This document shows positions 1-64,000 of a DNA stretch of 64,000 nt, one piece after another (the stretch's first letter is position 1; each line of letters starts with the position of its first letter). A program made the position numbers and the translations under genes. Source of the DNA: Candidatus Undinarchaeales archaeon (GTDB taxonomy: Archaea; SpSt-1190; JASMDC01). The notes beneath the pieces were generated by a model that saw nothing but the letters and a program-made list of their open reading frames with translations, was not told the origin of the DNA and ran no database searches. The DNA is taken from contig JASMDC010000003.1 in NCBI GenBank assembly GCA_030753015.1, forward strand, positions 90,780 to 154,779. Direction: 5' to 3'.

Positions 1-226
1 ATCGCGCGGTCGTACGACAGTAGCCATAGGGCAGTGCAGGGAGGCAGATGGCGCCAGTGCGGTCCGCGACACGCCGGGCCAGAGCGGTGGCGATGATGGT
101 ATCCGTTGCCGATGGCAGGTGAGGTCCATGCTCCTCGATGGCGCCCACGGGGAGCACTGCACGGCCCTCCCTAACGAGCGGACGTGCGGCGTCCTGGTAG
201 ATACCACATGGGAGCTGTCCTGCCAT
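1..226 (-). CDS. creatininase-family amidohydrolase, N-terminal part (cut by window edge)
   Basis: The reverse strand reads as an open frame from an ATG at 226 to the window edge (75 codons). Residues VLPVGAIEEHGPHLP and then TDT match the start of the creatininase (creatinine amidohydrolase) family, whose Glu, His and Asp here bind metal; PALPYGY also fits the family. Members hydrolyse cyclic or linear amides, for example creatinine or formamidopyrimidines, so the substrate cannot be told from this piece. It begins 2 nt after the stop of the PEP-synthase-like gene and is probably co-transcribed with it. The C-terminal two thirds lie outside the window. Confidence 0.8.
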   Translation of the reverse strand, partial: MAGQLPCGIYQDAARPLVREGRAVLPVGAIEEHGPHLPSATDTIIATALARRVADRTGAICLPALPYGYCRTTAR

Positions 227-228
227 CG

Positions 229-2049
229 TTATTCTCCGGCAAGGCGGTCGAGCACGAACCGCATCTCAGCCCTGGCGAGGACGGTCTGCAATCCCGAAGC
301 ATCGTCCCGGGTCAGGCAGAGGGCCGTGACCCCGCATGACACCAGGAACCGTAATAGGTCGGGGTCGTGGCTGTCCCACAACAGGGTACAGGGAAGACCT
401 GTCGCCCGGCACGACCGGGCCACCGAGGCCAGAGCGTTGCGGATCGCACCGTTCGTCTCCAACGCCTCGCGCCCGTATCCCGGTGCGAGGTCCGGGAAGA
501 GCGACTCGCCATCGATGAGAACTCCGTCAACACCGGCGGCGCATACGTCCTCGATAAGCCAGAGGGAGAGCGGTGAGGCGAGCTGGACCCATACCGCGAC
601 CTCCACACCCGCATCATCGAGGGCATCCAAGGCAGCTTCGAGACCTTCCATGGAGGATATCCCCTGGAGCACCGCGGTCACTCGCTTCGCATCGGTAAGA
701 GCCGCCAGCACCCGGTTCGTCGCCGTCGCCAGGGCGGCCGGATCGTGCGCGTCCACACCGACCAGCACCTCGCGGTCTGCTGCACCGTCCCTGATCAGCG
801 CCTCCAGCGCTTCGGTCGCGCGTACCAGCACAGCGTCCGACCACGTGGCAGGAGCACTTCCTGCTTGCAGGAGCTGGAGCAGGAGCGTGCCCGTGGGGGC
901 CACGCCACCTTCTGAGGGGACGGTCGGTGCGGGCGCAGGTGCGACGATCGGTGTGCCCATGTCCAGCGTTGGTACCGGTGCAGGCATATCTGCGAGGATG
1001 TCCAGAGAGGCGAGCCCTGCGAAGCCGGTCTCGGCAGCGGGTGCTGCAGCCGTCTGCGCCTCGACGGGAGACGGTGCATCGGGAAGACGCTTGACCCCCG
1101 TGACCGCGAGACGCCCGCGATAGGCGGCCCAGCCCAGCTCCAATGGGCCGTCGAGCACGCTCTCCAGTCGTCGTGCCAATCCCGCCACCTCCGTCACGAG
1201 AGGATCGGGGAGCTTCTGGGCCTTGGCCTTGGCGGCACCGAGCGCCACACGACCTGATCGCTCCAGCCGTTCGCAGATATCGTCGCGCACGAGCTTGTGG
1301 CTCTGGCGTCCCACGGTGCGGGACACGATATCCATCGAGTCACGGTCGATCCGATACAGGTCACCCACCACGTCGCCACCGCACAGGATAGGGGTTAGAC
1401 CCGCAACAGCTTCGATCTCAAGCATTCCCTGGTCGTCGTTGGCCTGGGAACGGACCACGCCAGATACGTCGGATGCGACCATCTTCTGGACGATGACGGC
1501 AACGTCAAGAGCAGGCTTCGTGGCCTGGACGGGGATGAGCGATGGTTCGAACCGTGTTGCCCAGCACCGCTTGACAGCCTCCATAAGGTCGTTCTCGCCC
1601 TTGACATTGAGGAGCGCGGACCCTTCGTCATCATCGGGGAGGGAGGAGCGGACCGCCACGAATGAGAGGTTCCGGTTCATGACCAGGCCCTTGGTGGACT
1701 TGGGGATCTCGCTCAGTTCCTTACCATAGCTCATGCGCTCGTACGCTTGCCTGATAGGGGTCACCAGCTCTCGTGGCATGTCCGCTTTAGCGATCTCGGC
1801 CATGATGCGCCTGGAGTTGTCCTCCACGGACGCCAGGTCAGTGGTGTCCACCTTGGACAGGAGGGCTGCGATCCGCTTACCAATGCCGTTGTGGGCGAGG
1901 AAGGAGTGGAACATCCCCGTAGGGAGCACGAATCCGGGGGGGACATCGATCCCCTCCCGTAGGATACGATCGAGGGTCCGGGCCTTGCGCCCCACCATGG
2001 TCGTCGTCTGTCCCCCGAGCTCACCGAGCATCACTACGCTGTCTGTCAT
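229..2049 (-). CDS. PEP synthase/PPDK-like protein lacking the phosphohistidine domain
   Basis: Residues 1-320 look like the ATP-grasp nucleotide-binding domain of PEP synthase and pyruvate phosphate dikinase: VGRKARTLDRIL and VPPGFVLP near the start, AVRSS, and VQKMVASDVSGVV. A Pro/Ala-rich linker (about 330-385) follows. The last 220 residues resemble part of the PEP/pyruvate TIM barrel (for example DPDLLRFLVSCGVTALCL). I see no swivelling phosphohistidine domain with its TSH motif between them, and the barrel lacks the usual catalytic CG pair. At 606 residues it is shorter than PEP synthase (about 800). It may be a regulatory or altered enzyme. It is divergent from the phosphoglycerate mutase gene. 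Confidence 0.65.
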   Translation of the reverse strand: MTDSVVMLGELGGQTTTMVGRKARTLDRILREGIDVPPGFVLPTGMFHSFLAHNGIGKRIAALLSKVDTTDLASVEDNSRRIMAEIAKADMPRELVTPIRQAYERMSYGKELSEIPKSTKGLVMNRNLSFVAVRSSLPDDDEGSALLNVKGENDLMEAVKRCWATRFEPSLIPVQATKPALDVAVIVQKMVASDVSGVVRSQANDDQGMLEIEAVAGLTPILCGGDVVGDLYRIDRDSMDIVSRTVGRQSHKLVRDDICERLERSGRVALGAAKAKAQKLPDPLVTEVAGLARRLESVLDGPLELGWAAYRGRLAVTGVKRLPDAPSPVEAQTAAAPAAETGFAGLASLDILADMPAPVPTLDMGTPIVAPAPAPTVPSEGGVAPTGTLLLQLLQAGSAPATWSDAVLVRATEALEALIRDGAADREVLVGVDAHDPAALATATNRVLAALTDAKRVTAVLQGISSMEGLEAALDALDDAGVEVAVWVQLASPLSLWLIEDVCAAGVDGVLIDGESLFPDLAPGYGREALETNGAIRNALASVARSCRATGLPCTLLWDSHDPDLLRFLVSCGVTALCLTRDDASGLQTVLARAEMRFVLDRLAGE

Positions 2050-2078
2050 GGTATGAACCGATGGAGTGGAGGAGGTTC

Positions 2079-2090
2079 ATTAATAAAAAA
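2079..2090 (+). promoter_or_regulatory. TATA box for the phosphoglycerate mutase gene
   Basis: The AT-rich stretch ATTAATAAAAAA in a GC-rich spacer would place transcription start near 2110. This favours the ATG at 2143 over the in-frame upstream ATG at 2053. Confidence 0.5.
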
Positions 2091-2142
2091 CCTCGCCGCC
2101 CCCGGTAGGTTTTTGAATGTGTGCCCCCGACCTCACGGGATC

Positions 2143-3732
2143 ATGAATTCACCCGTGCCCACACCCATGGGTGACGCCGTCCAGGCAGCCTACCGTCGGG
2201 GTGAGGACGATGAGGCCATGGAGCCGCTTGTGCTCGTGGACGGTGCCGGCCCACCTATCGGTCGCATCAAGGACGGCGACCATGTGATCTTCTACGACAT
2301 CCGCGGCGAACGGGAAGTGGAACTGACCCTGGCATTCGTGGACCCGAGGTTCCCCCACTTCCCGATCGAGCCCATGCGTGTGCCGTTCACGACCATGATC
2401 GAGTACCGCAGCGACCTCCCCGTGTCGGTTGCTTTCCCGTCCCCCGGACGTCTGGACGACACGCTGGCCCACGTGGTCAGCAGGGCGGGCCTGCGCCAGG
2501 CACGCGTCTCCGAGTCGGAGAAGGCCGTCCATATCAACTACTTCTTCTCAGGCAAGTGCGAGAAGCCGCTCCCGGGGGAGGTACGCGAGGAAGTGCCCTC
2601 GCCCCGGGACGTGCCCTTCGACACCGTCCCGCGGATGAACGCCGAGGGCGTCGCGGACGCAGTGGTCCGCAGGCTCAAGGAGCCGGACCTTGCCTTCATC
2701 ACCGCCAACATCGCCAACGTGGACGTCGTGGGCCACATCGAGAACCGCGAGGCGATCGGGACGGCCGTTGCGGCCGTGGACGCCGCGGCAGGGCGTATCA
2801 TCGAATCCGCACGAGCGGCCGGTGTGACAACGCTCGTGACCGCCGACCACGGTACCGTGGAGAGCTGGCTCTACTCGGACGGCTCGATCGATACCGGTCA
2901 CACGAAGAGCCCGGTCCCTTTCGTGCTCGTCCCCCCCGAGGGCGCGCCCGAGGGGATCGCAATCAGGGACGGCGGCGAACTTGCTGACGTAGCGCCGACA
3001 GTCGCAGTCCTCATGGATCTGGAGACCCCCTCATCCTGGACGGGACGTCCGTTGCTTGCGGACAAGACTGTGCTCTCGCCCGGACGGGTGCTCCTCCTCA
3101 TCCTCGACGGGTGGGGTGAGGGCGACAGCGGGGACGGCGACCTAATCGCTTCTGCGAGCACACCGGTCATGGACCGGCTCCGCTCGCTCTATCCCAACAC
3201 CACCCTGTGCGCTGCGGGCGAGGCTGTGGGAATGCCCCCGAAGGCTGTTGGCAACTCCGAGGTGGGTCATCTTCATCTGGGTGCCGGACGCCGGATCCCG
3301 TCGGACCGTGTCCGCATCGATATGTCGCTTGCCGATGGGAGCTTCTTGGAGAACCCAGCGTTCCTCAACGCTGTGCGGGCCTCACGTGACGCCGGTACGG
3401 CACTTCACCTCCTGGGCATTATATCGTTCTACTCCTCACATGGCTCCGTGCGCCATCTCAAGGCGCTGCTGGAGCTGGCGGCCCGCGAGCGCCATCCCGA
3501 GGTGTACGTCCACGGGATGCTTGGTAGGCGTGGCGAGCGCCCCGAGGCGGGTGCCGGTTACGTGCGCGATGTCGAACAGGATTGCGCCCGTCTTGGCGTC
3601 GGACGGGTCACTACCATGATCGGGCGCTTCTGGTCCCTGGACAGGGAGGAGAACTGGGACCGTATCGAGAAGACCTATGACGCCTTGGTCCGCGGCGTGG
3701 CACGGCACGTACCGGACGATCCCAAGGAGTGA
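2143..3732 (+). CDS. gpmI: circularly permuted 2,3-bisphosphoglycerate-independent phosphoglycerate mutase
   Basis: All parts of an iPGM (3-phosphoglycerate to 2-phosphoglycerate, metal dependent) are present, but the halves are swapped. Residues 1-310 match the normal C-terminal half: YDIRGER (Arg54, Arg57), SESEK (Lys127), NVDVVGH (Asp194, His198), TADHG (Asp235, His236), GHTKSPVPF (His253). A linker of about ten residues leads into the normal N-terminal half: LLILDGWG (Asp322), NSEVGH with the phosphorylated serine (Ser372), His433, and GRFWSLDRE. It ends WDRIEKTYDAL, where the usual enzyme continues to the new N-terminus. The conserved DGRD motif reads GRRG, so a usual catalytic Asp is missing. 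The start at 2143 follows the TATA box. The kinase-like gene begins a few bases downstream. Confidence 0.85.
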   Translation: MNSPVPTPMGDAVQAAYRRGEDDEAMEPLVLVDGAGPPIGRIKDGDHVIFYDIRGEREVELTLAFVDPRFPHFPIEPMRVPFTTMIEYRSDLPVSVAFPSPGRLDDTLAHVVSRAGLRQARVSESEKAVHINYFFSGKCEKPLPGEVREEVPSPRDVPFDTVPRMNAEGVADAVVRRLKEPDLAFITANIANVDVVGHIENREAIGTAVAAVDAAAGRIIESARAAGVTTLVTADHGTVESWLYSDGSIDTGHTKSPVPFVLVPPEGAPEGIAIRDGGELADVAPTVAVLMDLETPSSWTGRPLLADKTVLSPGRVLLLILDGWGEGDSGDGDLIASASTPVMDRLRSLYPNTTLCAAGEAVGMPPKAVGNSEVGHLHLGAGRRIPSDRVRIDMSLADGSFLENPAFLNAVRASRDAGTALHLLGIISFYSSHGSVRHLKALLELAARERHPEVYVHGMLGRRGERPEAGAGYVRDVEQDCARLGVGRVTTMIGRFWSLDREENWDRIEKTYDALVRGVARHVPDDPKE

Positions 3733-3737
3733 GCATC

Positions 3738-4757
3738 ATGACGGAACAGGACGCACGCATCGCACAGGACCTCGTACGACCGGAGGCCTTCCCCGAGGAG
3801 ACCGGTCCCGCAACGTTGATCCAGACCCATATATCCTTCGTGTTCATCGCCGACGAGCATGTGTACAAGGTGAAGAAGGCCGTTGACTTCGGGTTCCTCG
3901 ACTTCTCATCCCTTGAGAAGCGGAAACACTTCTGTGACGCTGAGGTGTCGCTCAATCGCCGACTGTCGCCCCACGTATACCTCGAGGTCGTACCGGTGAC
4001 CGAGAGCGATGGTCGTCTCGTGTTCGGCGGGGACGGAGAACCAGTTGACTGGGCCGTTCGGATGCGCCGCATTCCCATGGATAGGCAGATGCTCAAATTG
4101 ATCGAGGCAGGTAACCTTGTCGAGCCGGATGTACGTCGTGTGGCCGAGACGATAGCCAAGTTCCATCGTGAAGAACCGGTCAAGCCCGAACTGGCCAAGT
4201 TCGGCACACTCGAGACGGTGAAGTTCAACACCGACGAGAACTTCGAGCAGACGACAGGTTACATCGATCGCACGATCACCCGTGAGCAGTACGATGCGCT
4301 CAAGGGCTATACCGATAGATTCTATCGCGACAGGGCCGACCTTCTGGCCCGAAGGATCTCCGATGGCTTCGTCAAGGACTGCCATGGCGACCTTCATCTG
4401 GAGCACATAATCCTCACGGACCCGGTGACGGTGTTCGACTGTATAGAGTTCAACGAGCGGTTCCGCTACTCCGACACCGCTGCCGACATAGCTTTCCTTG
4501 CCATGGAACTGGACTTCCGTGGCCGCCCGGAGCTCACCAAGGTGCTCATGGATGCCTATGTGACCGCCTCGGGTGATCCTGATGTGATGGGCATGCTCAC
4601 CTTCTACAAGGTCTATCGAGCCTATGTGCGGGGCAAGGTCATCTCGTTCAGGCTGGACGATCCCAACATCCCGGAGGACGAGAAGCGTAAGGCCACCGAG
4701 AGCGCGTCACGATACTTCGAGCTGGCCCACTCCTATGTTGCGGAGGTACTTGCGTGA
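3738..4757 (+). CDS. aminoglycoside phosphotransferase-like kinase (COG2187 type)
   Basis: The protein resembles the COG2187 family. Its fold has an N-terminal lysine region (HVYKVKKAVDFGFLDF) and the catalytic loop DCHGDLHLEHI with the Asp/His/Asp pattern of small-molecule kinases, followed by DCIEFNERFRYSD. The substrate is unknown. In many bacteria this domain is fused to a P-loop kinase domain; here that domain is the next gene, overlapping by 4 nt (GTGA). An in-frame GTG at 3729 overlaps the preceding stop, but the ATG at 3738 has AGGAG at a good distance, so I prefer it. Confidence 0.75.
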   Translation: MTEQDARIAQDLVRPEAFPEETGPATLIQTHISFVFIADEHVYKVKKAVDFGFLDFSSLEKRKHFCDAEVSLNRRLSPHVYLEVVPVTESDGRLVFGGDGEPVDWAVRMRRIPMDRQMLKLIEAGNLVEPDVRRVAETIAKFHREEPVKPELAKFGTLETVKFNTDENFEQTTGYIDRTITREQYDALKGYTDRFYRDRADLLARRISDGFVKDCHGDLHLEHIILTDPVTVFDCIEFNERFRYSDTAADIAFLAMELDFRGRPELTKVLMDAYVTASGDPDVMGMLTFYKVYRAYVRGKVISFRLDDPNIPEDEKRKATESASRYFELAHSYVAEVLA

Positions 4758-5320
4758 AAGCGCTCGTGATCGCCTGCGGGCTCATGGGCTCTGGAAAGAG
4801 CAGCGTCGCCCGTGCCCTCGCTGAGGTGCTCGCAGCCGATGTCGTCTCCTCCGACGTCGTGCGCAAGGAGCTTACCGATGTGGACCTCGATGAGCATCGG
4901 TACGTTGCGTTCGACAAGGGCATCTACTCAGGCGACACGACGCGTCTGGTCTACGAGCACATGTGCGAACGGGCAGCGACATGGCTCAAGTCCGGCCAGC
5001 CAATCGTGCTCGACGCCTGTTTCGGGAAACGCTGGCAGCGCGACCTCGCCCGCACCACTGCTCTGCGGTACGGTGCTCCGTTCCTCTGTGTGGAGGTCAC
5101 CTGCCCCCTCAGCGAGCTGAAGCGGCGGCTGGCCTCGCGAGAGGCGGACGGAACTGACGTGTCCGACGGACGGCTGGAGATCTTCGAGGAGCACAGGCGC
5201 AAGTTCGAGGCCATAGAGGAGCTGGCGGCACCCGAGCATCTGGTCGTGGATGGTCGGGATCCGCCGAAAGAGAACGCACGGTCGGCCCTTGTCGACCTCA
5301 GGAAACGCACGTCCAGGTGA
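4754..5320 (+). CDS. P-loop kinase/ATPase (COG0645 type)
   Basis: The Walker A motif GLMGSGKSS lies at residues 9-17, and SSDVVRKEL follows as in gluconate-kinase-like and zeta-toxin-like P-loop kinases. The 188-residue length fits a single domain. A GTG start overlaps the stop of the COG2187-like gene by 4 nt, so the two are probably translationally coupled and work together, as in bacterial fusions of these two domains. The phosphorylated substrate is not known. Confidence 0.75.
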   Translation: MKALVIACGLMGSGKSSVARALAEVLAADVVSSDVVRKELTDVDLDEHRYVAFDKGIYSGDTTRLVYEHMCERAATWLKSGQPIVLDACFGKRWQRDLARTTALRYGAPFLCVEVTCPLSELKRRLASREADGTDVSDGRLEIFEEHRRKFEAIEELAAPEHLVVDGRDPPKENARSALVDLRKRTSR

Positions 5321-5362
5321 TGATGTGGACATTGGGGCAGGGAAGGGCCCTACCCCGCTTCA

Positions 5363-5435
5363 TGGACTGGACGGGATTTGAACCCGTGGCCTCCGCCTTG
5401 CGAAGGCGGCGCTCTACCAGCTGAGCTACCAGCCC
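5363..5435 (-). tRNA. tRNA-Ala (anticodon CGC)
   Basis: The reverse strand folds as a cloverleaf. The acceptor arms GGGCTGG and CCAGTCC pair and include the G3-U70 pair typical of alanine tRNA. The anticodon stem CCGCC/GGCGG holds the loop TTCGCAA, giving anticodon CGC, and the T arm carries GTTCAAATC. The CCA end is not encoded, and no intron is seen. Confidence 0.95.
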
Positions 5436-5460
5436 ATCGTGCCGTGTCGGCGCTATAGAC

Positions 5461-5467
5461 TTATAAT
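5461..5467 (-). promoter_or_regulatory. TATA box for tRNA-Ala
   Basis: On the reverse strand TTATAAG lies 26-32 nt before the tRNA 5' end, the usual archaeal spacing. Confidence 0.5.
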
Positions 5468-5502
5468 GGTTATCCACGGGCCACCGCCGACGCTACCACG
5501 GA

Positions 5503-7809
5503 ATGAGAATGACAAAAGGAAAGGGTCTTAAGCAGGCGATGTCTGTTCATATATCTACCATGGCGCTAACCGCCCGCACCGTTGTGCGTATCACCTGCTT
5601 GCTGCTGCTCCTCGGGATGCTCATGGCGACCGCCGCGGCCGTCCCGATCGACAATCCCCGTGAGTTGGGCTACGCACGGCTCAAGTTCACTTACAGTGCT
5701 GCCATGACGGCCACCCCCAAGAGCACCGATGCCCGGCTGAGCGAACTGACGGTCCACGTCTTCCGCGTTCCTCAGGAGGACGCGCGGCAGCGCATAGTCT
5801 CACTTGACGTTGACACCCCGGGCAAGCTCGATAACGACGCGCTCGGCAATCGTTTTGCCACGTTCACCTGGAAGGAGGTGGCGCCGGAGGGGACCTATCC
5901 CCTCAAGATCACCTCTGAGGTCGAGGTGCGTGCCAGGCAGGTCCCGGTCCGCGATCCTCCGCCCTTCCCACTCCCTCCCGACGATGTGACGGGCCATCGC
6001 GACTTTCTCAACCCCGGCCAGTTCACGACCTATGACCCGGAAATGGCTGCCATCGCTTTCGAGGTCACTCGCGATGCGACGGACGCCCTGGACGCGGCCA
6101 TTCTTCTCGCCATATGGGTGCACGATTACGTGACGTACGATCCCATTTGCGGTGACACGATCCGCGGCGCGGCCTGGACGTTCGAGAACAAGCGTGGTAC
6201 CTGCGACGAGATAACCCACCTGTACATGTCGCTTTGTAGGGCGGTCGGGCTTCCCGTCAGGTACGTCTCCGGTTACGCGTTCGGCACCTTTGAGGAATCG
6301 GACGATTGGGGTCCGCATGCCTGGGCCGAGGTGTTCCTCCCCGGCACGGGCTGGGTGCCCATGGACCCGACCTACAATGAGATCGGTTGGCTCGATCCCA
6401 CCCATCTGAAGATCTCGGTGTCCACCGATGGCAACACGACGTCCGAGCGTCACACGGTGCGCTTCGTGGAGGTGGAGCTCGCTAAAAGCGCTCCGGCGAT
6501 ATCTATCGAGGTGCTCGATGCCGCTGACGCGACCCCGCCCATGACCCTTTCGCTCGATGCACCGGATGAGCTGGGCGCCAACGATCCCGTGCTCATCCGC
6601 GCACATGTGAAGAACCTGCGCGACACCGTGCTCGTAACGTCGCTCAAGCTGGGATATCGTACCGAGAAGGGCGAGTTCCATCTCATCTGGGGACGCGAAG
6701 AGCAATCGCTCAGGCTGGAGCCTCGTGAGGAGGCCGAACTTCACTGGATGCTCCAGGCGCCCGACCTTACCCTTGAGTGCACAACCGATGGAACGGGCCG
6801 CAGGTTCTGCACCTACTACCAGTACGATTTCGCAGTGCACTCCGACGTGACCGCCAACGTGAGTGTGCGGTTCGTATCCAACCACGAGCGGACCGCCGGG
6901 CTCAAAGTAGATCTCCCCAAGGACCGCTACGGTGTGGGGGAGGAGGTGCGCGCAGCGTTGAGCGTGGACGAGCCTACGACTGTGTACGTCATCACCGACG
7001 TTACCAAGCTCGATACATCGCGGTTCACCGTGGACGGGGCGAGCGCCCTGACCTTCCCGGCGGACCGCTCCGGAACCCTCCTCATCTATGCTGCGGACGG
7101 GACACTGGTCAATCATACGATCCACGTGTCCCAGGACGGCGCCATTGCCGCCGACGCGGTATCGTTCCCCGAGCACGTGACGAAGGGCGAGACCATCCCT
7201 GTATCGATAGCCTTGAGGAATTCGGGAAGCCGGGATGCATCCCGGTTCGCCGTCCGAGTGAGCAGCCAGAACCTCGTGCTCGCAGAGCGCGTGGTCGATG
7301 CCTTGTCTCCGGGGGCATCGACCGAGATCATGCTGGAGGTGCCCTCCACGACGCTCGAGGTGGGCGAGCATGTCCTCACACTTGAGGTGGGGGGAGAGAA
7401 TCCGACTCAGTACTTCGGACATGTGCGCATCGAGGGCGCTCCCGCGTTGGCGATGTCGGCAAAGCTACCTGCCCGGATGGTCGCAGGTCGGCGATATCGC
7501 AGCGTGCTGACCCTGACGAACACCGGTACCGCTCCCGCGACCGGGCTCGCTTTCAACGTAATTCTCCCTTCCGGGCTCGTCTTCTCGGGTTTCCCGTACC
7601 CGCCCACCCTGAACCCTGGCGAGGTCCACTCAAGGGCCGTGGAGCTGGTGCCTGGCTACGACATGTCCGCGGGGAACCACACCCTTGCCCTGGAGCTCGT
7701 CCACGGGGGCTCGACGACACGGCGCGATTTCAGTTTCGAGGTCGAGAACGGCCCGGCACTCCAGTTCCTAGCACTACTGGATTCGATCTACAAGCTCTTT
7801 GTGGGCTGA
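5503..7809 (+). CDS. secreted transglutaminase-like cysteine protease-fold protein
   Basis: A signal peptide is visible (hydrophobic core LLLLLGMLMATAAA near residues 33-47). A transglutaminase-like core follows with the complete triad: Cys234 in GTCDEITHLY, His272 in GPHAWAEV, Asp288 in PMDPTYN. Such proteins act outside the cell as peptidases or cross-linking enzymes. Residues 350-760 form several beta-sandwich repeats of the CARDB/NEW3 kind (VSIALRNSGSRDASRF; VLTLTNTGTAPATGL), likely for binding or as spacers. There is no C-terminal membrane anchor. The true start may be the ATG at 5539 or 5560, since the N-terminal extension before the signal core is long. The gene is convergent with the coiled-coil gene. 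Confidence 0.8.
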   Translation: MRMTKGKGLKQAMSVHISTMALTARTVVRITCLLLLLGMLMATAAAVPIDNPRELGYARLKFTYSAAMTATPKSTDARLSELTVHVFRVPQEDARQRIVSLDVDTPGKLDNDALGNRFATFTWKEVAPEGTYPLKITSEVEVRARQVPVRDPPPFPLPPDDVTGHRDFLNPGQFTTYDPEMAAIAFEVTRDATDALDAAILLAIWVHDYVTYDPICGDTIRGAAWTFENKRGTCDEITHLYMSLCRAVGLPVRYVSGYAFGTFEESDDWGPHAWAEVFLPGTGWVPMDPTYNEIGWLDPTHLKISVSTDGNTTSERHTVRFVEVELAKSAPAISIEVLDAADATPPMTLSLDAPDELGANDPVLIRAHVKNLRDTVLVTSLKLGYRTEKGEFHLIWGREEQSLRLEPREEAELHWMLQAPDLTLECTTDGTGRRFCTYYQYDFAVHSDVTANVSVRFVSNHERTAGLKVDLPKDRYGVGEEVRAALSVDEPTTVYVITDVTKLDTSRFTVDGASALTFPADRSGTLLIYAADGTLVNHTIHVSQDGAIAADAVSFPEHVTKGETIPVSIALRNSGSRDASRFAVRVSSQNLVLAERVVDALSPGASTEIMLEVPSTTLEVGEHVLTLEVGGENPTQYFGHVRIEGAPALAMSAKLPARMVAGRRYRSVLTLTNTGTAPATGLAFNVILPSGLVFSGFPYPPTLNPGEVHSRAVELVPGYDMSAGNHTLALELVHGGSTTRRDFSFEVENGPALQFLALLDSIYKLFVG

Positions 7810-7821
7810 CGTGCGAGCCCG

Positions 7822-8733
7822 TCATTCAAGAGAGACGGCCAGGTCCTTCTTCGCCAGCTCTTCATTCCGCCCAAGGGCTTCCTGGACCGTTGTCAACAGG
7901 TCGTCCATGGACTCCAGGTGCTGCTCCTGCTGCTTCTCCAGGCGCTCGACCTGCTCGAGCCGGCGGACGAGGGACTTCTCGATGTTGATGATACGCCCAT
8001 CGAGGAGAGCGAACTCCTTACGCATGGTCTCCTCCCAGTCGTGGAGCCTGTCGTTCACACGCCCCTCGATGCTGGTCATGGTCCCCTCGAGCTTGCCCAC
8101 TCGGCTCTTGAGGGTTACCATGCTGGCCTTCAGTTCGCTCGACCGGTCGCCGGACACATGCTCCAGTCGCTCGGTGAGCTCCTCCAGGAGCTTCAGGCGG
8201 GTCTCCAGCTCGATTATGTGCTCCTCATGCGGGCCGGGCGACTCTTCCAGGTGCCTGATCCGGCCTTCTAGGGTCATTCCGCTCTTCTGGAGGGCGAGCA
8301 CACCATCGTTCATCTCCTTGAGGTGGCGGTCAACAGCGCTGGACGAGCGTTCCACGGTGGTGGCCAGATCGACCACCTTGCCGATGGTGTCCTCCAGGAA
8401 GGTGCGGTCCTTGGTGAACTTCTCCATCTCACCTGCAAGGAGCTCCACACGACGGACCTCTGACTTGATCTGCTGGCGCAGGTCGTCGGAGCGTTCAGTG
8501 AGCTCGACCAGCCGCTCGACCTCGTCCACGACCTTCATGCTCTCGACGCGCTCCATGCGCTGGAACATGCGTTTCTCGATGTCGGTGACGTGGCCGCGAA
8601 GGGTATCGAGCTCCTCACGCGCATCCAGAACATCCTTCTTGGGAGAGAGTTCGGAGAAACGGCGTCGACAGAGCTTGGACAGCTCTGTGAGGTGGGTGCT
8701 CAATACTTCAAGCTCTTCCTCAACGTTGGTCAT
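7822..8733 (-). CDS. coiled-coil protein of unknown function
   Basis: The 303 residues are almost wholly charged heptad-like sequence (LEERSDDL and ELETRLKLLEELTERLEHV patterns) with no membrane segment, no metal motif and only one or two Cys. It is probably an extended cytoplasmic coiled coil with a structural or scaffolding role. I do not recognise a named family. It has its own promoter and converges on the transglutaminase gene. Confidence 0.6.
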   Translation of the reverse strand: MTNVEEELEVLSTHLTELSKLCRRRFSELSPKKDVLDAREELDTLRGHVTDIEKRMFQRMERVESMKVVDEVERLVELTERSDDLRQQIKSEVRRVELLAGEMEKFTKDRTFLEDTIGKVVDLATTVERSSSAVDRHLKEMNDGVLALQKSGMTLEGRIRHLEESPGPHEEHIIELETRLKLLEELTERLEHVSGDRSSELKASMVTLKSRVGKLEGTMTSIEGRVNDRLHDWEETMRKEFALLDGRIINIEKSLVRRLEQVERLEKQQEQHLESMDDLLTTVQEALGRNEELAKKDLAVSLE

Positions 8734-8778
8734 CGCGCTCTCACTCCTCTAGCCCTATCCCATGGGGTGCCGTCTTCC

Positions 8779-8790
8779 TTTATATTTACG
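8779..8790 (-). promoter_or_regulatory. TATA box for the coiled-coil gene
   Basis: On the reverse strand CGTAAATATAAA lies about 46-57 nt before the ATG at 8733, in a GC-rich setting. Confidence 0.4.
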
Positions 8791-8875
8791 TTGATTTCGC
8801 GGACTCGGGTACCGGCATCGCGCCCCCCACACATAGTTATTTCAGCTTTGGCTAGAAGGTGGAGGGGGAACGGCC

Positions 8876-10198
8876 ATGGTACCTGCACGCCAGAGCGATC
8901 TGTTCACTTGGGAGGCCGATGGAGCTCCTTCCGCTCATGACGATCATTCCGGCCCGATGACCGCATCTGGCAGCATCCCACAATCCGCCCCGAACGACGA
9001 GAATGTGCTCTCCGTAACAGAGCTCACCGCCCGCATCAAGGGTCTTCTCGAGCGGGACAGCGCGCTCGCCGACCTGCGCGTGCGTGGCGAGCTCTCAGGC
9101 GTCAAGGAGCACTCCAGTGGCCACTGGTACTTCACCCTCAAGGACGAGGATGCCGTGGTCGGCTGCGTTATGTGGAGGAGCAGCGCTTCGAAGTTGCGCT
9201 TCACACCAGAGGATGGACTGGAAGTGGTGGCCCATGGGCATGTGTCAGTCTACGAGAAGCGCGGTCAGTACCAGCTCTACGTGCGGTCCCTGGAACCCGC
9301 GGGCAAGGGTGGGCTGTACGAGGCGTTCGAGCGGCTCAAGCATCGCCTCGAGATAGAGGGACTGTTCGCACCTGAGCGCAAGCGGCCCCTTCCGAAGTTC
9401 CCCCGATGGATCGGAGTGGTGACGTCGCCGACCGGCGCCGTCGTACGTGATATAATCAATGTGCTGGGCCGACGCTGGCCTCTGGCGAACGTCCTCCTGG
9501 CGCCTGCGAAGGTACAGGGCGAGGGGGCTGCCGAAGAGGTGGCGGCGGCAATAGCCCGGTTGAGCGAGCGCGATGACATGGATGTGCTCATCGTGGGGCG
9601 CGGGGGTGGTTCCCTTGAGGACCTGTGGGCCTTCAACGAGGAGGTCGTGGCACGGGCCATTGCTCAGAGCCCCGTCCCGGTCATATCGGCCGTAGGCCAC
9701 GAGACCGACTTCACCATCGCGGACTTCGTGGCGGACGAGCGGGCTCCCACCCCATCTGCCGCTGCAGAGCTGGCCGTACCGGACCGGGCCGAGCTGGCCC
9801 GGAGCGTGAGCGAATTTGGAGGGCGATGTTCGGCCAGTGTCCGGGGACGGCTCGGTCAGGAGCGGAGCGCGATGGCATTGGCCGTCCAGGCGCTCCATGC
9901 CCGCGACCCTCGCCGACGCATCGAGCAGGAGCGACAGACCATTGACATGCTCACGATGACCCTCACTAACGTCATCATCACCTACATTTCAGAGGGGCGG
10001 CGCGACCTTGAGCGGACCGCAGGAAGGCTCGGGGCGCTCGATCCCCATGCCGTCCTTCAGCGCGGCTACTCGATCACATTGGCCGGGGAGCGGATAGTGC
10101 GGGATGCAACAAGCCTCGCACCCGGCGATACCGTTCGCACCATACTTGCCCGCGGCGCAGTTTCCTCGCGGGTGGAAATAGTGGAAGATGACAGATAA
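8876..10198 (+). CDS. xseA: exodeoxyribonuclease VII large subunit
   Basis: Residues 40-140 form the OB-fold DNA-binding domain (LSVTELTARIKGLLE; GHWYFTLKDEDAVVGCVMW). The catalytic domain follows with IGVVTSPTGAVVRDI, a GRGGGSLEDLWAFN motif and SAVGHETDFTIADFVAD, all typical of XseA, with a C-terminal coiled coil. The enzyme degrades single-stranded DNA together with XseB. At 440 residues it is of normal length. The ATG at 8876 has GGAGGGGG upstream. It overlaps xseB by 11 nt. Exonuclease VII is mainly bacterial and uncommon in archaea, so acquisition by transfer is likely. Confidence 0.93.
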   Translation: MVPARQSDLFTWEADGAPSAHDDHSGPMTASGSIPQSAPNDENVLSVTELTARIKGLLERDSALADLRVRGELSGVKEHSSGHWYFTLKDEDAVVGCVMWRSSASKLRFTPEDGLEVVAHGHVSVYEKRGQYQLYVRSLEPAGKGGLYEAFERLKHRLEIEGLFAPERKRPLPKFPRWIGVVTSPTGAVVRDIINVLGRRWPLANVLLAPAKVQGEGAAEEVAAAIARLSERDDMDVLIVGRGGGSLEDLWAFNEEVVARAIAQSPVPVISAVGHETDFTIADFVADERAPTPSAAAELAVPDRAELARSVSEFGGRCSASVRGRLGQERSAMALAVQALHARDPRRRIEQERQTIDMLTMTLTNVIITYISEGRRDLERTAGRLGALDPHAVLQRGYSITLAGERIVRDATSLAPGDTVRTILARGAVSSRVEIVEDDR

Positions 10199-10466
10199 GG
10201 ACGTGATACTTATGACGGATGCAGGAGAGGACACAGGACGGGAGAAGGACTTCGAGGCAGCATTGATCCGTCTCAAGGACGTGACCATGACGCTCGAAGG
10301 AGGAGACCTCACCCTGGAGGAGTCCATGCGTCTCTTCGAGGAGGGGATGCGCTTGGCCGCCCAATGCTCCAAGAGGTTGGACGAGGCGGAGCAGCGAGTG
10401 GAGGCCCTGGTGGCCGGTAAGGAGGGAGAGCGGACGGAACCCTTCGCACCCATGGAAGAGCCCTGA
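10188..10466 (+). CDS. xseB: exodeoxyribonuclease VII small subunit
   Basis: The protein has 92 residues, with the family core DFEAALIRLKDVTMTLEGG, LTLEESMRLFEEGM and CSKRLDEAEQRVEAL. It forms helical hairpins that bind along the C-terminal coiled coil of XseA. The start overlaps the xseA stop (ATG at 10188); a second in-frame ATG at 10212 is possible. It is convergent with moaB, 3 nt apart. Confidence 0.9.
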   Translation: MTDKDVILMTDAGEDTGREKDFEAALIRLKDVTMTLEGGDLTLEESMRLFEEGMRLAAQCSKRLDEAEQRVEALVAGKEGERTEPFAPMEEP

Positions 10467-10469
10467 GGG

Positions 10470-10973
10470 CTAGCCCTTGAGCACGTGGAAGACCAGATGG
10501 GCCATCTCGGAGGCTGCCAGGCGTGCGCCGAGTGCGGCGGCCTTGGGGGAGCCGGGCACACAAAAAACAGCCCGTCCGGCAACTACTCCCGCCATAGCTC
10601 GGGAGAGGAACGCTGCCGTTCCGACCTGCTCCACAGAACGGGCACGGAAGAGCTCGCCGAACCCCGGTAAAGTCTTGTCCAAGAGGGGCTCTAAGGTCTC
10701 GATGGTGATATCGCGAGGTCCGACACCCGTCCCTCCGGTGCAGAACACCACGTCCACGTCCTTCTCCTGAACGACCGACCGTACGGCGTCGGGCTCGTCG
10801 GGGACCACCCGTACCTCGACCACCGTTATACCAGCATGCTCCAGCTCATCCCGGGCGGCGGGGCCTGAACGGTCCTCACGTTCACCGCTGTGGCACCGAT
10901 CGCTCACGGTGACGACCCGGACTGTTACGGGGCGGTCGTCAGGTGGTCGGTGATGATGGTCACTCACGAGCAT
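10470..10973 (-). CDS. moaB: molybdenum cofactor biosynthesis protein MoaB (MogA/MoaB family)
   Basis: This is a MoaB/MogA domain: VVTVSDRCHSGEREDRSG, then FCTGGTGVGPRDITIETL and LPGFGELFR, with GSPKA near the end. In archaea MoaB adenylylates molybdopterin before metal insertion. The ATG at 10973 is chosen because the frame upstream overlaps moaC with no matching homology; this leaves a 14-nt overlap with moaC. It is the last gene of the btpA-moaA-moaC-moaB group. Confidence 0.9.
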   Translation of the reverse strand: MLVSDHHHRPPDDRPVTVRVVTVSDRCHSGEREDRSGPAARDELEHAGITVVEVRVVPDEPDAVRSVVQEKDVDVVFCTGGTGVGPRDITIETLEPLLDKTLPGFGELFRARSVEQVGTAAFLSRAMAGVVAGRAVFCVPGSPKAAALGARLAASEMAHLVFHVLKG

Positions 10974-11409
10974 CACCCTTCTTCTTGTCCTCGACCCTGA
11001 TATCGGTGATGCGTGTCGATGGATACTGGCCCCCCTCATCCTTCTCGTAGGCCTTGGTCATGTCCCATACAGCAAGTAGGCCAGCGGTGACGCCGGCGAG
11101 CGCCTCCATCTCTACACCGGTGCGCGCCCGGCTCTTGACGGTAACTGTGCACGAGATAGAGCTCTCGTCAAGGTCCCAGTCGACATCCACCCGCTCGATC
11201 GGGAGGGGATGGCACAGGGGCACGATACGTGGTGTATCCTTGACGGCGAGAACAGCGGCCACTCGGGCAGTGGCCAGGACATCGCCCTTGACGATCCTGC
11301 CCTCCCTGACCCGGGCGAGGGTCCCAGCGCTGAGTAGGATACGACCGGAGGCTCGTGCAGTGCGCGGTACGACCGGTTTCTCGGATACGTCGACCATGGC
11401 GGTTCCCAT
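10960..11409 (-). CDS. moaC: cyclic pyranopterin monophosphate synthase MoaC
   Basis: MVDVSEK at the start, PLCHPLPI in the middle, and GVEMEALAGV with DMTKAYEKDEG toward the end are MoaC signatures. The enzyme turns the MoaA product into cyclic pyranopterin monophosphate. At 149 residues it is of normal length. It lies between moaA (6-nt gap) and moaB (overlap), as expected for a cofactor operon. Confidence 0.95.
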   Translation of the reverse strand: MGTAMVDVSEKPVVPRTARASGRILLSAGTLARVREGRIVKGDVLATARVAAVLAVKDTPRIVPLCHPLPIERVDVDWDLDESSISCTVTVKSRARTGVEMEALAGVTAGLLAVWDMTKAYEKDEGGQYPSTRITDIRVEDKKKGDARE

Positions 11410-11415
11410 TGTTCA

Positions 11416-12360
11416 TCACCTGAAATACGGTTCACGGGCAACGATGGCCCGCTCGAAGGCTTTCCGGCAGGCATCTATGTCGTCCGTTCGAAGTGGAGTG
11501 AGGATGTCGAAGAGGTTGTCCTTGCGCATGAGGCACGGCTTGAGATGGCCGTTGGCCGTGAGACGCAATCTCGAGCAGTTGGCGCAGAAAGTGCTGTTGT
11601 GCATGCTGCGGACCACTTCCACCGTGAGCCCGCCGGACAATTTGTACTTGGTCCTGGCATGGAGGCTGCGTCTGATGATCATGTCTGCTTCACGCGAGAG
11701 GCGCTCCTCAAGAGGTGCGGCGGAGAACTTAGCACCGCCGTAAGCGTCGCAGGGGAGGTTCGTGTCCACAAGCTCGATGACCTGGAGGATGGCCCCCGAG
11801 TCCCGTGCGTAGTCCATGAGCCGATCGAGCTCGTGAGCGTTCCTGTTGGTGAGCACGAAGTTGAGCTTCACCGGGGAAAGGTGCTCGATTGCCGCGTCAA
11901 GACCTTCCAATACATCGTCGAGGGTTCCCACGCCGGTCATCTCCCGGTACAGGGCTGGGTCCAAGGTGTCCAGTGAGACGTTCACCCGGTCCAGTCCCGC
12001 AGCGGCCAGCCCCGTGGCCTTTGCGGCGAGCAGTACCCCGTTAGTGGTCATGGAGATGTCCCTGATGCCCTCCACGGCGCGGATGGCGGCCACGACGTCG
12101 CTGATGTCCTTTCGCACAAGAGGCTCGCCGCCCGTGAGCTTCACGGCCCGCACCCCGAATCCTGTGCCCACACGCACGATGGTGCCGACCTCTTTGGGCG
12201 TCATCTCGACGCCAGCTCCTGTGTCGCTCCCCTCGCGGTGGCAGTAGTCGCACCGGAGGTTGCATCGCTCGGTCAAGGAAATACGCAGCCCCTTCACCGG
12301 TCGACCGTGGGGATCGAGCATGGGGCTGACCATGACCGTGGTAGTTAAAAATCCTTTCAT
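11416..12360 (-). CDS. moaA: GTP 3',8-cyclase MoaA (radical SAM)
   Basis: The radical-SAM cluster motif CNLRCDYC lies near residues 33-40. The SAM-binding KLTGGEPLVR comes next, and the second cluster motif FCANCSRLRLTANGHLKPC sits near the C-terminus, which is the MoaA hallmark. It carries out the first step of molybdopterin synthesis from GTP. The 314-residue form ends REPYFR, without the C-terminal Gly-Gly of bacterial MoaA. The start overlaps the btpA stop by 4 nt (ATGA). Confidence 0.94.
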   Translation of the reverse strand: MKGFLTTTVMVSPMLDPHGRPVKGLRISLTERCNLRCDYCHREGSDTGAGVEMTPKEVGTIVRVGTGFGVRAVKLTGGEPLVRKDISDVVAAIRAVEGIRDISMTTNGVLLAAKATGLAAAGLDRVNVSLDTLDPALYREMTGVGTLDDVLEGLDAAIEHLSPVKLNFVLTNRNAHELDRLMDYARDSGAILQVIELVDTNLPCDAYGGAKFSAAPLEERLSREADMIIRRSLHARTKYKLSGGLTVEVVRSMHNSTFCANCSRLRLTANGHLKPCLMRKDNLFDILTPLRTDDIDACRKAFERAIVAREPYFR

Positions 12361-13103
12361 GTGCGACCGCGGGCGGCCCGCTCAAAGGCGACAGCGAGAT
12401 CGGGATCCACCCGACCGCCCCGCTTCAGGGCGGAGGCGACGATGACACCGTCGGCATGCCCGAGCAGGTCCGAGATGGTGTGCGCCGTCGCACCGCTCCC
12501 GATCAGTACCGGTACGTCCACGACCCCTCGCACTAGGTCGAGGTCGTCCGGATCGGGAGGTGCTCCCGTGGCCGGTCCGGAGACGATGAGAGCGTCTGCC
12601 AGGCCCCGGCCCACGGCATCGCGCGCCTCGTCCTCGAGAGAGGGTGCCAGGGAGCGTGCGTGCTTTACGTGAACATCGGCGTATACCTCAACGTCGCTAT
12701 CAAGAAGGCGCTTGAGTCGCTGGACGCGGTCAGCGCACCCGTTCACGGTCCCTTGGTCACACACAGCTGCGTACACGTATACGTTGGCGCGGATGAACTT
12801 AGCGCCGGTAGCGGCGGCGATCGCTACGGCTGCTTCCGCGCCGTTGCGCAGCACGTTCACCCCGAAAGGGATGGCAAGACCATCGGCGGCCCGAGTGATC
12901 ACAGCGGTCATGGCGGCAACGGTGGTCATCGAGGACGTCGGCTCGAAGGGTATATCATTGAAGTTCTCGAACACCACCCCCTCGAATCCTGCATTGACAA
13001 AGGCCTCCACATCTTGCCGCGCATTACGCACCACAGCGTCCATGACTCCTCCCCACCGGGGGCTTCCCGGGAGCGGGTCCAGATGAACTGCGCCGATGAG
13101 CAT
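12357..13103 (-). CDS. btpA: BtpA family (beta/alpha)8 protein
   Basis: It matches the BtpA/SgcQ family: GAVHLDPLPGSP at the start, GFEGVVFENFND, PFGVNVLRN, KFIRANVYVYAAV, VYADVHVKHA, LIVSGPATG and LIGSGAT. The cyanobacterial member affects photosystem I biogenesis; archaeal members have no firm function and are related to phosphoryl-substrate barrels. The ATG at 13103 is chosen because the TATA box near 13130 would start transcription almost at this codon. First gene of the moa group. Confidence 0.85.
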   Translation of the reverse strand: MLIGAVHLDPLPGSPRWGGVMDAVVRNARQDVEAFVNAGFEGVVFENFNDIPFEPTSSMTTVAAMTAVITRAADGLAIPFGVNVLRNGAEAAVAIAAATGAKFIRANVYVYAAVCDQGTVNGCADRVQRLKRLLDSDVEVYADVHVKHARSLAPSLEDEARDAVGRGLADALIVSGPATGAPPDPDDLDLVRGVVDVPVLIGSGATAHTISDLLGHADGVIVASALKRGGRVDPDLAVAFERAARGRT

Positions 13104-13125
13104 GATGCGCGCGGAAACAAAACAC

Positions 13126-13137
13126 ACATAAATATTA
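13126..13137. promoter_or_regulatory. shared divergent TATA element of btpA and tRNA-Val
   Basis: ACATAAATATTA is the only AT-rich block between the two divergent genes. It lies about 25-30 nt before the tRNA 5' end at 13160 and before the ATG at 13103. Its core is nearly symmetric, so one element may serve both directions. Confidence 0.5.
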
Positions 13138-13159
13138 CTGGCCGAACCGGAGTAAAAGA

Positions 13160-13233
13160 GGGCCTGTAGTCTAGATGGTTATGATGCTGCCTTGACAAGG
13201 CAGAGGTCCGGAGTTCAAATCTCCGCGGGCCCA
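13160..13233 (+). tRNA. tRNA-Val (anticodon GAC)
   Basis: The acceptor arms GGGCCTG and CGGGCCC pair with one G-U. The anticodon stem CTGCC/GGCAG holds the loop TTGACAA, giving anticodon GAC. The T arm contains GTTCAAATC. The 3' CCA is not encoded, and no intron is seen. Confidence 0.95.
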
Positions 13234-13237
13234 CTAC

Positions 13238-13262
13238 CGGGAGGGGCCGATCGTCCCTCCCG
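13238..13262. terminator. GC-rich hairpin between tRNA-Val and the giant gene
   Basis: Arms CGGGAGGG and CCCTCCCG (8 bp, perfect) flank a 9-nt loop, 4 nt after the tRNA and 15 nt from the converging giant gene. It could end transcription from either side. No long T tract follows, so the role is inferred. Confidence 0.45.
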
Positions 13263-13277
13263 AATCCTGCTCCCTAG

Positions 13278-16200
13278 TTAAGGGTGGAATCCTCGGTAGT
13301 CGAGGTCCTCTTCCTCCTCGGTCTTCTTTGCCTTGGCATCGGACGTCGAACCCTCGTCACCGGGGTGCAGCCCCTTCCCGGGTGTGCTCGGTCCTGACAC
13401 TGCACCGGGGTGCAGCCCCCTGGCCGCATCGCTCAGCTCCTCCTTGGGCTCCTCTTTCTTGGGGGGAGGTGCGGCTTGTTGAGCCTGTGCCTGCATGGCC
13501 TGTCCCTGCCCCCAGCCGCCGGCCTGCCCGCCCCACTGAGCGTTGTTCGCAGGCGTGGCGCGCCACGCTCCGCTCTGGCCGTAATACCCGCCGCCGCCAT
13601 AGTACTGGTTGGCCATGTAGTTTGCCTGCTGTTGCTGCTGCCACGCACCCTGGGTCGCGACGGGGACTGCCTTACCGGGGAAGAACCGCCGTTTGACGGC
13701 CAGGAAGAGAGCACCGATGATGACGATGACCTCGATGAAGTCCTTGATATTGGCCAGCACGCCGATCTGCTCGAGCACCGACTCCTGCTCGACCGCCACA
13801 ACGACCTTGCGGATGATGGTCTTGTTGGGCAGCCCGCGCGGGACGGCGTTGATGATGATCACGTGGCTCCCGGGGATATGTCCCTGGACATCCACCGAGA
13901 GCGGGAAGGTGGCGTTCACGTCGATGTTCACCTTGAGGCGCTTGGTCCATGCGAGACCGACCAAAGTGGAATCGCTCTCGATGGTGATGTCGAAAGCATC
14001 GCGCAGGGAGCCGGTGTTCTTCACGGTGAAGGATAGGAGCTTGGTCTGCTTTTCCACCATAACGAGGGTTGCCTCGCTCTCGATCTCCGCGTCACAGATG
14101 CAGTCGGCCGAGTTGCGGCAGTTCTCACCGATGCCGGGAGCGCACTTCCGGTTGATGCAGTCATCAGGGGTACAGTCGACACGGCAAGAATCGCACTCCG
14201 TCGCCAGCTCGCACTCACCGTCACCGCACCCGCCACGACAGGAGTTGGTCTCAGGATCGCACTTCTGATTCCCGGGGCACTCACAATCGACGCAGCATGT
14301 TCCTGAGGTCTCGTCAGGGCTGTCACAGTGCTTGTCGCCGCACGCAATCCGATAGCACCCAATCTCGTTGGATTCGGGGCGCTGCGCGTCGCAGGTGAAT
14401 CCGGGCATGCATGAGCAGTCCTTGGGAGCGCTAGCACAGTTCTCGCCCATGGACGTGTCGCACACCCCGTTGTTGAGGCAGTCCTTGATAGAGCAGTCCT
14501 GGGGACATTGGCCGCACTCGTTCTGACACTTGCCGTCACCGCACTCGGCCTTGGCGCACTTCTGGGATTGGTCGCAGGTGTACCCTTTCTCGCACATGCC
14601 TTCGCAGAAGCAATCTCCACCGCCGCTGCTCCGCACCATGCACTCGCTGTCCCCGTCGCACACACCCGTCTCACATGCCGAGCCGCAATCGCTCGCCTCG
14701 TAGATGCACTGGCCGAGGATGCACCGGTCCACGGAGCAGGCGTTCCCATCGTCGCATCCGCAGTCCTCGGGGCAGGTGTTGCAGTCCTCAGTGGCCTCGC
14801 ACACATTGTTGGGGCACTCGGCGGTACAGGCATTGGTGGGGTCAGTGGGGCAGGGGTCCTCTGAGTCGGGCATACCGTCCATATCGCGGTCGGGCAGACA
14901 GCGGTCATCAGCACAGATGTAGGTGAACTCGAAGGCGGTCTTGCATGCCTTGTTCGAATCGGTCATGTTCCCACACCGCACGCACCGGGCAGCGGGATCG
15001 CAGATGAGCCCCATCTCGGCGCAGGACACCTCGGTGCCGGGCGTGCACACCGAGATCTGGCACGAGAACTCGATGTGGACGTTCTGGTGGCACATGTCCG
15101 TGCAGTCCTTGTCACCTTGGCAGGGCTTGCATGCGTTCTTTGGATCGCGCGGGCAGGGGTCCTTGTCATCGGCGAACCCGTCGTTGTCGTAGTCGGGCGC
15201 GCACCCGTGTGCCCATGTGGTGGTGGGATCACAGGTCTCCGTTCCCTTGCACTGGCAGTCCTGGGGGCAGTCGTTGCAGTCCTCTCCCTCGTCGCACTTG
15301 CCGTTGCCACACAACATCTCGCACCGGCCACCCTTGCACCCGAAATCCGTGCCGTAGGTGAGCGTGCAGTTGACATCCGACACACAGTTCACGCATCCCT
15401 CCCGGGTACAGATCCCACCTTCGGCCTTGCAGTCCTGCTCCGGTTTGTCCTGGCAGATATAGTTGTTGCACGACTGGCCGCGATAGATGTTCTGCTCGCA
15501 GGTGTACGGGCAGTTCTCGTCCTTGAAGCACTTGGCGACCTTGCAACCGAGGGTCTGGAAGTCGCAGGCGTAGTTCGCACCGTACTGTGCCTGGCACTGC
15601 TCGGTAGAGATGCACTGGAGGCAGCCTGTGGGCAGCTGACAGATCTGGTTGGAGCCGCCTGTGGAGCAGTCCTGGATGTCGGCACCAAGGATCTCGCACT
15701 TGAAGTTCTGGCAGGTATAGTTGAGGAAGGAGTAACGCTGGCACTGGTCCTCGCAGTGGGTGTCGTCCAGGCACTCCACGCATCCGCGATCCGAGTTGCA
15801 CTGGAAGAGGATCTCCGAGCAGTCCGAGGACACAGCCTCGCACAGCCCGGTGTGGCAGGTATAGTTGAGGAAGGTGCGGCTACCGCCGCCACCACATTGG
15901 TTGGAGCACGGCGGGCTCGTTGCCTGGCAGTCGCCCACCTCATTGCACGTACCGGGAGCGTTGCTGTCACAGCAGATACTGCCGAAGGAGTTACAGGTGA
16001 GCTCACCGGTAGCGAGGTTGCAGCCTACGTTCCCACCACAGTCGAGGCGCCCGCAGTCCTTTCCGGGGAAGAAACCGGGACGCGGCGAGATGCAGGTGCC
16101 CGCGCAACAGAACCCACGGGAGTTCTCCGTGACACAGGGTGCCTCGTCAGGGAAGCACTCGGGCTTGCACAGCCATTCCTTGAGCGGATCGTCCACGCAG

Positions 16201-19200
16201 ATGGGCTTGGAAGCGTCACAGTTGCGCACCTGACCGTTGGGGCAGGTGACCGCCTTGCTGCACTTCTTGGTACCGGGGTCGCACACGCTGTTACCACCGC
16301 ACTCGCAGTCCTTCTCGCACGACTCGCCCTCCTCCTTCGTCTTCTTCTCGACGCACGAGCCCAGCACACAGCACTGGGAAGTGCAATGGATATCCGACGT
16401 GCACCCCGTCATGCACGTTCCCACGGTTGGATCGCATATGTAGGAACCACACGAGTCCTCAGTGGGGATGTCGTACTCGCCGAGCTTTGAGCACTGGGTG
16501 GTCCGGGTTCGCCCTTCGTTGCACACGTGCCGCTCGAAGGTATCGCACAGCCACTCGCTCTCGCGGCACGTCACCTTCCCACCATCGCACTGGTTGAGAC
16601 CGCACCCCCCGCCGGGATTCCATTGGGCGCTGGACATGGCCTCGCACCCGTTGCCGCAGCAGAAACCACTGGTCCCCAGGTGCTCGCAGGCAGCAGCGCC
16701 GAAGGCCGAGCATGAGGCGCAGCGGTCGAGGCCCGTCTGGCCATCGATGTCGATGCAGGGGAACTGTGTCTGGCAGTCGATACTGGAGGCGCACGCCGTT
16801 CGGCACTGGCCCACCGAGGGATCGCACGTATAAGGAGAGCAGTCGCCAAGGCTCGAGAACGCCCCCACGTTGCTGCACTGGCCCCGGAGTGTAAGGTCCG
16901 GCGAGCACACGGGATCACCATAGGTATCGCACACCCACGAGTCATCCTCGCACTTCACAGCACCGTTGCAGTCCTGTTCACCGCAGCGGTTGGCGGGAGT
17001 CCACTCCGCTACGGGCGGTGCGTTGCAGGCATCGCCGCAGCAGAAGCCCGTCTTCCCGCCGAGGTCGCACACGGACGCCTCGTGGCCCGTGCAGGTGTCA
17101 CAGGTCTCGGGGACACCATCTGTAGTGAGGTCGATGCAGGAATATGATGTGAGACAATGGTCGTTGGACACGCATGTGGTCCGACACTTACCTGTCGTGC
17201 CGTCGCACTTGTAGGGCACGCAGTTAGCGGCCTGGCCCGTGTTGAAGATGCCGGTCTGGGTGCAGGTGGAGGACTGGTCCTGGAAGCACTTGTACTGACC
17301 GGCGGTATTGCACTTCCAGTCACCTGCGATGCACTTGACCTCTCCGTCGCACGGATTCTCACCGCACTCCGCCTCGGGGAACCATGAGAGATAGAGCATC
17401 CCCTTGCATGTTCCACCGCAGCAGTAACCCGAGAGGATATCCTCCTGGCACTTCCTCGATCCGTGCTTGTTGCATGTGGAGCACTTATCGAGCCGGCCGT
17501 TCCCATCGGTGTCGATGCACGTCAGTCCCGACTGGCAGTCGGCGTCTGAGATACAGAGCGCCCCTTCACCAGCCAGGTCCGTGCAAAGATGGGTGTTACG
17601 GTCACAGAATCCCGCCTCGCACTCGCAGTCCTTGTTGCACGACTGACCACTGGGGAGCTTGGAGGAGTAGCACTTGTTGTTGCAGCACTCGCCCTCGCCC
17701 GCCACTGTGTAGCAGAGGCTTCCCTGAGCCATGCCCTCACACGAGTTGCAGGTGTCCACCTGCCCGTTGACGTCGCTGTCACGGCAGATCGGAGTACAGT
17801 GGTTGCCAACGCAGCATACGCCCGTCGTACCCTGTGTGTCGATGATCTTGTTACCATTGTCCTCAGCAGCGTCGCAGGTGCCGCACCGCCACCCATTGTT
17901 ACCGGTCTTGTCAACGCAGTAACCGGACTGACACTGATTGCCGTGCGTACAAGGCTGCCCGTCCACGTATTTACATGTACGCGGATTACCAGCGCACTTC
18001 ATGTTGGTTGCGCACTCGCAGTCATTACCGCAGGGCTCGGTTACCCCCTTCCACCCCACGTTGCACAAGTTCGAGCAGCACTGCTTGATGACGCCGTTCT
18101 CATCGAGACAGCCCACGCCGTCCACGACGCAGTTCCCGCAGGTGTAGGCGCCGCTGGACACGCACTGGCCAGAAGAGCACAAGGCTGCTGAAGTACAGGT
18201 CTCGCCTGCTGAGAGCTTGCACAGCCCGTTGTGGCACTCCGTGCCCACGTTGCACTCGCAATCACGCTGACACGGTGAGTTGATGGGTTTGGCGTAGATG
18301 CACTGGTTGTTGCAGCACCAGCCCTGGGCGAGCACATCGGTGGAGCAGGGGGTCTTTGCTAACATCCCCATACAGGTACCGCACGTACCGTCCACGCACA
18401 CCTTGCTGGCGCAATCGCGGCCCGACTCGCACCCCTGGCCGTTGATCTTCTTACAGGTGTCAACGTTCGGTCCACCGTAGGTGTCGACGCACGTGAAACG
18501 GGTCTGGTCGCATACACAGTCCTTGCCGCACGGTGCGTTGAGCCCGCCCTTCTCGGGCGGGGTGATGCAGGTGGACGTGCAGCACTCACCCTGGATACCG
18601 GCCCCTTCATAGCATGTGTTGCCCTCGGTGCACGTCATGGCGCATTGGGTTGTGCCCGCATCGCAGATCTTGGCGCAGCAGGTGTCCCACGCCCAGGAGT
18701 TCCCGCATACCGAACCATCGATACCCGCGGTGATCTTGCACGACATGCCGACAGCAGCCTGGTCGCACTGCCCGTTGGAGAGGCATACGCCGGAGGTGCA
18801 GTCAGTGCTCAGTGTGCACGTTTGGGCCTTCTTGAGCTTGCACTTCTTACCGATGCCCGTTTCGGTGCAGGCGAAGTTCTGGTGGCACTCGCAATAGCTG
18901 TCGCACGGTCCATCGAGCGCCTGCGGTGCCGCGCACTCGCCCCCGCAGCACCAACCGTCCGAGATGGTGATCGTCTTGCAGGCAGTGAAGTCATCGGTGT
19001 TGCACGTTCCGCAGATGCTCTCACCGGGGGCGCCCACGCACAGCCCCGTACCGCACTGATCGCCCGATGTGCAGGGCTGTCCGGCTGCCTTCTTGCATAC
19101 AGCGCCGATGCATTCCATGTTCGATCCGCATTGGCACGTGAAGGTACAACCCTCTCCAAGGCCCTTGGGAGCCGTGCAGATGTTGTTGCAGCACTTACCA

Positions 19201-22200
19201 GAGGTGACGGTCGTGCTAGCGCACGAGGTGAAGTCCACGATGCCGGTGCAGGTGCGGCACGTGCCTGCGACGCACTGGCCAACGGCGCATTCGCCCGCGG
19301 TGACGCACGCCTGCCCGGCCTTCTTCTTGCATCGGTTGTCCTTGCATGTGAAGGTGGGATCGCAGTTGCAGTCGACCGTGCATCCCTCGTCCTGCCCCTT
19401 GTGCCGGTTGCATCCGCCGGAGCAGCAATAGCCGTCGTCAACGGTACCGGTCTTGCACTGGGTGTCGACGCTCTTGCCCCCACAAGAGCCGCACACGTAG
19501 TTACCACCAGCGGTCTGTTGGACACACACGTCGCTAGCGCACTGGTCACCTGATATGCACGCCTCTCCGTTCTTCCGCTTACATTGGAATCCGGTACAGA
19601 GGAACTGATCCTTGCACTGGCAGTCCTCGGTGCAAGCGTCCCCCAGTTCGCCGGGTGAGACGCACTCGTCCGCGCAGCACCAGCCGTTGGCCACCGCCTG
19701 GGTGTCGCAGGCGTTCGTCTTGCCCTTCCCTACGCAGGTCCCGCACACATCGTTAACGCATACGCTGCTGGAGCAGTCCTCACCATGGATGCAGTTCTGA
19801 CTGTTTTTGAGCTTGCAGAGCAGTCCCGTGCAGGAGTACTGGTCCTGGCACTGACAGTCGGCACCACATCCGGCGTCGAGCGCGCCGTGGGTCACGCATG
19901 CGCCCTCACAGCACCAGCCGTCGAGGATGGTGGCGGTCTTGCACTGGGATGAAATTGCCTTGCCGGCGCATGTACCACACGTACCGGCCACGCACACACC
20001 ACTTGAGCACTCGGCCCCACTCGTGCATGTCTGGCCGTCCTTGAGCTTGCACTTATCACCTCCAGCATCATCGGTGCACGCCAGCGTGTTCTTGCATTGG
20101 CAGCTCTTGACGCAGGCCGCGTCAAGGAGCAGGAGTTCTCCAGGAGTGTAACAGGCGTCGGCGCAGCAGGATCCCTGTGTACCTTGGTTCTCGTAGCACA
20201 CATGGTCCTCGACGCAGGTAGTCGTAGAGCATAGGTTGAGCCCTACGTCACAGATGGCATTACAGCAAACTGATCCGCACACTGTCCCGATGTTGGCACC
20301 GGCGATCTTGCAGATGTCGCCCGTGTCGTCAGGTCCACAGGTGCTATCGGTCCGGCATATACCGCTGGCGCACTGCCCGCTGTCCGTGCAGCTCTGGCCG
20401 TCGTTCTTCTTGCATTTGTTGCCCGCGCACTGCATACCCACCTTGCACTCGCAGTTCTGGACGCAGTCCTCTCCCGTCTCCTTCGGGCTGACGCAAGCAC
20501 CGGCACAGCACCAGCCGTCGGAGAACGTCGGTGTCATGCACCCCGTGCTGATGTCGGTCTTTCCCACACAAGTACCGCATATGCCGCTCACGCAGGCGCC
20601 CGAGGCGCACGCGGTGCCGTTCGTGCATCCCTGGCCTGCCGCCATTCGACACTTGTTGTCCGTGGCTACGGCGCACTCCAGGTTCGCACCGCACTCGCAG
20701 TGCTCTTCACAGTCCTTCTCATACCCCTTGCGGTCGGTCGTGAGGAAGCACTGGTCGGCGCAGCAGCTCCCGTACTTCTTAACACCGCTCACCAGCTTCA
20801 TGCAGGCGTGTCCTAGGCCGCATTCGTTGCATACATCGCTGTCGGAATCGCAGTACCCGTTACAGCACTCATCGTGGCAGACGAGCCCGTCGATGTTCGT
20901 GTCGACCTTGCAGAGGTCGCCCTGGCCCGAGTTCGTGGCGCAGGCGGCTCCACCGGCAGAGCACACCTTCGAGTCACAATCCGTGCTCTGGGAACAGGTC
21001 TGGCCTCCGGTGAGCTTGCACAGTCCTATACCGAACGAACAGCTTAGCTCGGTATCGCCCTGGCAGTTGCAGTTGCCGGTACATACGCCGTTGAGGGGGA
21101 CCGCGTCGACGCACTCGCCGTTGCAGCACCACCCGCTCTGCGTGTTGCCGGACTGGCACGACACCTTGTCCTGGGTGCACTCTTCGCACAGGCCGTCCAC
21201 GCATATGTTCGTACCGCACTGGTTCCCCTGGGTGCAGGGCTGGCCGCTCTTGGTCTTGCATATTCCACCCGTGCACTCGAGCTGGGCCGTCTCATCGCAC
21301 TCACAGGTCACCTGGCACACCTGGCCAAGGGGCTGCTTCTCCGCCTGGCGGATGCAATTGTTGTTGCAGCACTTCCCCTGCTGCCCGCCCTGGCCGCCGT
21401 CGCTCTCGTAGCAGGTGGCACCCGCGTTCGCGCAATTTGCACCGCAGGTGTAGGGCGTGGTTCCCGTGTTGCAGGTGTTGGCGCAGCAGACATCGTTGCA
21501 CACCGATCCTGCGTGAGTCCCTCCGAGCATGCACTTGGATCCCGTCGTGGGCGTCCCGCATTTGCCCGCCGCGTCGCAGAGCTCTGAGGAACATTGGGCG
21601 CTGTCCGTGCAGGTCTGGTCGTTCTTCAGTTTGCAGAGCTTGTTCCCTTCGGCCCCGACGCACTGCATCGTGGTCTCGCAGTGACAGTCCGAGGTGCATT
21701 GTGCGTCCAGCCCCTGCGGTGCCACGCACTGGACCCCGCAGCACCAGCCGTCGTCCACGCCATCACGGCTACATGTCGTGAAGTCGCTCCCCCCGCAAGC
21801 GCCGCACATCCCGTCCACACACACACCGCTAACGCACTGGTCCCAGGAGGTGCAGGTCTGGCCGTCGACCTTCTTGCACTTCTTGTTCCCGACGGCCCCC
21901 GCGCACAGGTAGTTGTTCAGGCAGTGGCAGTCGGCGGTGCACGAACCGTCCAGACTCTTGGGCTCCACGCACTCAGCACCGCAGCACCAGCCCGTGAGGG
22001 CCCCTGCGCTGCACTCCTTCTTGGTGGTCCCGGCCCCGCATGTTCCGCACTTGTAGCTGTCCTGCGTCATCTCGATGCACACGCTGCTGGCACATTGGTT
22101 GCCCGCGGAACAGGTCCGGTCGTCCTTCAGCTTGCACGCAAGGAGCGTGCACACGAAATCACCCTTGCACTGACAGTCTGCGGCACAGATGCCGTCGAGC

Positions 22201-25200
22201 CCCTTACGCTCGTCTTCCGTGTAGCATCCCGTTTGGCAGCAGATGCCCGGGGTTCCGGAGCCCTCATAGCACTCCACCCAGACGTTGTTGCATGTATTGA
22301 CGCAGGCCTTCGTCGCACCGAAGCAGAAGTTGGGCATCCCGCAGCATTGACCGCCGCAGGCCGTTCCCTTGGTACCGGGGTACTGGACGTAACACTTTGA
22401 TGGGGATGTGAGCCCGCCGTTGCACACCTGGGGGTCCACGGCGCAGATGCTGTTGGCACAGTCCAGGCTCTTCTCGCAGGCCTGAGTCTCCTTGAGCTTG
22501 CAGAAGCCCTCGGTGCATTGAAAGGTCTCCTCACAGTAGCAGTCACTGACGCACGCCGCTCCTAGCCCTTGGCGTACCCGACAAGCATTATCGCAGCACA
22601 AACCGTTGAATCCGTCGCCCTCACATGCCACGCCAGCGTTCCCGGCGGTACATGCACCGCATTTATAGGTGCCGCCATCGCTGACGCAAAGGCCGGAGGA
22701 ACACTGGGACCAGGAGGAACAGGTCCGACCGTTCTTGTACAGGCACTTGTTCCCCGTGCACGAGTACTCGGTCTTGCACTGACAGCCAGCGTTGCATGCA
22801 TCGAACAGCCCACCCCGCTCATCGAGCGTGAAACACTCGTTCTGGCAACATACTCCCTCTGTGCCGGCACCTTCGTAGCAGGTCGCACCGACCACCCCGC
22901 AGAGCACGACGCACTGGTCGTTGATGCAGAACGAAGGCAGCCCGCAACACTTATCCTGGCACACGGTCCCCTTTGTGGGATCGTCCATGAAACACTGGTT
23001 CGGACTGACCAGCGCCCCGTTGCACACGCCATCAAGGCTGCATAGCTTCTGGGAACAGTCGTCGCTCTGCGTGCAGCTCTGGCCCTCCTTGAGCTTGCAC
23101 TTCTTCCCCGCCCCCGTGTCCGTGCAGCCGAAGGCCTCGCCGCAGTTGCAGTTCTGGGCACAAGCACCGTCCTGGCTGACCGGGGCAGTGCAGGCGCCGG
23201 TACAGCACCAACCGGTGACGCCATCAGCGGTGCAGTTGAAGCTCGTGTCCTTCCCGGCACAGCCTCCGCACACGTAGGCGCCGCCCGCTGTCCCCATGAC
23301 GCACTCGCCGCTGGCGCACTGGGACCAGGTGGTGCAGGCCTCCCCGTCCTCCTTCTTGCACTTGTTCCCCGCGCACTGGAGCCCATCCTCGCATTCGCAG
23401 TGGTCCGTGCAGTCCTCGTCGAGTCCCAGGGGTGTGACACACTGGTTGAGGCAGCACCAGCCTGTGGCGGTCTCCGATTTACATGCATAGGTCAGGTCCT
23501 TCCCATCACAAGTGCCGCAGGTGTAATCGCCACCAGGTGTAGCCTGGACACACGCACCGCTGGCACACTCCGACCAGACCGTGCACGGGCCGCCCACCTC
23601 CTTCTTGCACTTCTTGTTGTTCTCCGGACCCGTGCATATTAGGCCTCCCGTGCACTGGCATGTAACCGTGCAGGACTCGCCGGAAGGCAACCGCTCAACG
23701 TCACGGACACACCCGTCGTTGCAGCACTTACCTTCTTGGCCGCCCTGGGAGCCCACGGTCTTGTAGCAGGTCGCTCCTCCGATAGCGCAGCCCGTCCCGC
23801 AGGTGTCGGGATCGGTGCTAGTGTCGCAGATTGTGGCACAACAGGCGTCAGCGCACACGGTCCCCGAGGGATTGCCCGTGAGCATGCACTTGGAGCCCGT
23901 GGCAGGGGTACTGCAGAGGCCGCTCGCGTCGCAGAGACCTGAAGAGCACTGACCGCTATCAGTGCAGGCCTGTCCGTTGACCTTTCTGCAGGTCCTGCTA
24001 CCTTCCTCTCCGGCGCATTCGGTGTTCTCGACGCACTGGCAGTCGGCTGTGCAGGCCGTGCCCACGTCGCCAGGGATTGAACAGGCGTTTGCGCAGCACC
24101 GCCCGTCAGCTATCCCATTGGCGATACAGGCTGTCCCGTCATTCCCTGTGCACGATCCGCAGGTGTCGTCCACACAAACACTGTTGGCGCATTCGGACCA
24201 GGTCGTGCAATCCTGACCGTCCACCCGCTTACACTTGGTGCCCGAACACTCGAAGTTTGCCAGGCAATGGCAGTCCTGCGTGCATCCACTATCGAGACCC
24301 GCGGGGGCGATACACTGGTCATTACAGCACAATCCAATGATGCCCTCGGCCTTGCAGGCGAAGGTCGCGTCCTTGGCCTGACATGAGCCGCATACGTAAT
24401 TACCACCGGCGGTCTGTTGGACGCACACGACGCTGGCACACTCGTCCCAGGCGGTGCAGGGTTCACCTGCAGCAAGGCGGCACGTCTTGCTACCCTCCGG
24501 GCCACCGCATGCGAGCCCGTCCTGGCACTCGCAGGTCTCGGTGCATGAAGTGCCCGCGGCCTTTCTCTCAGCTTCTCGGACGCACTGGTCATTGCAGCAT
24601 GCGCCCTGCTGACCTCCCTGTCCTCCGGCAGTCTCGTAGCAGGTCTCTCCAGCGGAGGCGCAGGCGGTATCGCAGGTGTCGGGTTCGGTTCCCGTGTCGC
24701 AGATGTTGCTGCAGCACGCTTCGTTGCACACTGATCCGGTCGGATTCCCAGAGAGCAGGCAAGCGGCTCCGGTAGCGGGCGTCCCACAGAGGCCTGTGGC
24801 AGCACAGAGCTTCGAAGCGCATTGACCGCTATCGGTGCACGTCTGTCCCGCCTCCTTCTTACAGCCATCGGTAGTGCACTGCAGGTTGGTATTGCACTTG
24901 CATGCCACGCCCCCGCAGTCACCGTCAAGGGCGAGAGGGGCGAAACACGTGTTCTGGCAACACCATCCGTCGGCCACACCTTCCTTGGTGCAGGCCGTGA
25001 GGTCGTCCTGGTCGGCACAGGTGCCACAGGCGCCGTCCACGCACACGCCGCTAGCGCACTCAGTCCCGACCGTACAGGTCTGCTCATTGGCCTTCAGACA
25101 CTTCTTTGAACCTTCTTCCCCAACGCAGTCCAGGTTCGCCTGACAGTGGCAGTCTAGTGTACAGGATCCTTCCGCCGCTACGAGGACGATACATTCGTCA

Positions 25201-25670
25201 TTGCATAGGGAATAGCCATCCTCGCAGGTGGTCGTGGAGCACGCATTTTCAGTGCAAAGGAAATTGATGCAATCCGCCGCCTCGCAGCACTCGCCACCAA
25301 TCATCCAGGTCGTATCGCAGCATATGCCGCCGGTCTTTGCCTTGCACCCGTGAGCGTTGTTGCACTCCTGGCAGTCGTTGCACGTCAAATCGACGCAAAT
25401 CTTATCCGAGCAGGTCTTGCAGTTATCGCATTCGTCGTCGGAACAGCAGTTCTTACCAACGAACCAGAACCCCATACAGCATATACCACCGGTTTTTTCC
25501 ACGCATGCGTGGTCGATAAGATCCTGGCAGGCGGTGCACACGAGGTCAACGCAGGCCCCGTCTTCACAGCTCTGGTCAGCGTTGCAGTCGTCGTTGGTAG
25601 TGCAAGCTGCGGATAAAGTTACCACTAAAAAAAGCACGAGAGCTATAACGGTCCATATGGAGAGTCTCAT
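13278..25670 (-). CDS. giant cysteine-rich surface protein, 4130 aa, C-terminally membrane-anchored
   Basis: A signal peptide (TVIALVLFLVVTLSAAC) leads into an ectodomain of about 3850 residues made of Cys-rich modules; in the first 140 residues about one in five is Cys. From about residue 120 to 2600 a unit of roughly 95-100 residues recurs (pattern GxxCTxxxQCxSGxCVxxxCGTC, GWCCxxxCV, CxCxxxxxC). Later come calcium-binding-like DxDxDG segments (PDYDNDGFADDKDPCP; DRDMDGMPDSEDPCP) and GDGxC/NCxxD units. A beta-sandwich-like stretch (about 3860-3965) precedes one membrane helix (about 3975-3993) and a cytoplasmic Gln/Gly/Tyr tail with two GLHPG and a final GFHP motif. It is probably a disulfide-rich adhesin or cell-surface fibre. 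The ATG overlaps the stop of the upstream gene by 4 nt. Function unknown. Confidence 0.85.
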   Translation of the reverse strand: MRLSIWTVIALVLFLVVTLSAACTTNDDCNADQSCEDGACVDLVCTACQDLIDHACVEKTGGICCMGFWFVGKNCCSDDECDNCKTCSDKICVDLTCNDCQECNNAHGCKAKTGGICCDTTWMIGGECCEAADCINFLCTENACSTTTCEDGYSLCNDECIVLVAAEGSCTLDCHCQANLDCVGEEGSKKCLKANEQTCTVGTECASGVCVDGACGTCADQDDLTACTKEGVADGWCCQNTCFAPLALDGDCGGVACKCNTNLQCTTDGCKKEAGQTCTDSGQCASKLCAATGLCGTPATGAACLLSGNPTGSVCNEACCSNICDTGTEPDTCDTACASAGETCYETAGGQGGQQGACCNDQCVREAERKAAGTSCTETCECQDGLACGGPEGSKTCRLAAGEPCTAWDECASVVCVQQTAGGNYVCGSCQAKDATFACKAEGIIGLCCNDQCIAPAGLDSGCTQDCHCLANFECSGTKCKRVDGQDCTTWSECANSVCVDDTCGSCTGNDGTACIANGIADGRCCANACSIPGDVGTACTADCQCVENTECAGEEGSRTCRKVNGQACTDSGQCSSGLCDASGLCSTPATGSKCMLTGNPSGTVCADACCATICDTSTDPDTCGTGCAIGGATCYKTVGSQGGQEGKCCNDGCVRDVERLPSGESCTVTCQCTGGLICTGPENNKKCKKEVGGPCTVWSECASGACVQATPGGDYTCGTCDGKDLTYACKSETATGWCCLNQCVTPLGLDEDCTDHCECEDGLQCAGNKCKKEDGEACTTWSQCASGECVMGTAGGAYVCGGCAGKDTSFNCTADGVTGWCCTGACTAPVSQDGACAQNCNCGEAFGCTDTGAGKKCKLKEGQSCTQSDDCSQKLCSLDGVCNGALVSPNQCFMDDPTKGTVCQDKCCGLPSFCINDQCVVLCGVVGATCYEGAGTEGVCCQNECFTLDERGGLFDACNAGCQCKTEYSCTGNKCLYKNGRTCSSWSQCSSGLCVSDGGTYKCGACTAGNAGVACEGDGFNGLCCDNACRVRQGLGAACVSDCYCEETFQCTEGFCKLKETQACEKSLDCANSICAVDPQVCNGGLTSPSKCYVQYPGTKGTACGGQCCGMPNFCFGATKACVNTCNNVWVECYEGSGTPGICCQTGCYTEDERKGLDGICAADCQCKGDFVCTLLACKLKDDRTCSAGNQCASSVCIEMTQDSYKCGTCGAGTTKKECSAGALTGWCCGAECVEPKSLDGSCTADCHCLNNYLCAGAVGNKKCKKVDGQTCTSWDQCVSGVCVDGMCGACGGSDFTTCSRDGVDDGWCCGVQCVAPQGLDAQCTSDCHCETTMQCVGAEGNKLCKLKNDQTCTDSAQCSSELCDAAGKCGTPTTGSKCMLGGTHAGSVCNDVCCANTCNTGTTPYTCGANCANAGATCYESDGGQGGQQGKCCNNNCIRQAEKQPLGQVCQVTCECDETAQLECTGGICKTKSGQPCTQGNQCGTNICVDGLCEECTQDKVSCQSGNTQSGWCCNGECVDAVPLNGVCTGNCNCQGDTELSCSFGIGLCKLTGGQTCSQSTDCDSKVCSAGGAACATNSGQGDLCKVDTNIDGLVCHDECCNGYCDSDSDVCNECGLGHACMKLVSGVKKYGSCCADQCFLTTDRKGYEKDCEEHCECGANLECAVATDNKCRMAAGQGCTNGTACASGACVSGICGTCVGKTDISTGCMTPTFSDGWCCAGACVSPKETGEDCVQNCECKVGMQCAGNKCKKNDGQSCTDSGQCASGICRTDSTCGPDDTGDICKIAGANIGTVCGSVCCNAICDVGLNLCSTTTCVEDHVCYENQGTQGSCCADACYTPGELLLLDAACVKSCQCKNTLACTDDAGGDKCKLKDGQTCTSGAECSSGVCVAGTCGTCAGKAISSQCKTATILDGWCCEGACVTHGALDAGCGADCQCQDQYSCTGLLCKLKNSQNCIHGEDCSSSVCVNDVCGTCVGKGKTNACDTQAVANGWCCADECVSPGELGDACTEDCQCKDQFLCTGFQCKRKNGEACISGDQCASDVCVQQTAGGNYVCGSCGGKSVDTQCKTGTVDDGYCCSGGCNRHKGQDEGCTVDCNCDPTFTCKDNRCKKKAGQACVTAGECAVGQCVAGTCRTCTGIVDFTSCASTTVTSGKCCNNICTAPKGLGEGCTFTCQCGSNMECIGAVCKKAAGQPCTSGDQCGTGLCVGAPGESICGTCNTDDFTACKTITISDGWCCGGECAAPQALDGPCDSYCECHQNFACTETGIGKKCKLKKAQTCTLSTDCTSGVCLSNGQCDQAAVGMSCKITAGIDGSVCGNSWAWDTCCAKICDAGTTQCAMTCTEGNTCYEGAGIQGECCTSTCITPPEKGGLNAPCGKDCVCDQTRFTCVDTYGGPNVDTCKKINGQGCESGRDCASKVCVDGTCGTCMGMLAKTPCSTDVLAQGWCCNNQCIYAKPINSPCQRDCECNVGTECHNGLCKLSAGETCTSAALCSSGQCVSSGAYTCGNCVVDGVGCLDENGVIKQCCSNLCNVGWKGVTEPCGNDCECATNMKCAGNPRTCKYVDGQPCTHGNQCQSGYCVDKTGNNGWRCGTCDAAEDNGNKIIDTQGTTGVCCVGNHCTPICRDSDVNGQVDTCNSCEGMAQGSLCYTVAGEGECCNNKCYSSKLPSGQSCNKDCECEAGFCDRNTHLCTDLAGEGALCISDADCQSGLTCIDTDGNGRLDKCSTCNKHGSRKCQEDILSGYCCGGTCKGMLYLSWFPEAECGENPCDGEVKCIAGDWKCNTAGQYKCFQDQSSTCTQTGIFNTGQAANCVPYKCDGTTGKCRTTCVSNDHCLTSYSCIDLTTDGVPETCDTCTGHEASVCDLGGKTGFCCGDACNAPPVAEWTPANRCGEQDCNGAVKCEDDSWVCDTYGDPVCSPDLTLRGQCSNVGAFSSLGDCSPYTCDPSVGQCRTACASSIDCQTQFPCIDIDGQTGLDRCASCSAFGAAACEHLGTSGFCCGNGCEAMSSAQWNPGGGCGLNQCDGGKVTCRESEWLCDTFERHVCNEGRTRTTQCSKLGEYDIPTEDSCGSYICDPTVGTCMTGCTSDIHCTSQCCVLGSCVEKKTKEEGESCEKDCECGGNSVCDPGTKKCSKAVTCPNGQVRNCDASKPICVDDPLKEWLCKPECFPDEAPCVTENSRGFCCAGTCISPRPGFFPGKDCGRLDCGGNVGCNLATGELTCNSFGSICCDSNAPGTCNEVGDCQATSPPCSNQCGGGGSRTFLNYTCHTGLCEAVSSDCSEILFQCNSDRGCVECLDDTHCEDQCQRYSFLNYTCQNFKCEILGADIQDCSTGGSNQICQLPTGCLQCISTEQCQAQYGANYACDFQTLGCKVAKCFKDENCPYTCEQNIYRGQSCNNYICQDKPEQDCKAEGGICTREGCVNCVSDVNCTLTYGTDFGCKGGRCEMLCGNGKCDEGEDCNDCPQDCQCKGTETCDPTTTWAHGCAPDYDNDGFADDKDPCPRDPKNACKPCQGDKDCTDMCHQNVHIEFSCQISVCTPGTEVSCAEMGLICDPAARCVRCGNMTDSNKACKTAFEFTYICADDRCLPDRDMDGMPDSEDPCPTDPTNACTAECPNNVCEATEDCNTCPEDCGCDDGNACSVDRCILGQCIYEASDCGSACETGVCDGDSECMVRSSGGGDCFCEGMCEKGYTCDQSQKCAKAECGDGKCQNECGQCPQDCSIKDCLNNGVCDTSMGENCASAPKDCSCMPGFTCDAQRPESNEIGCYRIACGDKHCDSPDETSGTCCVDCECPGNQKCDPETNSCRGGCGDGECELATECDSCRVDCTPDDCINRKCAPGIGENCRNSADCICDAEIESEATLVMVEKQTKLLSFTVKNTGSLRDAFDITIESDSTLVGLAWTKRLKVNIDVNATFPLSVDVQGHIPGSHVIIINAVPRGLPNKTIIRKVVVAVEQESVLEQIGVLANIKDFIEVIVIIGALFLAVKRRFFPGKAVPVATQGAWQQQQQANYMANQYYGGGGYYGQSGAWRATPANNAQWGGQAGGWGQGQAMQAQAQQAAPPPKKEEPKEELSDAARGLHPGAVSGPSTPGKGLHPGDEGSTSDAKAKKTEEEEDLDYRGFHP
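17900..25250 (-). repeat. tandem coding repeats of the giant Cys-rich protein
   Basis: A protein unit of about 95-100 residues recurs more than twenty times by eye, with diverged DNA but fixed Cys spacing (QCxSGxCVxGxCGTC, then GWCCxxxCVxP, then CxCxxxxxCxGxxCK). A variant unit with GSKCMLxGxxxGTVC and QGGQxGKCCND recurs near 24800, 23850 and 21500. Boundaries are approximate. Confidence 0.7.
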
Positions 25671-26965
25671 TCTATCATCTGCCGTGCCCTCTGGACACGT
25701 TCGAGTGCTGTCTCTAATCGTTGCAGACCTTCTGACAGCGCACCTCCCTGTAACAGCTCAACGCTCTGTGAGAGATCGCTCTGGACCTCGTCCAATAAGA
25801 ATAGCATTCGGGTACTATTTAAGGGTTCCGACGCAGTGTTGCGTTCTTCCTCAATCCATACGCGCCGTCCTGATGGGCTGATCTCAGCCCAGCGTTCCCA
25901 GCGCAACCGGCCCCGCTCACGCCACCCCTCCTCCCATGCTTCTGCGAACTTGCCCTCGCGTACAAGCACATCGAAGCCAGTGGGATCCGCAAGACTGTCA
26001 CGCAGCCATCCGAGAGGCCATTTTTCGTCCACAAGGATCGGTTTCGAGGCAGCGCTCCACGTGGGAAGGTCCTCCAGGGCATGTCCCGCGGAAGCACCGG
26101 CGGGATCCCCCACCAACTCCCGGCGTACGAGAGGTCCGACGCCTCTCCCCCCCACCGTAGCCTCCTCGATCCCACCCATGACGGTTGTGTAGGCGGTCTC
26201 TGTTCCGTCCATGCTCCCCACGACCACCACTTCCGAAAGACGTCCGGCCAAGGATGCGAGCCGAGGGGCATCATCGCAGTGGAGATACATCATGTCGTCG
26301 ACCGGACGCACGGGGAGCGAGAGAGAGGATGCGACCACGGGATCGCAATAGAGGACTGCACGTGTACCCTCGAGGGTAGGCGACAGTGTTGTGAGGGCAC
26401 TGCCACAGAGACCGAGGGAGAGGTCGATACCTGGAGCGAACACTGCCGATGGCCCCAGTCGTCGAACCTCGCTCGCAACTGCTGCTGTAAGCTGACCAGG
26501 GACAAGGAGAAGGGGCGTGGCACTGAGGCCTCGTGCCCGGATCATTGACACCAGGTCGTCCTGGCGAACTATGGCCACCGTGTCAGCTTCCCCCCAGAAG
26601 AACCGCGACACCTCCACGGAAGTACCCGTAGCTGTGGCCCCCCACAAGCGTACAGTGCGCGCATGAGCCGCGAGATCCTCCTCGAGGGCGGGCGGAAGCA
26701 CAGCGGGACCCCCCACGAGCACCACCAGCCGGGGCTTCATCTGCTCAAGCACACCAAGGGAGTGGGACCCAAGGGTGCCGTCCGTTGCGAGCACAGGTGC
26801 TCCCACAAGGCGGGCCGCTTGGGCAGCAAGGGCGCAGTCCAGGTGAGTTGCGGTCGAGCAGATGAGAACGGTGCCCACTTGTGGCCCGACCTGGCTCCCA
26901 ATGCCGGCAAAGGAGGTGCTAAGGAGCAGGAAACAGCAGCAGATTAATGTGCAGGCCCGGCTCAT
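25667..26965 (-). CDS. secreted protein resembling cell wall-binding repeat 2 proteins
   Basis: A signal peptide (CTLICCCFLLLSTSFAG) is followed by alpha/beta repeats. RLVVLVGGPAVLPPALEEDL and VVVVGSMDGTE resemble the CWB2 repeat, and the ADTVAIVRQDDLVS and APVLATDG segments fit too. CWB2 domains bind surface polymers in bacteria and occur in some archaea. The last 100 residues are charged and helical. Its stop overlaps the start of the giant gene, and its own start overlaps the sensor gene stop (both 4 nt), so the three genes form one operon. It may help attach or display the giant protein. The family call is moderately sure. Confidence 0.6.
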   Translation of the reverse strand: MSRACTLICCCFLLLSTSFAGIGSQVGPQVGTVLICSTATHLDCALAAQAARLVGAPVLATDGTLGSHSLGVLEQMKPRLVVLVGGPAVLPPALEEDLAAHARTVRLWGATATGTSVEVSRFFWGEADTVAIVRQDDLVSMIRARGLSATPLLLVPGQLTAAVASEVRRLGPSAVFAPGIDLSLGLCGSALTTLSPTLEGTRAVLYCDPVVASSLSLPVRPVDDMMYLHCDDAPRLASLAGRLSEVVVVGSMDGTETAYTTVMGGIEEATVGGRGVGPLVRRELVGDPAGASAGHALEDLPTWSAASKPILVDEKWPLGWLRDSLADPTGFDVLVREGKFAEAWEEGWRERGRLRWERWAEISPSGRRVWIEEERNTASEPLNSTRMLFLLDEVQSDLSQSVELLQGGALSEGLQRLETALERVQRARQMIE

Positions 26966-27927
26966 CGCCGGAGCGCCCCCCGATTGAGGATGACGCGGTT
27001 GGTCTTGCCGACGGGGGAGCGGGTAATGATACCGCGTTCCTCAAGGCCTGAGAGAATGCGGCTGAGCTTGGCCTTGGAAAAGTCCGTGGTCTTTTGAAGT
27101 TCCTTCTGGAGGGGAGGATCATCAGAGTTCAGGATGGCCTCGATGACAACGCGCTCGTTCTCCTCCATCACTGACAGGATATCCTCTTCCCGCACTTCCT
27201 CCTCTCGATGAAGCTGTCGCACACCTATCGAATAGCCGAGAACGAAGAACGCCACGGCCAGGCCTACGGCCATGGGAGTCCGGTCGGGCGGTGGGGGTAC
27301 CGGCTCTGTGGCAGGGCTCCGCGCTGCTTTCTCGAACCCTACGTAGAAGGTCATCTCCTCTCCAGGTTCAAGGCCTCCCCGTCGCCATTCGAACGAGAGT
27401 TGTCGACCGTCCGTACGCACGATCGCGTTGGGGTAGAGCACTGGCCGGGCCTGGGATGCTCGCCGCTGGAGGCTGACGGGCAGCACAAAGCCCTCCGGTA
27501 GGTGGGCGACGAGCTTGAAGTCGAGCACAGGGTCCTCCGCCCGGTACGTTAAGGAGAAGTCCATCCCTTCTTCCATGCTCCGCACAAGCTCGCCCGTGCT
27601 GAACCTGAGACTGATGTTCACGATCCCCTCGGGAGCCAGCGGCTGCCTGAAAGGAATGACAACCTCCTTGGTATTCCATGGTCCGTCACGCACTGAATGG
27701 GTGAGGTTCCCCTGAGCATCGAAGACCTCCAGATCCTTCATCCCACCCAACAGCGAGAACGTCGTGGAATCGAGGGGCGTGCCCGAAGTGTTCTCCCCCA
27801 CGATATCGATGCGCTCTACACATGTTCCATCCGGTGCGATATCAATATCGATGTAAAGTGAGTGGAAATACATATCGGCCACGGTGGGAGTAAGCAGGAG
27901 GAACGCCACGAGTAGCCAAGCTCGCAT
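26962..27927 (-). CDS. membrane-anchored sensor with cytoplasmic winged-helix domain
   Basis: The order is: signal peptide (WLLVAFLLLTPTVA), extracellular beta-rich region (20-220) ending in a Pro-rich stretch, one membrane helix (PMAVGLAVAFFVLGYSIGV), then a C-terminal winged helix (NERVVIEAILNSDDPPLQKEL ... LSRILSGLEERGIITR). This layout is known from archaeal one-component membrane regulators. As first gene of the operon with the CWB2-like and giant Cys-rich genes, it probably senses an envelope state and controls them. Start ATG 27927 lies about 30 nt after a strong TATA box. Confidence 0.75.
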   Translation of the reverse strand: MRAWLLVAFLLLTPTVADMYFHSLYIDIDIAPDGTCVERIDIVGENTSGTPLDSTTFSLLGGMKDLEVFDAQGNLTHSVRDGPWNTKEVVIPFRQPLAPEGIVNISLRFSTGELVRSMEEGMDFSLTYRAEDPVLDFKLVAHLPEGFVLPVSLQRRASQARPVLYPNAIVRTDGRQLSFEWRRGGLEPGEEMTFYVGFEKAARSPATEPVPPPPDRTPMAVGLAVAFFVLGYSIGVRQLHREEEVREEDILSVMEENERVVIEAILNSDDPPLQKELQKTTDFSKAKLSRILSGLEERGIITRSPVGKTNRVILNRGALRR

Positions 27928-27950
27928 TACGTCGGGGGAACGCGTCCAAG

Positions 27951-27966
27951 CTTTTTATTTATATAC
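27951..27966 (-). promoter_or_regulatory. strong TATA box of the sensor/giant-protein operon
   Basis: On the reverse strand GTATATAAATAAAAAG lies 24-39 nt before the ATG at 27927. The predicted transcript is nearly leaderless. Confidence 0.6.
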
Positions 27967-27971
27967 AAGCA

Positions 27972-29243
27972 TTATCGGCGCTGCCAGGCACCGCCTTGCT
28001 GCCCTTGCTGTGGATAACGACTCCATCCCGGGGGTGCTTGGTACATCCCGGGGGCGCCTCCATATGCTTGGGGCTGCTGCCCCCATTGCTGCTGGTCGGA
28101 GGGAGGCTGGACTCCTCCCTTCTTATTCTTGTCAAGGTAATAGGTCTTGAAGAGGTACACCCCCAGAAGGGGTAGGAGCACGATCTCGAGGGCGTCGTAG
28201 AGCTCCTTGATGTACATGATATAGCTGAAGAAGGTCTTAGTGAGGATGTACTCGAAGAGGCCCATGGGGGAAACTATGATGGTGTACTTCGTCGCAAAAA
28301 GCTCTTGGGCCTGATCCGAGCGCACCTTTATGATAATATCGCTCTGTTCTTGCTGTCGCCCGGAGAGGTAGGGGGCGATTAGGTCAACCCTGAACTGTTC
28401 CAAATCGCCGGGCTCCATAGGCTTGATCTGCTTGTACCAGTTCTTCATACCGAAGGAGCCATTGATTATGTCGACCACGTAGCTGTCGGTGATGTTACCT
28501 GCGTTCTCCACATCGAAGTAGAACACATGCTCCTCACCCTCCTGGATCTCCACGTTATCGTTGGGGAACGAGACCGATGGAAGGCACACACAGTCCTCTG
28601 TGTTCCGGCAGTTCTCGCCAATGCTCGGGACACAGGCCGTGTCGTTGCATCCAGAAGGAGTACAGTCGAGGGAGCATGAGAGACATTCGGTGGGCTCGCA
28701 GAGTCCGTCACCGCACCGAAGGATGCAGCGGTGGAGCGTCGCGTTGCAGGCCTCGTCGGGATTATCGCAGCCGCAGTCCTCGCAGCACGAGCCAGACGTC
28801 TCGAAGGGTTTCTCGCACTTCCCGTCTCCGCACTCGATTTCGTAGCATCCACGCTCGTCGGCCCGTTCGTGGTTCGGATTGCAGTACCGATCGAAACAGG
28901 GGCAGTCCGTCGGGACGGTGTCACAGTTCTCACCGAGCTTGACGTCACACACCCGGTTGTTCTTGCACGTGTCCTTTGAACAGTCCTCGTCACAGAGGCC
29001 ACATTCGTGCTCGCACTTCCCGTCGGGGCATACGGAGGCCGTGCATTTGGTGTACTTGCAGTGGTAACCCAGTTGGCACATGGAGTCGCAGAGGCAATAA
29101 CCTCCGTCCCCCGGGATGACCGAGACACAGCCCTTCTCTCCATTGCACACCTTACCGTCACCGCAGGGGAATCCGCAACCTATGGTGTTGAAGATACATG
29201 ACCCGGACCGGCAGAGCGCCTTAGTACAGGGATTGTCGTCCAC
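27972..29243 (-). CDS. Cys-rich membrane protein, small paralogue of the giant protein; signal peptide out of frame
   Basis: The C-terminal half matches the giant protein: GENCRN and CGDGxCE units, a beta-sandwich-like region, one membrane helix (ALEIVLLPLLGVYLFKTYY) and a Gln/Gly/Pro tail (QQQWGQQPQAYGG). The open frame starts at a GTG at 29243 with no signal peptide. Translating upstream in the same frame gives GLLLILAAGCQND, a perfect lipoprotein-type signal end, but the frame meets a stop before any start codon. An ATG at 29331 with GAGGTG before it is one base out of frame; removing one C from a run of six (29317-29322) joins it. This is either a sequencing error or real phase variation. 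Confidence 0.75.
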   Translation of the reverse strand: MDDNPCTKALCRSGSCIFNTIGCGFPCGDGKVCNGEKGCVSVIPGDGGYCLCDSMCQLGYHCKYTKCTASVCPDGKCEHECGLCDEDCSKDTCKNNRVCDVKLGENCDTVPTDCPCFDRYCNPNHERADERGCYEIECGDGKCEKPFETSGSCCEDCGCDNPDEACNATLHRCILRCGDGLCEPTECLSCSLDCTPSGCNDTACVPSIGENCRNTEDCVCLPSVSFPNDNVEIQEGEEHVFYFDVENAGNITDSYVVDIINGSFGMKNWYKQIKPMEPGDLEQFRVDLIAPYLSGRQQEQSDIIIKVRSDQAQELFATKYTIIVSPMGLFEYILTKTFFSYIMYIKELYDALEIVLLPLLGVYLFKTYYLDKNKKGGVQPPSDQQQWGQQPQAYGGAPGMYQAPPGWSRYPQQGQQGGAWQRR

Positions 29244-29331
29244 GCATTCGAGGTCGTTCTGACATCCGGCGGCCAGGATGAGGAGCAGGCCAATCAGGAA
29301 TCCCAGGGTGCGTGCAGGGGGGATGTGACAT
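29244..29331 (-). other. displaced signal-peptide segment of the Cys-rich paralogue
   Basis: From the ATG at 29331 the frame runs into a six-C tract (29317-29322 on the top strand as G). With five C it would encode a basic/hydrophobic leader ending LAAGC and join the downstream gene after 29 codons. Confidence 0.6.
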
Positions 29332-29353
29332 CACCTCGCGGCGCCGCGAACCT

Positions 29354-29674
29354 TTAATTTCCACCGTCCTTCCGTCGAGAAAGGATCTCGAGCCCGGCAT
29401 TGATGCCTATAAGGAGCTCGCTTATCTCGTGGGGGTCCGTCGTCGCCTCCAGCCTAGCTACGAGTTCATTGATTTTATAACTAACGATGCGGTCGAGCGG
29501 TCGAGCCTCCCCTTTCTTCTCGTTCGATACCCCCTGTTTCGAGCAACGGGGGCAGATGACCTTGCCCTTCACCTTGAAGAGTGGCGAACCACAAGTGGGG
29601 CAGTGCTTGGAGAGCATCTTGCCTCCTGCTAGAAGGAGCGTGGTCATCTCCTTGAGCGGATCTTCCTCCTCCAT
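29354..29674 (-). CDS. zinc-ribbon protein of the SSSCA1/autoantigen p27 family
   Basis: The segment MLSKHCPTCGSPLFKVKG with CPRC is the family zinc ribbon (Cys-X2-Cys twice), followed by a helical C-terminus. The family is common in archaea as a small protein of unknown role, possibly nucleic-acid related. The ATG at 29674 is chosen over an in-frame GTG at 29683. It is divergent from the PAC2 gene. Confidence 0.75.
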   Translation of the reverse strand: MEEEDPLKEMTTLLLAGGKMLSKHCPTCGSPLFKVKGKVICPRCSKQGVSNEKKGEARPLDRIVSYKINELVARLEATTDPHEISELLIGINAGLEILSRRKDGGN

Positions 29675-29736
29675 TATGCTCACTGACCCGGTCCTAAAGC
29701 CGATGCCTTAAGAATGTTAGCCCCCTCGTATCCTGC

Positions 29737-30492
29737 ATGGCCGATGTAGAAGTGCGGTGCAAGTTGGAATCACTCGCAGGCTACACCCTGGTCATGGGTT
29801 TTCCTGACGTTGGGCTCGCCGGTGCGATTGCTGCAGAGCATATCTCCGCTAAAGCAGGGATGCGTGAAGTGGGCCACATCCAATCGGACCGGCTCGTACC
29901 CCTGGCGGTCGTCGAGGAAGGGATTGTCGCACGACCCATCTCCATCTACGTCTCCAAGCGCCGCAAGCTCGTCCTCATCCGCTCCTATGTCCACCTCCCA
30001 CCGCGGTTGGCCCACGAAGTATCCCGCGCAGTTGTGGGTTGGGCCCACGAATCAGGGATCACCGAGGTGATATGCTTCGCAGGCGTGCTCATAGAGGAAG
30101 GCCAGGACGGTGGCGATGACGTATACGTGGCGACCACGACAGGGGAGGCTTTAAACGGAGACCGTCTACAACGGCTGCTGAACCGGGATGGCGTGTATCC
30201 CTGGACGGGCTCCGTGTACGGCTTCGTAGGGCAGGTCTTGCTCGATTGTATCGATGTTGACCTCCCCGCCGTCTCACTCGTGGTGGAGACCCGTGCCGAC
30301 TACCCGGACGCCCGGGCGGCGGCCACCTGTATTCGCACCCTCAACCGGTATCTCAACCTACGCATAGACCTGGAGCCACTCATGGAGGAGGCCAACCTCA
30401 TCGAGGGGCAGATGAAGTCGGTTATGGATCATGCCAGCAGGCTCCACCAGCAAATGGAGCAGACGACGAGCGCGAACCTGATGTTCAGATAG
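29737..30492 (+). CDS. PAC2 family protein (proteasome assembly chaperone-like)
   Basis: VMGFPDVGLAGAIAAEHI, FAGVLIEEG, GVYPWTGSVYGF(V)G and ADYPDARAAATCI match the archaeal PAC2/COG2047 group. Eukaryotic relatives help build the proteasome alpha ring; archaeal members are little studied. The 251 residues end in a helical tail. ATG 29737 lies about 25 nt after CTTAAGAATG, so the message is probably leaderless. Confidence 0.8.
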   Translation: MADVEVRCKLESLAGYTLVMGFPDVGLAGAIAAEHISAKAGMREVGHIQSDRLVPLAVVEEGIVARPISIYVSKRRKLVLIRSYVHLPPRLAHEVSRAVVGWAHESGITEVICFAGVLIEEGQDGGDDVYVATTTGEALNGDRLQRLLNRDGVYPWTGSVYGFVGQVLLDCIDVDLPAVSLVVETRADYPDARAAATCIRTLNRYLNLRIDLEPLMEEANLIEGQMKSVMDHASRLHQQMEQTTSANLMFR

Positions 30493-30737
30493 GTCACCCA
30501 TCTACCGATCTTCGGATGAAAAAAGGCACGTGACCACATCCATTCACCGTGTATCGGGCATCCCGCGCTAGATATCCCAATCCAAGCCATCTCCAGGGTC
30601 GGTTCATCGAGGGAAATGGTTCCCGGAACCTTCGTCCACCATGAACAGCGCAGAATCAGTCTATCGCTCCCCGGTGACAATGGTTGGCCCGGATTATTCA
30701 TTATCCTTGCATGGCAGATGATTACATGGTGAGAACC

Positions 30738-31811
30738 ATGGATGTGACAGATAAAGACCAATCGACGACCCTGCTGGTCGTTATTTCCATCATCGGGTGC
30801 ATCCTTGCGCTTGATGTAATGGATATAGATGGCAGATGGAATACGGATGTGGGCATAACCCGCCTTCGAGAGGTGGGGGTGTCCATAGGTAACTGGGGAC
30901 TGAACGCGGCTGGAGCCGTTCTACGTATCGTTGGCGACGGTATCGGCACTGGCGCATCGGAAGGCGCCTACTCGTCGCCGCCTTTCGAGGTGATATCACT
31001 ACAGGAACCGCCTCCACTGATGCCGAGAGTCGTTCACCAGCCAGCGCCTGCACCGCCGGTGATGACTGGGCAGGCGCCACCGGTGGACATGGTGTTCGTC
31101 CTGGATTCGACCGGGAGCATGAGTGATGAGATTACCACCGTAAAGCTACACATAGAGCGAATCGTGGCCGAGGCGCGGGATGGTGATCCGCAGCCTGACC
31201 TCCGCGTAGGTCTTGTGACCTATCGCGACCATCCACCAGAGGAGAGGGATTATCTACTTAGGACCATACCCCTGACGCATAACATCGATTCGTTCACCAA
31301 AGAGTTGGTGAATGTGAACGCCAACGGTGGCGGGGACTCACCCGAGGCGGTTGTGGAAGGACTCAAGGCGTCTCTTTCCCTAGACTGGAGACCCCGCGCC
31401 TCGAAGATTGTCTTCCTAATCGGTGATGCACCGCCGTACGGTCACTGCAACGACCGACGATCCCGGGGCGACCACCTCCTCAACGTAGCCCACTGGGCAG
31501 CCGATATGGGCATTGTTGTGTACCCCCTCTCCGGGTCCGGAATGGGTCCGTGCGGTGTGGGGCTATGGCAGGAGGTCGCACGCATCACCGGAGGCACTTA
31601 CGAGATGCTGGTGTATGAACGCAGAAACGTCCAGAAGGAGTACGAGGGGCGGGGAACGCCGCTTAAAGCCTGGCAGGTCGCAGAGATGCGGCGGGAAGCC
31701 ACCTTTGACGCAGAAAACAATACCGTGCTTGATAACCAGCTGGCCATCTTCGCCCGCGACAACATAGCGGCGCAGGTGGCTCGTGAGCAAGGCGTGAAGT
31801 ATAGTAGGTAG
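30738..31811 (+). CDS. von Willebrand factor A domain protein, N-terminally membrane-anchored
   Basis: One hydrophobic segment near the N-terminus (LLVVISIIGCILAL) is followed by a Pro-rich linker and a VWA domain: VFVLDSTGSMSDEI (metal-binding DxTxS), VGLVTYRDHPP, and GGGDSPEAVVEGL, a complete MIDAS. VWA proteins mediate metal-dependent protein contacts; here probably outside or at the membrane. In-frame ATGs lie at 30684, 30714, 30729 and 30738; I prefer 30738, which has GGTGAG before it. The 245-nt spacer before it holds no feature that I can name. Confidence 0.75.
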   Translation: MDVTDKDQSTTLLVVISIIGCILALDVMDIDGRWNTDVGITRLREVGVSIGNWGLNAAGAVLRIVGDGIGTGASEGAYSSPPFEVISLQEPPPLMPRVVHQPAPAPPVMTGQAPPVDMVFVLDSTGSMSDEITTVKLHIERIVAEARDGDPQPDLRVGLVTYRDHPPEERDYLLRTIPLTHNIDSFTKELVNVNANGGGDSPEAVVEGLKASLSLDWRPRASKIVFLIGDAPPYGHCNDRRSRGDHLLNVAHWAADMGIVVYPLSGSGMGPCGVGLWQEVARITGGTYEMLVYERRNVQKEYEGRGTPLKAWQVAEMRREATFDAENNTVLDNQLAIFARDNIAAQVAREQGVKYSR

Positions 31812-31830
31812 GTATTATACCGTTCCCCGC

Positions 31831-32868
31831 CTAGAGCCCCTTGTCCGCTCCGCCGGCGAGGGGCTCGACCTCGGCCTCGTACCGGTCAGCAGTGGGGAAC
31901 TCGCGAACGATCGCGCATCGCAGCCCCTTTCTCGCGAGACGTCGTGCCACTGCAGATGAGGTCTCGATACGTTCCTTATCTGGATCGGGTGCCCATGAGC
32001 GACGGGGGAATGCTGCCATCACATTAGGATCCATAGTGTACACGACACCCTTCTCCAACAGACCATCATCGGTCACGCGCTCGAACGGTCGGCGCAGGTT
32101 CTGGGCTGTGCGGATGTAACGGTTGGCGAGCTGGATCCCGTCCTTGAGGTGTGAGGGGCAGAGCTGGACCGCAAGTGATGTGTGCTCCTCCGCCCAGCGC
32201 ACGAGCTCGGCGCCTAGCTCGTAACTCCCGTCCACGACGCATCCCTCGGGCGAAGGGACAAGTCCGTGCTCACGCATGGCAGATCCCGTTCTGTCCGTGT
32301 ACTCCAGTTCGTTGAGGTTACAGAAGGCAGCTCCCGCCTCGTCCAGAAAGCGCAGGTACGCTTTGAGGCGTTCGCTCTCGCCGGGGAGGACGGGCACTTC
32401 AGCACCCACGGCCCACTCAAGCTCTAGTGCGTGCTTCACAGCGTCCTTTGCGAAGTGGAACCGTATCTCGTCAACCCCGGCGTCATGCAGCTGTGAGAGC
32501 ACTGTAGATGTCGCCCGGGAGCCGTCCGTGTAGAGATGGATATGGAAACGCTCTCCCTGATGCTCCTTGAGGAGGCGGACCAGATGAACCGTCCGGTCGA
32601 CACAGGCGAGGGGATCGCCCCCCGTGACGCCAGCGCCGAGGGCACGCATACGCTCTGCCTCAAGGAGGATATCCTCGTCCCGTGCGATGGGCCTCTCGTT
32701 GGCCCACGTATCGTCCACTTCTCGTCGCCGGTCGGAGAGCGGGCAGTAGAAACAGCCTCGACCGCATACTCCCGTGACGAATAGCACGAGCTTGGCCCCT
32801 TTGACACATAGGCGGCATCCTGCGGGTAGCTTTCCCGTGTAGGGGGCGTCTGCTTTCGTGTACCGCAT
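31831..32868 (-). CDS. radical SAM protein (COG2108 type)
   Basis: CGRGCFYC near residue 35 is the CxxxCxxC cluster motif, and GVTGGDPLA is the SAM-binding loop. The N-terminal GCRLCVKGAKLVLFVTG is shared with archaeal COG2108 proteins, described as related to pyruvate formate-lyase activating enzyme. The substrate is unknown. At 345 residues it is full length. Divergent from the SPFH gene. Confidence 0.8.
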   Translation of the reverse strand: MRYTKADAPYTGKLPAGCRLCVKGAKLVLFVTGVCGRGCFYCPLSDRRREVDDTWANERPIARDEDILLEAERMRALGAGVTGGDPLACVDRTVHLVRLLKEHQGERFHIHLYTDGSRATSTVLSQLHDAGVDEIRFHFAKDAVKHALELEWAVGAEVPVLPGESERLKAYLRFLDEAGAAFCNLNELEYTDRTGSAMREHGLVPSPEGCVVDGSYELGAELVRWAEEHTSLAVQLCPSHLKDGIQLANRYIRTAQNLRRPFERVTDDGLLEKGVVYTMDPNVMAAFPRRSWAPDPDKERIETSSAVARRLARKGLRCAIVREFPTADRYEAEVEPLAGGADKGL

Positions 32869-32907
32869 CTGTGGGACACCTCGGGGCTTTTACTCTGCAA
32901 TAGTAAC

Positions 32908-32919
32908 GTTTATATACTC
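32908..32919 (+). promoter_or_regulatory. TATA box of the SPFH/stomatin gene
   Basis: GTTTATATACTC lies 34-45 nt before the ATG at 32953 and is the clearest AT-rich block in the divergent spacer. Confidence 0.5.
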
Positions 32920-32952
32920 ATTCAGGGTACAGAATCTAGGTAGGGACGACCT

Positions 32953-33885
32953 ATGACCACGATCAAACAGTTCACCATAGAGCGCATAGAAGCCGTTTTC
33001 GTGATGCTGCTGATGCTTGTCATCATCGCGGCACTGAACGAGGAGGTTCGAATGCTCTTCGTGTTCCCCATTTTCCTCTTGCTGTTGGGGACCCTCATCC
33101 AAGTAGGTTTCAAGACGGGGATCCTCGTGCAGCTCGATGACTATGAACGGGCGATCGTGCTCCGTCGTGGTCGTTTCCACCGTATCTCCAAGTCGGGGTG
33201 GAACATAAAGCTGCCCTGGCTCGAGGAGATGAAGATCGTCGACCTACGACAGAAGACTATGAACCTCCCGCCCCAGCAGGCCTACACCGCTGACGAGGTC
33301 AAGGTCCATCTGGACACCGTTGTGTTCTACAAGGTTATCGATCCGCGCAAGGTCGTGCTCGAGGTTGACCACTTCACCGAATCGCTGGAGGAGTACGTCC
33401 GCTCCGCGCTTCGCGACATAGCGGGCAACTTAACCGTGGTGGAGCTTATCGGCGAGATCGAGAAGGTCAACGATCTCGTTAAGGCCAAGATAGAGCCTTT
33501 CACCTCGGACTGGGGTATCAATATCGTCGGCGTCCAGATCACCAATGTCCAGCTGCCGCAGACCATTGAATCTGCCATGCAGCAGCTCAAGCGGCAGAAG
33601 GACCTGTGGGCCGCAGCCCGTTGGCAGGCCAAGGCACGTCAGATGGAGATCGAGTCGCTCGCCCATGCAGCTAAGCACCTCGATGACCGGGCCCTCAAAT
33701 ACCTATATCTAAAGGAAGCGTTGCCCAAGCTCGCCGAGGGTGAGGGCAACAAGGTGTTCTTCCCTGTGGACTTCAAAAGCGGCGACATGTCCAATGCAAT
33801 GAGCATGGATCGCATGATGGAGAAGGAGAAGAAGGCCGAGGGTGAACAGGCGAACACCGCTCCGCCCCACATCCGCCAGCGGTAG
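32953..33885 (+). CDS. SPFH/stomatin-prohibitin family membrane protein (slipin)
   Basis: Two hydrophobic segments near the N-terminus (VFVMLLMLVIIAAL; MLFVFPIFLLLLGTLIQV) precede the SPFH core: DDYERAIVLRRGRFHR, GWNIKLPWLEE, DLRQKTMNLPPQ, YTADEVKVHLDTVVFYKVIDP and the ALRDIAGN segment. The C-terminus is helical and charged. Slipins oligomerise at membranes and often work with an NfeD protease partner; none is adjacent here. Length 310 is normal. Confidence 0.88.
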   Translation: MTTIKQFTIERIEAVFVMLLMLVIIAALNEEVRMLFVFPIFLLLLGTLIQVGFKTGILVQLDDYERAIVLRRGRFHRISKSGWNIKLPWLEEMKIVDLRQKTMNLPPQQAYTADEVKVHLDTVVFYKVIDPRKVVLEVDHFTESLEEYVRSALRDIAGNLTVVELIGEIEKVNDLVKAKIEPFTSDWGINIVGVQITNVQLPQTIESAMQQLKRQKDLWAAARWQAKARQMEIESLAHAAKHLDDRALKYLYLKEALPKLAEGEGNKVFFPVDFKSGDMSNAMSMDRMMEKEKKAEGEQANTAPPHIRQR

Positions 33886-33968
33886 TGCATCTGCGACCGT
33901 GCCGCGCGCACTCCTCAGAAAGGAATAAGATTCAGAGCATCCATAGGAATGCAAATCAGGTGACCCTC

Positions 33969-34115
33969 ATGTGCTGTGGCAGTCGTCCACCAGTGAGTTA
34001 TAATGGCCACGCAGGCTATGTATCGGGCGGATATTCCTGCGGTACTGGATGCACAAGTGATACCTACGGCGGGTACGGCTTTGGGGCAGGTAACAGCCAT
34101 CCACAGCGGTACTAA
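33969..34115 (+). CDS. possible small Gly/Cys/Tyr-rich peptide
   Basis: A 48-codon frame starts at an ATG with AGGTGA 5 nt upstream. The product begins MCCGSRPP and is rich in Gly, Tyr and Cys (YSCGTGCTSDTYGGYG). It has no recognised family. It lies alone in a 283-nt spacer; the composition is unusual but the reading frame is short, so it may not be real. Confidence 0.35.
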   Translation: MCCGSRPPVSYNGHAGYVSGGYSCGTGCTSDTYGGYGFGAGNSHPQRY

Positions 34116-34168
34116 TCGTATCGCTCAACCGCAACACTTATAGGGCGGACCATCCGCCAAACCGCACA

Positions 34169-34462
34169 ATGTATGCTCTGGACGACCTCGAGACGGTCGG
34201 ATATGCCGCGTCCATGGACGCGACTGTCTACTCGACGGTTAACGATCTGGAGACCGGGGACTGGGCTATTATCGGAATCGGTGCGGCTGTTGCCGTGGGT
34301 GTCGGTGCGTTAGTCTATGGCGTGGCCACAGGCAAGATAGACTGTGACCAGGGGTACTCTCCCAGCACGGACGGCGATGATGCCATTGACTGGTTGCTGA
34401 ATCCAGCGAATCCTGCCAGCCCGATCTCGCCAATGAACCCTGCCAGTCCCATCTGGAACTGA
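34169..34462 (+). CDS. small membrane protein with Asn-Pro-Ala-Ser-Pro repeats
   Basis: The 97 residues hold one membrane helix (WAIIGIGAAVAVGVGALVYG) and a C-terminal tail with repeated NPASPI. ATG 34169 lies about 27-32 nt after ACTTATAG, suggesting a leaderless message; a short GGCGGA/TCCGCC inverted repeat (34144-34158) lies between. Function unknown. Confidence 0.5.
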   Translation: MYALDDLETVGYAASMDATVYSTVNDLETGDWAIIGIGAAVAVGVGALVYGVATGKIDCDQGYSPSTDGDDAIDWLLNPANPASPISPMNPASPIWN

Positions 34463-34485
34463 TGTTACTACTGCCCCGTGGTAAA

Positions 34486-34495
34486 CTATATAAAG
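34486..34495 (+). promoter_or_regulatory. TATA box of the 34536 gene
   Basis: ACTATATAAA lies about 41-50 nt before the ATG at 34536, followed by GAGAGGAG as a possible ribosome-binding site. Confidence 0.5.
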
Positions 34496-34535
34496 GGCAA
34501 ATGACATAGGATAGAGGAGCAGAGAGGAGCGAACT

Positions 34536-36425
34536 ATGGAATACACCGGCGATCGGGAGGTGGACCTGCAGGCAATCCCATTGGAGGCTAAGTTGGATGC
34601 CGCCGTGGGCTACCTGCTCTCGACGCCTTACGAGCAATTGGAAGCCGGTGAACGCAACCTGCGTAACCATATCCTGGCCAAGAACGGGGCCCCCAACTAT
34701 AGGGCAGGCGAGGAACTCATCTCTACAATGGAAGGTGTCGCGTACGTCGCCAACGAGTACGGCGAGAAGGATGCGGCCAAGTTCTCAGCAGGCATCCAGG
34801 CTCCCTTGACACAGATGCTCACCGTGATGGAGCGGGACGTTGAGGAGCTCTACCAAGCGGCATCTAAGGACGAGCGACAGGTGCTCGAGAAATCCTCCTT
34901 CTCCGAGCTGTACACCCGTGTCATGGACAATTCTGACTCCCATCTGCGCGAGCTCATCGACTCATCGGCCCCTTACTCCGAGATAATGGCGAAGGCCAAG
35001 GAGTACGATGAGGAGCACACGGGCTCACTCTCACCGGCCGCTGAGACAATACACGACTTCTCGATCCGGGTGGACCGTGACCGCCGCGGTATATCACGAC
35101 AAGCATTCCTCATCCCCTACGGTCTTGTATCCATGGGCACGGCCGCCGCTGCCGGCGACATAGCTGGTGGCCTGCACCGCATGGCCAATATCGGCGTGCT
35201 CTCGTACGGACGCGAAGGAGTCCGCCGCGGTCTCGAGATGGGCCAAAAGGGCATCAAGTACATGGAGAAGCTCGACGGGGCCATCGACAAGTACCTACTC
35301 GATCCTATCAACGAACACTTCGACAAGGACTATCATTGTGAGGCATTTGCCAAGGGCTACGAAAAGTTTCTGGGCGGCGTGGACGTTGTGAACGAGAAGA
35401 TGGCACAGTACACCGGTTTCGACCTGGCGTCTACTGCAGTGTTCGGGACCGAGATCGCCCTGGGCATCATGTCACCCTATGCGCTCATCCCCCTGGCCGC
35501 GCTGATCAACGCACCGCGACTGGGTATGTACGTCTATGACAAGTTCAAGAAGAAGGATGACGGTTCACACCTCGTGGACGAGGTTGACAAGGAGCAAGGC
35601 ATGCTCTCGAAGTTCTGGAACCGGTTCAAGAGGACGCTCAACCTTGGCTTCTCCGTGGGTGACCGCTACGTCAACCCCCTGGCACTCAAGGCCGGGAAGA
35701 AGGTCACCAAGGACGACCTTGATAACGAGATCATCGACGATATACTCAAGGAGCTCGAGGGCCAGTACTCACCGAACGTGATCAAGGGTGTGGGCGATTA
35801 CCTCCATAATCATCTGGTCCTGGGCGAGAAGGAGAAGGAGCGCATCCGTGGCGTCACCGATGCCAACCTCGGATGTGTGGTGAAGACAAAGGTCGGCGAG
35901 CGGAACCTTAGCACCGGAAGGTACAACTGGGTGCCGGAGTACGCCGCAAAGGTCGCAACCGAGCTCAAGGTGCCCTATGAGGAGGCAAAGGGCCACCGGG
36001 CCGAGACATCCCGTCATGACGATGGCACCGTCGAGGACATCCTTGTGTACAAGGCAGGCCCTGAAGGCAAGGAGGAGGCCGAGGTGGTGTACCGCCGGAC
36101 CTCTACTGGATTTGAGGGGACCATCGTGCCCATCCTGGACCGACATGCCGGGAAGGGCGGTCTTGTGGAGGTCCCGATCTTCGAGGAGGGGAGTATCGCC
36201 CGCTACGATATGTTCGAGTACGAGATCGGCGTCACCGACCTCACCGACAAGGAAGGCGCCAAGCGCATCCTCTTCCACGAGGCCAAGCACATGGCGCACG
36301 ACCTCTCTTACTGGGAGGGTCTCAGGGGCCTTGGGGAGAAGGTCATCACCGAGCGCCTGAAGGAACGGCAGCGTGACCCGGCCAGTGGCGAGGTCGGGAA
36401 GGCCGAGGCCGCTGGCAGCGCCTAG
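34536..36425 (+). CDS. uncharacterised protein with C-terminal HExxH motif
   Basis: I do not recognise the 629 residues as a family. The first 170 are helical and acidic. Around 195-225 and 290-330 there are moderately hydrophobic segments (FLIPYGLVSMGTAAAAG; TEIALGIMSPYALIPLAALI) that could be membrane-associated. Near residue 585 AKRILFHEAKHMAHDL contains HExxH, the zinc-protease signature, preceded by beta-rich sequence (VEVPIFEEGSIARYDMFEYEIG). It may be a metallopeptidase, but no third metal ligand is obvious. There is no signal peptide. Confidence 0.55.
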   Translation: MEYTGDREVDLQAIPLEAKLDAAVGYLLSTPYEQLEAGERNLRNHILAKNGAPNYRAGEELISTMEGVAYVANEYGEKDAAKFSAGIQAPLTQMLTVMERDVEELYQAASKDERQVLEKSSFSELYTRVMDNSDSHLRELIDSSAPYSEIMAKAKEYDEEHTGSLSPAAETIHDFSIRVDRDRRGISRQAFLIPYGLVSMGTAAAAGDIAGGLHRMANIGVLSYGREGVRRGLEMGQKGIKYMEKLDGAIDKYLLDPINEHFDKDYHCEAFAKGYEKFLGGVDVVNEKMAQYTGFDLASTAVFGTEIALGIMSPYALIPLAALINAPRLGMYVYDKFKKKDDGSHLVDEVDKEQGMLSKFWNRFKRTLNLGFSVGDRYVNPLALKAGKKVTKDDLDNEIIDDILKELEGQYSPNVIKGVGDYLHNHLVLGEKEKERIRGVTDANLGCVVKTKVGERNLSTGRYNWVPEYAAKVATELKVPYEEAKGHRAETSRHDDGTVEDILVYKAGPEGKEEAEVVYRRTSTGFEGTIVPILDRHAGKGGLVEVPIFEEGSIARYDMFEYEIGVTDLTDKEGAKRILFHEAKHMAHDLSYWEGLRGLGEKVITERLKERQRDPASGEVGKAEAAGSA

Positions 36426-36476
36426 GTCGCTACGACCAATACCTTGATAAAACTCCATCATCCTAGTACGACCATC

Positions 36477-36761
36477 ATGTCGATGGAGGACTTCCGGGCC
36501 CGCATCGATGTCGTTGACGAGCGGCTCGTGGGGGTGCTCGCTGAGCGCATGGCACTTGTGCGTGAGGTGGCCATGTACAAGAAGGGGCACGGGGTGGATG
36601 TCCACCAGCCTGACCGCATGCGGCAGCTCTTCACCCGTGTGCGAGAGCTGGGCGATCCCAAAGGGCTCGATCCTGACTTCGTTGAGCAGCTCTACCGGGA
36701 CATCGTGGACGAGGCCATGCGCATCGAGCACGAGGTCATGGGGTCGGGGGATAGCGAATAA
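36477..36761 (+). CDS. chorismate mutase (AroQ type)
   Basis: This is a short all-helical AroQ domain: RARIDVVDERLVGVLAERM, REVAMYKKGHG, VHQPDRMRQLF and the FVEQLYRDIVDEAMRIE helix. It converts chorismate to prephenate for Phe/Tyr synthesis. I prefer the ATG at 36477 to an upstream in-frame ATG at 36444 because the family begins at this point. pabB/pabA, which use the same substrate, lie just downstream. Confidence 0.85.
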   Translation: MSMEDFRARIDVVDERLVGVLAERMALVREVAMYKKGHGVDVHQPDRMRQLFTRVRELGDPKGLDPDFVEQLYRDIVDEAMRIEHEVMGSGDSE

Positions 36762-36799
36762 GACTCTCGCCGCCCAAAGCCTAGGTTTTTAAACCAAAT

Positions 36800-36815
36800 C
36801 CCCCGCCGGCGGGGG
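36800..36815. promoter_or_regulatory. 16-bp perfect GC palindrome at a promoter
   Basis: CCCCCGCCGGCGGGGG lies 12-27 nt after the TATA-like GTTTTTAAACC (36785-36795) and 16 nt before the ATG at 36832. That is at the expected transcription start, so it could be an operator. Confidence 0.4.
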
Positions 36816-36831
36816 CCTGGGGAAGATACCC

Positions 36832-37440
36832 ATGGATGTAGAGATCATAGACCGCAACTACGGCTCGGACTTCGACCAACTGCTGGGCGATGCCGAGAAG
36901 AACCTCAAGGACGACAGCTTCTACCTGACAGTGGTCGACATTTTCGGCCAGTACGCCGTCGGGCTCACATATCAGTCGGCTGAGGGAGTGTATGGCGCCG
37001 GGGCCGGCCCTCTGAGCCAGGAAGAGGCGCAGGCCATCGTGGAGAAGATCGACGAGTCCACCTCTGACACCGGATTCGGACCGAGCTTCGCTGTGTACGA
37101 GGGCGCGATTGCCCGAGTCGGAGACACGACCGTCCGAGTGCATGGTACCGGGATGGGCCAGCTGTCCGATGCGACCTCCGGCTACCTGGACAAGCTCGGC
37201 CGTGACGGCGCTAAGGGCGAGTTCGGCTACATGTCCGAGGACACATTCCTCTTCGGTGACATGTTCATTGGTAGCATCCGGTCAGGCGACAACGTGTACT
37301 TCGTGTCCGGTTTCACTGACGAGGAGGCCACGACCACCTTCCTGAGCGAGCTCGAGTCCGCGGGCTACACGGTCCGCGAGGGCATCAATCAGGACGACCT
37401 GGAGCTCCTGGAGAAGCTCAATCCAGAACAAGGGAACTAA
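36832..37440 (+). CDS. uncharacterised soluble protein, 202 aa
   Basis: I recognise no family. The protein is acidic, with no Cys, no signal peptide and no membrane segment. Two halves each seem alpha/beta (FYLTVVDIFGQYAVGLTYQS; NVYFVSGFTDEEATTTFLSELES), the latter ending in a ferredoxin-like strand-helix pattern. It has its own TATA-like box and is followed by a strong inverted repeat. Confidence 0.6.
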   Translation: MDVEIIDRNYGSDFDQLLGDAEKNLKDDSFYLTVVDIFGQYAVGLTYQSAEGVYGAGAGPLSQEEAQAIVEKIDESTSDTGFGPSFAVYEGAIARVGDTTVRVHGTGMGQLSDATSGYLDKLGRDGAKGEFGYMSEDTFLFGDMFIGSIRSGDNVYFVSGFTDEEATTTFLSELESAGYTVREGINQDDLELLEKLNPEQGN

Positions 37441-37468
37441 CGACCAGTCTTCATAACCACCCCCCAGG

Positions 37469-37496
37469 TCGGGGGCGGTGTACCGTCCGCCCCCGA
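37469..37496. terminator. inverted repeat between the 36832 gene and pabB
   Basis: Perfect 10-bp arms TCGGGGGCGG and CCGCCCCCGA flank an 8-nt loop. The element is 28 nt after one stop codon and just ahead of the pabB TATA-like box (CCTTATATTG, about 37506-37515). It could be a terminator or an operator. Confidence 0.4.
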
Positions 37497-37541
37497 TCAC
37501 CCAAATCCTTATATTGTTCCCTCACAGTGAGCGCCGCAGGC

Positions 37542-39053
37542 ATGGAGGGACGAGAGCAAGCGAGCATCAAGCGGCCCGTTTTCCGCGAACTGTCAACGGC
37601 ACCCTCACCCCTACAGGTTTTCGACGCACTCTTCAAGGAGTGGCGTGCTGACGATCCTCCCGCCACGGGGCGCGATGTCCGGCACGAGCCTCCCGCGTTG
37701 CTCTACAGCGGGATGGATCCCAGTGACCTCGGAAGACACTCGTTCATTGCCCTCCACCCCTTCGCCCGTATCGTAACCAAGGGCAGGGAAATCGAGGTGG
37801 CCGACCGATCGGGATCGGAGCGCCCTACAGTGAATCCCTTGGACGCCCTAAGATCATTGCTACGCCGCTATCGTGCTGAGAATGTACCCGAACTCCCGCC
37901 CTTCCAGGGGGGGGCAGTGGGATACATCGCCTATGAGCTCAACCGTTTCATCGAGAAGGTGCCGGTCAATAATCCTGACGATTTACAGGTCCCCGACATC
38001 TATCTCGTGTTGTACGACACCGTTATCGCCTACGACCACGTTTCGGGTCGTGCGTTCGTTGTGTCCACCGGCTTCGTTGATAAGGCCGAGGCCACGGTGC
38101 GTTCGCTGACCGAGCGGCTCGAGGCCATGACGCCGGGAACGCCACCCTGGCGTCCTCCCTTCCCTCCGCCCCAGGAGCCCTCGAATCCTCATGACACTCT
38201 ATTGGCCACCTGTGCGCCCTCGACCGGGGACCCTCACGTCCTCACGACCGAGGATTACGGACGACGTGTCAATATCTGCCAGGAACATCTCTTCGCGGGG
38301 GACATCTACGAGGTCAACTTCACACACCGCATCTCTCGCCCCTATTCCGGTGACGCATGGGAGCTGTTCAAGGAGACGACGCGTATCAATCCCGCGCCCT
38401 TCTCGGCGTTCCTTGACCATGGCGACTTCTGGATCTTGTCCGCCTCACCTGAGCGCTTCTTCCTCAAGAGCGGCAAGCACATGGCCTGTCGGCCCATGAA
38501 GGGGACCAGCATGCGTGGCACCACACCTGAAGAGGACGAGGCTCTGAAGAAGGATCTGGCGGCCTCCATCAAGGACCGGGCCGAGAACCTCATGATTTGC
38601 GATCTCATCCGCAACGACCTGGGCCGTATCTGCAGGATCGGCTCAGTACAGGTACCCGAACTCATGGTGGTCGAGACCTACACCACCGTGCACCAGATGG
38701 TGTCCAATGTCATCGGCGAGCTCGAGGACGATAAGGACATCGCGGACTGCCTGAGAGCGCTCTTCCCTGGCGGTTCCATGACCGGCGCACCCAAGATCAG
38801 CGCAATGTGCATCATCGACGACACTGAGAACGTGGTCCGTGGTATTTACGCCGGTTGCATCGGCTATATCGGGCTCGACGGTGACGCCGACATGAACATC
38901 GTTATACGGACCATCGTCCTGCGGAACGGTCGCGCCTATGTGAACACCGGCGGGGCCATCGTGGCGGACTCCACCGTCAAGGGCGAGCACGAGGAATCAT
39001 TGCTCAAGGCAAAGGCGCTCCTGCAGGCCATGGCGAACCTGGAGGGGGTCTGA
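37542..39053 (+). CDS. pabB: aminodeoxychorismate synthase component I (PabB-like)
   Basis: This is a chorismate-binding enzyme of the anthranilate/aminodeoxychorismate synthase family: GGAVGYIAYELNRFIE, GDIYEVNFTHR, SASPERFF, AENLMICDLIRNDLGRI, PGGSMTGAPK and GYIGLDGDADMNI. The motif RPMKGT carries the Lys found in PabB where TrpE has Ala, so p-aminobenzoate synthesis is more likely than tryptophan synthesis. ATG 37542 is preferred to GTG 37527, which would fall before the predicted transcription start. Overlaps pabA by 1 nt. Confidence 0.85.
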   Translation: MEGREQASIKRPVFRELSTAPSPLQVFDALFKEWRADDPPATGRDVRHEPPALLYSGMDPSDLGRHSFIALHPFARIVTKGREIEVADRSGSERPTVNPLDALRSLLRRYRAENVPELPPFQGGAVGYIAYELNRFIEKVPVNNPDDLQVPDIYLVLYDTVIAYDHVSGRAFVVSTGFVDKAEATVRSLTERLEAMTPGTPPWRPPFPPPQEPSNPHDTLLATCAPSTGDPHVLTTEDYGRRVNICQEHLFAGDIYEVNFTHRISRPYSGDAWELFKETTRINPAPFSAFLDHGDFWILSASPERFFLKSGKHMACRPMKGTSMRGTTPEEDEALKKDLAASIKDRAENLMICDLIRNDLGRICRIGSVQVPELMVVETYTTVHQMVSNVIGELEDDKDIADCLRALFPGGSMTGAPKISAMCIIDDTENVVRGIYAGCIGYIGLDGDADMNIVIRTIVLRNGRAYVNTGGAIVADSTVKGEHEESLLKAKALLQAMANLEGV

Positions 39054-39655
39054 TGTACCTTCTGCTGGACAACTATGACTCTTTCACGTACAACCTCTAT
39101 CAGTGGATGGTTGAGGAGGGGGCCGCTCCGATGGTCGTGCGCAGAAACGATCAGATAACCGTGAATGAGGTGGACAGGTGGGTGCAGGAGGGGACGCTCA
39201 CCGCTCTGGTGGTCTCTCCCGGGCCTAGCACCCCTGACGATGCTGGTATCTCCAAGGCCCTTATCGCTCGGCTCCACGGGCGTGTCCCGATCCTAGGTGT
39301 GTGCATGGGCCACCAGTGCATCACCGAGGTGTTCGGTGGACGGGTGGTGCGTGCTCGCAAACCCATGCATGGAAAGGTCGTCCCCATCCACCATGATGGC
39401 AAGGGTGTGTTCCGCGGGCTTCCTGATCCCTTCGACGCCACCCGGTACCATTCACTCGTGGCCGAACCATCATCCCTTCCCGCTTGCTTAGAGGTGACGG
39501 CCCACGCCGAGGATGACGATATAATGGGATTGCGTCACCGAGAAGGTCTGACGGTCGGAGTACAGTTCCATCCCGAGTCCATCATGACCAAGGAAGGAAA
39601 GCACCTGCTACGTAACTTCATAGAACTGGCCGAGGCCTACTGGGCCGAACGATGA
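39053..39655 (+). CDS. pabA: glutamine amidotransferase, PabA/TrpG family
   Basis: This is a class I glutamine amidotransferase: LLDNYDSFTYNL at the start, VVSPGPSTPDDAG, nucleophile Cys in GVCMGHQCI, MHGK, and the His-Glu pair in VQFHPESIMT. It supplies ammonia to the preceding PabB subunit. The TGATG stop/start overlap supports coupled translation and a 1:1 complex. Confidence 0.92.
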   Translation: MYLLLDNYDSFTYNLYQWMVEEGAAPMVVRRNDQITVNEVDRWVQEGTLTALVVSPGPSTPDDAGISKALIARLHGRVPILGVCMGHQCITEVFGGRVVRARKPMHGKVVPIHHDGKGVFRGLPDPFDATRYHSLVAEPSSLPACLEVTAHAEDDDIMGLRHREGLTVGVQFHPESIMTKEGKHLLRNFIELAEAYWAER

Positions 39656-39664
39656 AACGCTGCC

Positions 39665-40165
39665 CTACTTCTTCTCGGGCGCAGGGCCCGGCTTTCCGGC
39701 CCGTACCTTCCCGACACCGGTCTTGATGGTCTCCTCTCGGAATCCGGCGGCTCTCAGCTGCTTTACGAGGACATCGAGCTCGGTCTTGGGATTGGATCGG
39801 ATGAAGCCGACGACCGCCGGTAGGTTGGGGTCTTCGGGCTCCACGCCCTCGGCCTCCACAGCGACAGGAGCTGAACCCTTACCGGCCGCCGCGTTGGCGA
39901 TCTCAGCGAGCTTCTCAAGGAATCGCGCCTGCATGTAGTCCATCCGGAAGAACAGGAAGGAGAAACCCAGTGCCACGGACGCGAGGATGCACAGGAAGAA
40001 GATGAAAAGGATCACGAGAGTATTCAGAAGCACATTGGCTATTACGTCGAAGGGCTCGCCCGGCTCGACGGTCATGAACATGCTCGAGATGGCAAGTGCC
40101 ATAACGATTATGAGCGCCACAGCGATGCTGTAGAGCAGGGACATCTTGATTTTCTCTTCAATCAT
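39665..40165 (-). CDS. uncharacterised two-helix membrane protein
   Basis: Two membrane helices (SIAVALIIVMALAIS; VLLNTLVILFIFFLCILASVAL) are followed by an Ala/Pro-rich linker and a C-terminal helical domain (TELDVLVKQLRAAGFREETIKTG) that may be cytoplasmic. I recognise no family. ATG 40165 is preferred since AGGTGG lies 8 nt upstream; an in-frame GTG at 40177 is part of that site. A TATA-like CTTTTTAAAACAT is on the same strand near 40205-40217. Confidence 0.6.
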   Translation of the reverse strand: MIEEKIKMSLLYSIAVALIIVMALAISSMFMTVEPGEPFDVIANVLLNTLVILFIFFLCILASVALGFSFLFFRMDYMQARFLEKLAEIANAAAGKGSAPVAVEAEGVEPEDPNLPAVVGFIRSNPKTELDVLVKQLRAAGFREETIKTGVGKVRAGKPGPAPEKK

Positions 40166-40268
40166 GACTAACGCCACCTATCAGCTGATAGGGGATACCG
40201 GGGCATGTTTTAAAAAGATAGCCTCAGGGCCCGGCCGGTTAGATAGGCCGACCGGCCTCTATGTCGGA

Positions 40269-41195
40269 TTATCGTCCCATGAGGAGGGCCATGACGGCCT
40301 TCTGGACGTGGAGGCGGTTCTCTGCCTGGTCCACGACCACCGAAATAGGGGAGTCCATCACCTCGCTGGTGAGCTCCTCCTCCCGGTGGGCGGGAAGACA
40401 GTGCATCACGATCGCGCCCTTCTTGGCCTTTGCCACTAGAGCGGCGTTGACCTGATAGGGGGCGAAGGCCTTCAGGCGCTTGGCACGTTCCTCGTCCTTG
40501 CCCATGCTCACCCACACATCGGTGTAGATGGCATCAGCGCCGGCCACCGCTTCGTCAGGATCATTGGTGATGGTCACGTTCACAGCCTCGCTGGCGCGAG
40601 ATACGAACTCATTGCGCGGTTCGAACCCCTTGGGGCATCCAACGGCGATGTCGACACCCAGTTTCGTGCAGGCGTTGAGGAGGGAGTGGGTGACGTTGTT
40701 GTCGCCGTCCCCCACGAAGACCAGCTTCTTCCCATCCAACGACCCGAGCTTCTCCCACATTGTGAAGAGGTCGGTAAGCCCCTGGCAGGGGTGGAGGAGG
40801 TCGGACAGCCCGTTGATCACGGGCACGCGGGACGCCTCGGCAAGCTGGATGATATGCTCGTGAGCGAACACACGTGCCATGATGCCGTCTAGGTAACGGG
40901 ACACGACACGTGCGAAGTCGGGCACGGTCTCCCCGCGGCCCAGCTGGACATCGTTCCACCCCAGATAGATGGCGTGGCCGCCGAGCTGGGTCATACCCAC
41001 TTCGAAAGAGATCCTCGTCCTTGTGGAGGGTTTCTGGAAAAGCATGCCTAGTGTCTGGCCCTCCAGGAAATGATGCCGCTTCCCGGCGAAGGTCTCGAGC
41101 TTGATGTTCTCCGCAAGTCGGAATATCTTCCATACCTGTTCGGTTGTCAGGTCCTCGATGGATGTCAGGTCCTTGATGCCCAGTTTGCTGCTCAT
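40269..41195 (-). CDS. argF: ornithine carbamoyltransferase
   Basis: The carbamoyl-phosphate motif STRTRISFEVG, the HPCQGLTD segment, DVWVSMGKDEE (the SMG loop) and the ornithine-binding HCLPAHREEE show an ornithine carbamoyltransferase of full length (308 residues). It makes citrulline or, in the reverse direction, splits it. The ATG has GGAGGTGA upstream. It follows the arginine-deiminase-like gene by 17 nt, so the pair may serve arginine breakdown. No carbamate kinase is in the window. Confidence 0.95.
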   Translation of the reverse strand: MSSKLGIKDLTSIEDLTTEQVWKIFRLAENIKLETFAGKRHHFLEGQTLGMLFQKPSTRTRISFEVGMTQLGGHAIYLGWNDVQLGRGETVPDFARVVSRYLDGIMARVFAHEHIIQLAEASRVPVINGLSDLLHPCQGLTDLFTMWEKLGSLDGKKLVFVGDGDNNVTHSLLNACTKLGVDIAVGCPKGFEPRNEFVSRASEAVNVTITNDPDEAVAGADAIYTDVWVSMGKDEERAKRLKAFAPYQVNAALVAKAKKGAIVMHCLPAHREEELTSEVMDSPISVVVDQAENRLHVQKAVMALLMGR

Positions 41196-41212
41196 CGTCG
41201 TTCACCTCCGGC

Positions 41213-42073
41213 TCAGTCGCACCAGGCAGTGGGCAGGCACATGCACCGAGGTCCACCGCCGCCCTTTACCAGCTCGCTCCCCTCGATCTCAAGCACCTCG
41301 ATGTCGTGGGCGCGCAAGCACGCGTTGGTCTCGGGATTGATGTCGTAGGCCACGACCTTGCCCCTATCGAGCCGTAGGACGTTGGTACCTTTGGTGCGCT
41401 GTTCGCCCAGGGAGACCGGTATCCATGTGTCGATCGTGTCCAGTTCCTCAAGGATCTCGGTGGAGAACACCGGAGGGAAGAAGAGGGCCATCCCCTTGTC
41501 AAGGATGGTGACAACCATGTTGAGGTGGAGATAGTACTTCTTTGGAACGAGAGGGACCGGAATGAGGGTGATATCGCGTTCCCTGCACAGGGTGCGCAGC
41601 TGGCGGTAACCCTCGATGTTCGTCCGCGGTCCTATTCCCAAAAGAGCCGTATCATGGTCTAGGAATGTGAAGTCGTTCCCCTCAAAGGTGGCGGGGGACG
41701 AGAGCTTGATGGTCCTGAGCCCGAGGTTATTGAAGACGTTCTCGGCGACGAGGCTCTCGGGCTGGCGCACAGGATGCTGGAATGATGATACCACGAACAC
41801 ATCGCCCAGGGAGGTTCCAAGGTCATTGGTGAAATACAGATTTGGATCGCGCAGGAGATGGCCGGGGCCATTGTACTTGTCCCTCACCTGGTGCACGGAA
41901 ACACCCTCGGACGCGAGGAGTTCTATGAAGGCACGATGCTGTTGTCGCAGTTGGTCGGGATCGGGCACGTCGGTGAAGTACAGTTCCTTCCGGTTGTCGG
42001 GGGTCACATCCCCCGCTTCATCACCAGGAGTGTGAACGAGAACGTCGGCGATACGTCGGAGCTTGGAAGGCAT
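41213..42073 (-). CDS. arginine deiminase-like guanidino-modifying enzyme
   Basis: The protein has the pentein catalytic set: Asp in FTNDLGTSLGD, Glu-Gly-Asn-Asp in FEGNDFTFLDHD, His in YYLHLNMVVTILD, and the C-terminal Cys in GGPRCMCLP, close to arginine deiminase (GGPRCMS). At 286 residues it is shorter than classical ADI (about 400). It probably makes citrulline from arginine and feeds the following ornithine carbamoyltransferase; a related activity is possible. The ATG at 42073 would be nearly leaderless with the TATA box near 42104; an upstream ATG at 42097 falls inside that box. Confidence 0.75.
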   Translation of the reverse strand: MPSKLRRIADVLVHTPGDEAGDVTPDNRKELYFTDVPDPDQLRQQHRAFIELLASEGVSVHQVRDKYNGPGHLLRDPNLYFTNDLGTSLGDVFVVSSFQHPVRQPESLVAENVFNNLGLRTIKLSSPATFEGNDFTFLDHDTALLGIGPRTNIEGYRQLRTLCRERDITLIPVPLVPKKYYLHLNMVVTILDKGMALFFPPVFSTEILEELDTIDTWIPVSLGEQRTKGTNVLRLDRGKVVAYDINPETNACLRAHDIEVLEIEGSELVKGGGGPRCMCLPTAWCD

Positions 42074-42095
42074 GGCTCGCTCCGAGGACGCCAAC

Positions 42096-42112
42096 ACTTA
42101 AAACTGTATTAT
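42096..42112. promoter_or_regulatory. divergent promoter, arginine deiminase-like gene and lysS
   Basis: ACTTAAAACTGTATTAT contains a TATA-like box in each direction, about 23-31 nt from both starts (42073 reverse, 42127 forward). Confidence 0.45.
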
Positions 42113-42126
42113 CCAGATGGAGCACC

Positions 42127-43767
42127 ATGGTGTTCTGGGCTGACCAGGTCGCCGACGAGATAATCTCGCGTGACGCCTTCAAATACATCGAGCGGCCCTT
42201 CTCTACACAGCGACACGAAGTGGAGACAGGGACCTCCATTTCCGGAGTGCCCCACATCGGGAACGCCTCTGATATCATCCGGGGTGAGGCAATCCGGCGT
42301 GCCTTGGCCGAGAAAGGGGTAGATGTCACCCTCTCATGGGTGGCTGACGATATGGACCCCTTCCGCAAGGTGCCGTCCAACCTGCCACCCTCGTTTAAAG
42401 AGTTCATCGGCATGCCCGTCTGCTCTCTGCCCGATCCGTTCGGCTGCTGCGACGGTTACGTTGACCATTACGTTGACCTATTCATCACCAGCCTCGAGCG
42501 GTTCGGTGTACGCCCCGTCGTCCGCTCCGGACGGTCGCTGTACACGACAGGTCAGCTGGCGCTATTCGTGCGCCAGGCTCTGGAGAAGCGCGATCTCGTT
42601 CGGGAGATCCTTGACAAGTACCGTAAGGTGCCCCTCTCTGAGGACTGGATCCCCTACTCACCGATATGTGCCAGTTGCGGAAAGATCGCCACGACACGTG
42701 CGGTGTCCGTTGAGGGCGACAAGGTCGCCTATGTCTGCGAGGACACCGATGTGGCCGAGGGCACTACCGAGGTTGAGGGATGCGGCCATGAGGGAACGGC
42801 CGACATCACGAAGGGGGATGGAAAGCTTCCCTGGAAGCCTGAATGGGCCGCCCGCTGGGCGCTCTTCGGAGTGACCTGTGAGCCCTTCGGCAAGGAGCAC
42901 GCCACCATCCCTGGAGGGTCCTTCTGGGTGAACGGCGAACTCTGCGAACGCGTGTTCGAGTGGCCTGAACCGTATCCGGTGATATACGAGTTCGTGCTAG
43001 CTGCGGGCGGTCAGAAGATGTCCTCCTCGAAGGGGAATACCGTGTCCACATGGGAGTGGCCGGAGATCGCCCCGCCCGAGGTCCTCAAGCTCTTCTTCTA
43101 CAAGAAGCTTCAGAAGCAGCGGGAGTTCAACATCACTGAGATCCCCCGTCAGGTGGACGACCTCGACCAGCTAGAGCGCGTGTTCTTCGGGCTAGAGGAA
43201 GAGGAGAACGAGAAGAAGCTCGAACACCTCCGCCGTCTTTACACGATGTGCCAGGTCGACAGCGTCACTGAGACTTACACAGACCCCATCCCCTTCAGGT
43301 TCGCGGCCATAATAGCTCAGATCGTCCCGGATGACCAGAAGGAACAGCGGGCCCTCGACCTACTACACAGGACCGGTCACCTGTCCAAGGAGCTCACCGA
43401 TGATGACCGTGCACGGGTGCGCGAGCGACTGGAGCAGGCCGGTAACTGGGTGGAGCGACACGCACCCCCGGGATTGCGCATTGTCATCACCGAATCCGTG
43501 AGCGACGATATCAAGTCGATGCTCACTCCCGAACAGCGGGCGGCACTTCAGGACATCGCCGCTGCATTGGGCGACGAGGGGATATCGGAGGAAGCCTTGA
43601 ACAAGGCAATCTTCGATGCTGCGCGAGCTCATGGCCTCTCCAACAAGCAGTTGTTCGCTGCCAGTTACCGCGTGCTCCTTGGGAAGAAGTTCGGCCCTCG
43701 CCTGGCCCCATTCCTCTTAACAATTGACCGTGACTTCGCTCGCCAACGTTTAGGCGAGCTGGCCTAG
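42127..43767 (+). CDS. lysS: lysyl-tRNA synthetase, class I
   Basis: The archaeal class I form has HIGN (a HIGH variant) in SGVPHIGNASD near residue 40, a zinc-binding CxxC (ICASCGKI), and KMSSSKG near residue 297, with the C-terminal helical domain. It charges tRNA-Lys. At 546 residues it is normal in length. This gene is good evidence for an archaeal genome, though some bacteria also have it. The next gene starts 10 nt downstream. Confidence 0.95.
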   Translation: MVFWADQVADEIISRDAFKYIERPFSTQRHEVETGTSISGVPHIGNASDIIRGEAIRRALAEKGVDVTLSWVADDMDPFRKVPSNLPPSFKEFIGMPVCSLPDPFGCCDGYVDHYVDLFITSLERFGVRPVVRSGRSLYTTGQLALFVRQALEKRDLVREILDKYRKVPLSEDWIPYSPICASCGKIATTRAVSVEGDKVAYVCEDTDVAEGTTEVEGCGHEGTADITKGDGKLPWKPEWAARWALFGVTCEPFGKEHATIPGGSFWVNGELCERVFEWPEPYPVIYEFVLAAGGQKMSSSKGNTVSTWEWPEIAPPEVLKLFFYKKLQKQREFNITEIPRQVDDLDQLERVFFGLEEEENEKKLEHLRRLYTMCQVDSVTETYTDPIPFRFAAIIAQIVPDDQKEQRALDLLHRTGHLSKELTDDDRARVRERLEQAGNWVERHAPPGLRIVITESVSDDIKSMLTPEQRAALQDIAAALGDEGISEEALNKAIFDAARAHGLSNKQLFAASYRVLLGKKFGPRLAPFLLTIDRDFARQRLGELA

Positions 43768-43776
43768 GTGATATAG

Positions 43777-44694
43777 ATGACATATCGCCCTGCCCTTACA
43801 CTCGTCGTCCTCGTGCTCGTCCTCATGGGGCCGGCCGTCGCTCGCGAGTGCGACTACATCGGTACGGTGGTGGCGGTCAACGACGATGGTATGCTCGTAG
43901 AGGTGTCGACCTTCCGCGATCCTCCCACGGGCCGAGTATCAAACGAACTACGTAACATCACATGGACGGCCCTCCCCGGCAGCATGGGCGGAGCTGTGGT
44001 GGTAGGGCTCCATGCGGAGTTCGCGGCGGACTGTGACGCCTGGGATGACGGTGCAGTCCGGGATGATGCTGCGATAGTGCTCTACCCGGACAACCTCACC
44101 CGAGAGCCAATCTATGCCTACAACCGTCTCCCTAACGTGAAGGGGATCACAATCACGCTCGGTGAGGGCGAACCGTTGGGCAAGTGCCCTGGCTGCTGCT
44201 GTTCAGGAGAATACCCTGTAAGCCTGACACGGAACGGGACGGCCGTTACCGAGAAGCTCATGCGTACGGGACAGTCACTATGCGTACAGGGCTTTAAGGT
44301 CCGTATGCTCGAGGCGACCGTGTACGGTGAGGACGCCACGTCACGCTGCTTGTGCAGGGCACGGACCGAGCTGCTCACCGGAGAGGTGTCCCCGGACACC
44401 TGTGCCATCGAAGACATGCTCGTTGAGGTGAAGGCCATCACCACCCGTCTCGGCGATCCCATGGTGGGGAACGCCATGGCACGGCGGCGCCAGATCGCCA
44501 TTGAACAGATGACACGAGGTGACCTGGCCGCAGCCCGTGGAACTGCCGAGTACGCGCTCGCCCAGGCACGGCGGCTTGATACCAAAACCCGGACCATCAA
44601 CGTTACCGCGACCATCATCGCTACCGTGGGGTTGGTGGCCATCGCGTACTTTTGGATGAACCGAGAGAGAAAGGAGAAGGTCGATATCTTCTGA
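43777..44694 (+). CDS. uncharacterised secreted/membrane protein with C-terminal anchor
   Basis: A signal peptide (TLVVLVLVLMGPAVA) is followed by an extracellular domain with a Cys cluster (GKCPGCCCSGEYP; RCLCRARTE), a helical segment, and a single C-terminal membrane helix (ATIIATVGLVAIAYFWM) with a short basic tail. I recognise no family. GGTGAT precedes the ATG, and it probably shares a transcript with lysS. The Cys-rich, C-anchored layout resembles the giant protein only in general design. Confidence 0.6.
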   Translation: MTYRPALTLVVLVLVLMGPAVARECDYIGTVVAVNDDGMLVEVSTFRDPPTGRVSNELRNITWTALPGSMGGAVVVGLHAEFAADCDAWDDGAVRDDAAIVLYPDNLTREPIYAYNRLPNVKGITITLGEGEPLGKCPGCCCSGEYPVSLTRNGTAVTEKLMRTGQSLCVQGFKVRMLEATVYGEDATSRCLCRARTELLTGEVSPDTCAIEDMLVEVKAITTRLGDPMVGNAMARRRQIAIEQMTRGDLAAARGTAEYALAQARRLDTKTRTINVTATIIATVGLVAIAYFWMNRERKEKVDIF

Positions 44695-44718
44695 AGCTCG
44701 GCCCGGCCGGGGAAGGAC

Positions 44719-44727
44719 ATTTAAATC
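44719..44727 (+). promoter_or_regulatory. TATA box of metK
   Basis: CATTTAAAT lies 47-55 nt before the ATG at 44774 and stands out in GC-rich sequence. Confidence 0.45.
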
Positions 44728-44773
44728 TTGTTCCTGCCGCTGGCAATAAGAACGCTTCAGTGAGGTTGATTAA

Positions 44774-45937
44774 ATGAAGAAGAAAGGTACTTTCCTGTTC
44801 ACCTCCGAGGCCATGACAGAGGGCCATCCGGACAAGGTGTGCGACCAGATCTCCGACGGGATGCTCGATTCGATTCTGCGCCAGGACCCCCTGGCACGCG
44901 TGGCCTGTGAAACCATGGCCGGGATGGGTTTTATCATCGTCACCGGTGAGATTACCACAACCGCTTACGTGGACGTCCAGTCCCTTGTGCGCAAGGTGCT
45001 CAAGGAGATCGGTTACAGTAAGCCCGAGTATGGCTTCGACTACGGCTCAGTTGGTGTCCTAACATCCATCCATGAGCAGAGCGGCGATATCGCCATGGGC
45101 GTGAACGAGGGCACGAAGAAGGCGGTCGGCGCCGGCGACCAGGGGATGATGTGCGGATACGCCTCCAACGACACTCCTAGCCTCATGCCCATGCCCATCG
45201 ACATGGCCCACCAGCTGGCCCTAAAGCTCGCCGACGTCCGCAAGGATGGCAGTCTCTATTACCTCCGACCTGACGGCAAGACACAGGTCACGATCGAGTA
45301 CAAGGACGGCAAGCCCGTTCGCGTACACACGGTGGTCATCGCTGCCCAGCACGATCCTGACGTTACACTTGACAAGCTGCGAAAGGACATTGAGGAGATG
45401 GTCGTCAAGCCCGTATGTGGTAAGATGATGGACAAGAACACCAAGGTCTTCATTAACAACACTGGCCGCTTCGTACTCGGTGGACCTGTGGCGGACTCGG
45501 GATGCACCGGGCGTAAGATCATCGTGGACACCTACGGTGGCATGGGCTCCCACGGGGGCGGCGCCTTCTCTGGTAAGGACCCTACCAAGGTGGACCGGAC
45601 CGCCGCTTACATGGCCCGCTACATCGCCAAGAACATCGTGGCCGCCGGCCTCGCCGAAGAGTGCGAGATCCAGCTCGCGTACGTCATCGGTGGAGTGGGA
45701 CCTCTGTCCGTGTACGTGGACACTCGCGGTACCGGAAAGATACCCGACGACAAGCTCGTGACGCTTGTGGATAAACACTTCCCCATGGAACCGGGCGCCA
45801 TGATCAAGTACTTGGACCTGCGCCGGCCCATCTTCCGCAAGACCGCTTGCTATGGCCACTTCGGTCGCGACGACCCGGACTTCACCTGGGAGCGCACCGA
45901 CAAGGCCGCAGATCTAAAGAAGGATGCTGGCCTCTAA
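44774..45937 (+). CDS. metK: S-adenosylmethionine synthetase, bacterial type
   Basis: [20 protein letters not shown] at the start, [12 protein letters not shown], and [18 protein letters not shown] are signatures of bacterial/eukaryotic MetK. The divergent archaeal MAT family lacks these. The enzyme makes SAM from methionine and ATP. The 387-residue protein is complete and the motifs look intact. A bacterial-type gene in an archaeon suggests gene transfer. Glycerate kinase overlaps its end. Confidence 0.95.
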
Positions 45938-47270
45938 GGGAGGCCTCGACCGCGTGACCGGGGCTATGGTGTACGACCTGGCCCCGGCACGTGATCTTCT
46001 TCTGGACCTACTTGGACGTGCCCTCAAAGAAGCGGACCCCGCAGCAGCTGTACGCGCGTCCCTTAAGCTCGATGACAATGTCCTTGAGGCCGTCGGGGAG
46101 CATATCCCGCTCGAAACCGACGGGAACGTGTTCGTTATCGCTTTCGGTAAAGCGGCTCCTGCCATGGCGGAAGCTGCTGATGAAATCCTGGGTGATAGGC
46201 TCGCCGGGGGTGTGGTAATAGCGCCGCCCGGTCTTTCTCTGACATCCGATCGACTTGAGTTCATTGTAGGCGGCCACCCCGTGCCCGACCAGGGTAGCGT
46301 CCAAGGGGCTAAGACCGCCATCGCTGTTGCCGAAGCGGCCTGCGAAGGAGATATAGTACTTGTCCTTGTCTCCGGCGGCGGTTCTGCGCTCCTCGCTGCA
46401 CCGGCCGGTATTTCATTGGCAGAGATGCGAACGCTCACACAAGCGCTCCTGGTGAGTGGGGCACCCATATCAGATCTGAACGCGGTACGCAAACATCTCT
46501 CACGGGTGAAAGGTGGGCGGCTAGCAGTTGCCTGCCATCCTGCCCGGACCGTGGCCCTCCTGGTTTCCGACGTGGTGGGGGACGATATGTCGGTCATCGC
46601 GTCCGGTCCCACGGTACCCGATCCGACCACCTGCGCAGACGCCAAGGCGGCACTAATGCGGGCTGATATCAATGCATCATCCACGGTCAAAGATGCATTG
46701 AAGGTCAACGAATCACCCAAGCCTGGGGATCCGCGCTTTGCGAACGTCACCACCCGCCTCATTTTGGGTAATGAGGGGGCTCTGAAAGCGTGCTGTCAAC
46801 TCGCACGAGAAATGGGTGTGAATTCAATCCTAATCTCTGGCGAGCTCGAGGGGGAGAGCCGGGACGTGGGTCGAGCACATGCGGCCCTTGCCCGCTCGGT
46901 GCTCGATGTAGGTGTGCCTGTGGAGCGGCCCGCCCTCCTTGTGTCCGGAGGTGAGACCACGGTGACCGTTCGCGGCGGCGGGAACGGCGGCCCTAACCAG
47001 GAGTTCGCACTTGCCTGTGTGCGACCCTTGGATACTCTTCCCGTTGTCGCACTGGCAGTGGACTCCGATGGCCATGACGGTCCGACCGACGCTGCAGGGG
47101 CGGTAGTGGACGGGACATCCCTCCACCGCGCTCAGGCAGTAGGGCTCGATCCCGATTCTTTTCTTGAGCGGAACAATGCCTATGCATTCTTCGAACAAAT
47201 AGGGGATCTTATACGCATGGGACGAACCGGAACTAACGTAAATGATGTACGGCTTTGTTACATTCCTTGA
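45924..47270 (+). CDS. glycerate 2-kinase (MOFRL family)
   Basis: The protein has the glycerate 2-kinase fold: [11 protein letters not shown]-type [52 protein letters not shown], and a MOFRL C-terminus ([34 protein letters not shown]). It phosphorylates glycerate to 2-phosphoglycerate, feeding the same pool as the phosphoglycerate mutase. The ATG at 45924 overlaps the metK stop; the ATG at 45966 is an alternative nearer the family start. Confidence 0.9.
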
Positions 47271-47346
47271 GCATGCTATTCGACCTCGTCCGGGCGAAGG
47301 TTGCCACGAAGCGCAAAAGGAAGACTGCATGAGTCGCAATATATTC

Positions 47347-48744
47347 CTAGAACGCCTCGAGAAAGGCGGTGTACTCTCGCACCGTCGCGTAGAGATCGTC
47401 CGCGTGGACAACCTCTGCCTCGGCAGAGTGCATGGACCAGATGGCAGGTCCCGAGTCAATAACGGAAGCACCCTTCTGGGCGATGAACTTGGCGATCGTG
47501 CCGCCGCCACCGCCGTCGACCTGGGCGTAGAGCGTGGGCTGGTAGGCGATGCCCTCGCGTTCGTTCATGTCCTGAAGGCGCTCTGATAGCTCGATAGGCG
47601 ATTCGGAGGCGCCATACTTCCCGCCCCGTCCCGTGTAGGGGGCGATGGTGACGCCCTTGCCCGCGTGGGCTCCGTTGGCCTTGTCGTAGTTCTCGGGGAA
47701 TATGGGATTGTAAGCGGCCTTCACGTCGGCAGAGATGCCGGCCGATGCCATGACGACCTCCCGCTTGAAGGCGTCGGGATCCTGGATGTAGGGAACCTCC
47801 TGCCGCGCAGCAGCGAAACCCTTCTCGTCGATGGCCTCCCTGGCCTTGGCCCCTCCGACCACTCCTGAGACCTTGTCGATCACATAGTCAAAGAACGCGC
47901 CCTGTGCGCCGGTCTTGCCGTTGGAGCCGATCTCCTCCTTATCGAAGGCGAACGCGATGGCCGTGCGGCCAGGTGTGCCGATATCGGTTATGGCCTTGGT
48001 GGCCGCGTACGAGCAGATGGTGTCATCGTGCTGGCCCACGAGGGTATCCCCGACACGGTAGGGTTCGGCACGAGGGACGATGGTGAGGGACGCGTTGAGA
48101 AGGTCCTTCCCGGAGATCTCGGTCCCGGCGCTCTCGGAGAGTGCAGCGTAGAAGTCGTCCTTTGTGAAGTATCCGGTGAACACGTCGAGCTTCTCGCCGG
48201 GGAAAGCGTCACCCACCTTCTGGTCGGACTGCTTGTCGAGGTGGGGGAGCTTCTCGGGCACAGTGGCCAGATCGAGCTGGACCTGGTAGGTCTTCCCGTC
48301 CTTGGCGATCTCTCCTCGGAGTTCAAGGGGGCGGGCGAACCACTGGTGCTTCTTGATGCCCCCGTAGTACTGGGTGTCGATGAAGACACCGTCACCCGAG
48401 TCGAACACACCCTCAGCAGCCCGCTTGACATGGAGCTCTGGAGTGTCGAGGTGGGCGAACAGCATGTTGACGCCCTCGGAAAGTTCTTTCGAACCGATGA
48501 CGATACCGGCCACATCGCGGTAGTCCTCTGAGGCAACGTAGACCTTGCGGCCTGCGAGCTCCTCGGTGGACACTCCCGCAGAAATTTCCTTCTCGAGCTC
48601 TTCCACAGGGATAAATCCGGCGGACTCAAGTCGCCGGACCATCTCACGGCCGGTATCGGGAGCGGTGCGTGACGCCTTCTGGAACTCCAGGTAATCCTGG
48701 GCGATGGCATCCCGTTCCGTATTCCCGTTACTGGTCGCGTTCAG
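47347..48744 (-). CDS. M18 family aminopeptidase, second copy, probable CTG start
   Basis: Metal and catalytic residues of M18 peptidases are present: AHLDTPEL, GQHDDTICSY, DKEEIGSNGKTG, and the late SMHSAEAE. It releases N-terminal residues, often Asp/Glu, in the cytoplasm. The first ATG is at 48642, but the frame upstream still matches the other copy (DYLEFQK; TGREMVRRLE), so translation must start earlier. The only in-frame candidate after the previous stop is CTG at 48744, 6 nt after GGAGGG. It follows the first copy by 15 nt. Confidence 0.88.
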   Translation of the reverse strand: MNATSNGNTERDAIAQDYLEFQKASRTAPDTGREMVRRLESAGFIPVEELEKEISAGVSTEELAGRKVYVASEDYRDVAGIVIGSKELSEGVNMLFAHLDTPELHVKRAAEGVFDSGDGVFIDTQYYGGIKKHQWFARPLELRGEIAKDGKTYQVQLDLATVPEKLPHLDKQSDQKVGDAFPGEKLDVFTGYFTKDDFYAALSESAGTEISGKDLLNASLTIVPRAEPYRVGDTLVGQHDDTICSYAATKAITDIGTPGRTAIAFAFDKEEIGSNGKTGAQGAFFDYVIDKVSGVVGGAKAREAIDEKGFAAARQEVPYIQDPDAFKREVVMASAGISADVKAAYNPIFPENYDKANGAHAGKGVTIAPYTGRGGKYGASESPIELSERLQDMNEREGIAYQPTLYAQVDGGGGGTIAKFIAQKGASVIDSGPAIWSMHSAEAEVVHADDLYATVREYTAFLEAF

Positions 48745-48759
48745 GTGTATCCCTCCTGT

Positions 48760-50184
48760 TCAGCTCTCGAGGTAGGCCTCGATCTCCTGCTCGCACGAGT
48801 AGAGGTCGACCACGTGGGCAATCTCCGATGCGGGGGAGTGCATGCTCCAGAGAGCAGGGCCTGTGTCGATAGTGTCAACTCCCTTCTGGGCGATGAACTT
48901 GGCGATCGTACCGCCGCCACCGCCATCCACCTTTCCGAGGAGACCCGGTTGGTAGGGGATGGAGTTGCGGGCGTTGATGGCACCGAGCTCCTCCGTAGCG
49001 CCGATCGGTGCCTCAGATGTGGAGTACTTGCCTCCCGAGCCCGTGTACGGGGTGACTGTAACGCCCTCACCGAGGTGGGCCGAGTTGCGCGGATCGAAGT
49101 TCTCGGGGAAGATCGGGTTGTAGGCGGCGTTGACGTCCGCTGAGAGCGCCTTGGAGGCGTAGAGCACCTCACGCTTGAACGCGCCGGCGTCCCTGAGGAA
49201 CTGCTCTTCCTTGTACACATCACCGAATTCCTTCGCCTTGAGCTTCTCGGTGACCTCGGCGCCTTTGACCACTCCCGTGACCTTGTCGACCACATAGTCG
49301 AAGAAGGCGCCTTGGCCCCCGGTCTTGCCGTTGGAGCCGATTTCCTCCTTGTCGAATCCGATGACGATTGCTGTGTGCTTTGGTGTCCCGATGCGGGTTA
49401 TGGCCTCGGTCTGTGTGTAGGAACAGATTGTATCGTCGTGCTGGCCGACGAGCGCTTCGCCCACACGGTAGGGATCGCCCCGGGGGACGACGGTGAGGTA
49501 CGAATTGACCAGGTCTTCCTTTGTGATCTCGATGCCCGCCTTATCGGACACGGCCGCGAGGAAGTCAGCCTCCTTGAAGTAGCCGGTGAACACGTCGAGC
49601 TTCTCTCCTGGGAAGGCGTCGCCCACCTTCTGACCGGACTGCTTGTCGAGGTGGGGGAGCTTCTCTGGTACCGTGGCAAGGTCGATGGTGAAGTGGTGGA
49701 GCTTGCCATCCTTGGACACCTCTCCTCGGAGCTCGAGGGGGCGGGCGAACCACTGGTGCTTTTTGATCCCACCGTAGTACTGTGTGTCGAGGAACACGCC
49801 GTCGCCGTCGGTGTCGAAGATACCGCCTTCGGCACGCTTGACGTGGAGCTCGGGTTTGTCCATGTGCGCGTACGCTAAGTTCATTCCCTGCTCCAGGCCT
49901 TCTTCTCCGATGACGATGCCTGCGACGTTCCGGAAGTCCTCCGAGGCGATGTAGACCTTCTGGCCCACGAGCTCCTCGTACGAAGCGCCCTCCTTGACCT
50001 CCTCTCCCAGATCCTCGATGGACCGGAATCCGGCGGCCTCTAGACGGCGGACGGTCTCCCTTCCAGTCTCCCAGACGGTCTTTGATTCCTTCTGGAAATC
50101 GAGATAGTCGTTGACCATCTCGTCCATTTCACCTCGCTGGGCATCTGTGAGCTTGTCGATCGCGCGGGTCTTTTCTTCGGCCAT
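48760..50184 (-). CDS. M18 family aminopeptidase, first copy
   Basis: The metal-binding set is AHMDKPEL, GQHDDTICSY, FDKEEIGSNGKTG, and SMHSPASE. The 474 residues are near the family's normal length. It is very similar along its length to the next gene, so this is a tandem duplication. An ATG at 50184 follows GGTGAT, and two TATA-like blocks lie upstream. Cytosolic dodecameric aminopeptidase in the family. Confidence 0.92.
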   Translation of the reverse strand: MAEEKTRAIDKLTDAQRGEMDEMVNDYLDFQKESKTVWETGRETVRRLEAAGFRSIEDLGEEVKEGASYEELVGQKVYIASEDFRNVAGIVIGEEGLEQGMNLAYAHMDKPELHVKRAEGGIFDTDGDGVFLDTQYYGGIKKHQWFARPLELRGEVSKDGKLHHFTIDLATVPEKLPHLDKQSGQKVGDAFPGEKLDVFTGYFKEADFLAAVSDKAGIEITKEDLVNSYLTVVPRGDPYRVGEALVGQHDDTICSYTQTEAITRIGTPKHTAIVIGFDKEEIGSNGKTGGQGAFFDYVVDKVTGVVKGAEVTEKLKAKEFGDVYKEEQFLRDAGAFKREVLYASKALSADVNAAYNPIFPENFDPRNSAHLGEGVTVTPYTGSGGKYSTSEAPIGATEELGAINARNSIPYQPGLLGKVDGGGGGTIAKFIAQKGVDTIDTGPALWSMHSPASEIAHVVDLYSCEQEIEAYLES

Positions 50185-50237
50185 GAGTTATCACCTATGA
50201 GTAGTAACGTTCTACTTGCATACTTATAGTGTTAAAG

Positions 50238-50250
50238 TCATATATAAATG
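50238..50250 (-). promoter_or_regulatory. TATA box of the M18 operon
   Basis: On the reverse strand CATTTATATATGA lies 54-66 nt before the ATG at 50184. A second weaker box, ACTATAAGTAT, is closer (about 50221-50231). Confidence 0.5.
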
Positions 50251-50356
50251 TTTCTCCCGGGCAGGGGTGAATAGCGTCGATCGCTCGCATTCGGCAGGTA
50301 TTTCCTGGGAAAAGTAGATGGTTCAGAGCACTCCGGGACACTTGCAGAGATGCGAG

Positions 50357-50383
50357 TGCCACCCCCAGGAGCTGGGTGTGGCA
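50357..50383. other. hairpin in the 250-nt spacer between two reverse-strand genes
   Basis: TGCCAC pairs with GTGGCA and CCC with GGG across a 7-nt loop, with one mismatch. It is flanked by purine-rich sequence. It could be a terminator for the downstream-facing unknown gene or part of a small RNA; nothing decides between these. Confidence 0.3.
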
Positions 50384-50437
50384 GGTAGGTGGGGTTGGGG
50401 TAAAAAGGAAAGAAGGGGGGAAAGGGGTACAGGGGAT

Positions 50438-50749
50438 TTAAAAAGCCTTCTTTAGTGAGAAATAAATGTCGTCAAAGTAGCGCTTGTCGACGTTTATGAG
50501 CTCGTCCGAGCCGTCCTCGAGGAGCAACCGTAGCCTGCGGAAGTCCATGACTCCCTCGGATCCAATATCTATAATAGAGTCTCTGGGGAATGACTTCCAT
50601 TGGGCGCTGAGGCGCTCGACGTGCTTAATATGAAGTTCGTCCGGCGTGATTACACAGCAAGGATTCCTGCCGACCACCTTGGCATTATCAAGGCACATCA
50701 AGTCGGCGGGTGTGAACATCGGGGTGCCCTCCGCCTTTGTTATCATCAT
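50438..50749 (-). CDS. uncharacterised protein, 103 aa
   Basis: I recognise no family. The N-terminal half carries CLDNAKVVGRNPCCVITPDEL and the C-terminal half looks like a PH/GRAM-like strand pattern (FPRDSIIDIGSEGVMDFRRLRLLLEDG ends in a helix, FDDIYFSLKKAF), cut here to short pieces. A strong TATA box 22-31 nt upstream suggests a leaderless message and supports the gene being real. Confidence 0.55.
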   Translation of the reverse strand: MMITKAEGTPMFTPADLMCLDNAKVVGRNPCCVITPDELHIKHVERLSAQWKSFPRDSIIDIGSEGVMDFRRLRLLLEDGSDELINVDKRYFDDIYFSLKKAF

Positions 50750-50770
50750 GGAGTGACAACACCAAGGCGC

Positions 50771-50780
50771 ATATATAAAA
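50771..50780 (-). promoter_or_regulatory. TATA box of the 50749 gene
   Basis: On the reverse strand TTTTATATAT lies 22-31 nt before the ATG at 50749. Confidence 0.55.
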
Positions 50781-50920
50781 GACCCTGAAACTTACGGTTT
50801 TTTCACAGCAATTATCAGGATATCACTTGCTTAGAATCAGGTATAACGCCTAATAAATGTTCCATACGGTTCCAAAAAGAAATTACACCCGAATTAAACC
50901 GCATTGACGAAAATATTTGC

Positions 50921-51205
50921 TTAATCCTGATCAGATTCGCCCTGCTCATGCCACTTGAAGCCCGTCGATGCGATAGGGTGTGGGGCGAGCCTCCGAGCGA
51001 GCGGCCAATGTGTGCTGGTGCGTGGCATGTAATCCTTGCAACCACAGGCAGGACAGGCTTTAGTAACACACTCGGGGTGGAATTGCTTCTCGCATGAAGG
51101 GCATGTAACATAGTCGCGTTCTATATCACCATTGCATGCAGCGCATACGCCAGCATCATCGACCACGGTAAATGCCGCCCTAGGATCCAATTGCGCTCTC
51201 GACAT
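50921..51205 (-). CDS. small RING-like zinc-binding protein
   Basis: The spacing CAAC, then CPSC ten residues on, FHPEC, and CPAC gives eight possible zinc ligands (seven Cys, one His) in the order of a RING or related treble-clef finger. The rest is basic and Trp-containing (HWPLARRL). In archaea, such fingers could act in protein or RNA binding; ubiquitin-like function is not shown by context. The ATG at 51205 overlaps the preceding gene's end by 26 nt; a GTG near 51169 is an alternative start. Confidence 0.55.
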   Translation of the reverse strand: MSRAQLDPRAAFTVVDDAGVCAACNGDIERDYVTCPSCEKQFHPECVTKACPACGCKDYMPRTSTHWPLARRLAPHPIASTGFKWHEQGESDQD

Positions 51206-52187
51206 CGCATCTGCCCTTGATCATAGCCTCCTCTTTTAGGGAGTGTCCTTCGTACGCGATGGACATGATCGCGCGATTGAAGAACGCACGTAGCTGCTTA
51301 CCATGGACAGGGATGATTGCGCCCATCTCGTTCGCAAGCTCAGAAATGTTAACATTCCCGAGCGGGACACCGACCTTCTCGAACACCCATAAGTAATTGT
51401 TGATGTAGGCCTCAACATCGATCATGCCGACGGCGATGACCTCTCCGCCTAACACGGCCTTGCGAGCATCAATTGAGATGCCCCACTTACCAAGGTCGTC
51501 TATTTTGATGTCATCTCGTGGATTAATGAGTGGATCGAGGAGGTTGTACAGGAAAGGTTTCCCTCGGATCTTCTCTCGCATGAGAGATGCGATTTGTTCG
51601 AGCGCCTCGTTGTTGGCTTTCTTATCGGCCTCTGCGGGGAATGCAGCAATAACAAGTCCCTCTTCCAAATTGCGAATCACAAGGTCATCGTCCTCGAGAG
51701 CACTCATAACGACCTCCTCCCAAGCATTGCGGGGGGAGAGGAGTTCGGGAGTGGCTGCAACGAGGATTTGGTGTTGCACACCATCGCCTTCACCGTGGTG
51801 CACGATTCGGGGGAGTGTGAGTTCAAAACGACGCTTTGTGCCCATGCTCTCTATTATATCAGCGGTCTCGTCATCGTTCGCCCCCTGAGCGACATAGACT
51901 GCCACGGGGAGTTCGGAAGCCTCGCCCTCTGAAGGGAAACCGACCAACAAGGCGTTCGCAGGAATCCCTTTAGGGGGGGAGGTTAATGGCTCGAAAGTAA
52001 CGGTGTAATCGTTAATGGTGCTCCCTGCATAGGAAATACCCCATAGTGTAGATACCTTCAGGCCGCTCTTCTCAAGTGAGCGGACAGACCGCTTCAGGTG
52101 ACCCTCGAGATCGGGGAGATACCTGAAGACGGGGAACGGGATGTTTGCTAGCCCGGGGGTAACTCCTTTGGGCTTCTTGTCGGCCAC
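51180..52187 (-). CDS. uncharacterised cytoplasmic protein, 335 aa
   Basis: I do not recognise this soluble protein. It begins VADKKPKGVTPGLANIP, contains an alpha/beta part (NALLVGFPSEGEASELPVAVY) and a C-terminal helical region (QLRAFFNRAIMSIAYEG). It has few Cys and no membrane segments. GTG 52187 overlaps the eL33 stop codon; a longer frame to 52310 runs opposite the ribosomal gene's own frame and looks spurious. It is co-transcribed with the nucleotidyltransferase and eL33 genes. Confidence 0.6.
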   Translation of the reverse strand: MADKKPKGVTPGLANIPFPVFRYLPDLEGHLKRSVRSLEKSGLKVSTLWGISYAGSTINDYTVTFEPLTSPPKGIPANALLVGFPSEGEASELPVAVYVAQGANDDETADIIESMGTKRRFELTLPRIVHHGEGDGVQHQILVAATPELLSPRNAWEEVVMSALEDDDLVIRNLEEGLVIAAFPAEADKKANNEALEQIASLMREKIRGKPFLYNLLDPLINPRDDIKIDDLGKWGISIDARKAVLGGEVIAVGMIDVEAYINNYLWVFEKVGVPLGNVNISELANEMGAIIPVHGKQLRAFFNRAIMSIAYEGHSLKEEAMIKGRCDVESAIGS

Positions 52188-52188
52188 C

Positions 52189-52449
52189 CTATTCGCCGAT
52201 CTCGACGTTGGTACTGATGGCCTGGCCAGGCAGTCCCTTGTCGAACCGTGCCCTAAGTGCCCCCTTGGTCCCGTGTGTGTGGGTGAGGGTGCCGACGATG
52301 GTCTTGCCACCAGTGCTGGTCCAAGTGACCTTCTTACCTATGAAATCCTTGGCCTTATCCTTGGAGTCGATGCCCTTGACCTTCACGATGAACTGGTTGT
52401 TTTGTTGGGTGTGTCGTCCCATGCGGTAGTTCGCGATAGTTCCCTTCAT
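52189..52449 (-). CDS. rpl35ae: large subunit ribosomal protein eL33 (L35Ae)
   Basis: The 86 residues fit archaeal L35Ae: MKGTIANYRMGRHTQ, IVKVKGIDSKDKAKDFIGKK and VTWTSTGGKTIVGTLTHTHG, then ALRARFDKGLPGQAI. The family occurs in archaea and eukaryotes only, so it anchors the domain assignment. The ATG overlaps the nucleotidyltransferase stop by 4 nt. Confidence 0.95.
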   Translation of the reverse strand: MKGTIANYRMGRHTQQNNQFIVKVKGIDSKDKAKDFIGKKVTWTSTGGKTIVGTLTHTHGTKGALRARFDKGLPGQAISTNVEIGE

Positions 52450-53669
52450 TTTCTTGCCCCCTTGACGAACTGTGGGGTGAGGTCCACTACGGCCCGGGAG
52501 GGGAACTCCACTCCAACACGGATGATGCTGGTGCGGTGCTCCTTCTCTAAGGCGTTCAAGATGATCTGCACGAGGCCCTGGCCGATGACGGGTACGTGGT
52601 TGGAATTCTCGATGGTCTTGAAGAGAAGGCTGGGTTCGCTCTCCTTGAACTTACCCACCTCTAGCTTATCGTTCACCGAGGCCACCCACACGTGCTTGAG
52701 GTTCTTCTCAAGGTAGATGGCGATATAGACCTCTTTCTCGAACACCCAAGCATAGCCACGCTTCTTGCCGCCCTCGTAGAGCCAGAACACCTTGGCCGTG
52801 TTCTTCAGCTTGTCCTTGAGCTGACGTGCGCGTTCGCCCTTTTTGAGGAATGTGTCGGAGATATCCTCCATCTTTTTGCAGAAGTCCTCCACTTCCCGTT
52901 GGAACTGACCGATGTCATCGGGTGTGATCTTGGAGGCGGTCTCGTGCTCAATTTCCTTGTGGATAAGGAAAATCTTGTTGTATGTCTCGATATACTTGGC
53001 GTCGATGAGCCCCGGTTTGAGGAGGTGTTCCTCGATAGCATCCCCGATCTCCTTGGGGCGTGCAGGGGGCATATCAAGGGCCATGAGCGCTCCGTTGGCG
53101 GACCACGAAGCGGCCCGGAAAAGCCTCTCGGCGCTCCACTCCATGTATTTATCGACACGCTTGAGGTATGATTTGGACCCGTCCATCTGCTTCCACACCG
53201 CTTCGCGTGTGGGTCGGATGGCCCCTGAGAGCAGGAGCTTCTTGATGGGTTTGAAGAATCCGGAGTCGTACACGGGTACCCCCTCGCGTACGAAGTTGAA
53301 GAAAATTGCGTCTCCGTGGCGGATGTAGTCCCAGAACTCTGTTACGAGATGGAGCTGGATATGGAGCTTCTTATCCATCTGTGCAGCGATCTCGGAGAGC
53401 TTTCTATGGAGCTTCTCACGGATTTCCTGGGGCATTCCACCGCGCTCGACGGTATCATCGACGATGACAAGGACGTCGATGTCGCTCGTTGACTTGAAGT
53501 CACCACGGGCAAAAGAGCCGAACACGATGACAGCGCGGGTATACTGGCCGAATTTCTCTCGCACGATGCCGGTGAACCGCTTCACTACCTCAATTCGCTT
53601 CTTGACGGCGAGTTTCTTGAGGTTCTTGCGCGGTGTTACTGACCGCTTGGGCTCTTCCTTCTCTGCCAT
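52446..53669 (-). CDS. nucleotidyltransferase-domain protein
   Basis: Residues 45-80 hold a polymerase-beta-type nucleotidyltransferase motif (VIVFGSFARGDFKSTSDIDVLVIVDD) with the Gly-Ser and paired Asp. A helical HEPN-like region follows (around 185-270), and a C-terminal part (VFEKEVYIAIYLEKNLKHVWV) I do not recognise. It probably transfers a nucleotide to RNA, protein or a small molecule. It leads the eL33 operon; a TATA-like CTTTAAAAAAC is near 53697-53707 on its strand. Confidence 0.7.
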   Translation of the reverse strand: MAEKEEPKRSVTPRKNLKKLAVKKRIEVVKRFTGIVREKFGQYTRAVIVFGSFARGDFKSTSDIDVLVIVDDTVERGGMPQEIREKLHRKLSEIAAQMDKKLHIQLHLVTEFWDYIRHGDAIFFNFVREGVPVYDSGFFKPIKKLLLSGAIRPTREAVWKQMDGSKSYLKRVDKYMEWSAERLFRAASWSANGALMALDMPPARPKEIGDAIEEHLLKPGLIDAKYIETYNKIFLIHKEIEHETASKITPDDIGQFQREVEDFCKKMEDISDTFLKKGERARQLKDKLKNTAKVFWLYEGGKKRGYAWVFEKEVYIAIYLEKNLKHVWVASVNDKLEVGKFKESEPSLLFKTIENSNHVPVIGQGLVQIILNALEKEHRTSIIRVGVEFPSRAVVDLTPQFVKGARK

Positions 53670-53836
53670 GGCGCTCCTCGGGTGCTAGAGCGTGTAGTTT
53701 TTTAAAGTATCCGGCTCGGTGGCGCTCGCCGTATGCGTGTTCGGGACCCAACCCGTTTTAAAGATTACACGCCTTCCCATCCTCACCTAACGAGCGGCAA
53801 AATCTGTGCCGGCAGACGTGAAAGGAGGATGCGAGT

Positions 53837-54316
53837 ATGTCCATGAAAAAGCATGAGTTCGACAGGAAGCGGACCAAGTGGTTGCGTGAGAAACAGATCC
53901 TTATGGAGAGGGTCGTTCGCTTCCTTCGGGAGAATGCCGAGACCGTATACTCCGGTGAGGAGCTTGAGAAGAAGTTCGGTAAGTTCCTTAAGTTCGAATA
54001 TGGGGTTCTGCTAAGGGATGCGAAAGTGGAGATGATGGAGGGCATGCCGTACTTCTACAGCCCTCTGCCCGATCTCAATCCTCGTCTTACTGTGGGGACG
54101 TGGGTTGAGCATGACTACTGCACATATGAGCATGGCTCGGACCGGTGTACCGTCTTGGGAAAGAGTGGCGTAATCAGCCGCATTGTGGAACCTGACCTCG
54201 ACGCCGACGTGTTCGAACACCGGTACGAGGTGGACTTTGACAATACCATCCTCACACTCAAGAGCAACAACCTTCGTATCATGACCGAGTCCGAACGAGA
54301 GGGTGGGCCCCGATAG
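53837..54316 (+). CDS. uncharacterised protein with possible N-terminal winged helix
   Basis: The 159 residues start with a basic helical region (KRTKWLREKQILMERVVRFL) and a helix-turn-helix-like part (SGEELEKKFGKFLKFEYGVLL). The C-terminal half is beta-rich (GVISRIVEPDLDADVFEHRYEV), like a small barrel. I recognise no family. GGAGG lies about 9 nt before the ATG, and a TATA-like GTTTTAAAG is near 53755. As the gene two places ahead of the BMC operon it could be a regulator, but nothing proves this. Confidence 0.5.
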   Translation: MSMKKHEFDRKRTKWLREKQILMERVVRFLRENAETVYSGEELEKKFGKFLKFEYGVLLRDAKVEMMEGMPYFYSPLPDLNPRLTVGTWVEHDYCTYEHGSDRCTVLGKSGVISRIVEPDLDADVFEHRYEVDFDNTILTLKSNNLRIMTESEREGGPR

Positions 54317-54360
54317 CCATCCTTGCAATCCCTGCACGAGGGGCGGACAGGGCTGCGCTT

Positions 54361-54792
54361 GTGGCCTCGGACCTCGGTTCGGCGCCCTACATCCTTATCA
54401 TAGACACGGAAACGATGAGCGTGGATGCTGTTCGTAACCGGCCTGAAAGGGATGGCCGGGATCCCGGCGAACGGGCAGCCGAACTAATCATAGCTCGGAA
54501 TGCGACGACTGTGCTCATGGGGGACGCGGATCCCCGGGCAGTAGCACTGCTCGAGTCGAGTGGCGCAGAGGTCCGACGAGGCCACAGTGGGACGGTGACG
54601 ACGGTGCTCGAGCGGCAGGTGCCACGTAGTACCATCAGCGTGGACGAGTGTTTCTGTCCGAATTGTAGCTACGCTCACCGGCGCACAGGGGCACGACCCT
54701 GTTTCCAACGCAAATGCCCACAGTGCGGCAGTGCTATGGACCGGCGATGGATTACACCCTATAAGTGGGGCGCGTTCAATCCGGGACAATAG
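54361..54792 (+). CDS. NifX/NifB-like cofactor-binding domain with C-terminal zinc ribbon
   Basis: The N-terminal part fits the dinitrogenase iron-molybdenum cofactor-binding domain (APYILIIDTE; AELIIARNATTVLMG; RRGHSGTVTTVLE). The C-terminus has CPNC and CPQC, a zinc ribbon. GTG 54361 is the first usual start codon, yet the frame upstream still codes for family-like sequence (AILAIPARGADRAALVASD) back to about 54313, where only an ATA overlapping the prior stop is available. Role unknown; it is not evidence of nitrogen fixation. Confidence 0.65.
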   Translation: MASDLGSAPYILIIDTETMSVDAVRNRPERDGRDPGERAAELIIARNATTVLMGDADPRAVALLESSGAEVRRGHSGTVTTVLERQVPRSTISVDECFCPNCSYAHRRTGARPCFQRKCPQCGSAMDRRWITPYKWGAFNPGQ

Positions 54793-54800
54793 CTAAAAGC

Positions 54801-54819
54801 GGAGGGCGCAGCGCCCTCC
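54801..54819. promoter_or_regulatory. perfect inverted repeat just ahead of the BMC operon promoter
   Basis: GGAGGGCGC and GCGCCCTCC (9 bp, perfect) flank a single A, 4 nt ahead of the TATA box and 8 nt after the preceding stop. It may be an operator for the BMC operon or a terminator. Confidence 0.45.
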
Positions 54820-54823
54820 ATAG

Positions 54824-54832
54824 TATTAAATA
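54824..54832 (+). promoter_or_regulatory. TATA box of the BMC operon
   Basis: TATTAAATA lies 38-46 nt before the ATG at 54870, directly after the inverted repeat. Confidence 0.5.
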
Positions 54833-54869
54833 GCTTAGCGTCCTCGCCCTCTCCCGATAACGAGAGCGG

Positions 54870-55517
54870 ATGCCCATGGCCGAACAGAAGGTGCAGCTCA
54901 GATGTTATAGTTACATCGACATGTTGCAGCCGCAGTTCGCGTCGTACTTTGCCACAGTGGCCCGAGGCTACCTCCCAAAGGCGGGCCAGGCCGCCCTCTT
55001 TATCGAGATCGCTCCCGGGATGCCCATCAATCGGATCACTGACGTGGCCGTGAAGGCCACATCAGTCACTGTTGGCGAGCTCATCGTCGAGCGGTCCTTC
55101 GGATTCCTGGAGATTCACCATGACTCCCAGGCCGAAGTGATGCAGGCAGGCCAGGCAATCCTCGACTATCTGGGAATCGATGAGTCCGATAGGCTCAAGC
55201 CCAAGCTCGTCACCAACCAGATCATCAAACGGGTAAACGATTATCACTCCATGCTCATCAACCGCAGTACCAAGGGCATGATGCTCGTGCGGGACCAGTC
55301 TCTCTACATAGGTGAGACCGTCCCTGCAGGCTATGCTGCGTACGCTGCCAACGAGGCTGAAAAGGCGGCCGATATCAACATTATCAACGTGCGCGCCGTT
55401 GGACGTTTCGGACGGTACTATATCGGCGGGACCGAGTCAGAGGTCCAAGCAGCCATGCAGGCCGCAACCGTTGCGGTGAATTCTCTGGAAGGTAAGGAAG
55501 AGGAGCGAAAGAAATAG
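54870..55517 (+). CDS. BMC shell protein, double-domain trimer type (BMC-T)
   Basis: The 215 residues contain two BMC folds: one around 5-100 (LRCYSYIDMLQPQ; LFIEIAPGMPINRITDVAVKA) and one around 120-208 (SLYIGETVPAGYAAYAANEAEKA; INIINVRAVGRFGRYYIGG). This matches trimer shell proteins of the gated, stacking class that tile microcompartment facets. First gene of the locus. An ATG two codons on (54876) is an alternative start. It is separated from the rest by a hairpin and a second promoter. Confidence 0.88.
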   Translation: MPMAEQKVQLRCYSYIDMLQPQFASYFATVARGYLPKAGQAALFIEIAPGMPINRITDVAVKATSVTVGELIVERSFGFLEIHHDSQAEVMQAGQAILDYLGIDESDRLKPKLVTNQIIKRVNDYHSMLINRSTKGMMLVRDQSLYIGETVPAGYAAYAANEAEKAADINIINVRAVGRFGRYYIGGTESEVQAAMQAATVAVNSLEGKEEERKK

Positions 55518-55521
55518 CCCA

Positions 55522-55539
55522 CCCGGGCGCCGCCCCGGG
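55522..55539 (+). terminator. GC hairpin after the BMC-T gene
   Basis: CCCGGG arms flank a 6-nt loop starting 5 nt after the stop codon. It may lower read-through or protect the upstream mRNA end. Confidence 0.4.
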
Positions 55540-55540
55540 G

Positions 55541-55554
55541 GATATAATTTAAAG
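55541..55554 (+). promoter_or_regulatory. internal TATA box ahead of the BMC-H gene
   Basis: GATATAATTTAAAG directly follows the hairpin and lies about 70-85 nt before the BMC-H start, so the main shell protein and downstream genes may have their own promoter. Confidence 0.5.
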
Positions 55555-55624
55555 GAATACGTCCGTTATACCTATCTCCCGAAGGGAGAACTGTTCACTG
55601 AAAGAGTATCGGAGGCGACCATAA

Positions 55625-55939
55625 ATGGAAGGGAACATCGCACTCGGCATGATTGAAACACGGGGCCTTATAGGCTCTATCGAGGCCGCGGACGCCATGG
55701 TTAAGGCGGCACGGGTCAATCTCATTGGCAAGGAATTCATCGGTGGAGGCTATGTCACCGTGATGGTACGTGGTGATGTGGGAGCTGTGAAGGCTGCCGT
55801 CGACGCTGGCGCTGCTGCTGCTAAGCGCGTCGGTGAGCTCGTGTCTGTGCACGTCATACCTCGCCCCCACGGCGATGTGGAGTACATCCTCCCCAGTATC
55901 GACACGGCGGCCGAACATCCGGTCGTCAAGAAGAAATAG
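55625..55939 (+). CDS. BMC shell hexamer protein (BMC-H), PduA-like
   Basis: A single BMC domain with [36 protein letters not shown] and [16 protein letters not shown] is close to PduA/CcmK hexamers. These form most of the facets, and their central pore lets substrates through; the pore loop here reads IGGGY. C-terminal KKK tail. GGAGG precedes the ATG. A very similar second copy lies at 60466. Confidence 0.95.
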
Positions 55940-55952
55940 GGTCGCATCGTGA

Positions 55953-55981
55953 GACCGTCCCCGGTCATACCGGGGGCGGTC
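55953..55981 (+). terminator. 13-bp stem-loop after the first BMC-H gene
   Basis: GACCGTCCCCGGT and ACCGGGGGCGGTC pair over 13 bp with one G-U and a 3-nt loop, 13 nt after the stop. It could stabilise the shell-gene mRNA or cut down read-through, raising shell protein over enzymes. Confidence 0.5.
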
Positions 55982-56015
55982 GGACCGGATACTTGGGAAG
56001 AGGGGTCGTCATCGT

Positions 56016-56744
56016 ATGGACGCTGATGAGTTGATTGAGGAGATCACCAACGAGGTCCTCAAGCGTTTCGATCCTACTTTTATCCGTATCGAGGACCGCC
56101 GCATTCTTGTTGTGCTCCACACACCTGATAGGCATGTACCTCTTGCCCTGACACGGCTCCTGGAGGATGTCGGTCCGCCGAGTGATCGGGATATCCTGGT
56201 TACGCCTGAAGTGCGTTCTTACCTGGCAGGACTCGGTATCAACTGTCGGGATCATGCTCGCGACGTCTTCGAACCTGATGCCGTCCCCGGAATCCTCCAT
56301 CGCCTCCATGAATATCGCATGGTGGTCGTCCCTGCTGTGAGCTTCCATACCGTGCGCGCCATCGCCGAGCTGCGGGACGAGGAGCCCTTCGTGCAACTTG
56401 TACTCCAAGCATTGCTACGGGGGTTGAAGGTAGTGATGCTCACCGATGCGCTCGTACCTGCCCAGCGTGAGGGCGCGTCCGTGGCCCCGGGTCTCACGGC
56501 CGCGGCCGAGGATAACTTAAAAAAGCTACTTGCCTACAACATCGTGCTCGTACGGCTCGATGAGATTGGGACGGCGGTAGCAGAGAAGAAAGTGCCTTCG
56601 TCCAAGGACCTCATCACTGAGCAAGACATCATTGACCTCAAGAACGGTGATGTGACCGGACTCAGGGTGCCCCCCAAGACGATCGTGACGCCGCTGGCGC
56701 GCGACAAGGCGAAGGAATTGGGCATCACAATCATCCGGGAATGA
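56016..56744 (+). CDS. BMC-associated flavoprotein-like protein with N-terminal encapsulation-type helix
   Basis: Residues 2-18 (DADELIEEITNEVLKRF) form a short amphipathic helix like those that target enzymes into microcompartments. The middle is an alpha/beta domain (RRILVVLHTPDR; RMVVVPAVSFHTVRAIAEL) resembling flavoprotein domains of the UbiX/Dfp fold. The C-terminus (ITEQDIIDLKNG; IVTPLARDKAKELGI) recalls a short motif seen in other BMC proteins. Function uncertain; it may bind FMN or a related cofactor. It is co-directional in the BMC operon. Confidence 0.6.
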   Translation: MDADELIEEITNEVLKRFDPTFIRIEDRRILVVLHTPDRHVPLALTRLLEDVGPPSDRDILVTPEVRSYLAGLGINCRDHARDVFEPDAVPGILHRLHEYRMVVVPAVSFHTVRAIAELRDEEPFVQLVLQALLRGLKVVMLTDALVPAQREGASVAPGLTAAAEDNLKKLLAYNIVLVRLDEIGTAVAEKKVPSSKDLITEQDIIDLKNGDVTGLRVPPKTIVTPLARDKAKELGITIIRE

Positions 56745-56781
56745 TGCTCGGGATCCCGTGCGGGGAGAGGGGTAAGCGTCC

Positions 56782-57096
56782 ATGGACGTATGCAAGATAA
56801 TAGGCGACATCGTCAGCACACAAAAGGACCCTAAAGCAGAGGGTTTCAAGCTCCTTGTGGTCCAACAGTTGGACATGTTGACTCAACAACCCAAAGGATA
56901 TACCCTCGTGGCAGCGGATACGGTCGGTGCCGGGATGGGCGAGGTCGTGCTTGTAGTGCGAGGGAGCTCTTCGCGCATGACACAGCTCACAAACGAGAAG
57001 CCCATCGACGCCGCCATCATGGGGATCATCGACTACATACATATCGACGGGGAGCGGGTGTACTCAAAGTACCCCGACCGCGACCTGGAGACCTAA
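56782..57096 (+). CDS. BMC shell pentamer (vertex) protein, EutN/CcmL family, first copy
   Basis: The protein has the EutN/CcmL fold: MDVCKIIGDIVSTQKDP at the start, LLVVQQLD, VAADTVGAGMGEVVLVVRGSS and IMGIIDYIHIDG. Pentamers cap the vertices of the shell. The 104-residue length is typical. 12 nt ahead of the aldehyde dehydrogenase gene. Confidence 0.92.
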   Translation: MDVCKIIGDIVSTQKDPKAEGFKLLVVQQLDMLTQQPKGYTLVAADTVGAGMGEVVLVVRGSSSRMTQLTNEKPIDAAIMGIIDYIHIDGERVYSKYPDRDLET

Positions 57097-57107
57097 GGGG
57101 ATAGATC

Positions 57108-58538
57108 ATGGAAGTCACCGAGGACCAGATATCAAACATCGTCGAGGTAGTGCTCAAGAACGTGCAGAACCAGCTGGGCGACATGCCTGCGGCACGCGCG
57201 GGATCCTCTCCCAAAGGCGAGGACGGAATCTTTGCTACCATCGAGGAAGCCGTCACGCACTCACTCGCGGCGCAGGAACAGTTCGTGGAAATGGAACTGT
57301 CCAAACGCGTCGATATCATCCGAGCCATCCGTGATGCTATGGAGGAAAGTGCCCGGACCTTGGCCGAGATGGCAGTTCGCGAAGTCGCGTTCGGTCGAAT
57401 CGAGGACAAGATCAAGAAGAACCTGCTCGCGGCCAGGAAGGCCCCGGGCATCGAGGCACTACCGACCACCGCTTGGAGCGGTGACGACGGCCTCACTCTC
57501 GTGGAACGAGGTCCCTATGGTGTCATCGGTTCCATCACACCTACCACCAATCCCGTGGCCACCATCACGTCCAATGCCATATCAATGCTCGCGGGAGGCA
57601 ACAGCGTCGTGTTCAATCCTCATCCAAGGTCCAAGGGCGTCACCAACCGTGCGATCCAGATCATAAACCAGGCAATCGTAGCAGCAGGGGGCCCGCCGAA
57701 CCTTCTCTGTTCCGTCATCGAGCCGACCATCGAGACATCGAACGAGCTGATGAACCATCCAATGATCCGGATGCTGATGGTCACCGGAGGCCCCGGCGTG
57801 GTGGCCGTGGCCATGAAGACCGGTAAGAAGGTCGTGGCCGCAGGTCCGGGTAATCCACCAGTCATCGTGGACGATACCGCAAACATCCCCCGGGCCGCCA
57901 AGGACATCGTGGACGGGGCCAGCTTCGATAACAATGTGCTGTGCATCGCTGAGAAGGAGGTGTACTGTTTCGAGGACGTCACCGACCAGCTCAAGGAGGA
58001 GATGAAGAAGTACGGCGCCTATGAGATCAGCGGCAAGCAGATTGAGGACCTCATCTCCCTCGTGTTCGTGGACCCTGCTGGGGAACATCCCAAGATCAAC
58101 ACAAAATGGGTGGGTATCGACGCCTGGCGAATCCTCAGGGAGATCGATATACGCGTCAACGAGGACGTCCGGCTCATTATCGCCGAGGTTCCCGATGAAC
58201 ATTCCTTCGTCAATGCCGAGATGCTCATGCCCGTTCTACCGATCGTACGGGTGAATACCATCGAGGAAGCGCTGGAAAGGGCAAAGCGCGCCGAGCACGG
58301 TTTCCGCCACACGGCCTGCATGCACTCAGAGAGCGTCTCCAATATGAGCTACGTAGCACGCTACATTGACACCACAATCTTCGTCAAGAACGCCCCCTCC
58401 TATGCCGGGCTCGGCTTCGGTGGCGAGGGGCACGCCTCCCTGAGCATCGCTGGACCGACGGGGGAGGGCATCACAGGGCCTTTTGCCTTCACCCGCGAAC
58501 GACGGTGCGTGCTCGCGGGATCCTTCCGCATCGTGTGA
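57108..58538 (+). CDS. CoA-acylating aldehyde dehydrogenase of BMC type (PduP/EutE-like)
   Basis: The N-terminal helix (TEDQISNIVEVVLKNVQNQL) followed by a Gly/Ser-rich linker is a probable encapsulation peptide. The ALDH core has GPYGVIGSITPTTNP, the FNPHPRS segment, the VTGGPGVV loop and the catalytic Cys279 in NNVLCIAEKEV, as in acylating EutE/PduP. It turns an aldehyde into acyl-CoA with NAD+. Complete at 476 residues. The aldehyde source in this locus is not identified. Confidence 0.92.
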   Translation: MEVTEDQISNIVEVVLKNVQNQLGDMPAARAGSSPKGEDGIFATIEEAVTHSLAAQEQFVEMELSKRVDIIRAIRDAMEESARTLAEMAVREVAFGRIEDKIKKNLLAARKAPGIEALPTTAWSGDDGLTLVERGPYGVIGSITPTTNPVATITSNAISMLAGGNSVVFNPHPRSKGVTNRAIQIINQAIVAAGGPPNLLCSVIEPTIETSNELMNHPMIRMLMVTGGPGVVAVAMKTGKKVVAAGPGNPPVIVDDTANIPRAAKDIVDGASFDNNVLCIAEKEVYCFEDVTDQLKEEMKKYGAYEISGKQIEDLISLVFVDPAGEHPKINTKWVGIDAWRILREIDIRVNEDVRLIIAEVPDEHSFVNAEMLMPVLPIVRVNTIEEALERAKRAEHGFRHTACMHSESVSNMSYVARYIDTTIFVKNAPSYAGLGFGGEGHASLSIAGPTGEGITGPFAFTRERRCVLAGSFRIV

Positions 58539-58549
58539 GTGAGTGAACC

Positions 58550-59884
58550 ATGGCCAAGAAACCCATCGACGCTATCAGGGACGCAGGTATCGTAGGGGCC
58601 GGCGGAGCCGGTTTCCCTACCCATGTCAAGCTGTCGGCAAAGGTCGATACAGTAATCGTCAACGGCGCTGAGTGCGAACCCCTGCTCAAGGTGGACCAGC
58701 AGCTCACCGCCCTCCGAGCCGAGGAGGTGGTAGCGGGCCTGGAGATAGCTCTGGAGCTCACTGGTGCCGAGCGAGGCATCATCGCTCTCAAAGCGAAGTA
58801 CAAGGCCGCCATCGAAGCGCTCACTCCCCTTATCGAGGGGAAGGACAACATCAGTATCGAGCTGCTGGGAAACTTCTACCCGGCGGGGGACGAGCAAGTG
58901 CTCGTGTACGAGATTCTGGGGCGCATCGTACCAGAGGGCGGTATCCCCTTGGAAGTGGGCGTCGTGGTCCAGAACGTGGGCACACTGATCAACATTGCCA
59001 AGGCCGTGAAGGACGACGCCCCCGTCACCTCCAGAGCGTTGACCGTCGCTGGCGCTGTGGCGGAACCCATGACGGTAGAGGTCCCTATTGGGACGTCCCT
59101 TCGCGAGCTCGTGGCCATAGCCGGGGGGCCCACTGACGAACCGTATGGCGTCATAGTGGGAGGCCCCATGATGGGGAAGGTCGAGACCGACCTTGACACG
59201 CCTATTGACAAGACGACCTCGGGGATCGTCGTCCTCCCGTCGGACCACCCGCTCATACTCAAGAAACAGGACGATATGTCCCGCAAGCTCAAGCTCGCCC
59301 GGGCCGCATGCATACGATGCAGTCTCTGCACACAGACCTGCCCGCGCAGCCTGTTGGGCCACCATCTATGGCCGGACCGGCTCATGCGTGCAATGGCCTA
59401 TAATGTCACGTGCGATCCTTCCGACCTTACAAACGCATTCCTGTGTGTCGAATGTGGTGTCTGCACGACCTACGCTTGCCCCATGGGGCTGGACCCGTGC
59501 GCCATGAACCGGGAGATCAAGGCACGTCTGGCCAAGGAGGGATTGGACAATCCCCACCGGGCCAAGGAACTGACCCCGAACCAGTACCGCTCGACCCGCA
59601 AGATCCCGACCTACCGGCTCGTCGGCCGGCTTGGCCTGCTGGAGTACGATCGCGAGGCGCCTGTGCGAGCGGTCGACCACATTGTCCGCAAGGTGCGTAT
59701 CCCGCTCAAGCAGCACATCGGCGCACCCGCCAAGACCACGGTGATCGTTGGCGATACCGTGAAGGAAGGGGATGTCATCGCCGAGATTCCTGATGGCTCT
59801 CTGGGAGCCCGAGTTCACGCGTCCATCGCCGGGCGCGTTACCAAGATACTCGACCACATAGAGATAACCGCGGAGGAGAAGTGA
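58550..59884 (+). CDS. PduS/RnfC-like iron-sulfur flavoprotein
   Basis: GIVGAGGAGFPTHVKL near the start is the nucleotide/FMN-binding region shared by PduS and RnfC. Two [4Fe-4S] motifs follow, CIRCSLCTQTCP (about residue 253) and CVECGVCTTYACP (about 299). A C-terminal SLBB/lipoyl-like domain comes after (VGDTVKEGDVIAEIPDG). PduS reduces cobalamin in propanediol compartments; in this locus, with no cobalamin enzyme in view, NADH reoxidation is more likely. The PduT-like gene follows immediately. Confidence 0.88.
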   Translation: MAKKPIDAIRDAGIVGAGGAGFPTHVKLSAKVDTVIVNGAECEPLLKVDQQLTALRAEEVVAGLEIALELTGAERGIIALKAKYKAAIEALTPLIEGKDNISIELLGNFYPAGDEQVLVYEILGRIVPEGGIPLEVGVVVQNVGTLINIAKAVKDDAPVTSRALTVAGAVAEPMTVEVPIGTSLRELVAIAGGPTDEPYGVIVGGPMMGKVETDLDTPIDKTTSGIVVLPSDHPLILKKQDDMSRKLKLARAACIRCSLCTQTCPRSLLGHHLWPDRLMRAMAYNVTCDPSDLTNAFLCVECGVCTTYACPMGLDPCAMNREIKARLAKEGLDNPHRAKELTPNQYRSTRKIPTYRLVGRLGLLEYDREAPVRAVDHIVRKVRIPLKQHIGAPAKTTVIVGDTVKEGDVIAEIPDGSLGARVHASIAGRVTKILDHIEITAEEK

Positions 59885-59888
59885 TCAT

Positions 59889-60437
59889 ATGGTCCATGCT
59901 ATCGGTCTTGTAGAAACCAACAACGTCGCCAAGGGCATCGAGTGCTGTGACGTGATGCTCAAGCGTTCGGATGTGGAGGCCATCGCCTCCTATCCCGTCT
60001 GTCCGGGGAAGTATATAATCCTCATCGCTGGCGAGGTGGCAGCAGTGAGTTCGTCAGTGGACGCGGGCAAGCTTCAGGCCCTGGATTCCCTGGTGGATGA
60101 CTTCGTCATCCCGAACATACACCCCCAGGTGTTCCCTGCCATTCAGGCCACCACCGAGGTCGACGATCTCCAAGCATTGGGTGTCATCGAGACATTCTCG
60201 CTCTCATCCTGCATCGTGGCTGCCGACTTCGCCGTGAAGGCCGCGGACGTCACGCTCATCGAGATCCGTCTCGGGCGTGCCCTCGGAGGCAAGTCCTTCG
60301 TCACCCTGACTGGGGATACGGCCGCCGTTCGTTCGGCGGTCCAGGCCGGTGTGGAGTCCGTACGCGAGGATGGGCTCCTCCTCGACTACGTGGTCATCCC
60401 ATCACCCCATCCCAAACTTCTTGAGTCCATCGTGTAA
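59889..60437 (+). CDS. BMC-T shell protein, PduT-like with Fe-S pore cysteine
   Basis: Two tandem BMC domains (about 1-90 and 93-182). Cys38 in YPVCPGKYIILIAGEV is in the position of the PduT Cys38 that holds a [4Fe-4S] cluster at the trimer pore. A trimer would thus move electrons through the shell. It starts 5 nt after the PduS-like gene, the usual partner. Trimer-type shell component. Confidence 0.88.
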   Translation: MVHAIGLVETNNVAKGIECCDVMLKRSDVEAIASYPVCPGKYIILIAGEVAAVSSSVDAGKLQALDSLVDDFVIPNIHPQVFPAIQATTEVDDLQALGVIETFSLSSCIVAADFAVKAADVTLIEIRLGRALGGKSFVTLTGDTAAVRSAVQAGVESVREDGLLLDYVVIPSPHPKLLESIV

Positions 60438-60465
60438 TTCGGACAACTGAGGTGACACCGCGCTC

Positions 60466-60771
60466 ATGGAGACACCGACAGGCTGGGGGGATGCCCTTGG
60501 AATGGTGGAGACGCGGGGTCTCGTTGGTGCCATTGAGGCTGCCGACGCCATGGTCAAGGCAGCACGGGTCTCTCTAGCGGGGCTCGAGCGTATTAGTGGT
60601 GGACTGGTGACGGTGATGGTGCGGGGTGACGTCGGGGCCGTGAAGGCTGCGGTCGACGCTGGAGCCGCTGCTGCCCAGAGGGTTGGTGAGCTCGTTGCAG
60701 TCCACGTGATCCCCCGTCCCGACGAACTGGTCGAGGGCGTTATTCCACATGGCCCGGGGGGGCGAGGGTAG
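60466..60771 (+). CDS. BMC shell hexamer protein, second copy (BMC-H)
   Basis: [36 protein letters not shown] and [10 protein letters not shown] are almost the same as in the copy at 55625, but the pore loop reads ISGGL rather than IGGGY and the tail is GPGGRG. The N-terminus has a short extension, METPTGWGD. It probably adds facets with a differently selective pore. Ends directly before the second pentamer gene. Confidence 0.93.
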
Positions 60772-61062
60772 ATGCTCCTTGCCCGGGTCGTGGGCAACAT
60801 CTGGGCTACTCAGAAGATACCTGTGCATGCGGACCAGAAGATCATGGTATGCGTCCCCGTCGACCTGAAGGGGAAATCCGAGGGCGACACATTCCTGGCC
60901 ATCGACCGTGCTCAGGCGGGGATTGGGGATGTCGTGCTGATATCCCAAGAGGGTAAGTGCTGTAACATGCTCATCGGCCGCGAATGGGCGGCCTGCAACT
61001 CAGCTATCCTCGGGATAGTGGACTTAATCGAGACAGAGGAAGGATCAACACAGTTTGCGTGA
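60772..61062 (+). CDS. BMC shell pentamer protein, second copy
   Basis: EutN/CcmL family, 96 residues: MLLARVVGNIWATQK, KIMVCVPVDL, FLAIDRAQAGIGDVVLIS and NSAILGIVDLIE. A second vertex protein distinct from the one at 56782. The ATG directly follows the BMC-H stop. Confidence 0.92.
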   Translation: MLLARVVGNIWATQKIPVHADQKIMVCVPVDLKGKSEGDTFLAIDRAQAGIGDVVLISQEGKCCNMLIGREWAACNSAILGIVDLIETEEGSTQFA

Positions 61063-61064
61063 TT

Positions 61065-61994
61065 ATGATGGACGACGAAGAACTAGCCAAAGTGGTGAGA
61101 GATGTTGTACTCTCGAAACTCCAGGAGAAACAGGCCCAAGACGCACTTTCGGCGTCCCCGGAAGATACGTCCCCTGAAGGGACCATCCCGCGTCATACCT
61201 ATGCAGAAGCTGGTAATCCCCCCCTCATCGTGGCGGCAAATTGGAAGATGCACATGGACAAGCGATCTACAACTGAGTTCGCCCAGGCGTTCGATCCGCC
61301 TGCACGGGACGACCTCGGTGTTGTAATATGCCCGCCCTATTACCTACTATCCCTGCTCAAAGATGCCTTGGGTGACAAGCCCGTGGCAGTAGGTGCCCAG
61401 AACATGCACCCTGAGCCAAAGGGGCCCTTCACGGGCGAGCTATCCCCTCTCATGCTCGCTGATGCGGGCTGCTCGCATGTAATCCTCGGCCACTCCGAGC
61501 GCCGGAAAAACTTCGGTGAGACCTCTGAAAAGATCAATCCGAAGGTGGCCGCCGCCCTCGGTGCGGGACTTGCTCCAATCCTATGTGTGGGGGAGACGCT
61601 AGATCAAAGGGAAGATGGTGCGACCATGCGTGTGGTCACCAACCAACTCACCCTCAGCCTCAACCGTATATCCATCAACGAGGTGCGTCCCCTTATCATT
61701 GCTTACGAGCCGATGTGGGCCATCGGCACCGGACGGAACGCCACTCCTGAGCAGGCGCAAGAGGTCCATGCGCACATCAGAGAGGTGCTCAAGCAGCTTT
61801 ATTCCTACAACGTTGCCCGGGACACACGCATCCTCTACGGTGGTTCGGTGAAGCCGGACAATGCTGGCGACCTGGCAATCCAGCCCGACGTGGACGGATT
61901 CCTTGTGGGCGGGGCCAGCCTCAAGCCAGACTCCTTCACCGAAATCATCCGCAACGCCCTGCGTGCGTTGGAGAAAGACGGCTCACAGGGGTGA
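61065..61994 (+). CDS. tpiA: triosephosphate isomerase with N-terminal encapsulation peptide
   Basis: The catalytic part is a bacterial-type triosephosphate isomerase: AANWKMHMD (about residue 56), GHSERRKNFGET, AYEPMWAIGTGR and LYGGSVKPDNAGDL. Before it lie about 54 extra residues: an amphipathic helix DDEELAKVVRDVVLSKLQ and a Pro/Ser/Thr linker. This design is typical of enzymes sent into a BMC lumen. It interconverts glyceraldehyde 3-phosphate and dihydroxyacetone phosphate. ATG 61065 is 3 nt after the pentamer gene; upstream frame overlaps that gene and is ignored. Archaeal triosephosphate isomerases are shorter and lack such a leader. Confidence 0.9.
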   Translation: MMDDEELAKVVRDVVLSKLQEKQAQDALSASPEDTSPEGTIPRHTYAEAGNPPLIVAANWKMHMDKRSTTEFAQAFDPPARDDLGVVICPPYYLLSLLKDALGDKPVAVGAQNMHPEPKGPFTGELSPLMLADAGCSHVILGHSERRKNFGETSEKINPKVAAALGAGLAPILCVGETLDQREDGATMRVVTNQLTLSLNRISINEVRPLIIAYEPMWAIGTGRNATPEQAQEVHAHIREVLKQLYSYNVARDTRILYGGSVKPDNAGDLAIQPDVDGFLVGGASLKPDSFTEIIRNALRALEKDGSQG

Positions 61995-62000
61995 TGCCAG

Positions 62001-62483
62001 ATGGACTTCACGAAGGACACTCGCGTAGCGATCGGCAGCGACCACGGTGGCTTCGAGCTCAAGGAGATCGTGAAGGACCACCTCCTGCGATTGGGTTATT
62101 GTGTAGTGGACCTCGGATGCCATTCTCCGGACCCGGTGGACTATCCCGACATAGCCTTCCTTGTCGCCAGTGCCATAGCGACCAACGACGACACGGCCGG
62201 TATTATGGTGGACGGTGTCGGTGTTGCTTCTGCCATGGTGGGCAACAAGGTGCCCGGCGTGCGGGCCGCGCCGGTGTACGACGTGTTCTCGGCCAGGTCC
62301 AGTCGTGAGCACAACGATGCTAACATGCTCACTCTTGGTGCTAGGGTCACAGGGCCTGGTTTGGCGTGCCTCGTCGCCGAGGAATGGCTTGTGACGCCCT
62401 TCGGTGGGGGACGACACGAACGGCGGGTGAACAAGATCCGGGACATCGAGGCCCGCTTCATCCGGAGGGTACCTCTGAAATAG
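62001..62483 (+). CDS. RpiB/LacAB-like sugar-phosphate isomerase, divergent active site
   Basis: The RpiB fold is clear: VAIGSDHGGFELK, NKVPGVRAAPVYDVFSA and SREHNDANMLTLGARV. The catalytic CGTG loop of typical ribose-5-phosphate isomerase B reads VDGVGVASAM here, so the Cys is replaced by Asp or Val, and the Glu of the mycobacterial type is also absent. It may act on another sugar phosphate or by another base. Last gene of the operon, 6 nt after the isomerase gene; no N-terminal targeting helix is seen. Confidence 0.85.
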   Translation: MDFTKDTRVAIGSDHGGFELKEIVKDHLLRLGYCVVDLGCHSPDPVDYPDIAFLVASAIATNDDTAGIMVDGVGVASAMVGNKVPGVRAAPVYDVFSARSSREHNDANMLTLGARVTGPGLACLVAEEWLVTPFGGGRHERRVNKIRDIEARFIRRVPLK

Positions 62484-62633
62484 TCCTACTAAATACAAAG
62501 AATTCGCCCTCATTTCTGAAATAACGTGTTTTATCTCCTCAAAGAACGTTCATTCCGTCATTTTTCATCTTTGGAAAGATCCAGGGCGGTAAAATTACGT
62601 ATCTCGCTGCCTACGGGAATAATTCTGCGCAGC

Positions 62634-62642
62634 CTATTTATC
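62634..62642 (+). promoter_or_regulatory. TATA-like box of the first pilin gene
   Basis: CTATTTATC lies about 90 nt before the ATG at 62731 in a 247-nt AT-richer spacer after the BMC operon. Confidence 0.35.
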
Positions 62643-62730
62643 CCGGGTCTACTATCGTATCCATTAACGGGCGTGCAGACCCCCGCCATATCAGTCGTGG
62701 TGGGACGCTCAATGCACGCGTGTAGGAGGT

Positions 62731-63531
62731 ATGAACATGGGACGGATTTCAAATAGGCGGCGTATCCCGAGTATCGCGTTCGTGCGGTCACGACGTGGAG
62801 TGACCCCTGTCATTGCCATTATCCTGCTTCTGATGATGACAGTGGCCGCGGCGGGATCCGCTTATCTGTGGATCACGAAGATATCGAAGACGATCAGAGC
62901 TTCGGCAGAGAAGAACATAATGAATAGCTTTCGGACGGGCAAGATTGAGGTGATCTCGTCTTATGGATGTGAGGAGAACTGTACGAAGGACACCCGGGCA
63001 TCTGGTGGGCCGAGAGGTGAATGTTCGGAGGAGCCGGGCACCATCCAGATGCTTAATGCTGACCGCTCTGGATTCTATGAAGACGGTGAAATCGGTTCTG
63101 AAGGGAAGACCCGTGGTCCCGCAGTTGACGTGGCTGCTCAAGTGGAGCGTCACGTGTGCCTGTTGATGCGTAATACTGGTGGGACCGTTCTCCGCATCAC
63201 CGATCTGGGAACATCGCAGTTTACCTACGAGCTCCCCAATGCCCCAGAAAAGGGAGTGCGACCGCTCCTAAGCAGGGATGTGGCCGCTCTGTTCAGCATC
63301 GACGACCAGAAGGTCGCATGTCGGATTTCGGACATGGGTACCCTGGGTTCGTGCGGGCCCAATAAGAAGTCACTCAATGCGGGGGAGACCTTCGTCCTGA
63401 ACTTCTATGGGACCTTCAAGGATGCCCAAGACCGGCGACGACGTTTCACTTACACCGATGCCAAGGACCAGCGTATCATCATTGGTCTAACCCTCCCAAG
63501 CGGGTCAAGGAATTCCCATCAAGTGGTGTAG
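62731..63531 (+). CDS. archaeal type IV pilin-like protein
   Basis: A basic leader ending RRG is followed by VTPVIAIILLLMMTVAAAGSAYLW, the class III signal peptide and pilin helix of archaeal pilins; cleavage is expected after the Gly. The mature 240 residues have several Cys (CEENC; VERHVCLLM) and a beta-rich head. It is likely an adhesive pilus subunit. ATG 62731 or 62737. A strong hairpin follows the stop. Close relative of the gene at 63831. Confidence 0.85.
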   Translation: MNMGRISNRRRIPSIAFVRSRRGVTPVIAIILLLMMTVAAAGSAYLWITKISKTIRASAEKNIMNSFRTGKIEVISSYGCEENCTKDTRASGGPRGECSEEPGTIQMLNADRSGFYEDGEIGSEGKTRGPAVDVAAQVERHVCLLMRNTGGTVLRITDLGTSQFTYELPNAPEKGVRPLLSRDVAALFSIDDQKVACRISDMGTLGSCGPNKKSLNAGETFVLNFYGTFKDAQDRRRRFTYTDAKDQRIIIGLTLPSGSRNSHQVV

Positions 63532-63534
63532 GTC

Positions 63535-63559
63535 GGGGGCCAGGTATTCCCTGGCCCCC
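63535..63559 (+). terminator. hairpin terminator after the pilin gene
   Basis: Perfect 10-bp arms GGGGGCCAGG and CCTGGCCCCC flank the loop TATTC, 3 nt after the stop codon. AT-rich sequence follows. Confidence 0.6.
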
Positions 63560-63771
63560 ATAAGTCTTTACCTGAAAGATGGAATAATATTCTATTATAA
63601 TTGAATTAAATTACTAATTTATCAATTTAAGAAGAATTATTCGTTGATACACGGATAAACGGGATATTATTAAGATTGGAAAGATTATACGGAAGAATAA
63701 TGGTTATTGAGGCGAAATGCAAATAATCCGATGAGGGAAATGACCGCACGTGCAAAGGTTCAGGATAACGC
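63560..63771. other. AT-rich spacer between two pilin genes
   Basis: About 210 nt, much richer in A/T than the rest of the window, with runs such as AATAATATTCTATTATAATT. No coding frame is supported. It may hold regulatory sites or be a recombination-prone junction between the two pilin genes. Confidence 0.4.
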
Positions 63772-63779
63772 CTTTAAAC
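63772..63779 (+). promoter_or_regulatory. TATA box of the second pilin gene
   Basis: CTTTAAAC lies about 52-60 nt before the ATG at 63831. Confidence 0.4.
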
Positions 63780-63830
63780 AATGAGCGCCCAAAGGCTAGT
63801 GGACGAACCCAGAACACGGAGATGTATACT

Positions 63831-64000
63831 ATGAGAATCCGAATGAAGCGACTCATGCGGTCCAAGCGCGGTGTGACACCTGTCATTGCCATCATCCTGT
63901 TGCTCATGATGACGGTAGCAGCGGCAGGTGCGGCCTATCTCTGGATCACGAAGATCCAGAAGACGATTACCACACAGGCAGAGAAGCAGATCATGACCAG
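63831..64000 (+). CDS. archaeal type IV pilin-like protein, N-terminal part (cut by window edge)
   Basis: The frame opens MRIRMKRLMRSKRG and continues VTPVIAIILLLMMTVAAAG and AYLWITKIQKTI, nearly the same as the pilin at 62731 around the cleavage site and helix. GGAG lies about 8 nt before the ATG. The remainder is beyond the window. Probably a second subunit of the same pilus. Confidence 0.85.
   Translation, partial: MRIRMKRLMRSKRGVTPVIAIILLLMMTVAAAGAAYLWITKIQKTITTQAEKQIMT

What the first reader, a model, noticed from the sequence alone, without database searches (positions are those of the whole stretch)
54801..62483. Complete bacterial microcompartment operon in an archaeal chromosome
Eleven same-strand genes encode two BMC-H, two BMC-T (one PduT-like), two pentamer proteins, an acylating aldehyde dehydrogenase, a PduS-like protein, a flavoprotein-like protein, triosephosphate isomerase and an RpiB-like protein. 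Flanking genes (eL33, class I LysRS, archaeal pilins, TATA-type promoters) are archaeal. BMCs are known essentially from bacteria. The set resembles sugar-phosphate-utilising BMC loci as I recall them, but the usual deoxyribose-phosphate aldolase, phosphotransacylase and alcohol dehydrogenase are not in the window.
Basis: partly seen in the sequence, partly recalled or inferred. Interest (0 to 1): 0.95.

Follow-up and report, generated by a model that had tools for sequence, protein, structure and literature searches.

The report
Sugar-phosphate microcompartment operon in archaea
An archaeal genome carries an intact set of genes for a protein-shelled metabolic organelle, a kind reported until now only from bacteria, and a second archaeal genome from a different phylum carries the same set with the same rearrangement, so this is unlikely to be contamination.

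Summary
Eleven intact same-strand genes (54870-62483) encode two BMC-H, two BMC-T (CcmP-like and PduT-like), two BMC-P, an acylating aldehyde dehydrogenase, a PduS-like protein, an HFCD-flavoprotein-fold/PduM-like protein, TPI and an RpiB-like isomerase. The operon lies between archaeal genes (eL33, class I LysRS upstream; archaeal pilin downstream) and has the genome's own composition. A satellite locus on another contig, beside archaeal LeuRS, adds the missing DeoC (with an N-terminal targeting-type helix), a third BMC-P and a class II aldolase. It is therefore a sugar-phosphate-utilisation (SPU) metabolosome. A second archaeal MAG (Thermoplasmatota ETNP2_MAG_1, a different phylum) has the syntenic locus. 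The two form a clade against all bacterial loci sampled and share a rearrangement: a CcmP-like BMC-T stands where the nearest bacterial loci have PduL, and neither genome has PduL or PTA. BMC genes were absent from about 780 other archaeal genomes searched, and no paper found reports archaeal BMCs; one states they are absent. Likely function: DeoC cleaves deoxyribose-5-phosphate inside the shell, AldDH makes acetyl-CoA, and PduS/PduT export electrons. How CoA is recycled without PduL is open. Shell formation in archaeal cells is untested.

The parts
54870..55517 (+). BMC-T, CcmP-like double-stacking trimer type (215 aa)
   Evidence: NF053796 E 3e-79; best PDB matches HO-5816 (5v74) E 1.6e-66 and CcmP; in the position held by PduL in the nearest bacterial loci
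55625..55939 (+). BMC-H hexamer protein
   Evidence: PF00936 E 1.2e-30; EutM model over its cut-off
56016..56744 (+). HFCD-flavoprotein-fold accessory protein with N-terminal helix and PduM/TIGR02536-like C-terminus
   Evidence: TIGR02536 E 1.5e-10, PduM E 2.6e-5; AF2 model with pLDDT 76, Foldseek UbiX/EpiD/DmrB fold
56782..57096 (+). BMC-P pentamer protein 1
   Evidence: PF03319 E 3.9e-28
57108..58538 (+). CoA-acylating aldehyde dehydrogenase (EutE/PduP type) with N-terminal encapsulation-type helix
   Evidence: NF011927 E 3.6e-193, 642 bits over cut-off 403; N-terminal helix
58550..59884 (+). PduS-like/RnfC-like flavin Fe-S oxidoreductase
   Evidence: PF01512, PF10531, PF13375, PF13534
59889..60437 (+). 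BMC-T, PduT-like, with the Cys-Pro-Gly-Lys motif at the PduT Fe-S ligand position
   Evidence: TIGR02526 E 5.8e-36; 3nwg E 3.9e-62, aligned CPGKY
60466..60771 (+). BMC-H hexamer protein 2
   Evidence: PF00936 E 3.1e-30
60772..61062 (+). BMC-P pentamer protein 2
   Evidence: PF03319 E 4.9e-18
61065..61994 (+). Triosephosphate isomerase, bacterial type, with about 50-aa N-terminal extension (probable encapsulation peptide)
   Evidence: PF00121 E 1.6e-92 starting at residue 55; extension also in L006, L155, L008
62001..62483 (+). RpiB/LacAB-family sugar-phosphate isomerase
   Evidence: TIGR00689 E 3e-44, over its cut-off
54793..54869 (.). Leader of the operon, with palindrome GGAGGGCGCAGCGCCCTCC and an AT-rich ATTAAATA stretch (possible archaeal TATA element; by eye only)

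Best explanation
This is a horizontally acquired, now archaeal, SPU-type metabolosome. Cytosolic nucleoside or DNA breakdown would supply 2-deoxyribose-5-phosphate. [quoted passage not shown] The class II aldolase may feed in a second route, giving DHAP plus a short aldehyde. Encapsulated TPI interconverts the triose phosphates, and the RpiB-like isomerase handles a pentose phosphate. The shell retains toxic acetaldehyde until the EutE/PduP-type dehydrogenase turns it into acetyl-CoA and NADH. PduS oxidises NADH and passes electrons out through the Fe-S centre of the PduT-like trimer, so no alcohol dehydrogenase need be present. Phosphorylated metabolites, and perhaps acetyl-CoA and CoA, cross by the CcmP-like gated trimer, which stands where the bacterial loci encode PduL. 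Shown by sequence: gene content, intact reading frames, N-terminal extensions, satellite DeoC, archaeal context, a second archaeal case, no PduL or PTA found. Inferred: substrate, direction of flux, electron export, the role of the CcmP-like trimer, shell assembly.
For: Gene identities. Satellite DeoC (TIGR00126 E 2.6e-85), class II aldolase and BMC-P beside archaeal-type LeuRS. Archaeal flanks: eL33 (equivalog over cut-off), LysRS-I (lysS_arch over cut-off), archaellin/pilin N-terminal domain 247 bp after the operon. Composition: tetranucleotide r 0.61-0.75 to the genome's own contigs (3-kb satellite end excepted) against 0.34-0.40 to bacterial BMC contigs. Second archaeal MAG with the syntenic locus. 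A further shell cluster in that genome lies beside archaeal Lsm and RadB. The archaeal pair separates from bacteria in a concatenated tree (99.9/99) and in 10 of 11 quartets. RNA polymerase and LysRS trees place the genome in archaea, apart from Thermoplasmatota. PduL and PTA absent from both archaeal genomes, present in the bacterial relative. SPU defined by DeoC plus RpiB, with TIM: PMC8217296, PMC4207490.
Against: No experiment, transcript or micrograph. Both genomes are MAGs; G000 has 5% estimated contamination and no 16S was found. Both archaeal loci lie near contig ends, so a PduL in an assembly gap is possible. The N-terminal helix of the window's own TPI is not significantly amphipathic by my test. 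CoA recycling is unexplained. How deoxyribose phosphate is supplied was not examined. Neither ADH nor acetate-forming routes in G000 were resolved.
Confidence: 0.78

Rival explanations
1. Assembly or binning artefact: a bacterial SPU locus joined to, or binned with, archaeal contigs.
For: MAG with 5.01% estimated contamination, 117 contigs, operon near a contig end; 3.85 Mb is far larger than its class relatives of 0.6-1.1 Mb; no 16S found.
Against: Archaeal genes on both sides within one contig; own-genome composition; only one RpoA' gene, so not two archaea mixed; satellite on a second contig beside archaeal LeuRS; syntenic locus in an independent archaeal MAG at about 50-60% identity for most proteins, forming a clade.
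Confidence: 0.07
2. The compartment serves another substrate: the class II aldolase is the signature enzyme, cleaving a ketose-1-phosphate (fuculose-, rhamnulose- or 5-deoxyribulose-type) to DHAP and lactaldehyde or acetaldehyde, and DeoC is secondary.
For: Class II aldolase is adjacent to DeoC in the satellite and present in several bacterial SPU-like loci; best models include fuculose-phosphate aldolase, none over cut-off. TPI would link DHAP and G3P.
Against: No class II aldolase in the L006 locus, while DeoC is there with a targeting helix; the class II aldolase shows no clear N-terminal extension.
Confidence: 0.12
3. The pathway runs in reverse as an anabolic device: acetyl-CoA is reduced to acetaldehyde and condensed with glyceraldehyde-3-phosphate by DeoC to make deoxyribose-5-phosphate.
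For: DeoC and AldDH are reversible (general knowledge); no PduL or PTA to draw flux towards acetate.
Against: No known archaeal need for it; PduS/PduT fit NADH oxidation; bacterial relatives with PduL fit catabolism.
Confidence: 0.03

Closest known systems
SPU (sugar phosphate utilisation) metabolosome loci of bacteria (Atribacteria, Marinimicrobia, Gemmatimonadetes and others; PMC4207490, PMC8217296)
   Same: DeoC-type aldolase, RpiB, AldDH, BMC-H/T/P shell set; TPI and PduS as in the Atribacteria loci
   Different: Archaeal host; no PduL or PTA found in the genome; CcmP-like BMC-T in the PduL position; DeoC, third BMC-P and class II aldolase split off into a satellite in the window's genome
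Myxococcota SPU loci L155 (G753) and L008 (AUK157)
   Same: Same order: accessory flavoprotein-fold gene, BMC-P, AldDH, PduS, PduT, then BMC-P, TPI, RpiB, BMC-P and DeoC fusion, with BMC-H among them; N-terminal extensions on AldDH, TPI and DeoC; about 38-75% identity to the window for the proteins compared
   Different: They begin with PduL and have no CcmP-like BMC-T in the sequence held
HO BMC of Haliangium ochraceum
   Same: CcmP-like BMC-T (5v74, E 1.6e-66) and BMC-H type
   Different: Per PMC8217296 the function of the HO BMC is unknown and its pfam01791 enzyme, where present, lies at another genomic location in some genomes
PDU/GRM metabolosomes
   Same: PduS, PduT and PduP-type AldDH; electron export by PduS/PduT
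   Different: No diol dehydratase or glycyl radical enzyme in the operon; the signature enzyme here is an aldolase

Membership tests
SPU metabolosome | DeoC-type aldolase (PF01791) | tested here: met
   G000:C33 satellite, TIGR00126 E 2.6e-85; in L006 inside the main locus
SPU metabolosome | RpiB-type isomerase (PF02502) | tested here: met
   62001-62483: TIGR00689 and PRK05571 over cut-off; PF02502 itself not run
SPU metabolosome | Triosephosphate isomerase in the locus (2014 naming basis) | tested here: met
   61065-61994, PF00121 E 1.6e-92
Metabolosome core | CoA-acylating aldehyde dehydrogenase | tested here: met
   NF011927 642 bits over cut-off 403
Metabolosome core | Phosphotransacylase (PduL or PTA) | tested here: not met
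   PF06130 and PF01515 absent from G000 and G061, present in bacterial G063. Per PMC4207490 the Marinimicrobia SPU loci also lack PduL, so this does not exclude SPU; contig gaps remain
Metabolosome core | Alcohol dehydrogenase for NADH recycling | not tested
   Not in the window operon; whole genome not searched. Absent also from bacterial SPU loci of 2014
BMC shell | BMC-H, BMC-T and BMC-P proteins together | tested here: met
BMC cargo | N-terminal encapsulation peptide on cargo enzymes | tested here: inconclusive
   Extensions with helix-like pattern on AldDH, TPI, DeoC and the flavoprotein-fold protein; amphipathic moment beyond shuffles for AldDH (p 0.021), DeoC (0.024), L006 TPI (0.025), not for the window TPI (0.59) or the flavoprotein-fold protein (0.126)
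Archaeal chromosome | Archaeal marker genes contiguous with the locus | tested here: met
   eL33, LysRS-I and archaeal pilin on the same contig
BMC | Assembled polyhedral shells | not testable with these tools
   Needs electron microscopy or heterologous expression

The most novel reading that the evidence does not exclude
Archaeal metabolosomes are a distinct lineage that lost the usual CoA-recycling step: acetyl-CoA and CoA are exchanged with the cytosol through a CcmP-like gated trimer that took the place of PduL, fitting archaea that lack Pta, and this lineage spread between archaeal phyla.
Probability: 0.3. Interest if true: 0.92.

Novelty: new variant of a known kind. Interest (0 to 1): 0.87.

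Why it matters
BMCs have been described as found only in bacteria (PMC6620236), and the 2021 catalogue of over 7000 loci does not mention archaea. Two archaeal genomes from different phyla with the same rearranged SPU locus show that protein organelles crossed the domain boundary and were kept. The variant without PduL makes a long-standing assumption testable: that a metabolosome must regenerate CoA inside the shell.

Tried and rejected
Four weak BMC-domain hits in other archaea (L060-L063) were inspected: NuoK-like or NuoJ-like subunits or an unrelated membrane protein, not shell proteins. An encapsulated ADP-forming acetyl-CoA synthetase as PduL substitute: G061 has two (L149, L151) with no N-terminal extension beyond the start of the catalytic domain; G000 gave only weak hits, some of them SucD-like. 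No archaeal or other 16S was found in G000. RpoA' rows of G005-G007 are partial and misplaced in the tree and were not interpreted. An AldDH tree with a distant outgroup could not root the archaeal pair. Sigma-70 promoter and terminator scans gave no more than chance.
Full report
Observation. The window is G000:C51:90780-154779; its last base is the contig's last base. Eleven intact + strand genes lie at 54870-62483, with gaps of 0-107 bp. Profile searches confirm each part: CcmP-like BMC-T, BMC-H, an accessory protein, BMC-P, EutE/PduP-type aldehyde dehydrogenase, PduS-like oxidoreductase, PduT-like BMC-T, BMC-H, BMC-P, bacterial-type TPI and an RpiB/LacAB isomerase. Closest solved relatives are HO-5816 and CcmP for the first BMC-T, and PduT-type trimers (3nwg, 3n79) for the second, with the CPGK motif aligned to 3nwg. 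These are near full-length family matches with E-values down to 1e-193, not chance.

Missing parts found elsewhere. A whole-genome search found a DeoC-type domain on contig C33. There, next to the C-terminus of an archaeal-type leucyl-tRNA synthetase, stand a class II aldolase, a 473-aa protein with an N-terminal helix-like segment, a Cys-rich segment and a C-terminal DeoC (TIGR00126 E 2.6e-85), and a third BMC-P, after which the contig ends. The set meets the two-enzyme definition of SPU loci (DeoC plus RpiB; PMC8217296) and contains the TPI that, with DeoC, gave the type its name (PMC4207490).

Archaeal host. On C51 the operon is flanked within 2.7 kb by eL33 (L35Ae equivalog over cut-off) and within 250 bp by a protein with the archaellin/type IV pilin N-terminal domain; class I LysRS lies 11 kb upstream. 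Operon composition correlates with the genome's own contigs at r 0.61-0.75 (the short satellite end excepted), and with bacterial BMC contigs at 0.34-0.40. The genome has one RpoA' gene. In the RpoA' tree it joins its small-genome class relatives (93/56) and lies apart from Thermoplasmatota. The LysRS of C51 groups with a class relative and others, again apart from Thermoplasmatota (95/95). The class could not be named; small genomes and a one-class phylum recall Undinarchaeota, but that is a guess.

An independent second case. A scan of GTDB species genomes with the AldDH found, as best hit (59% identity), a Candidatus Thermoplasmatota MAG, ETNP2_MAG_1 (L006, genome G061). Its locus has the order BMC-T, accessory, BMC-P, AldDH, PduS, PduT, BMC-P, TPI, RpiB, BMC-P, BMC-H, DeoC fusion. 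Pairwise identity to the window's proteins is about 49-61% for most and 78% for BMC-H; the accessory protein is 29%. G061 also has a shell-only cluster (BMC-P, diverged BMC-T, BMC-H with a DeoR-type HTH) near archaeal Lsm and RadB genes. Sampled searches of 394 archaea-wide genomes and 389 genomes of G061's phylum gave no other true BMC genome.

Relation to bacterial loci. The nearest bacterial architecture is in Myxococcota (L155, L008): PduL, accessory, BMC-P, AldDH, PduS, PduT, BMC-P, TPI, RpiB, BMC-P, BMC-H, DeoC fusion, with small differences in where BMC-H stands. In a concatenated tree the two archaea separate from all bacteria sampled (99.9/99). Ten of eleven single-gene quartets prefer the archaeal pair, AldDH strongly and several weakly; RpiB slightly prefers another arrangement. 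The CcmP-like proteins of the two archaea also separate from the bacterial ones (100/100, long branches). So the pair most likely descends from one archaeal-type locus, passed between phyla or inherited and widely lost. The direction of the original transfer is not rooted here; bacteria to archaea is inferred from the distribution.

The variant. PduL was not found in either archaeal genome (PF06130), nor was PTA (PF01515); the bacterial relative G063 has two PduL and three PTA matches. In the PduL position the archaea have the CcmP-like BMC-T. Caveat: the G000 satellite and the L006 locus abut contig ends. G061 has ADP-forming acetyl-CoA synthetases without a targeting extension; G000 had only weak hits.

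Mechanism. AldDH, TPI, DeoC and the accessory protein carry N-terminal helix-like extensions in the loci compared; AldDH, DeoC and L006 TPI exceed shuffles in amphipathic moment, the window's TPI does not. The accessory protein models as N-terminal helix, linker and an HFCD-flavoprotein fold (UbiX, EpiD, DmrB), with a PduM-like C-terminus. The pathway that fits is deoxyribose-5-phosphate to glyceraldehyde-3-phosphate plus acetaldehyde (DeoC), acetaldehyde to acetyl-CoA (AldDH), NADH re-oxidation by PduS with electron exit through PduT, and triose equilibration by TPI. Substrate, flux direction, electron exit and shell formation are inference. How CoA returns is the open point; passage through the CcmP-like gate is the proposal.

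Prior knowledge. One paper states that BMCs are found only in bacteria and not archaea (PMC6620236). The main text of the 2021 catalogue does not contain the word archaea. Searches of the open-access library found no report of archaeal BMCs. Subscription papers and preprints were not searchable.

Noticed in passing
L111:7815-8510 (G061, C73): A BMC-H shell protein fused to a C-terminal DeoR-like helix-turn-helix, in an enzyme-free shell cluster with BMC-P and a diverged BMC-T, near archaeal Lsm and RadB genes.
   Followed up: partly
L019:1450-2871 (-), L006:8380-9795, L155:6312-7751 (-), L008:13321-15234: BMC-type DeoC fusions have a conserved C-x(5-7)-C-x2-C-x2-C motif just before the DeoC domain, a possible Fe-S or zinc site inside the compartment.
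   Followed up: no
L007:8664-9674 (Treponema): PduL fused to the PduM-like C-terminal module seen at the end of the flavoprotein-fold accessory protein.
   Followed up: no
window 62731-63531 and 63750-64000: Two tandem archaeal pilin-type genes with nearly the same N-terminal motif (RRGVTPVIAIILLLMMTVAAAG / KRGVTPVIAIILLLMMTVAAAG); the second is cut by the contig end.
   Followed up: partly
window 54361-54792: Small protein with a NifX-type (Nitro_FeMo-Co) domain and a C-terminal Cys-rich segment, 77 bp upstream of the first shell gene and on the same strand.
   Followed up: no
window 47347-50184: Two adjacent paralogues on the minus strand that look like aminopeptidases (by eye).
   Followed up: no
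window 13278-25670 (-): A 4130-aa open reading frame, Cys-rich near its N-terminus, probably a surface protein.
   Followed up: no
G000 (whole genome): 3.85 Mb genome whose class relatives are 0.6-1.1 Mb: a large-genome branch of a small-genome archaeal class.
   Followed up: partly
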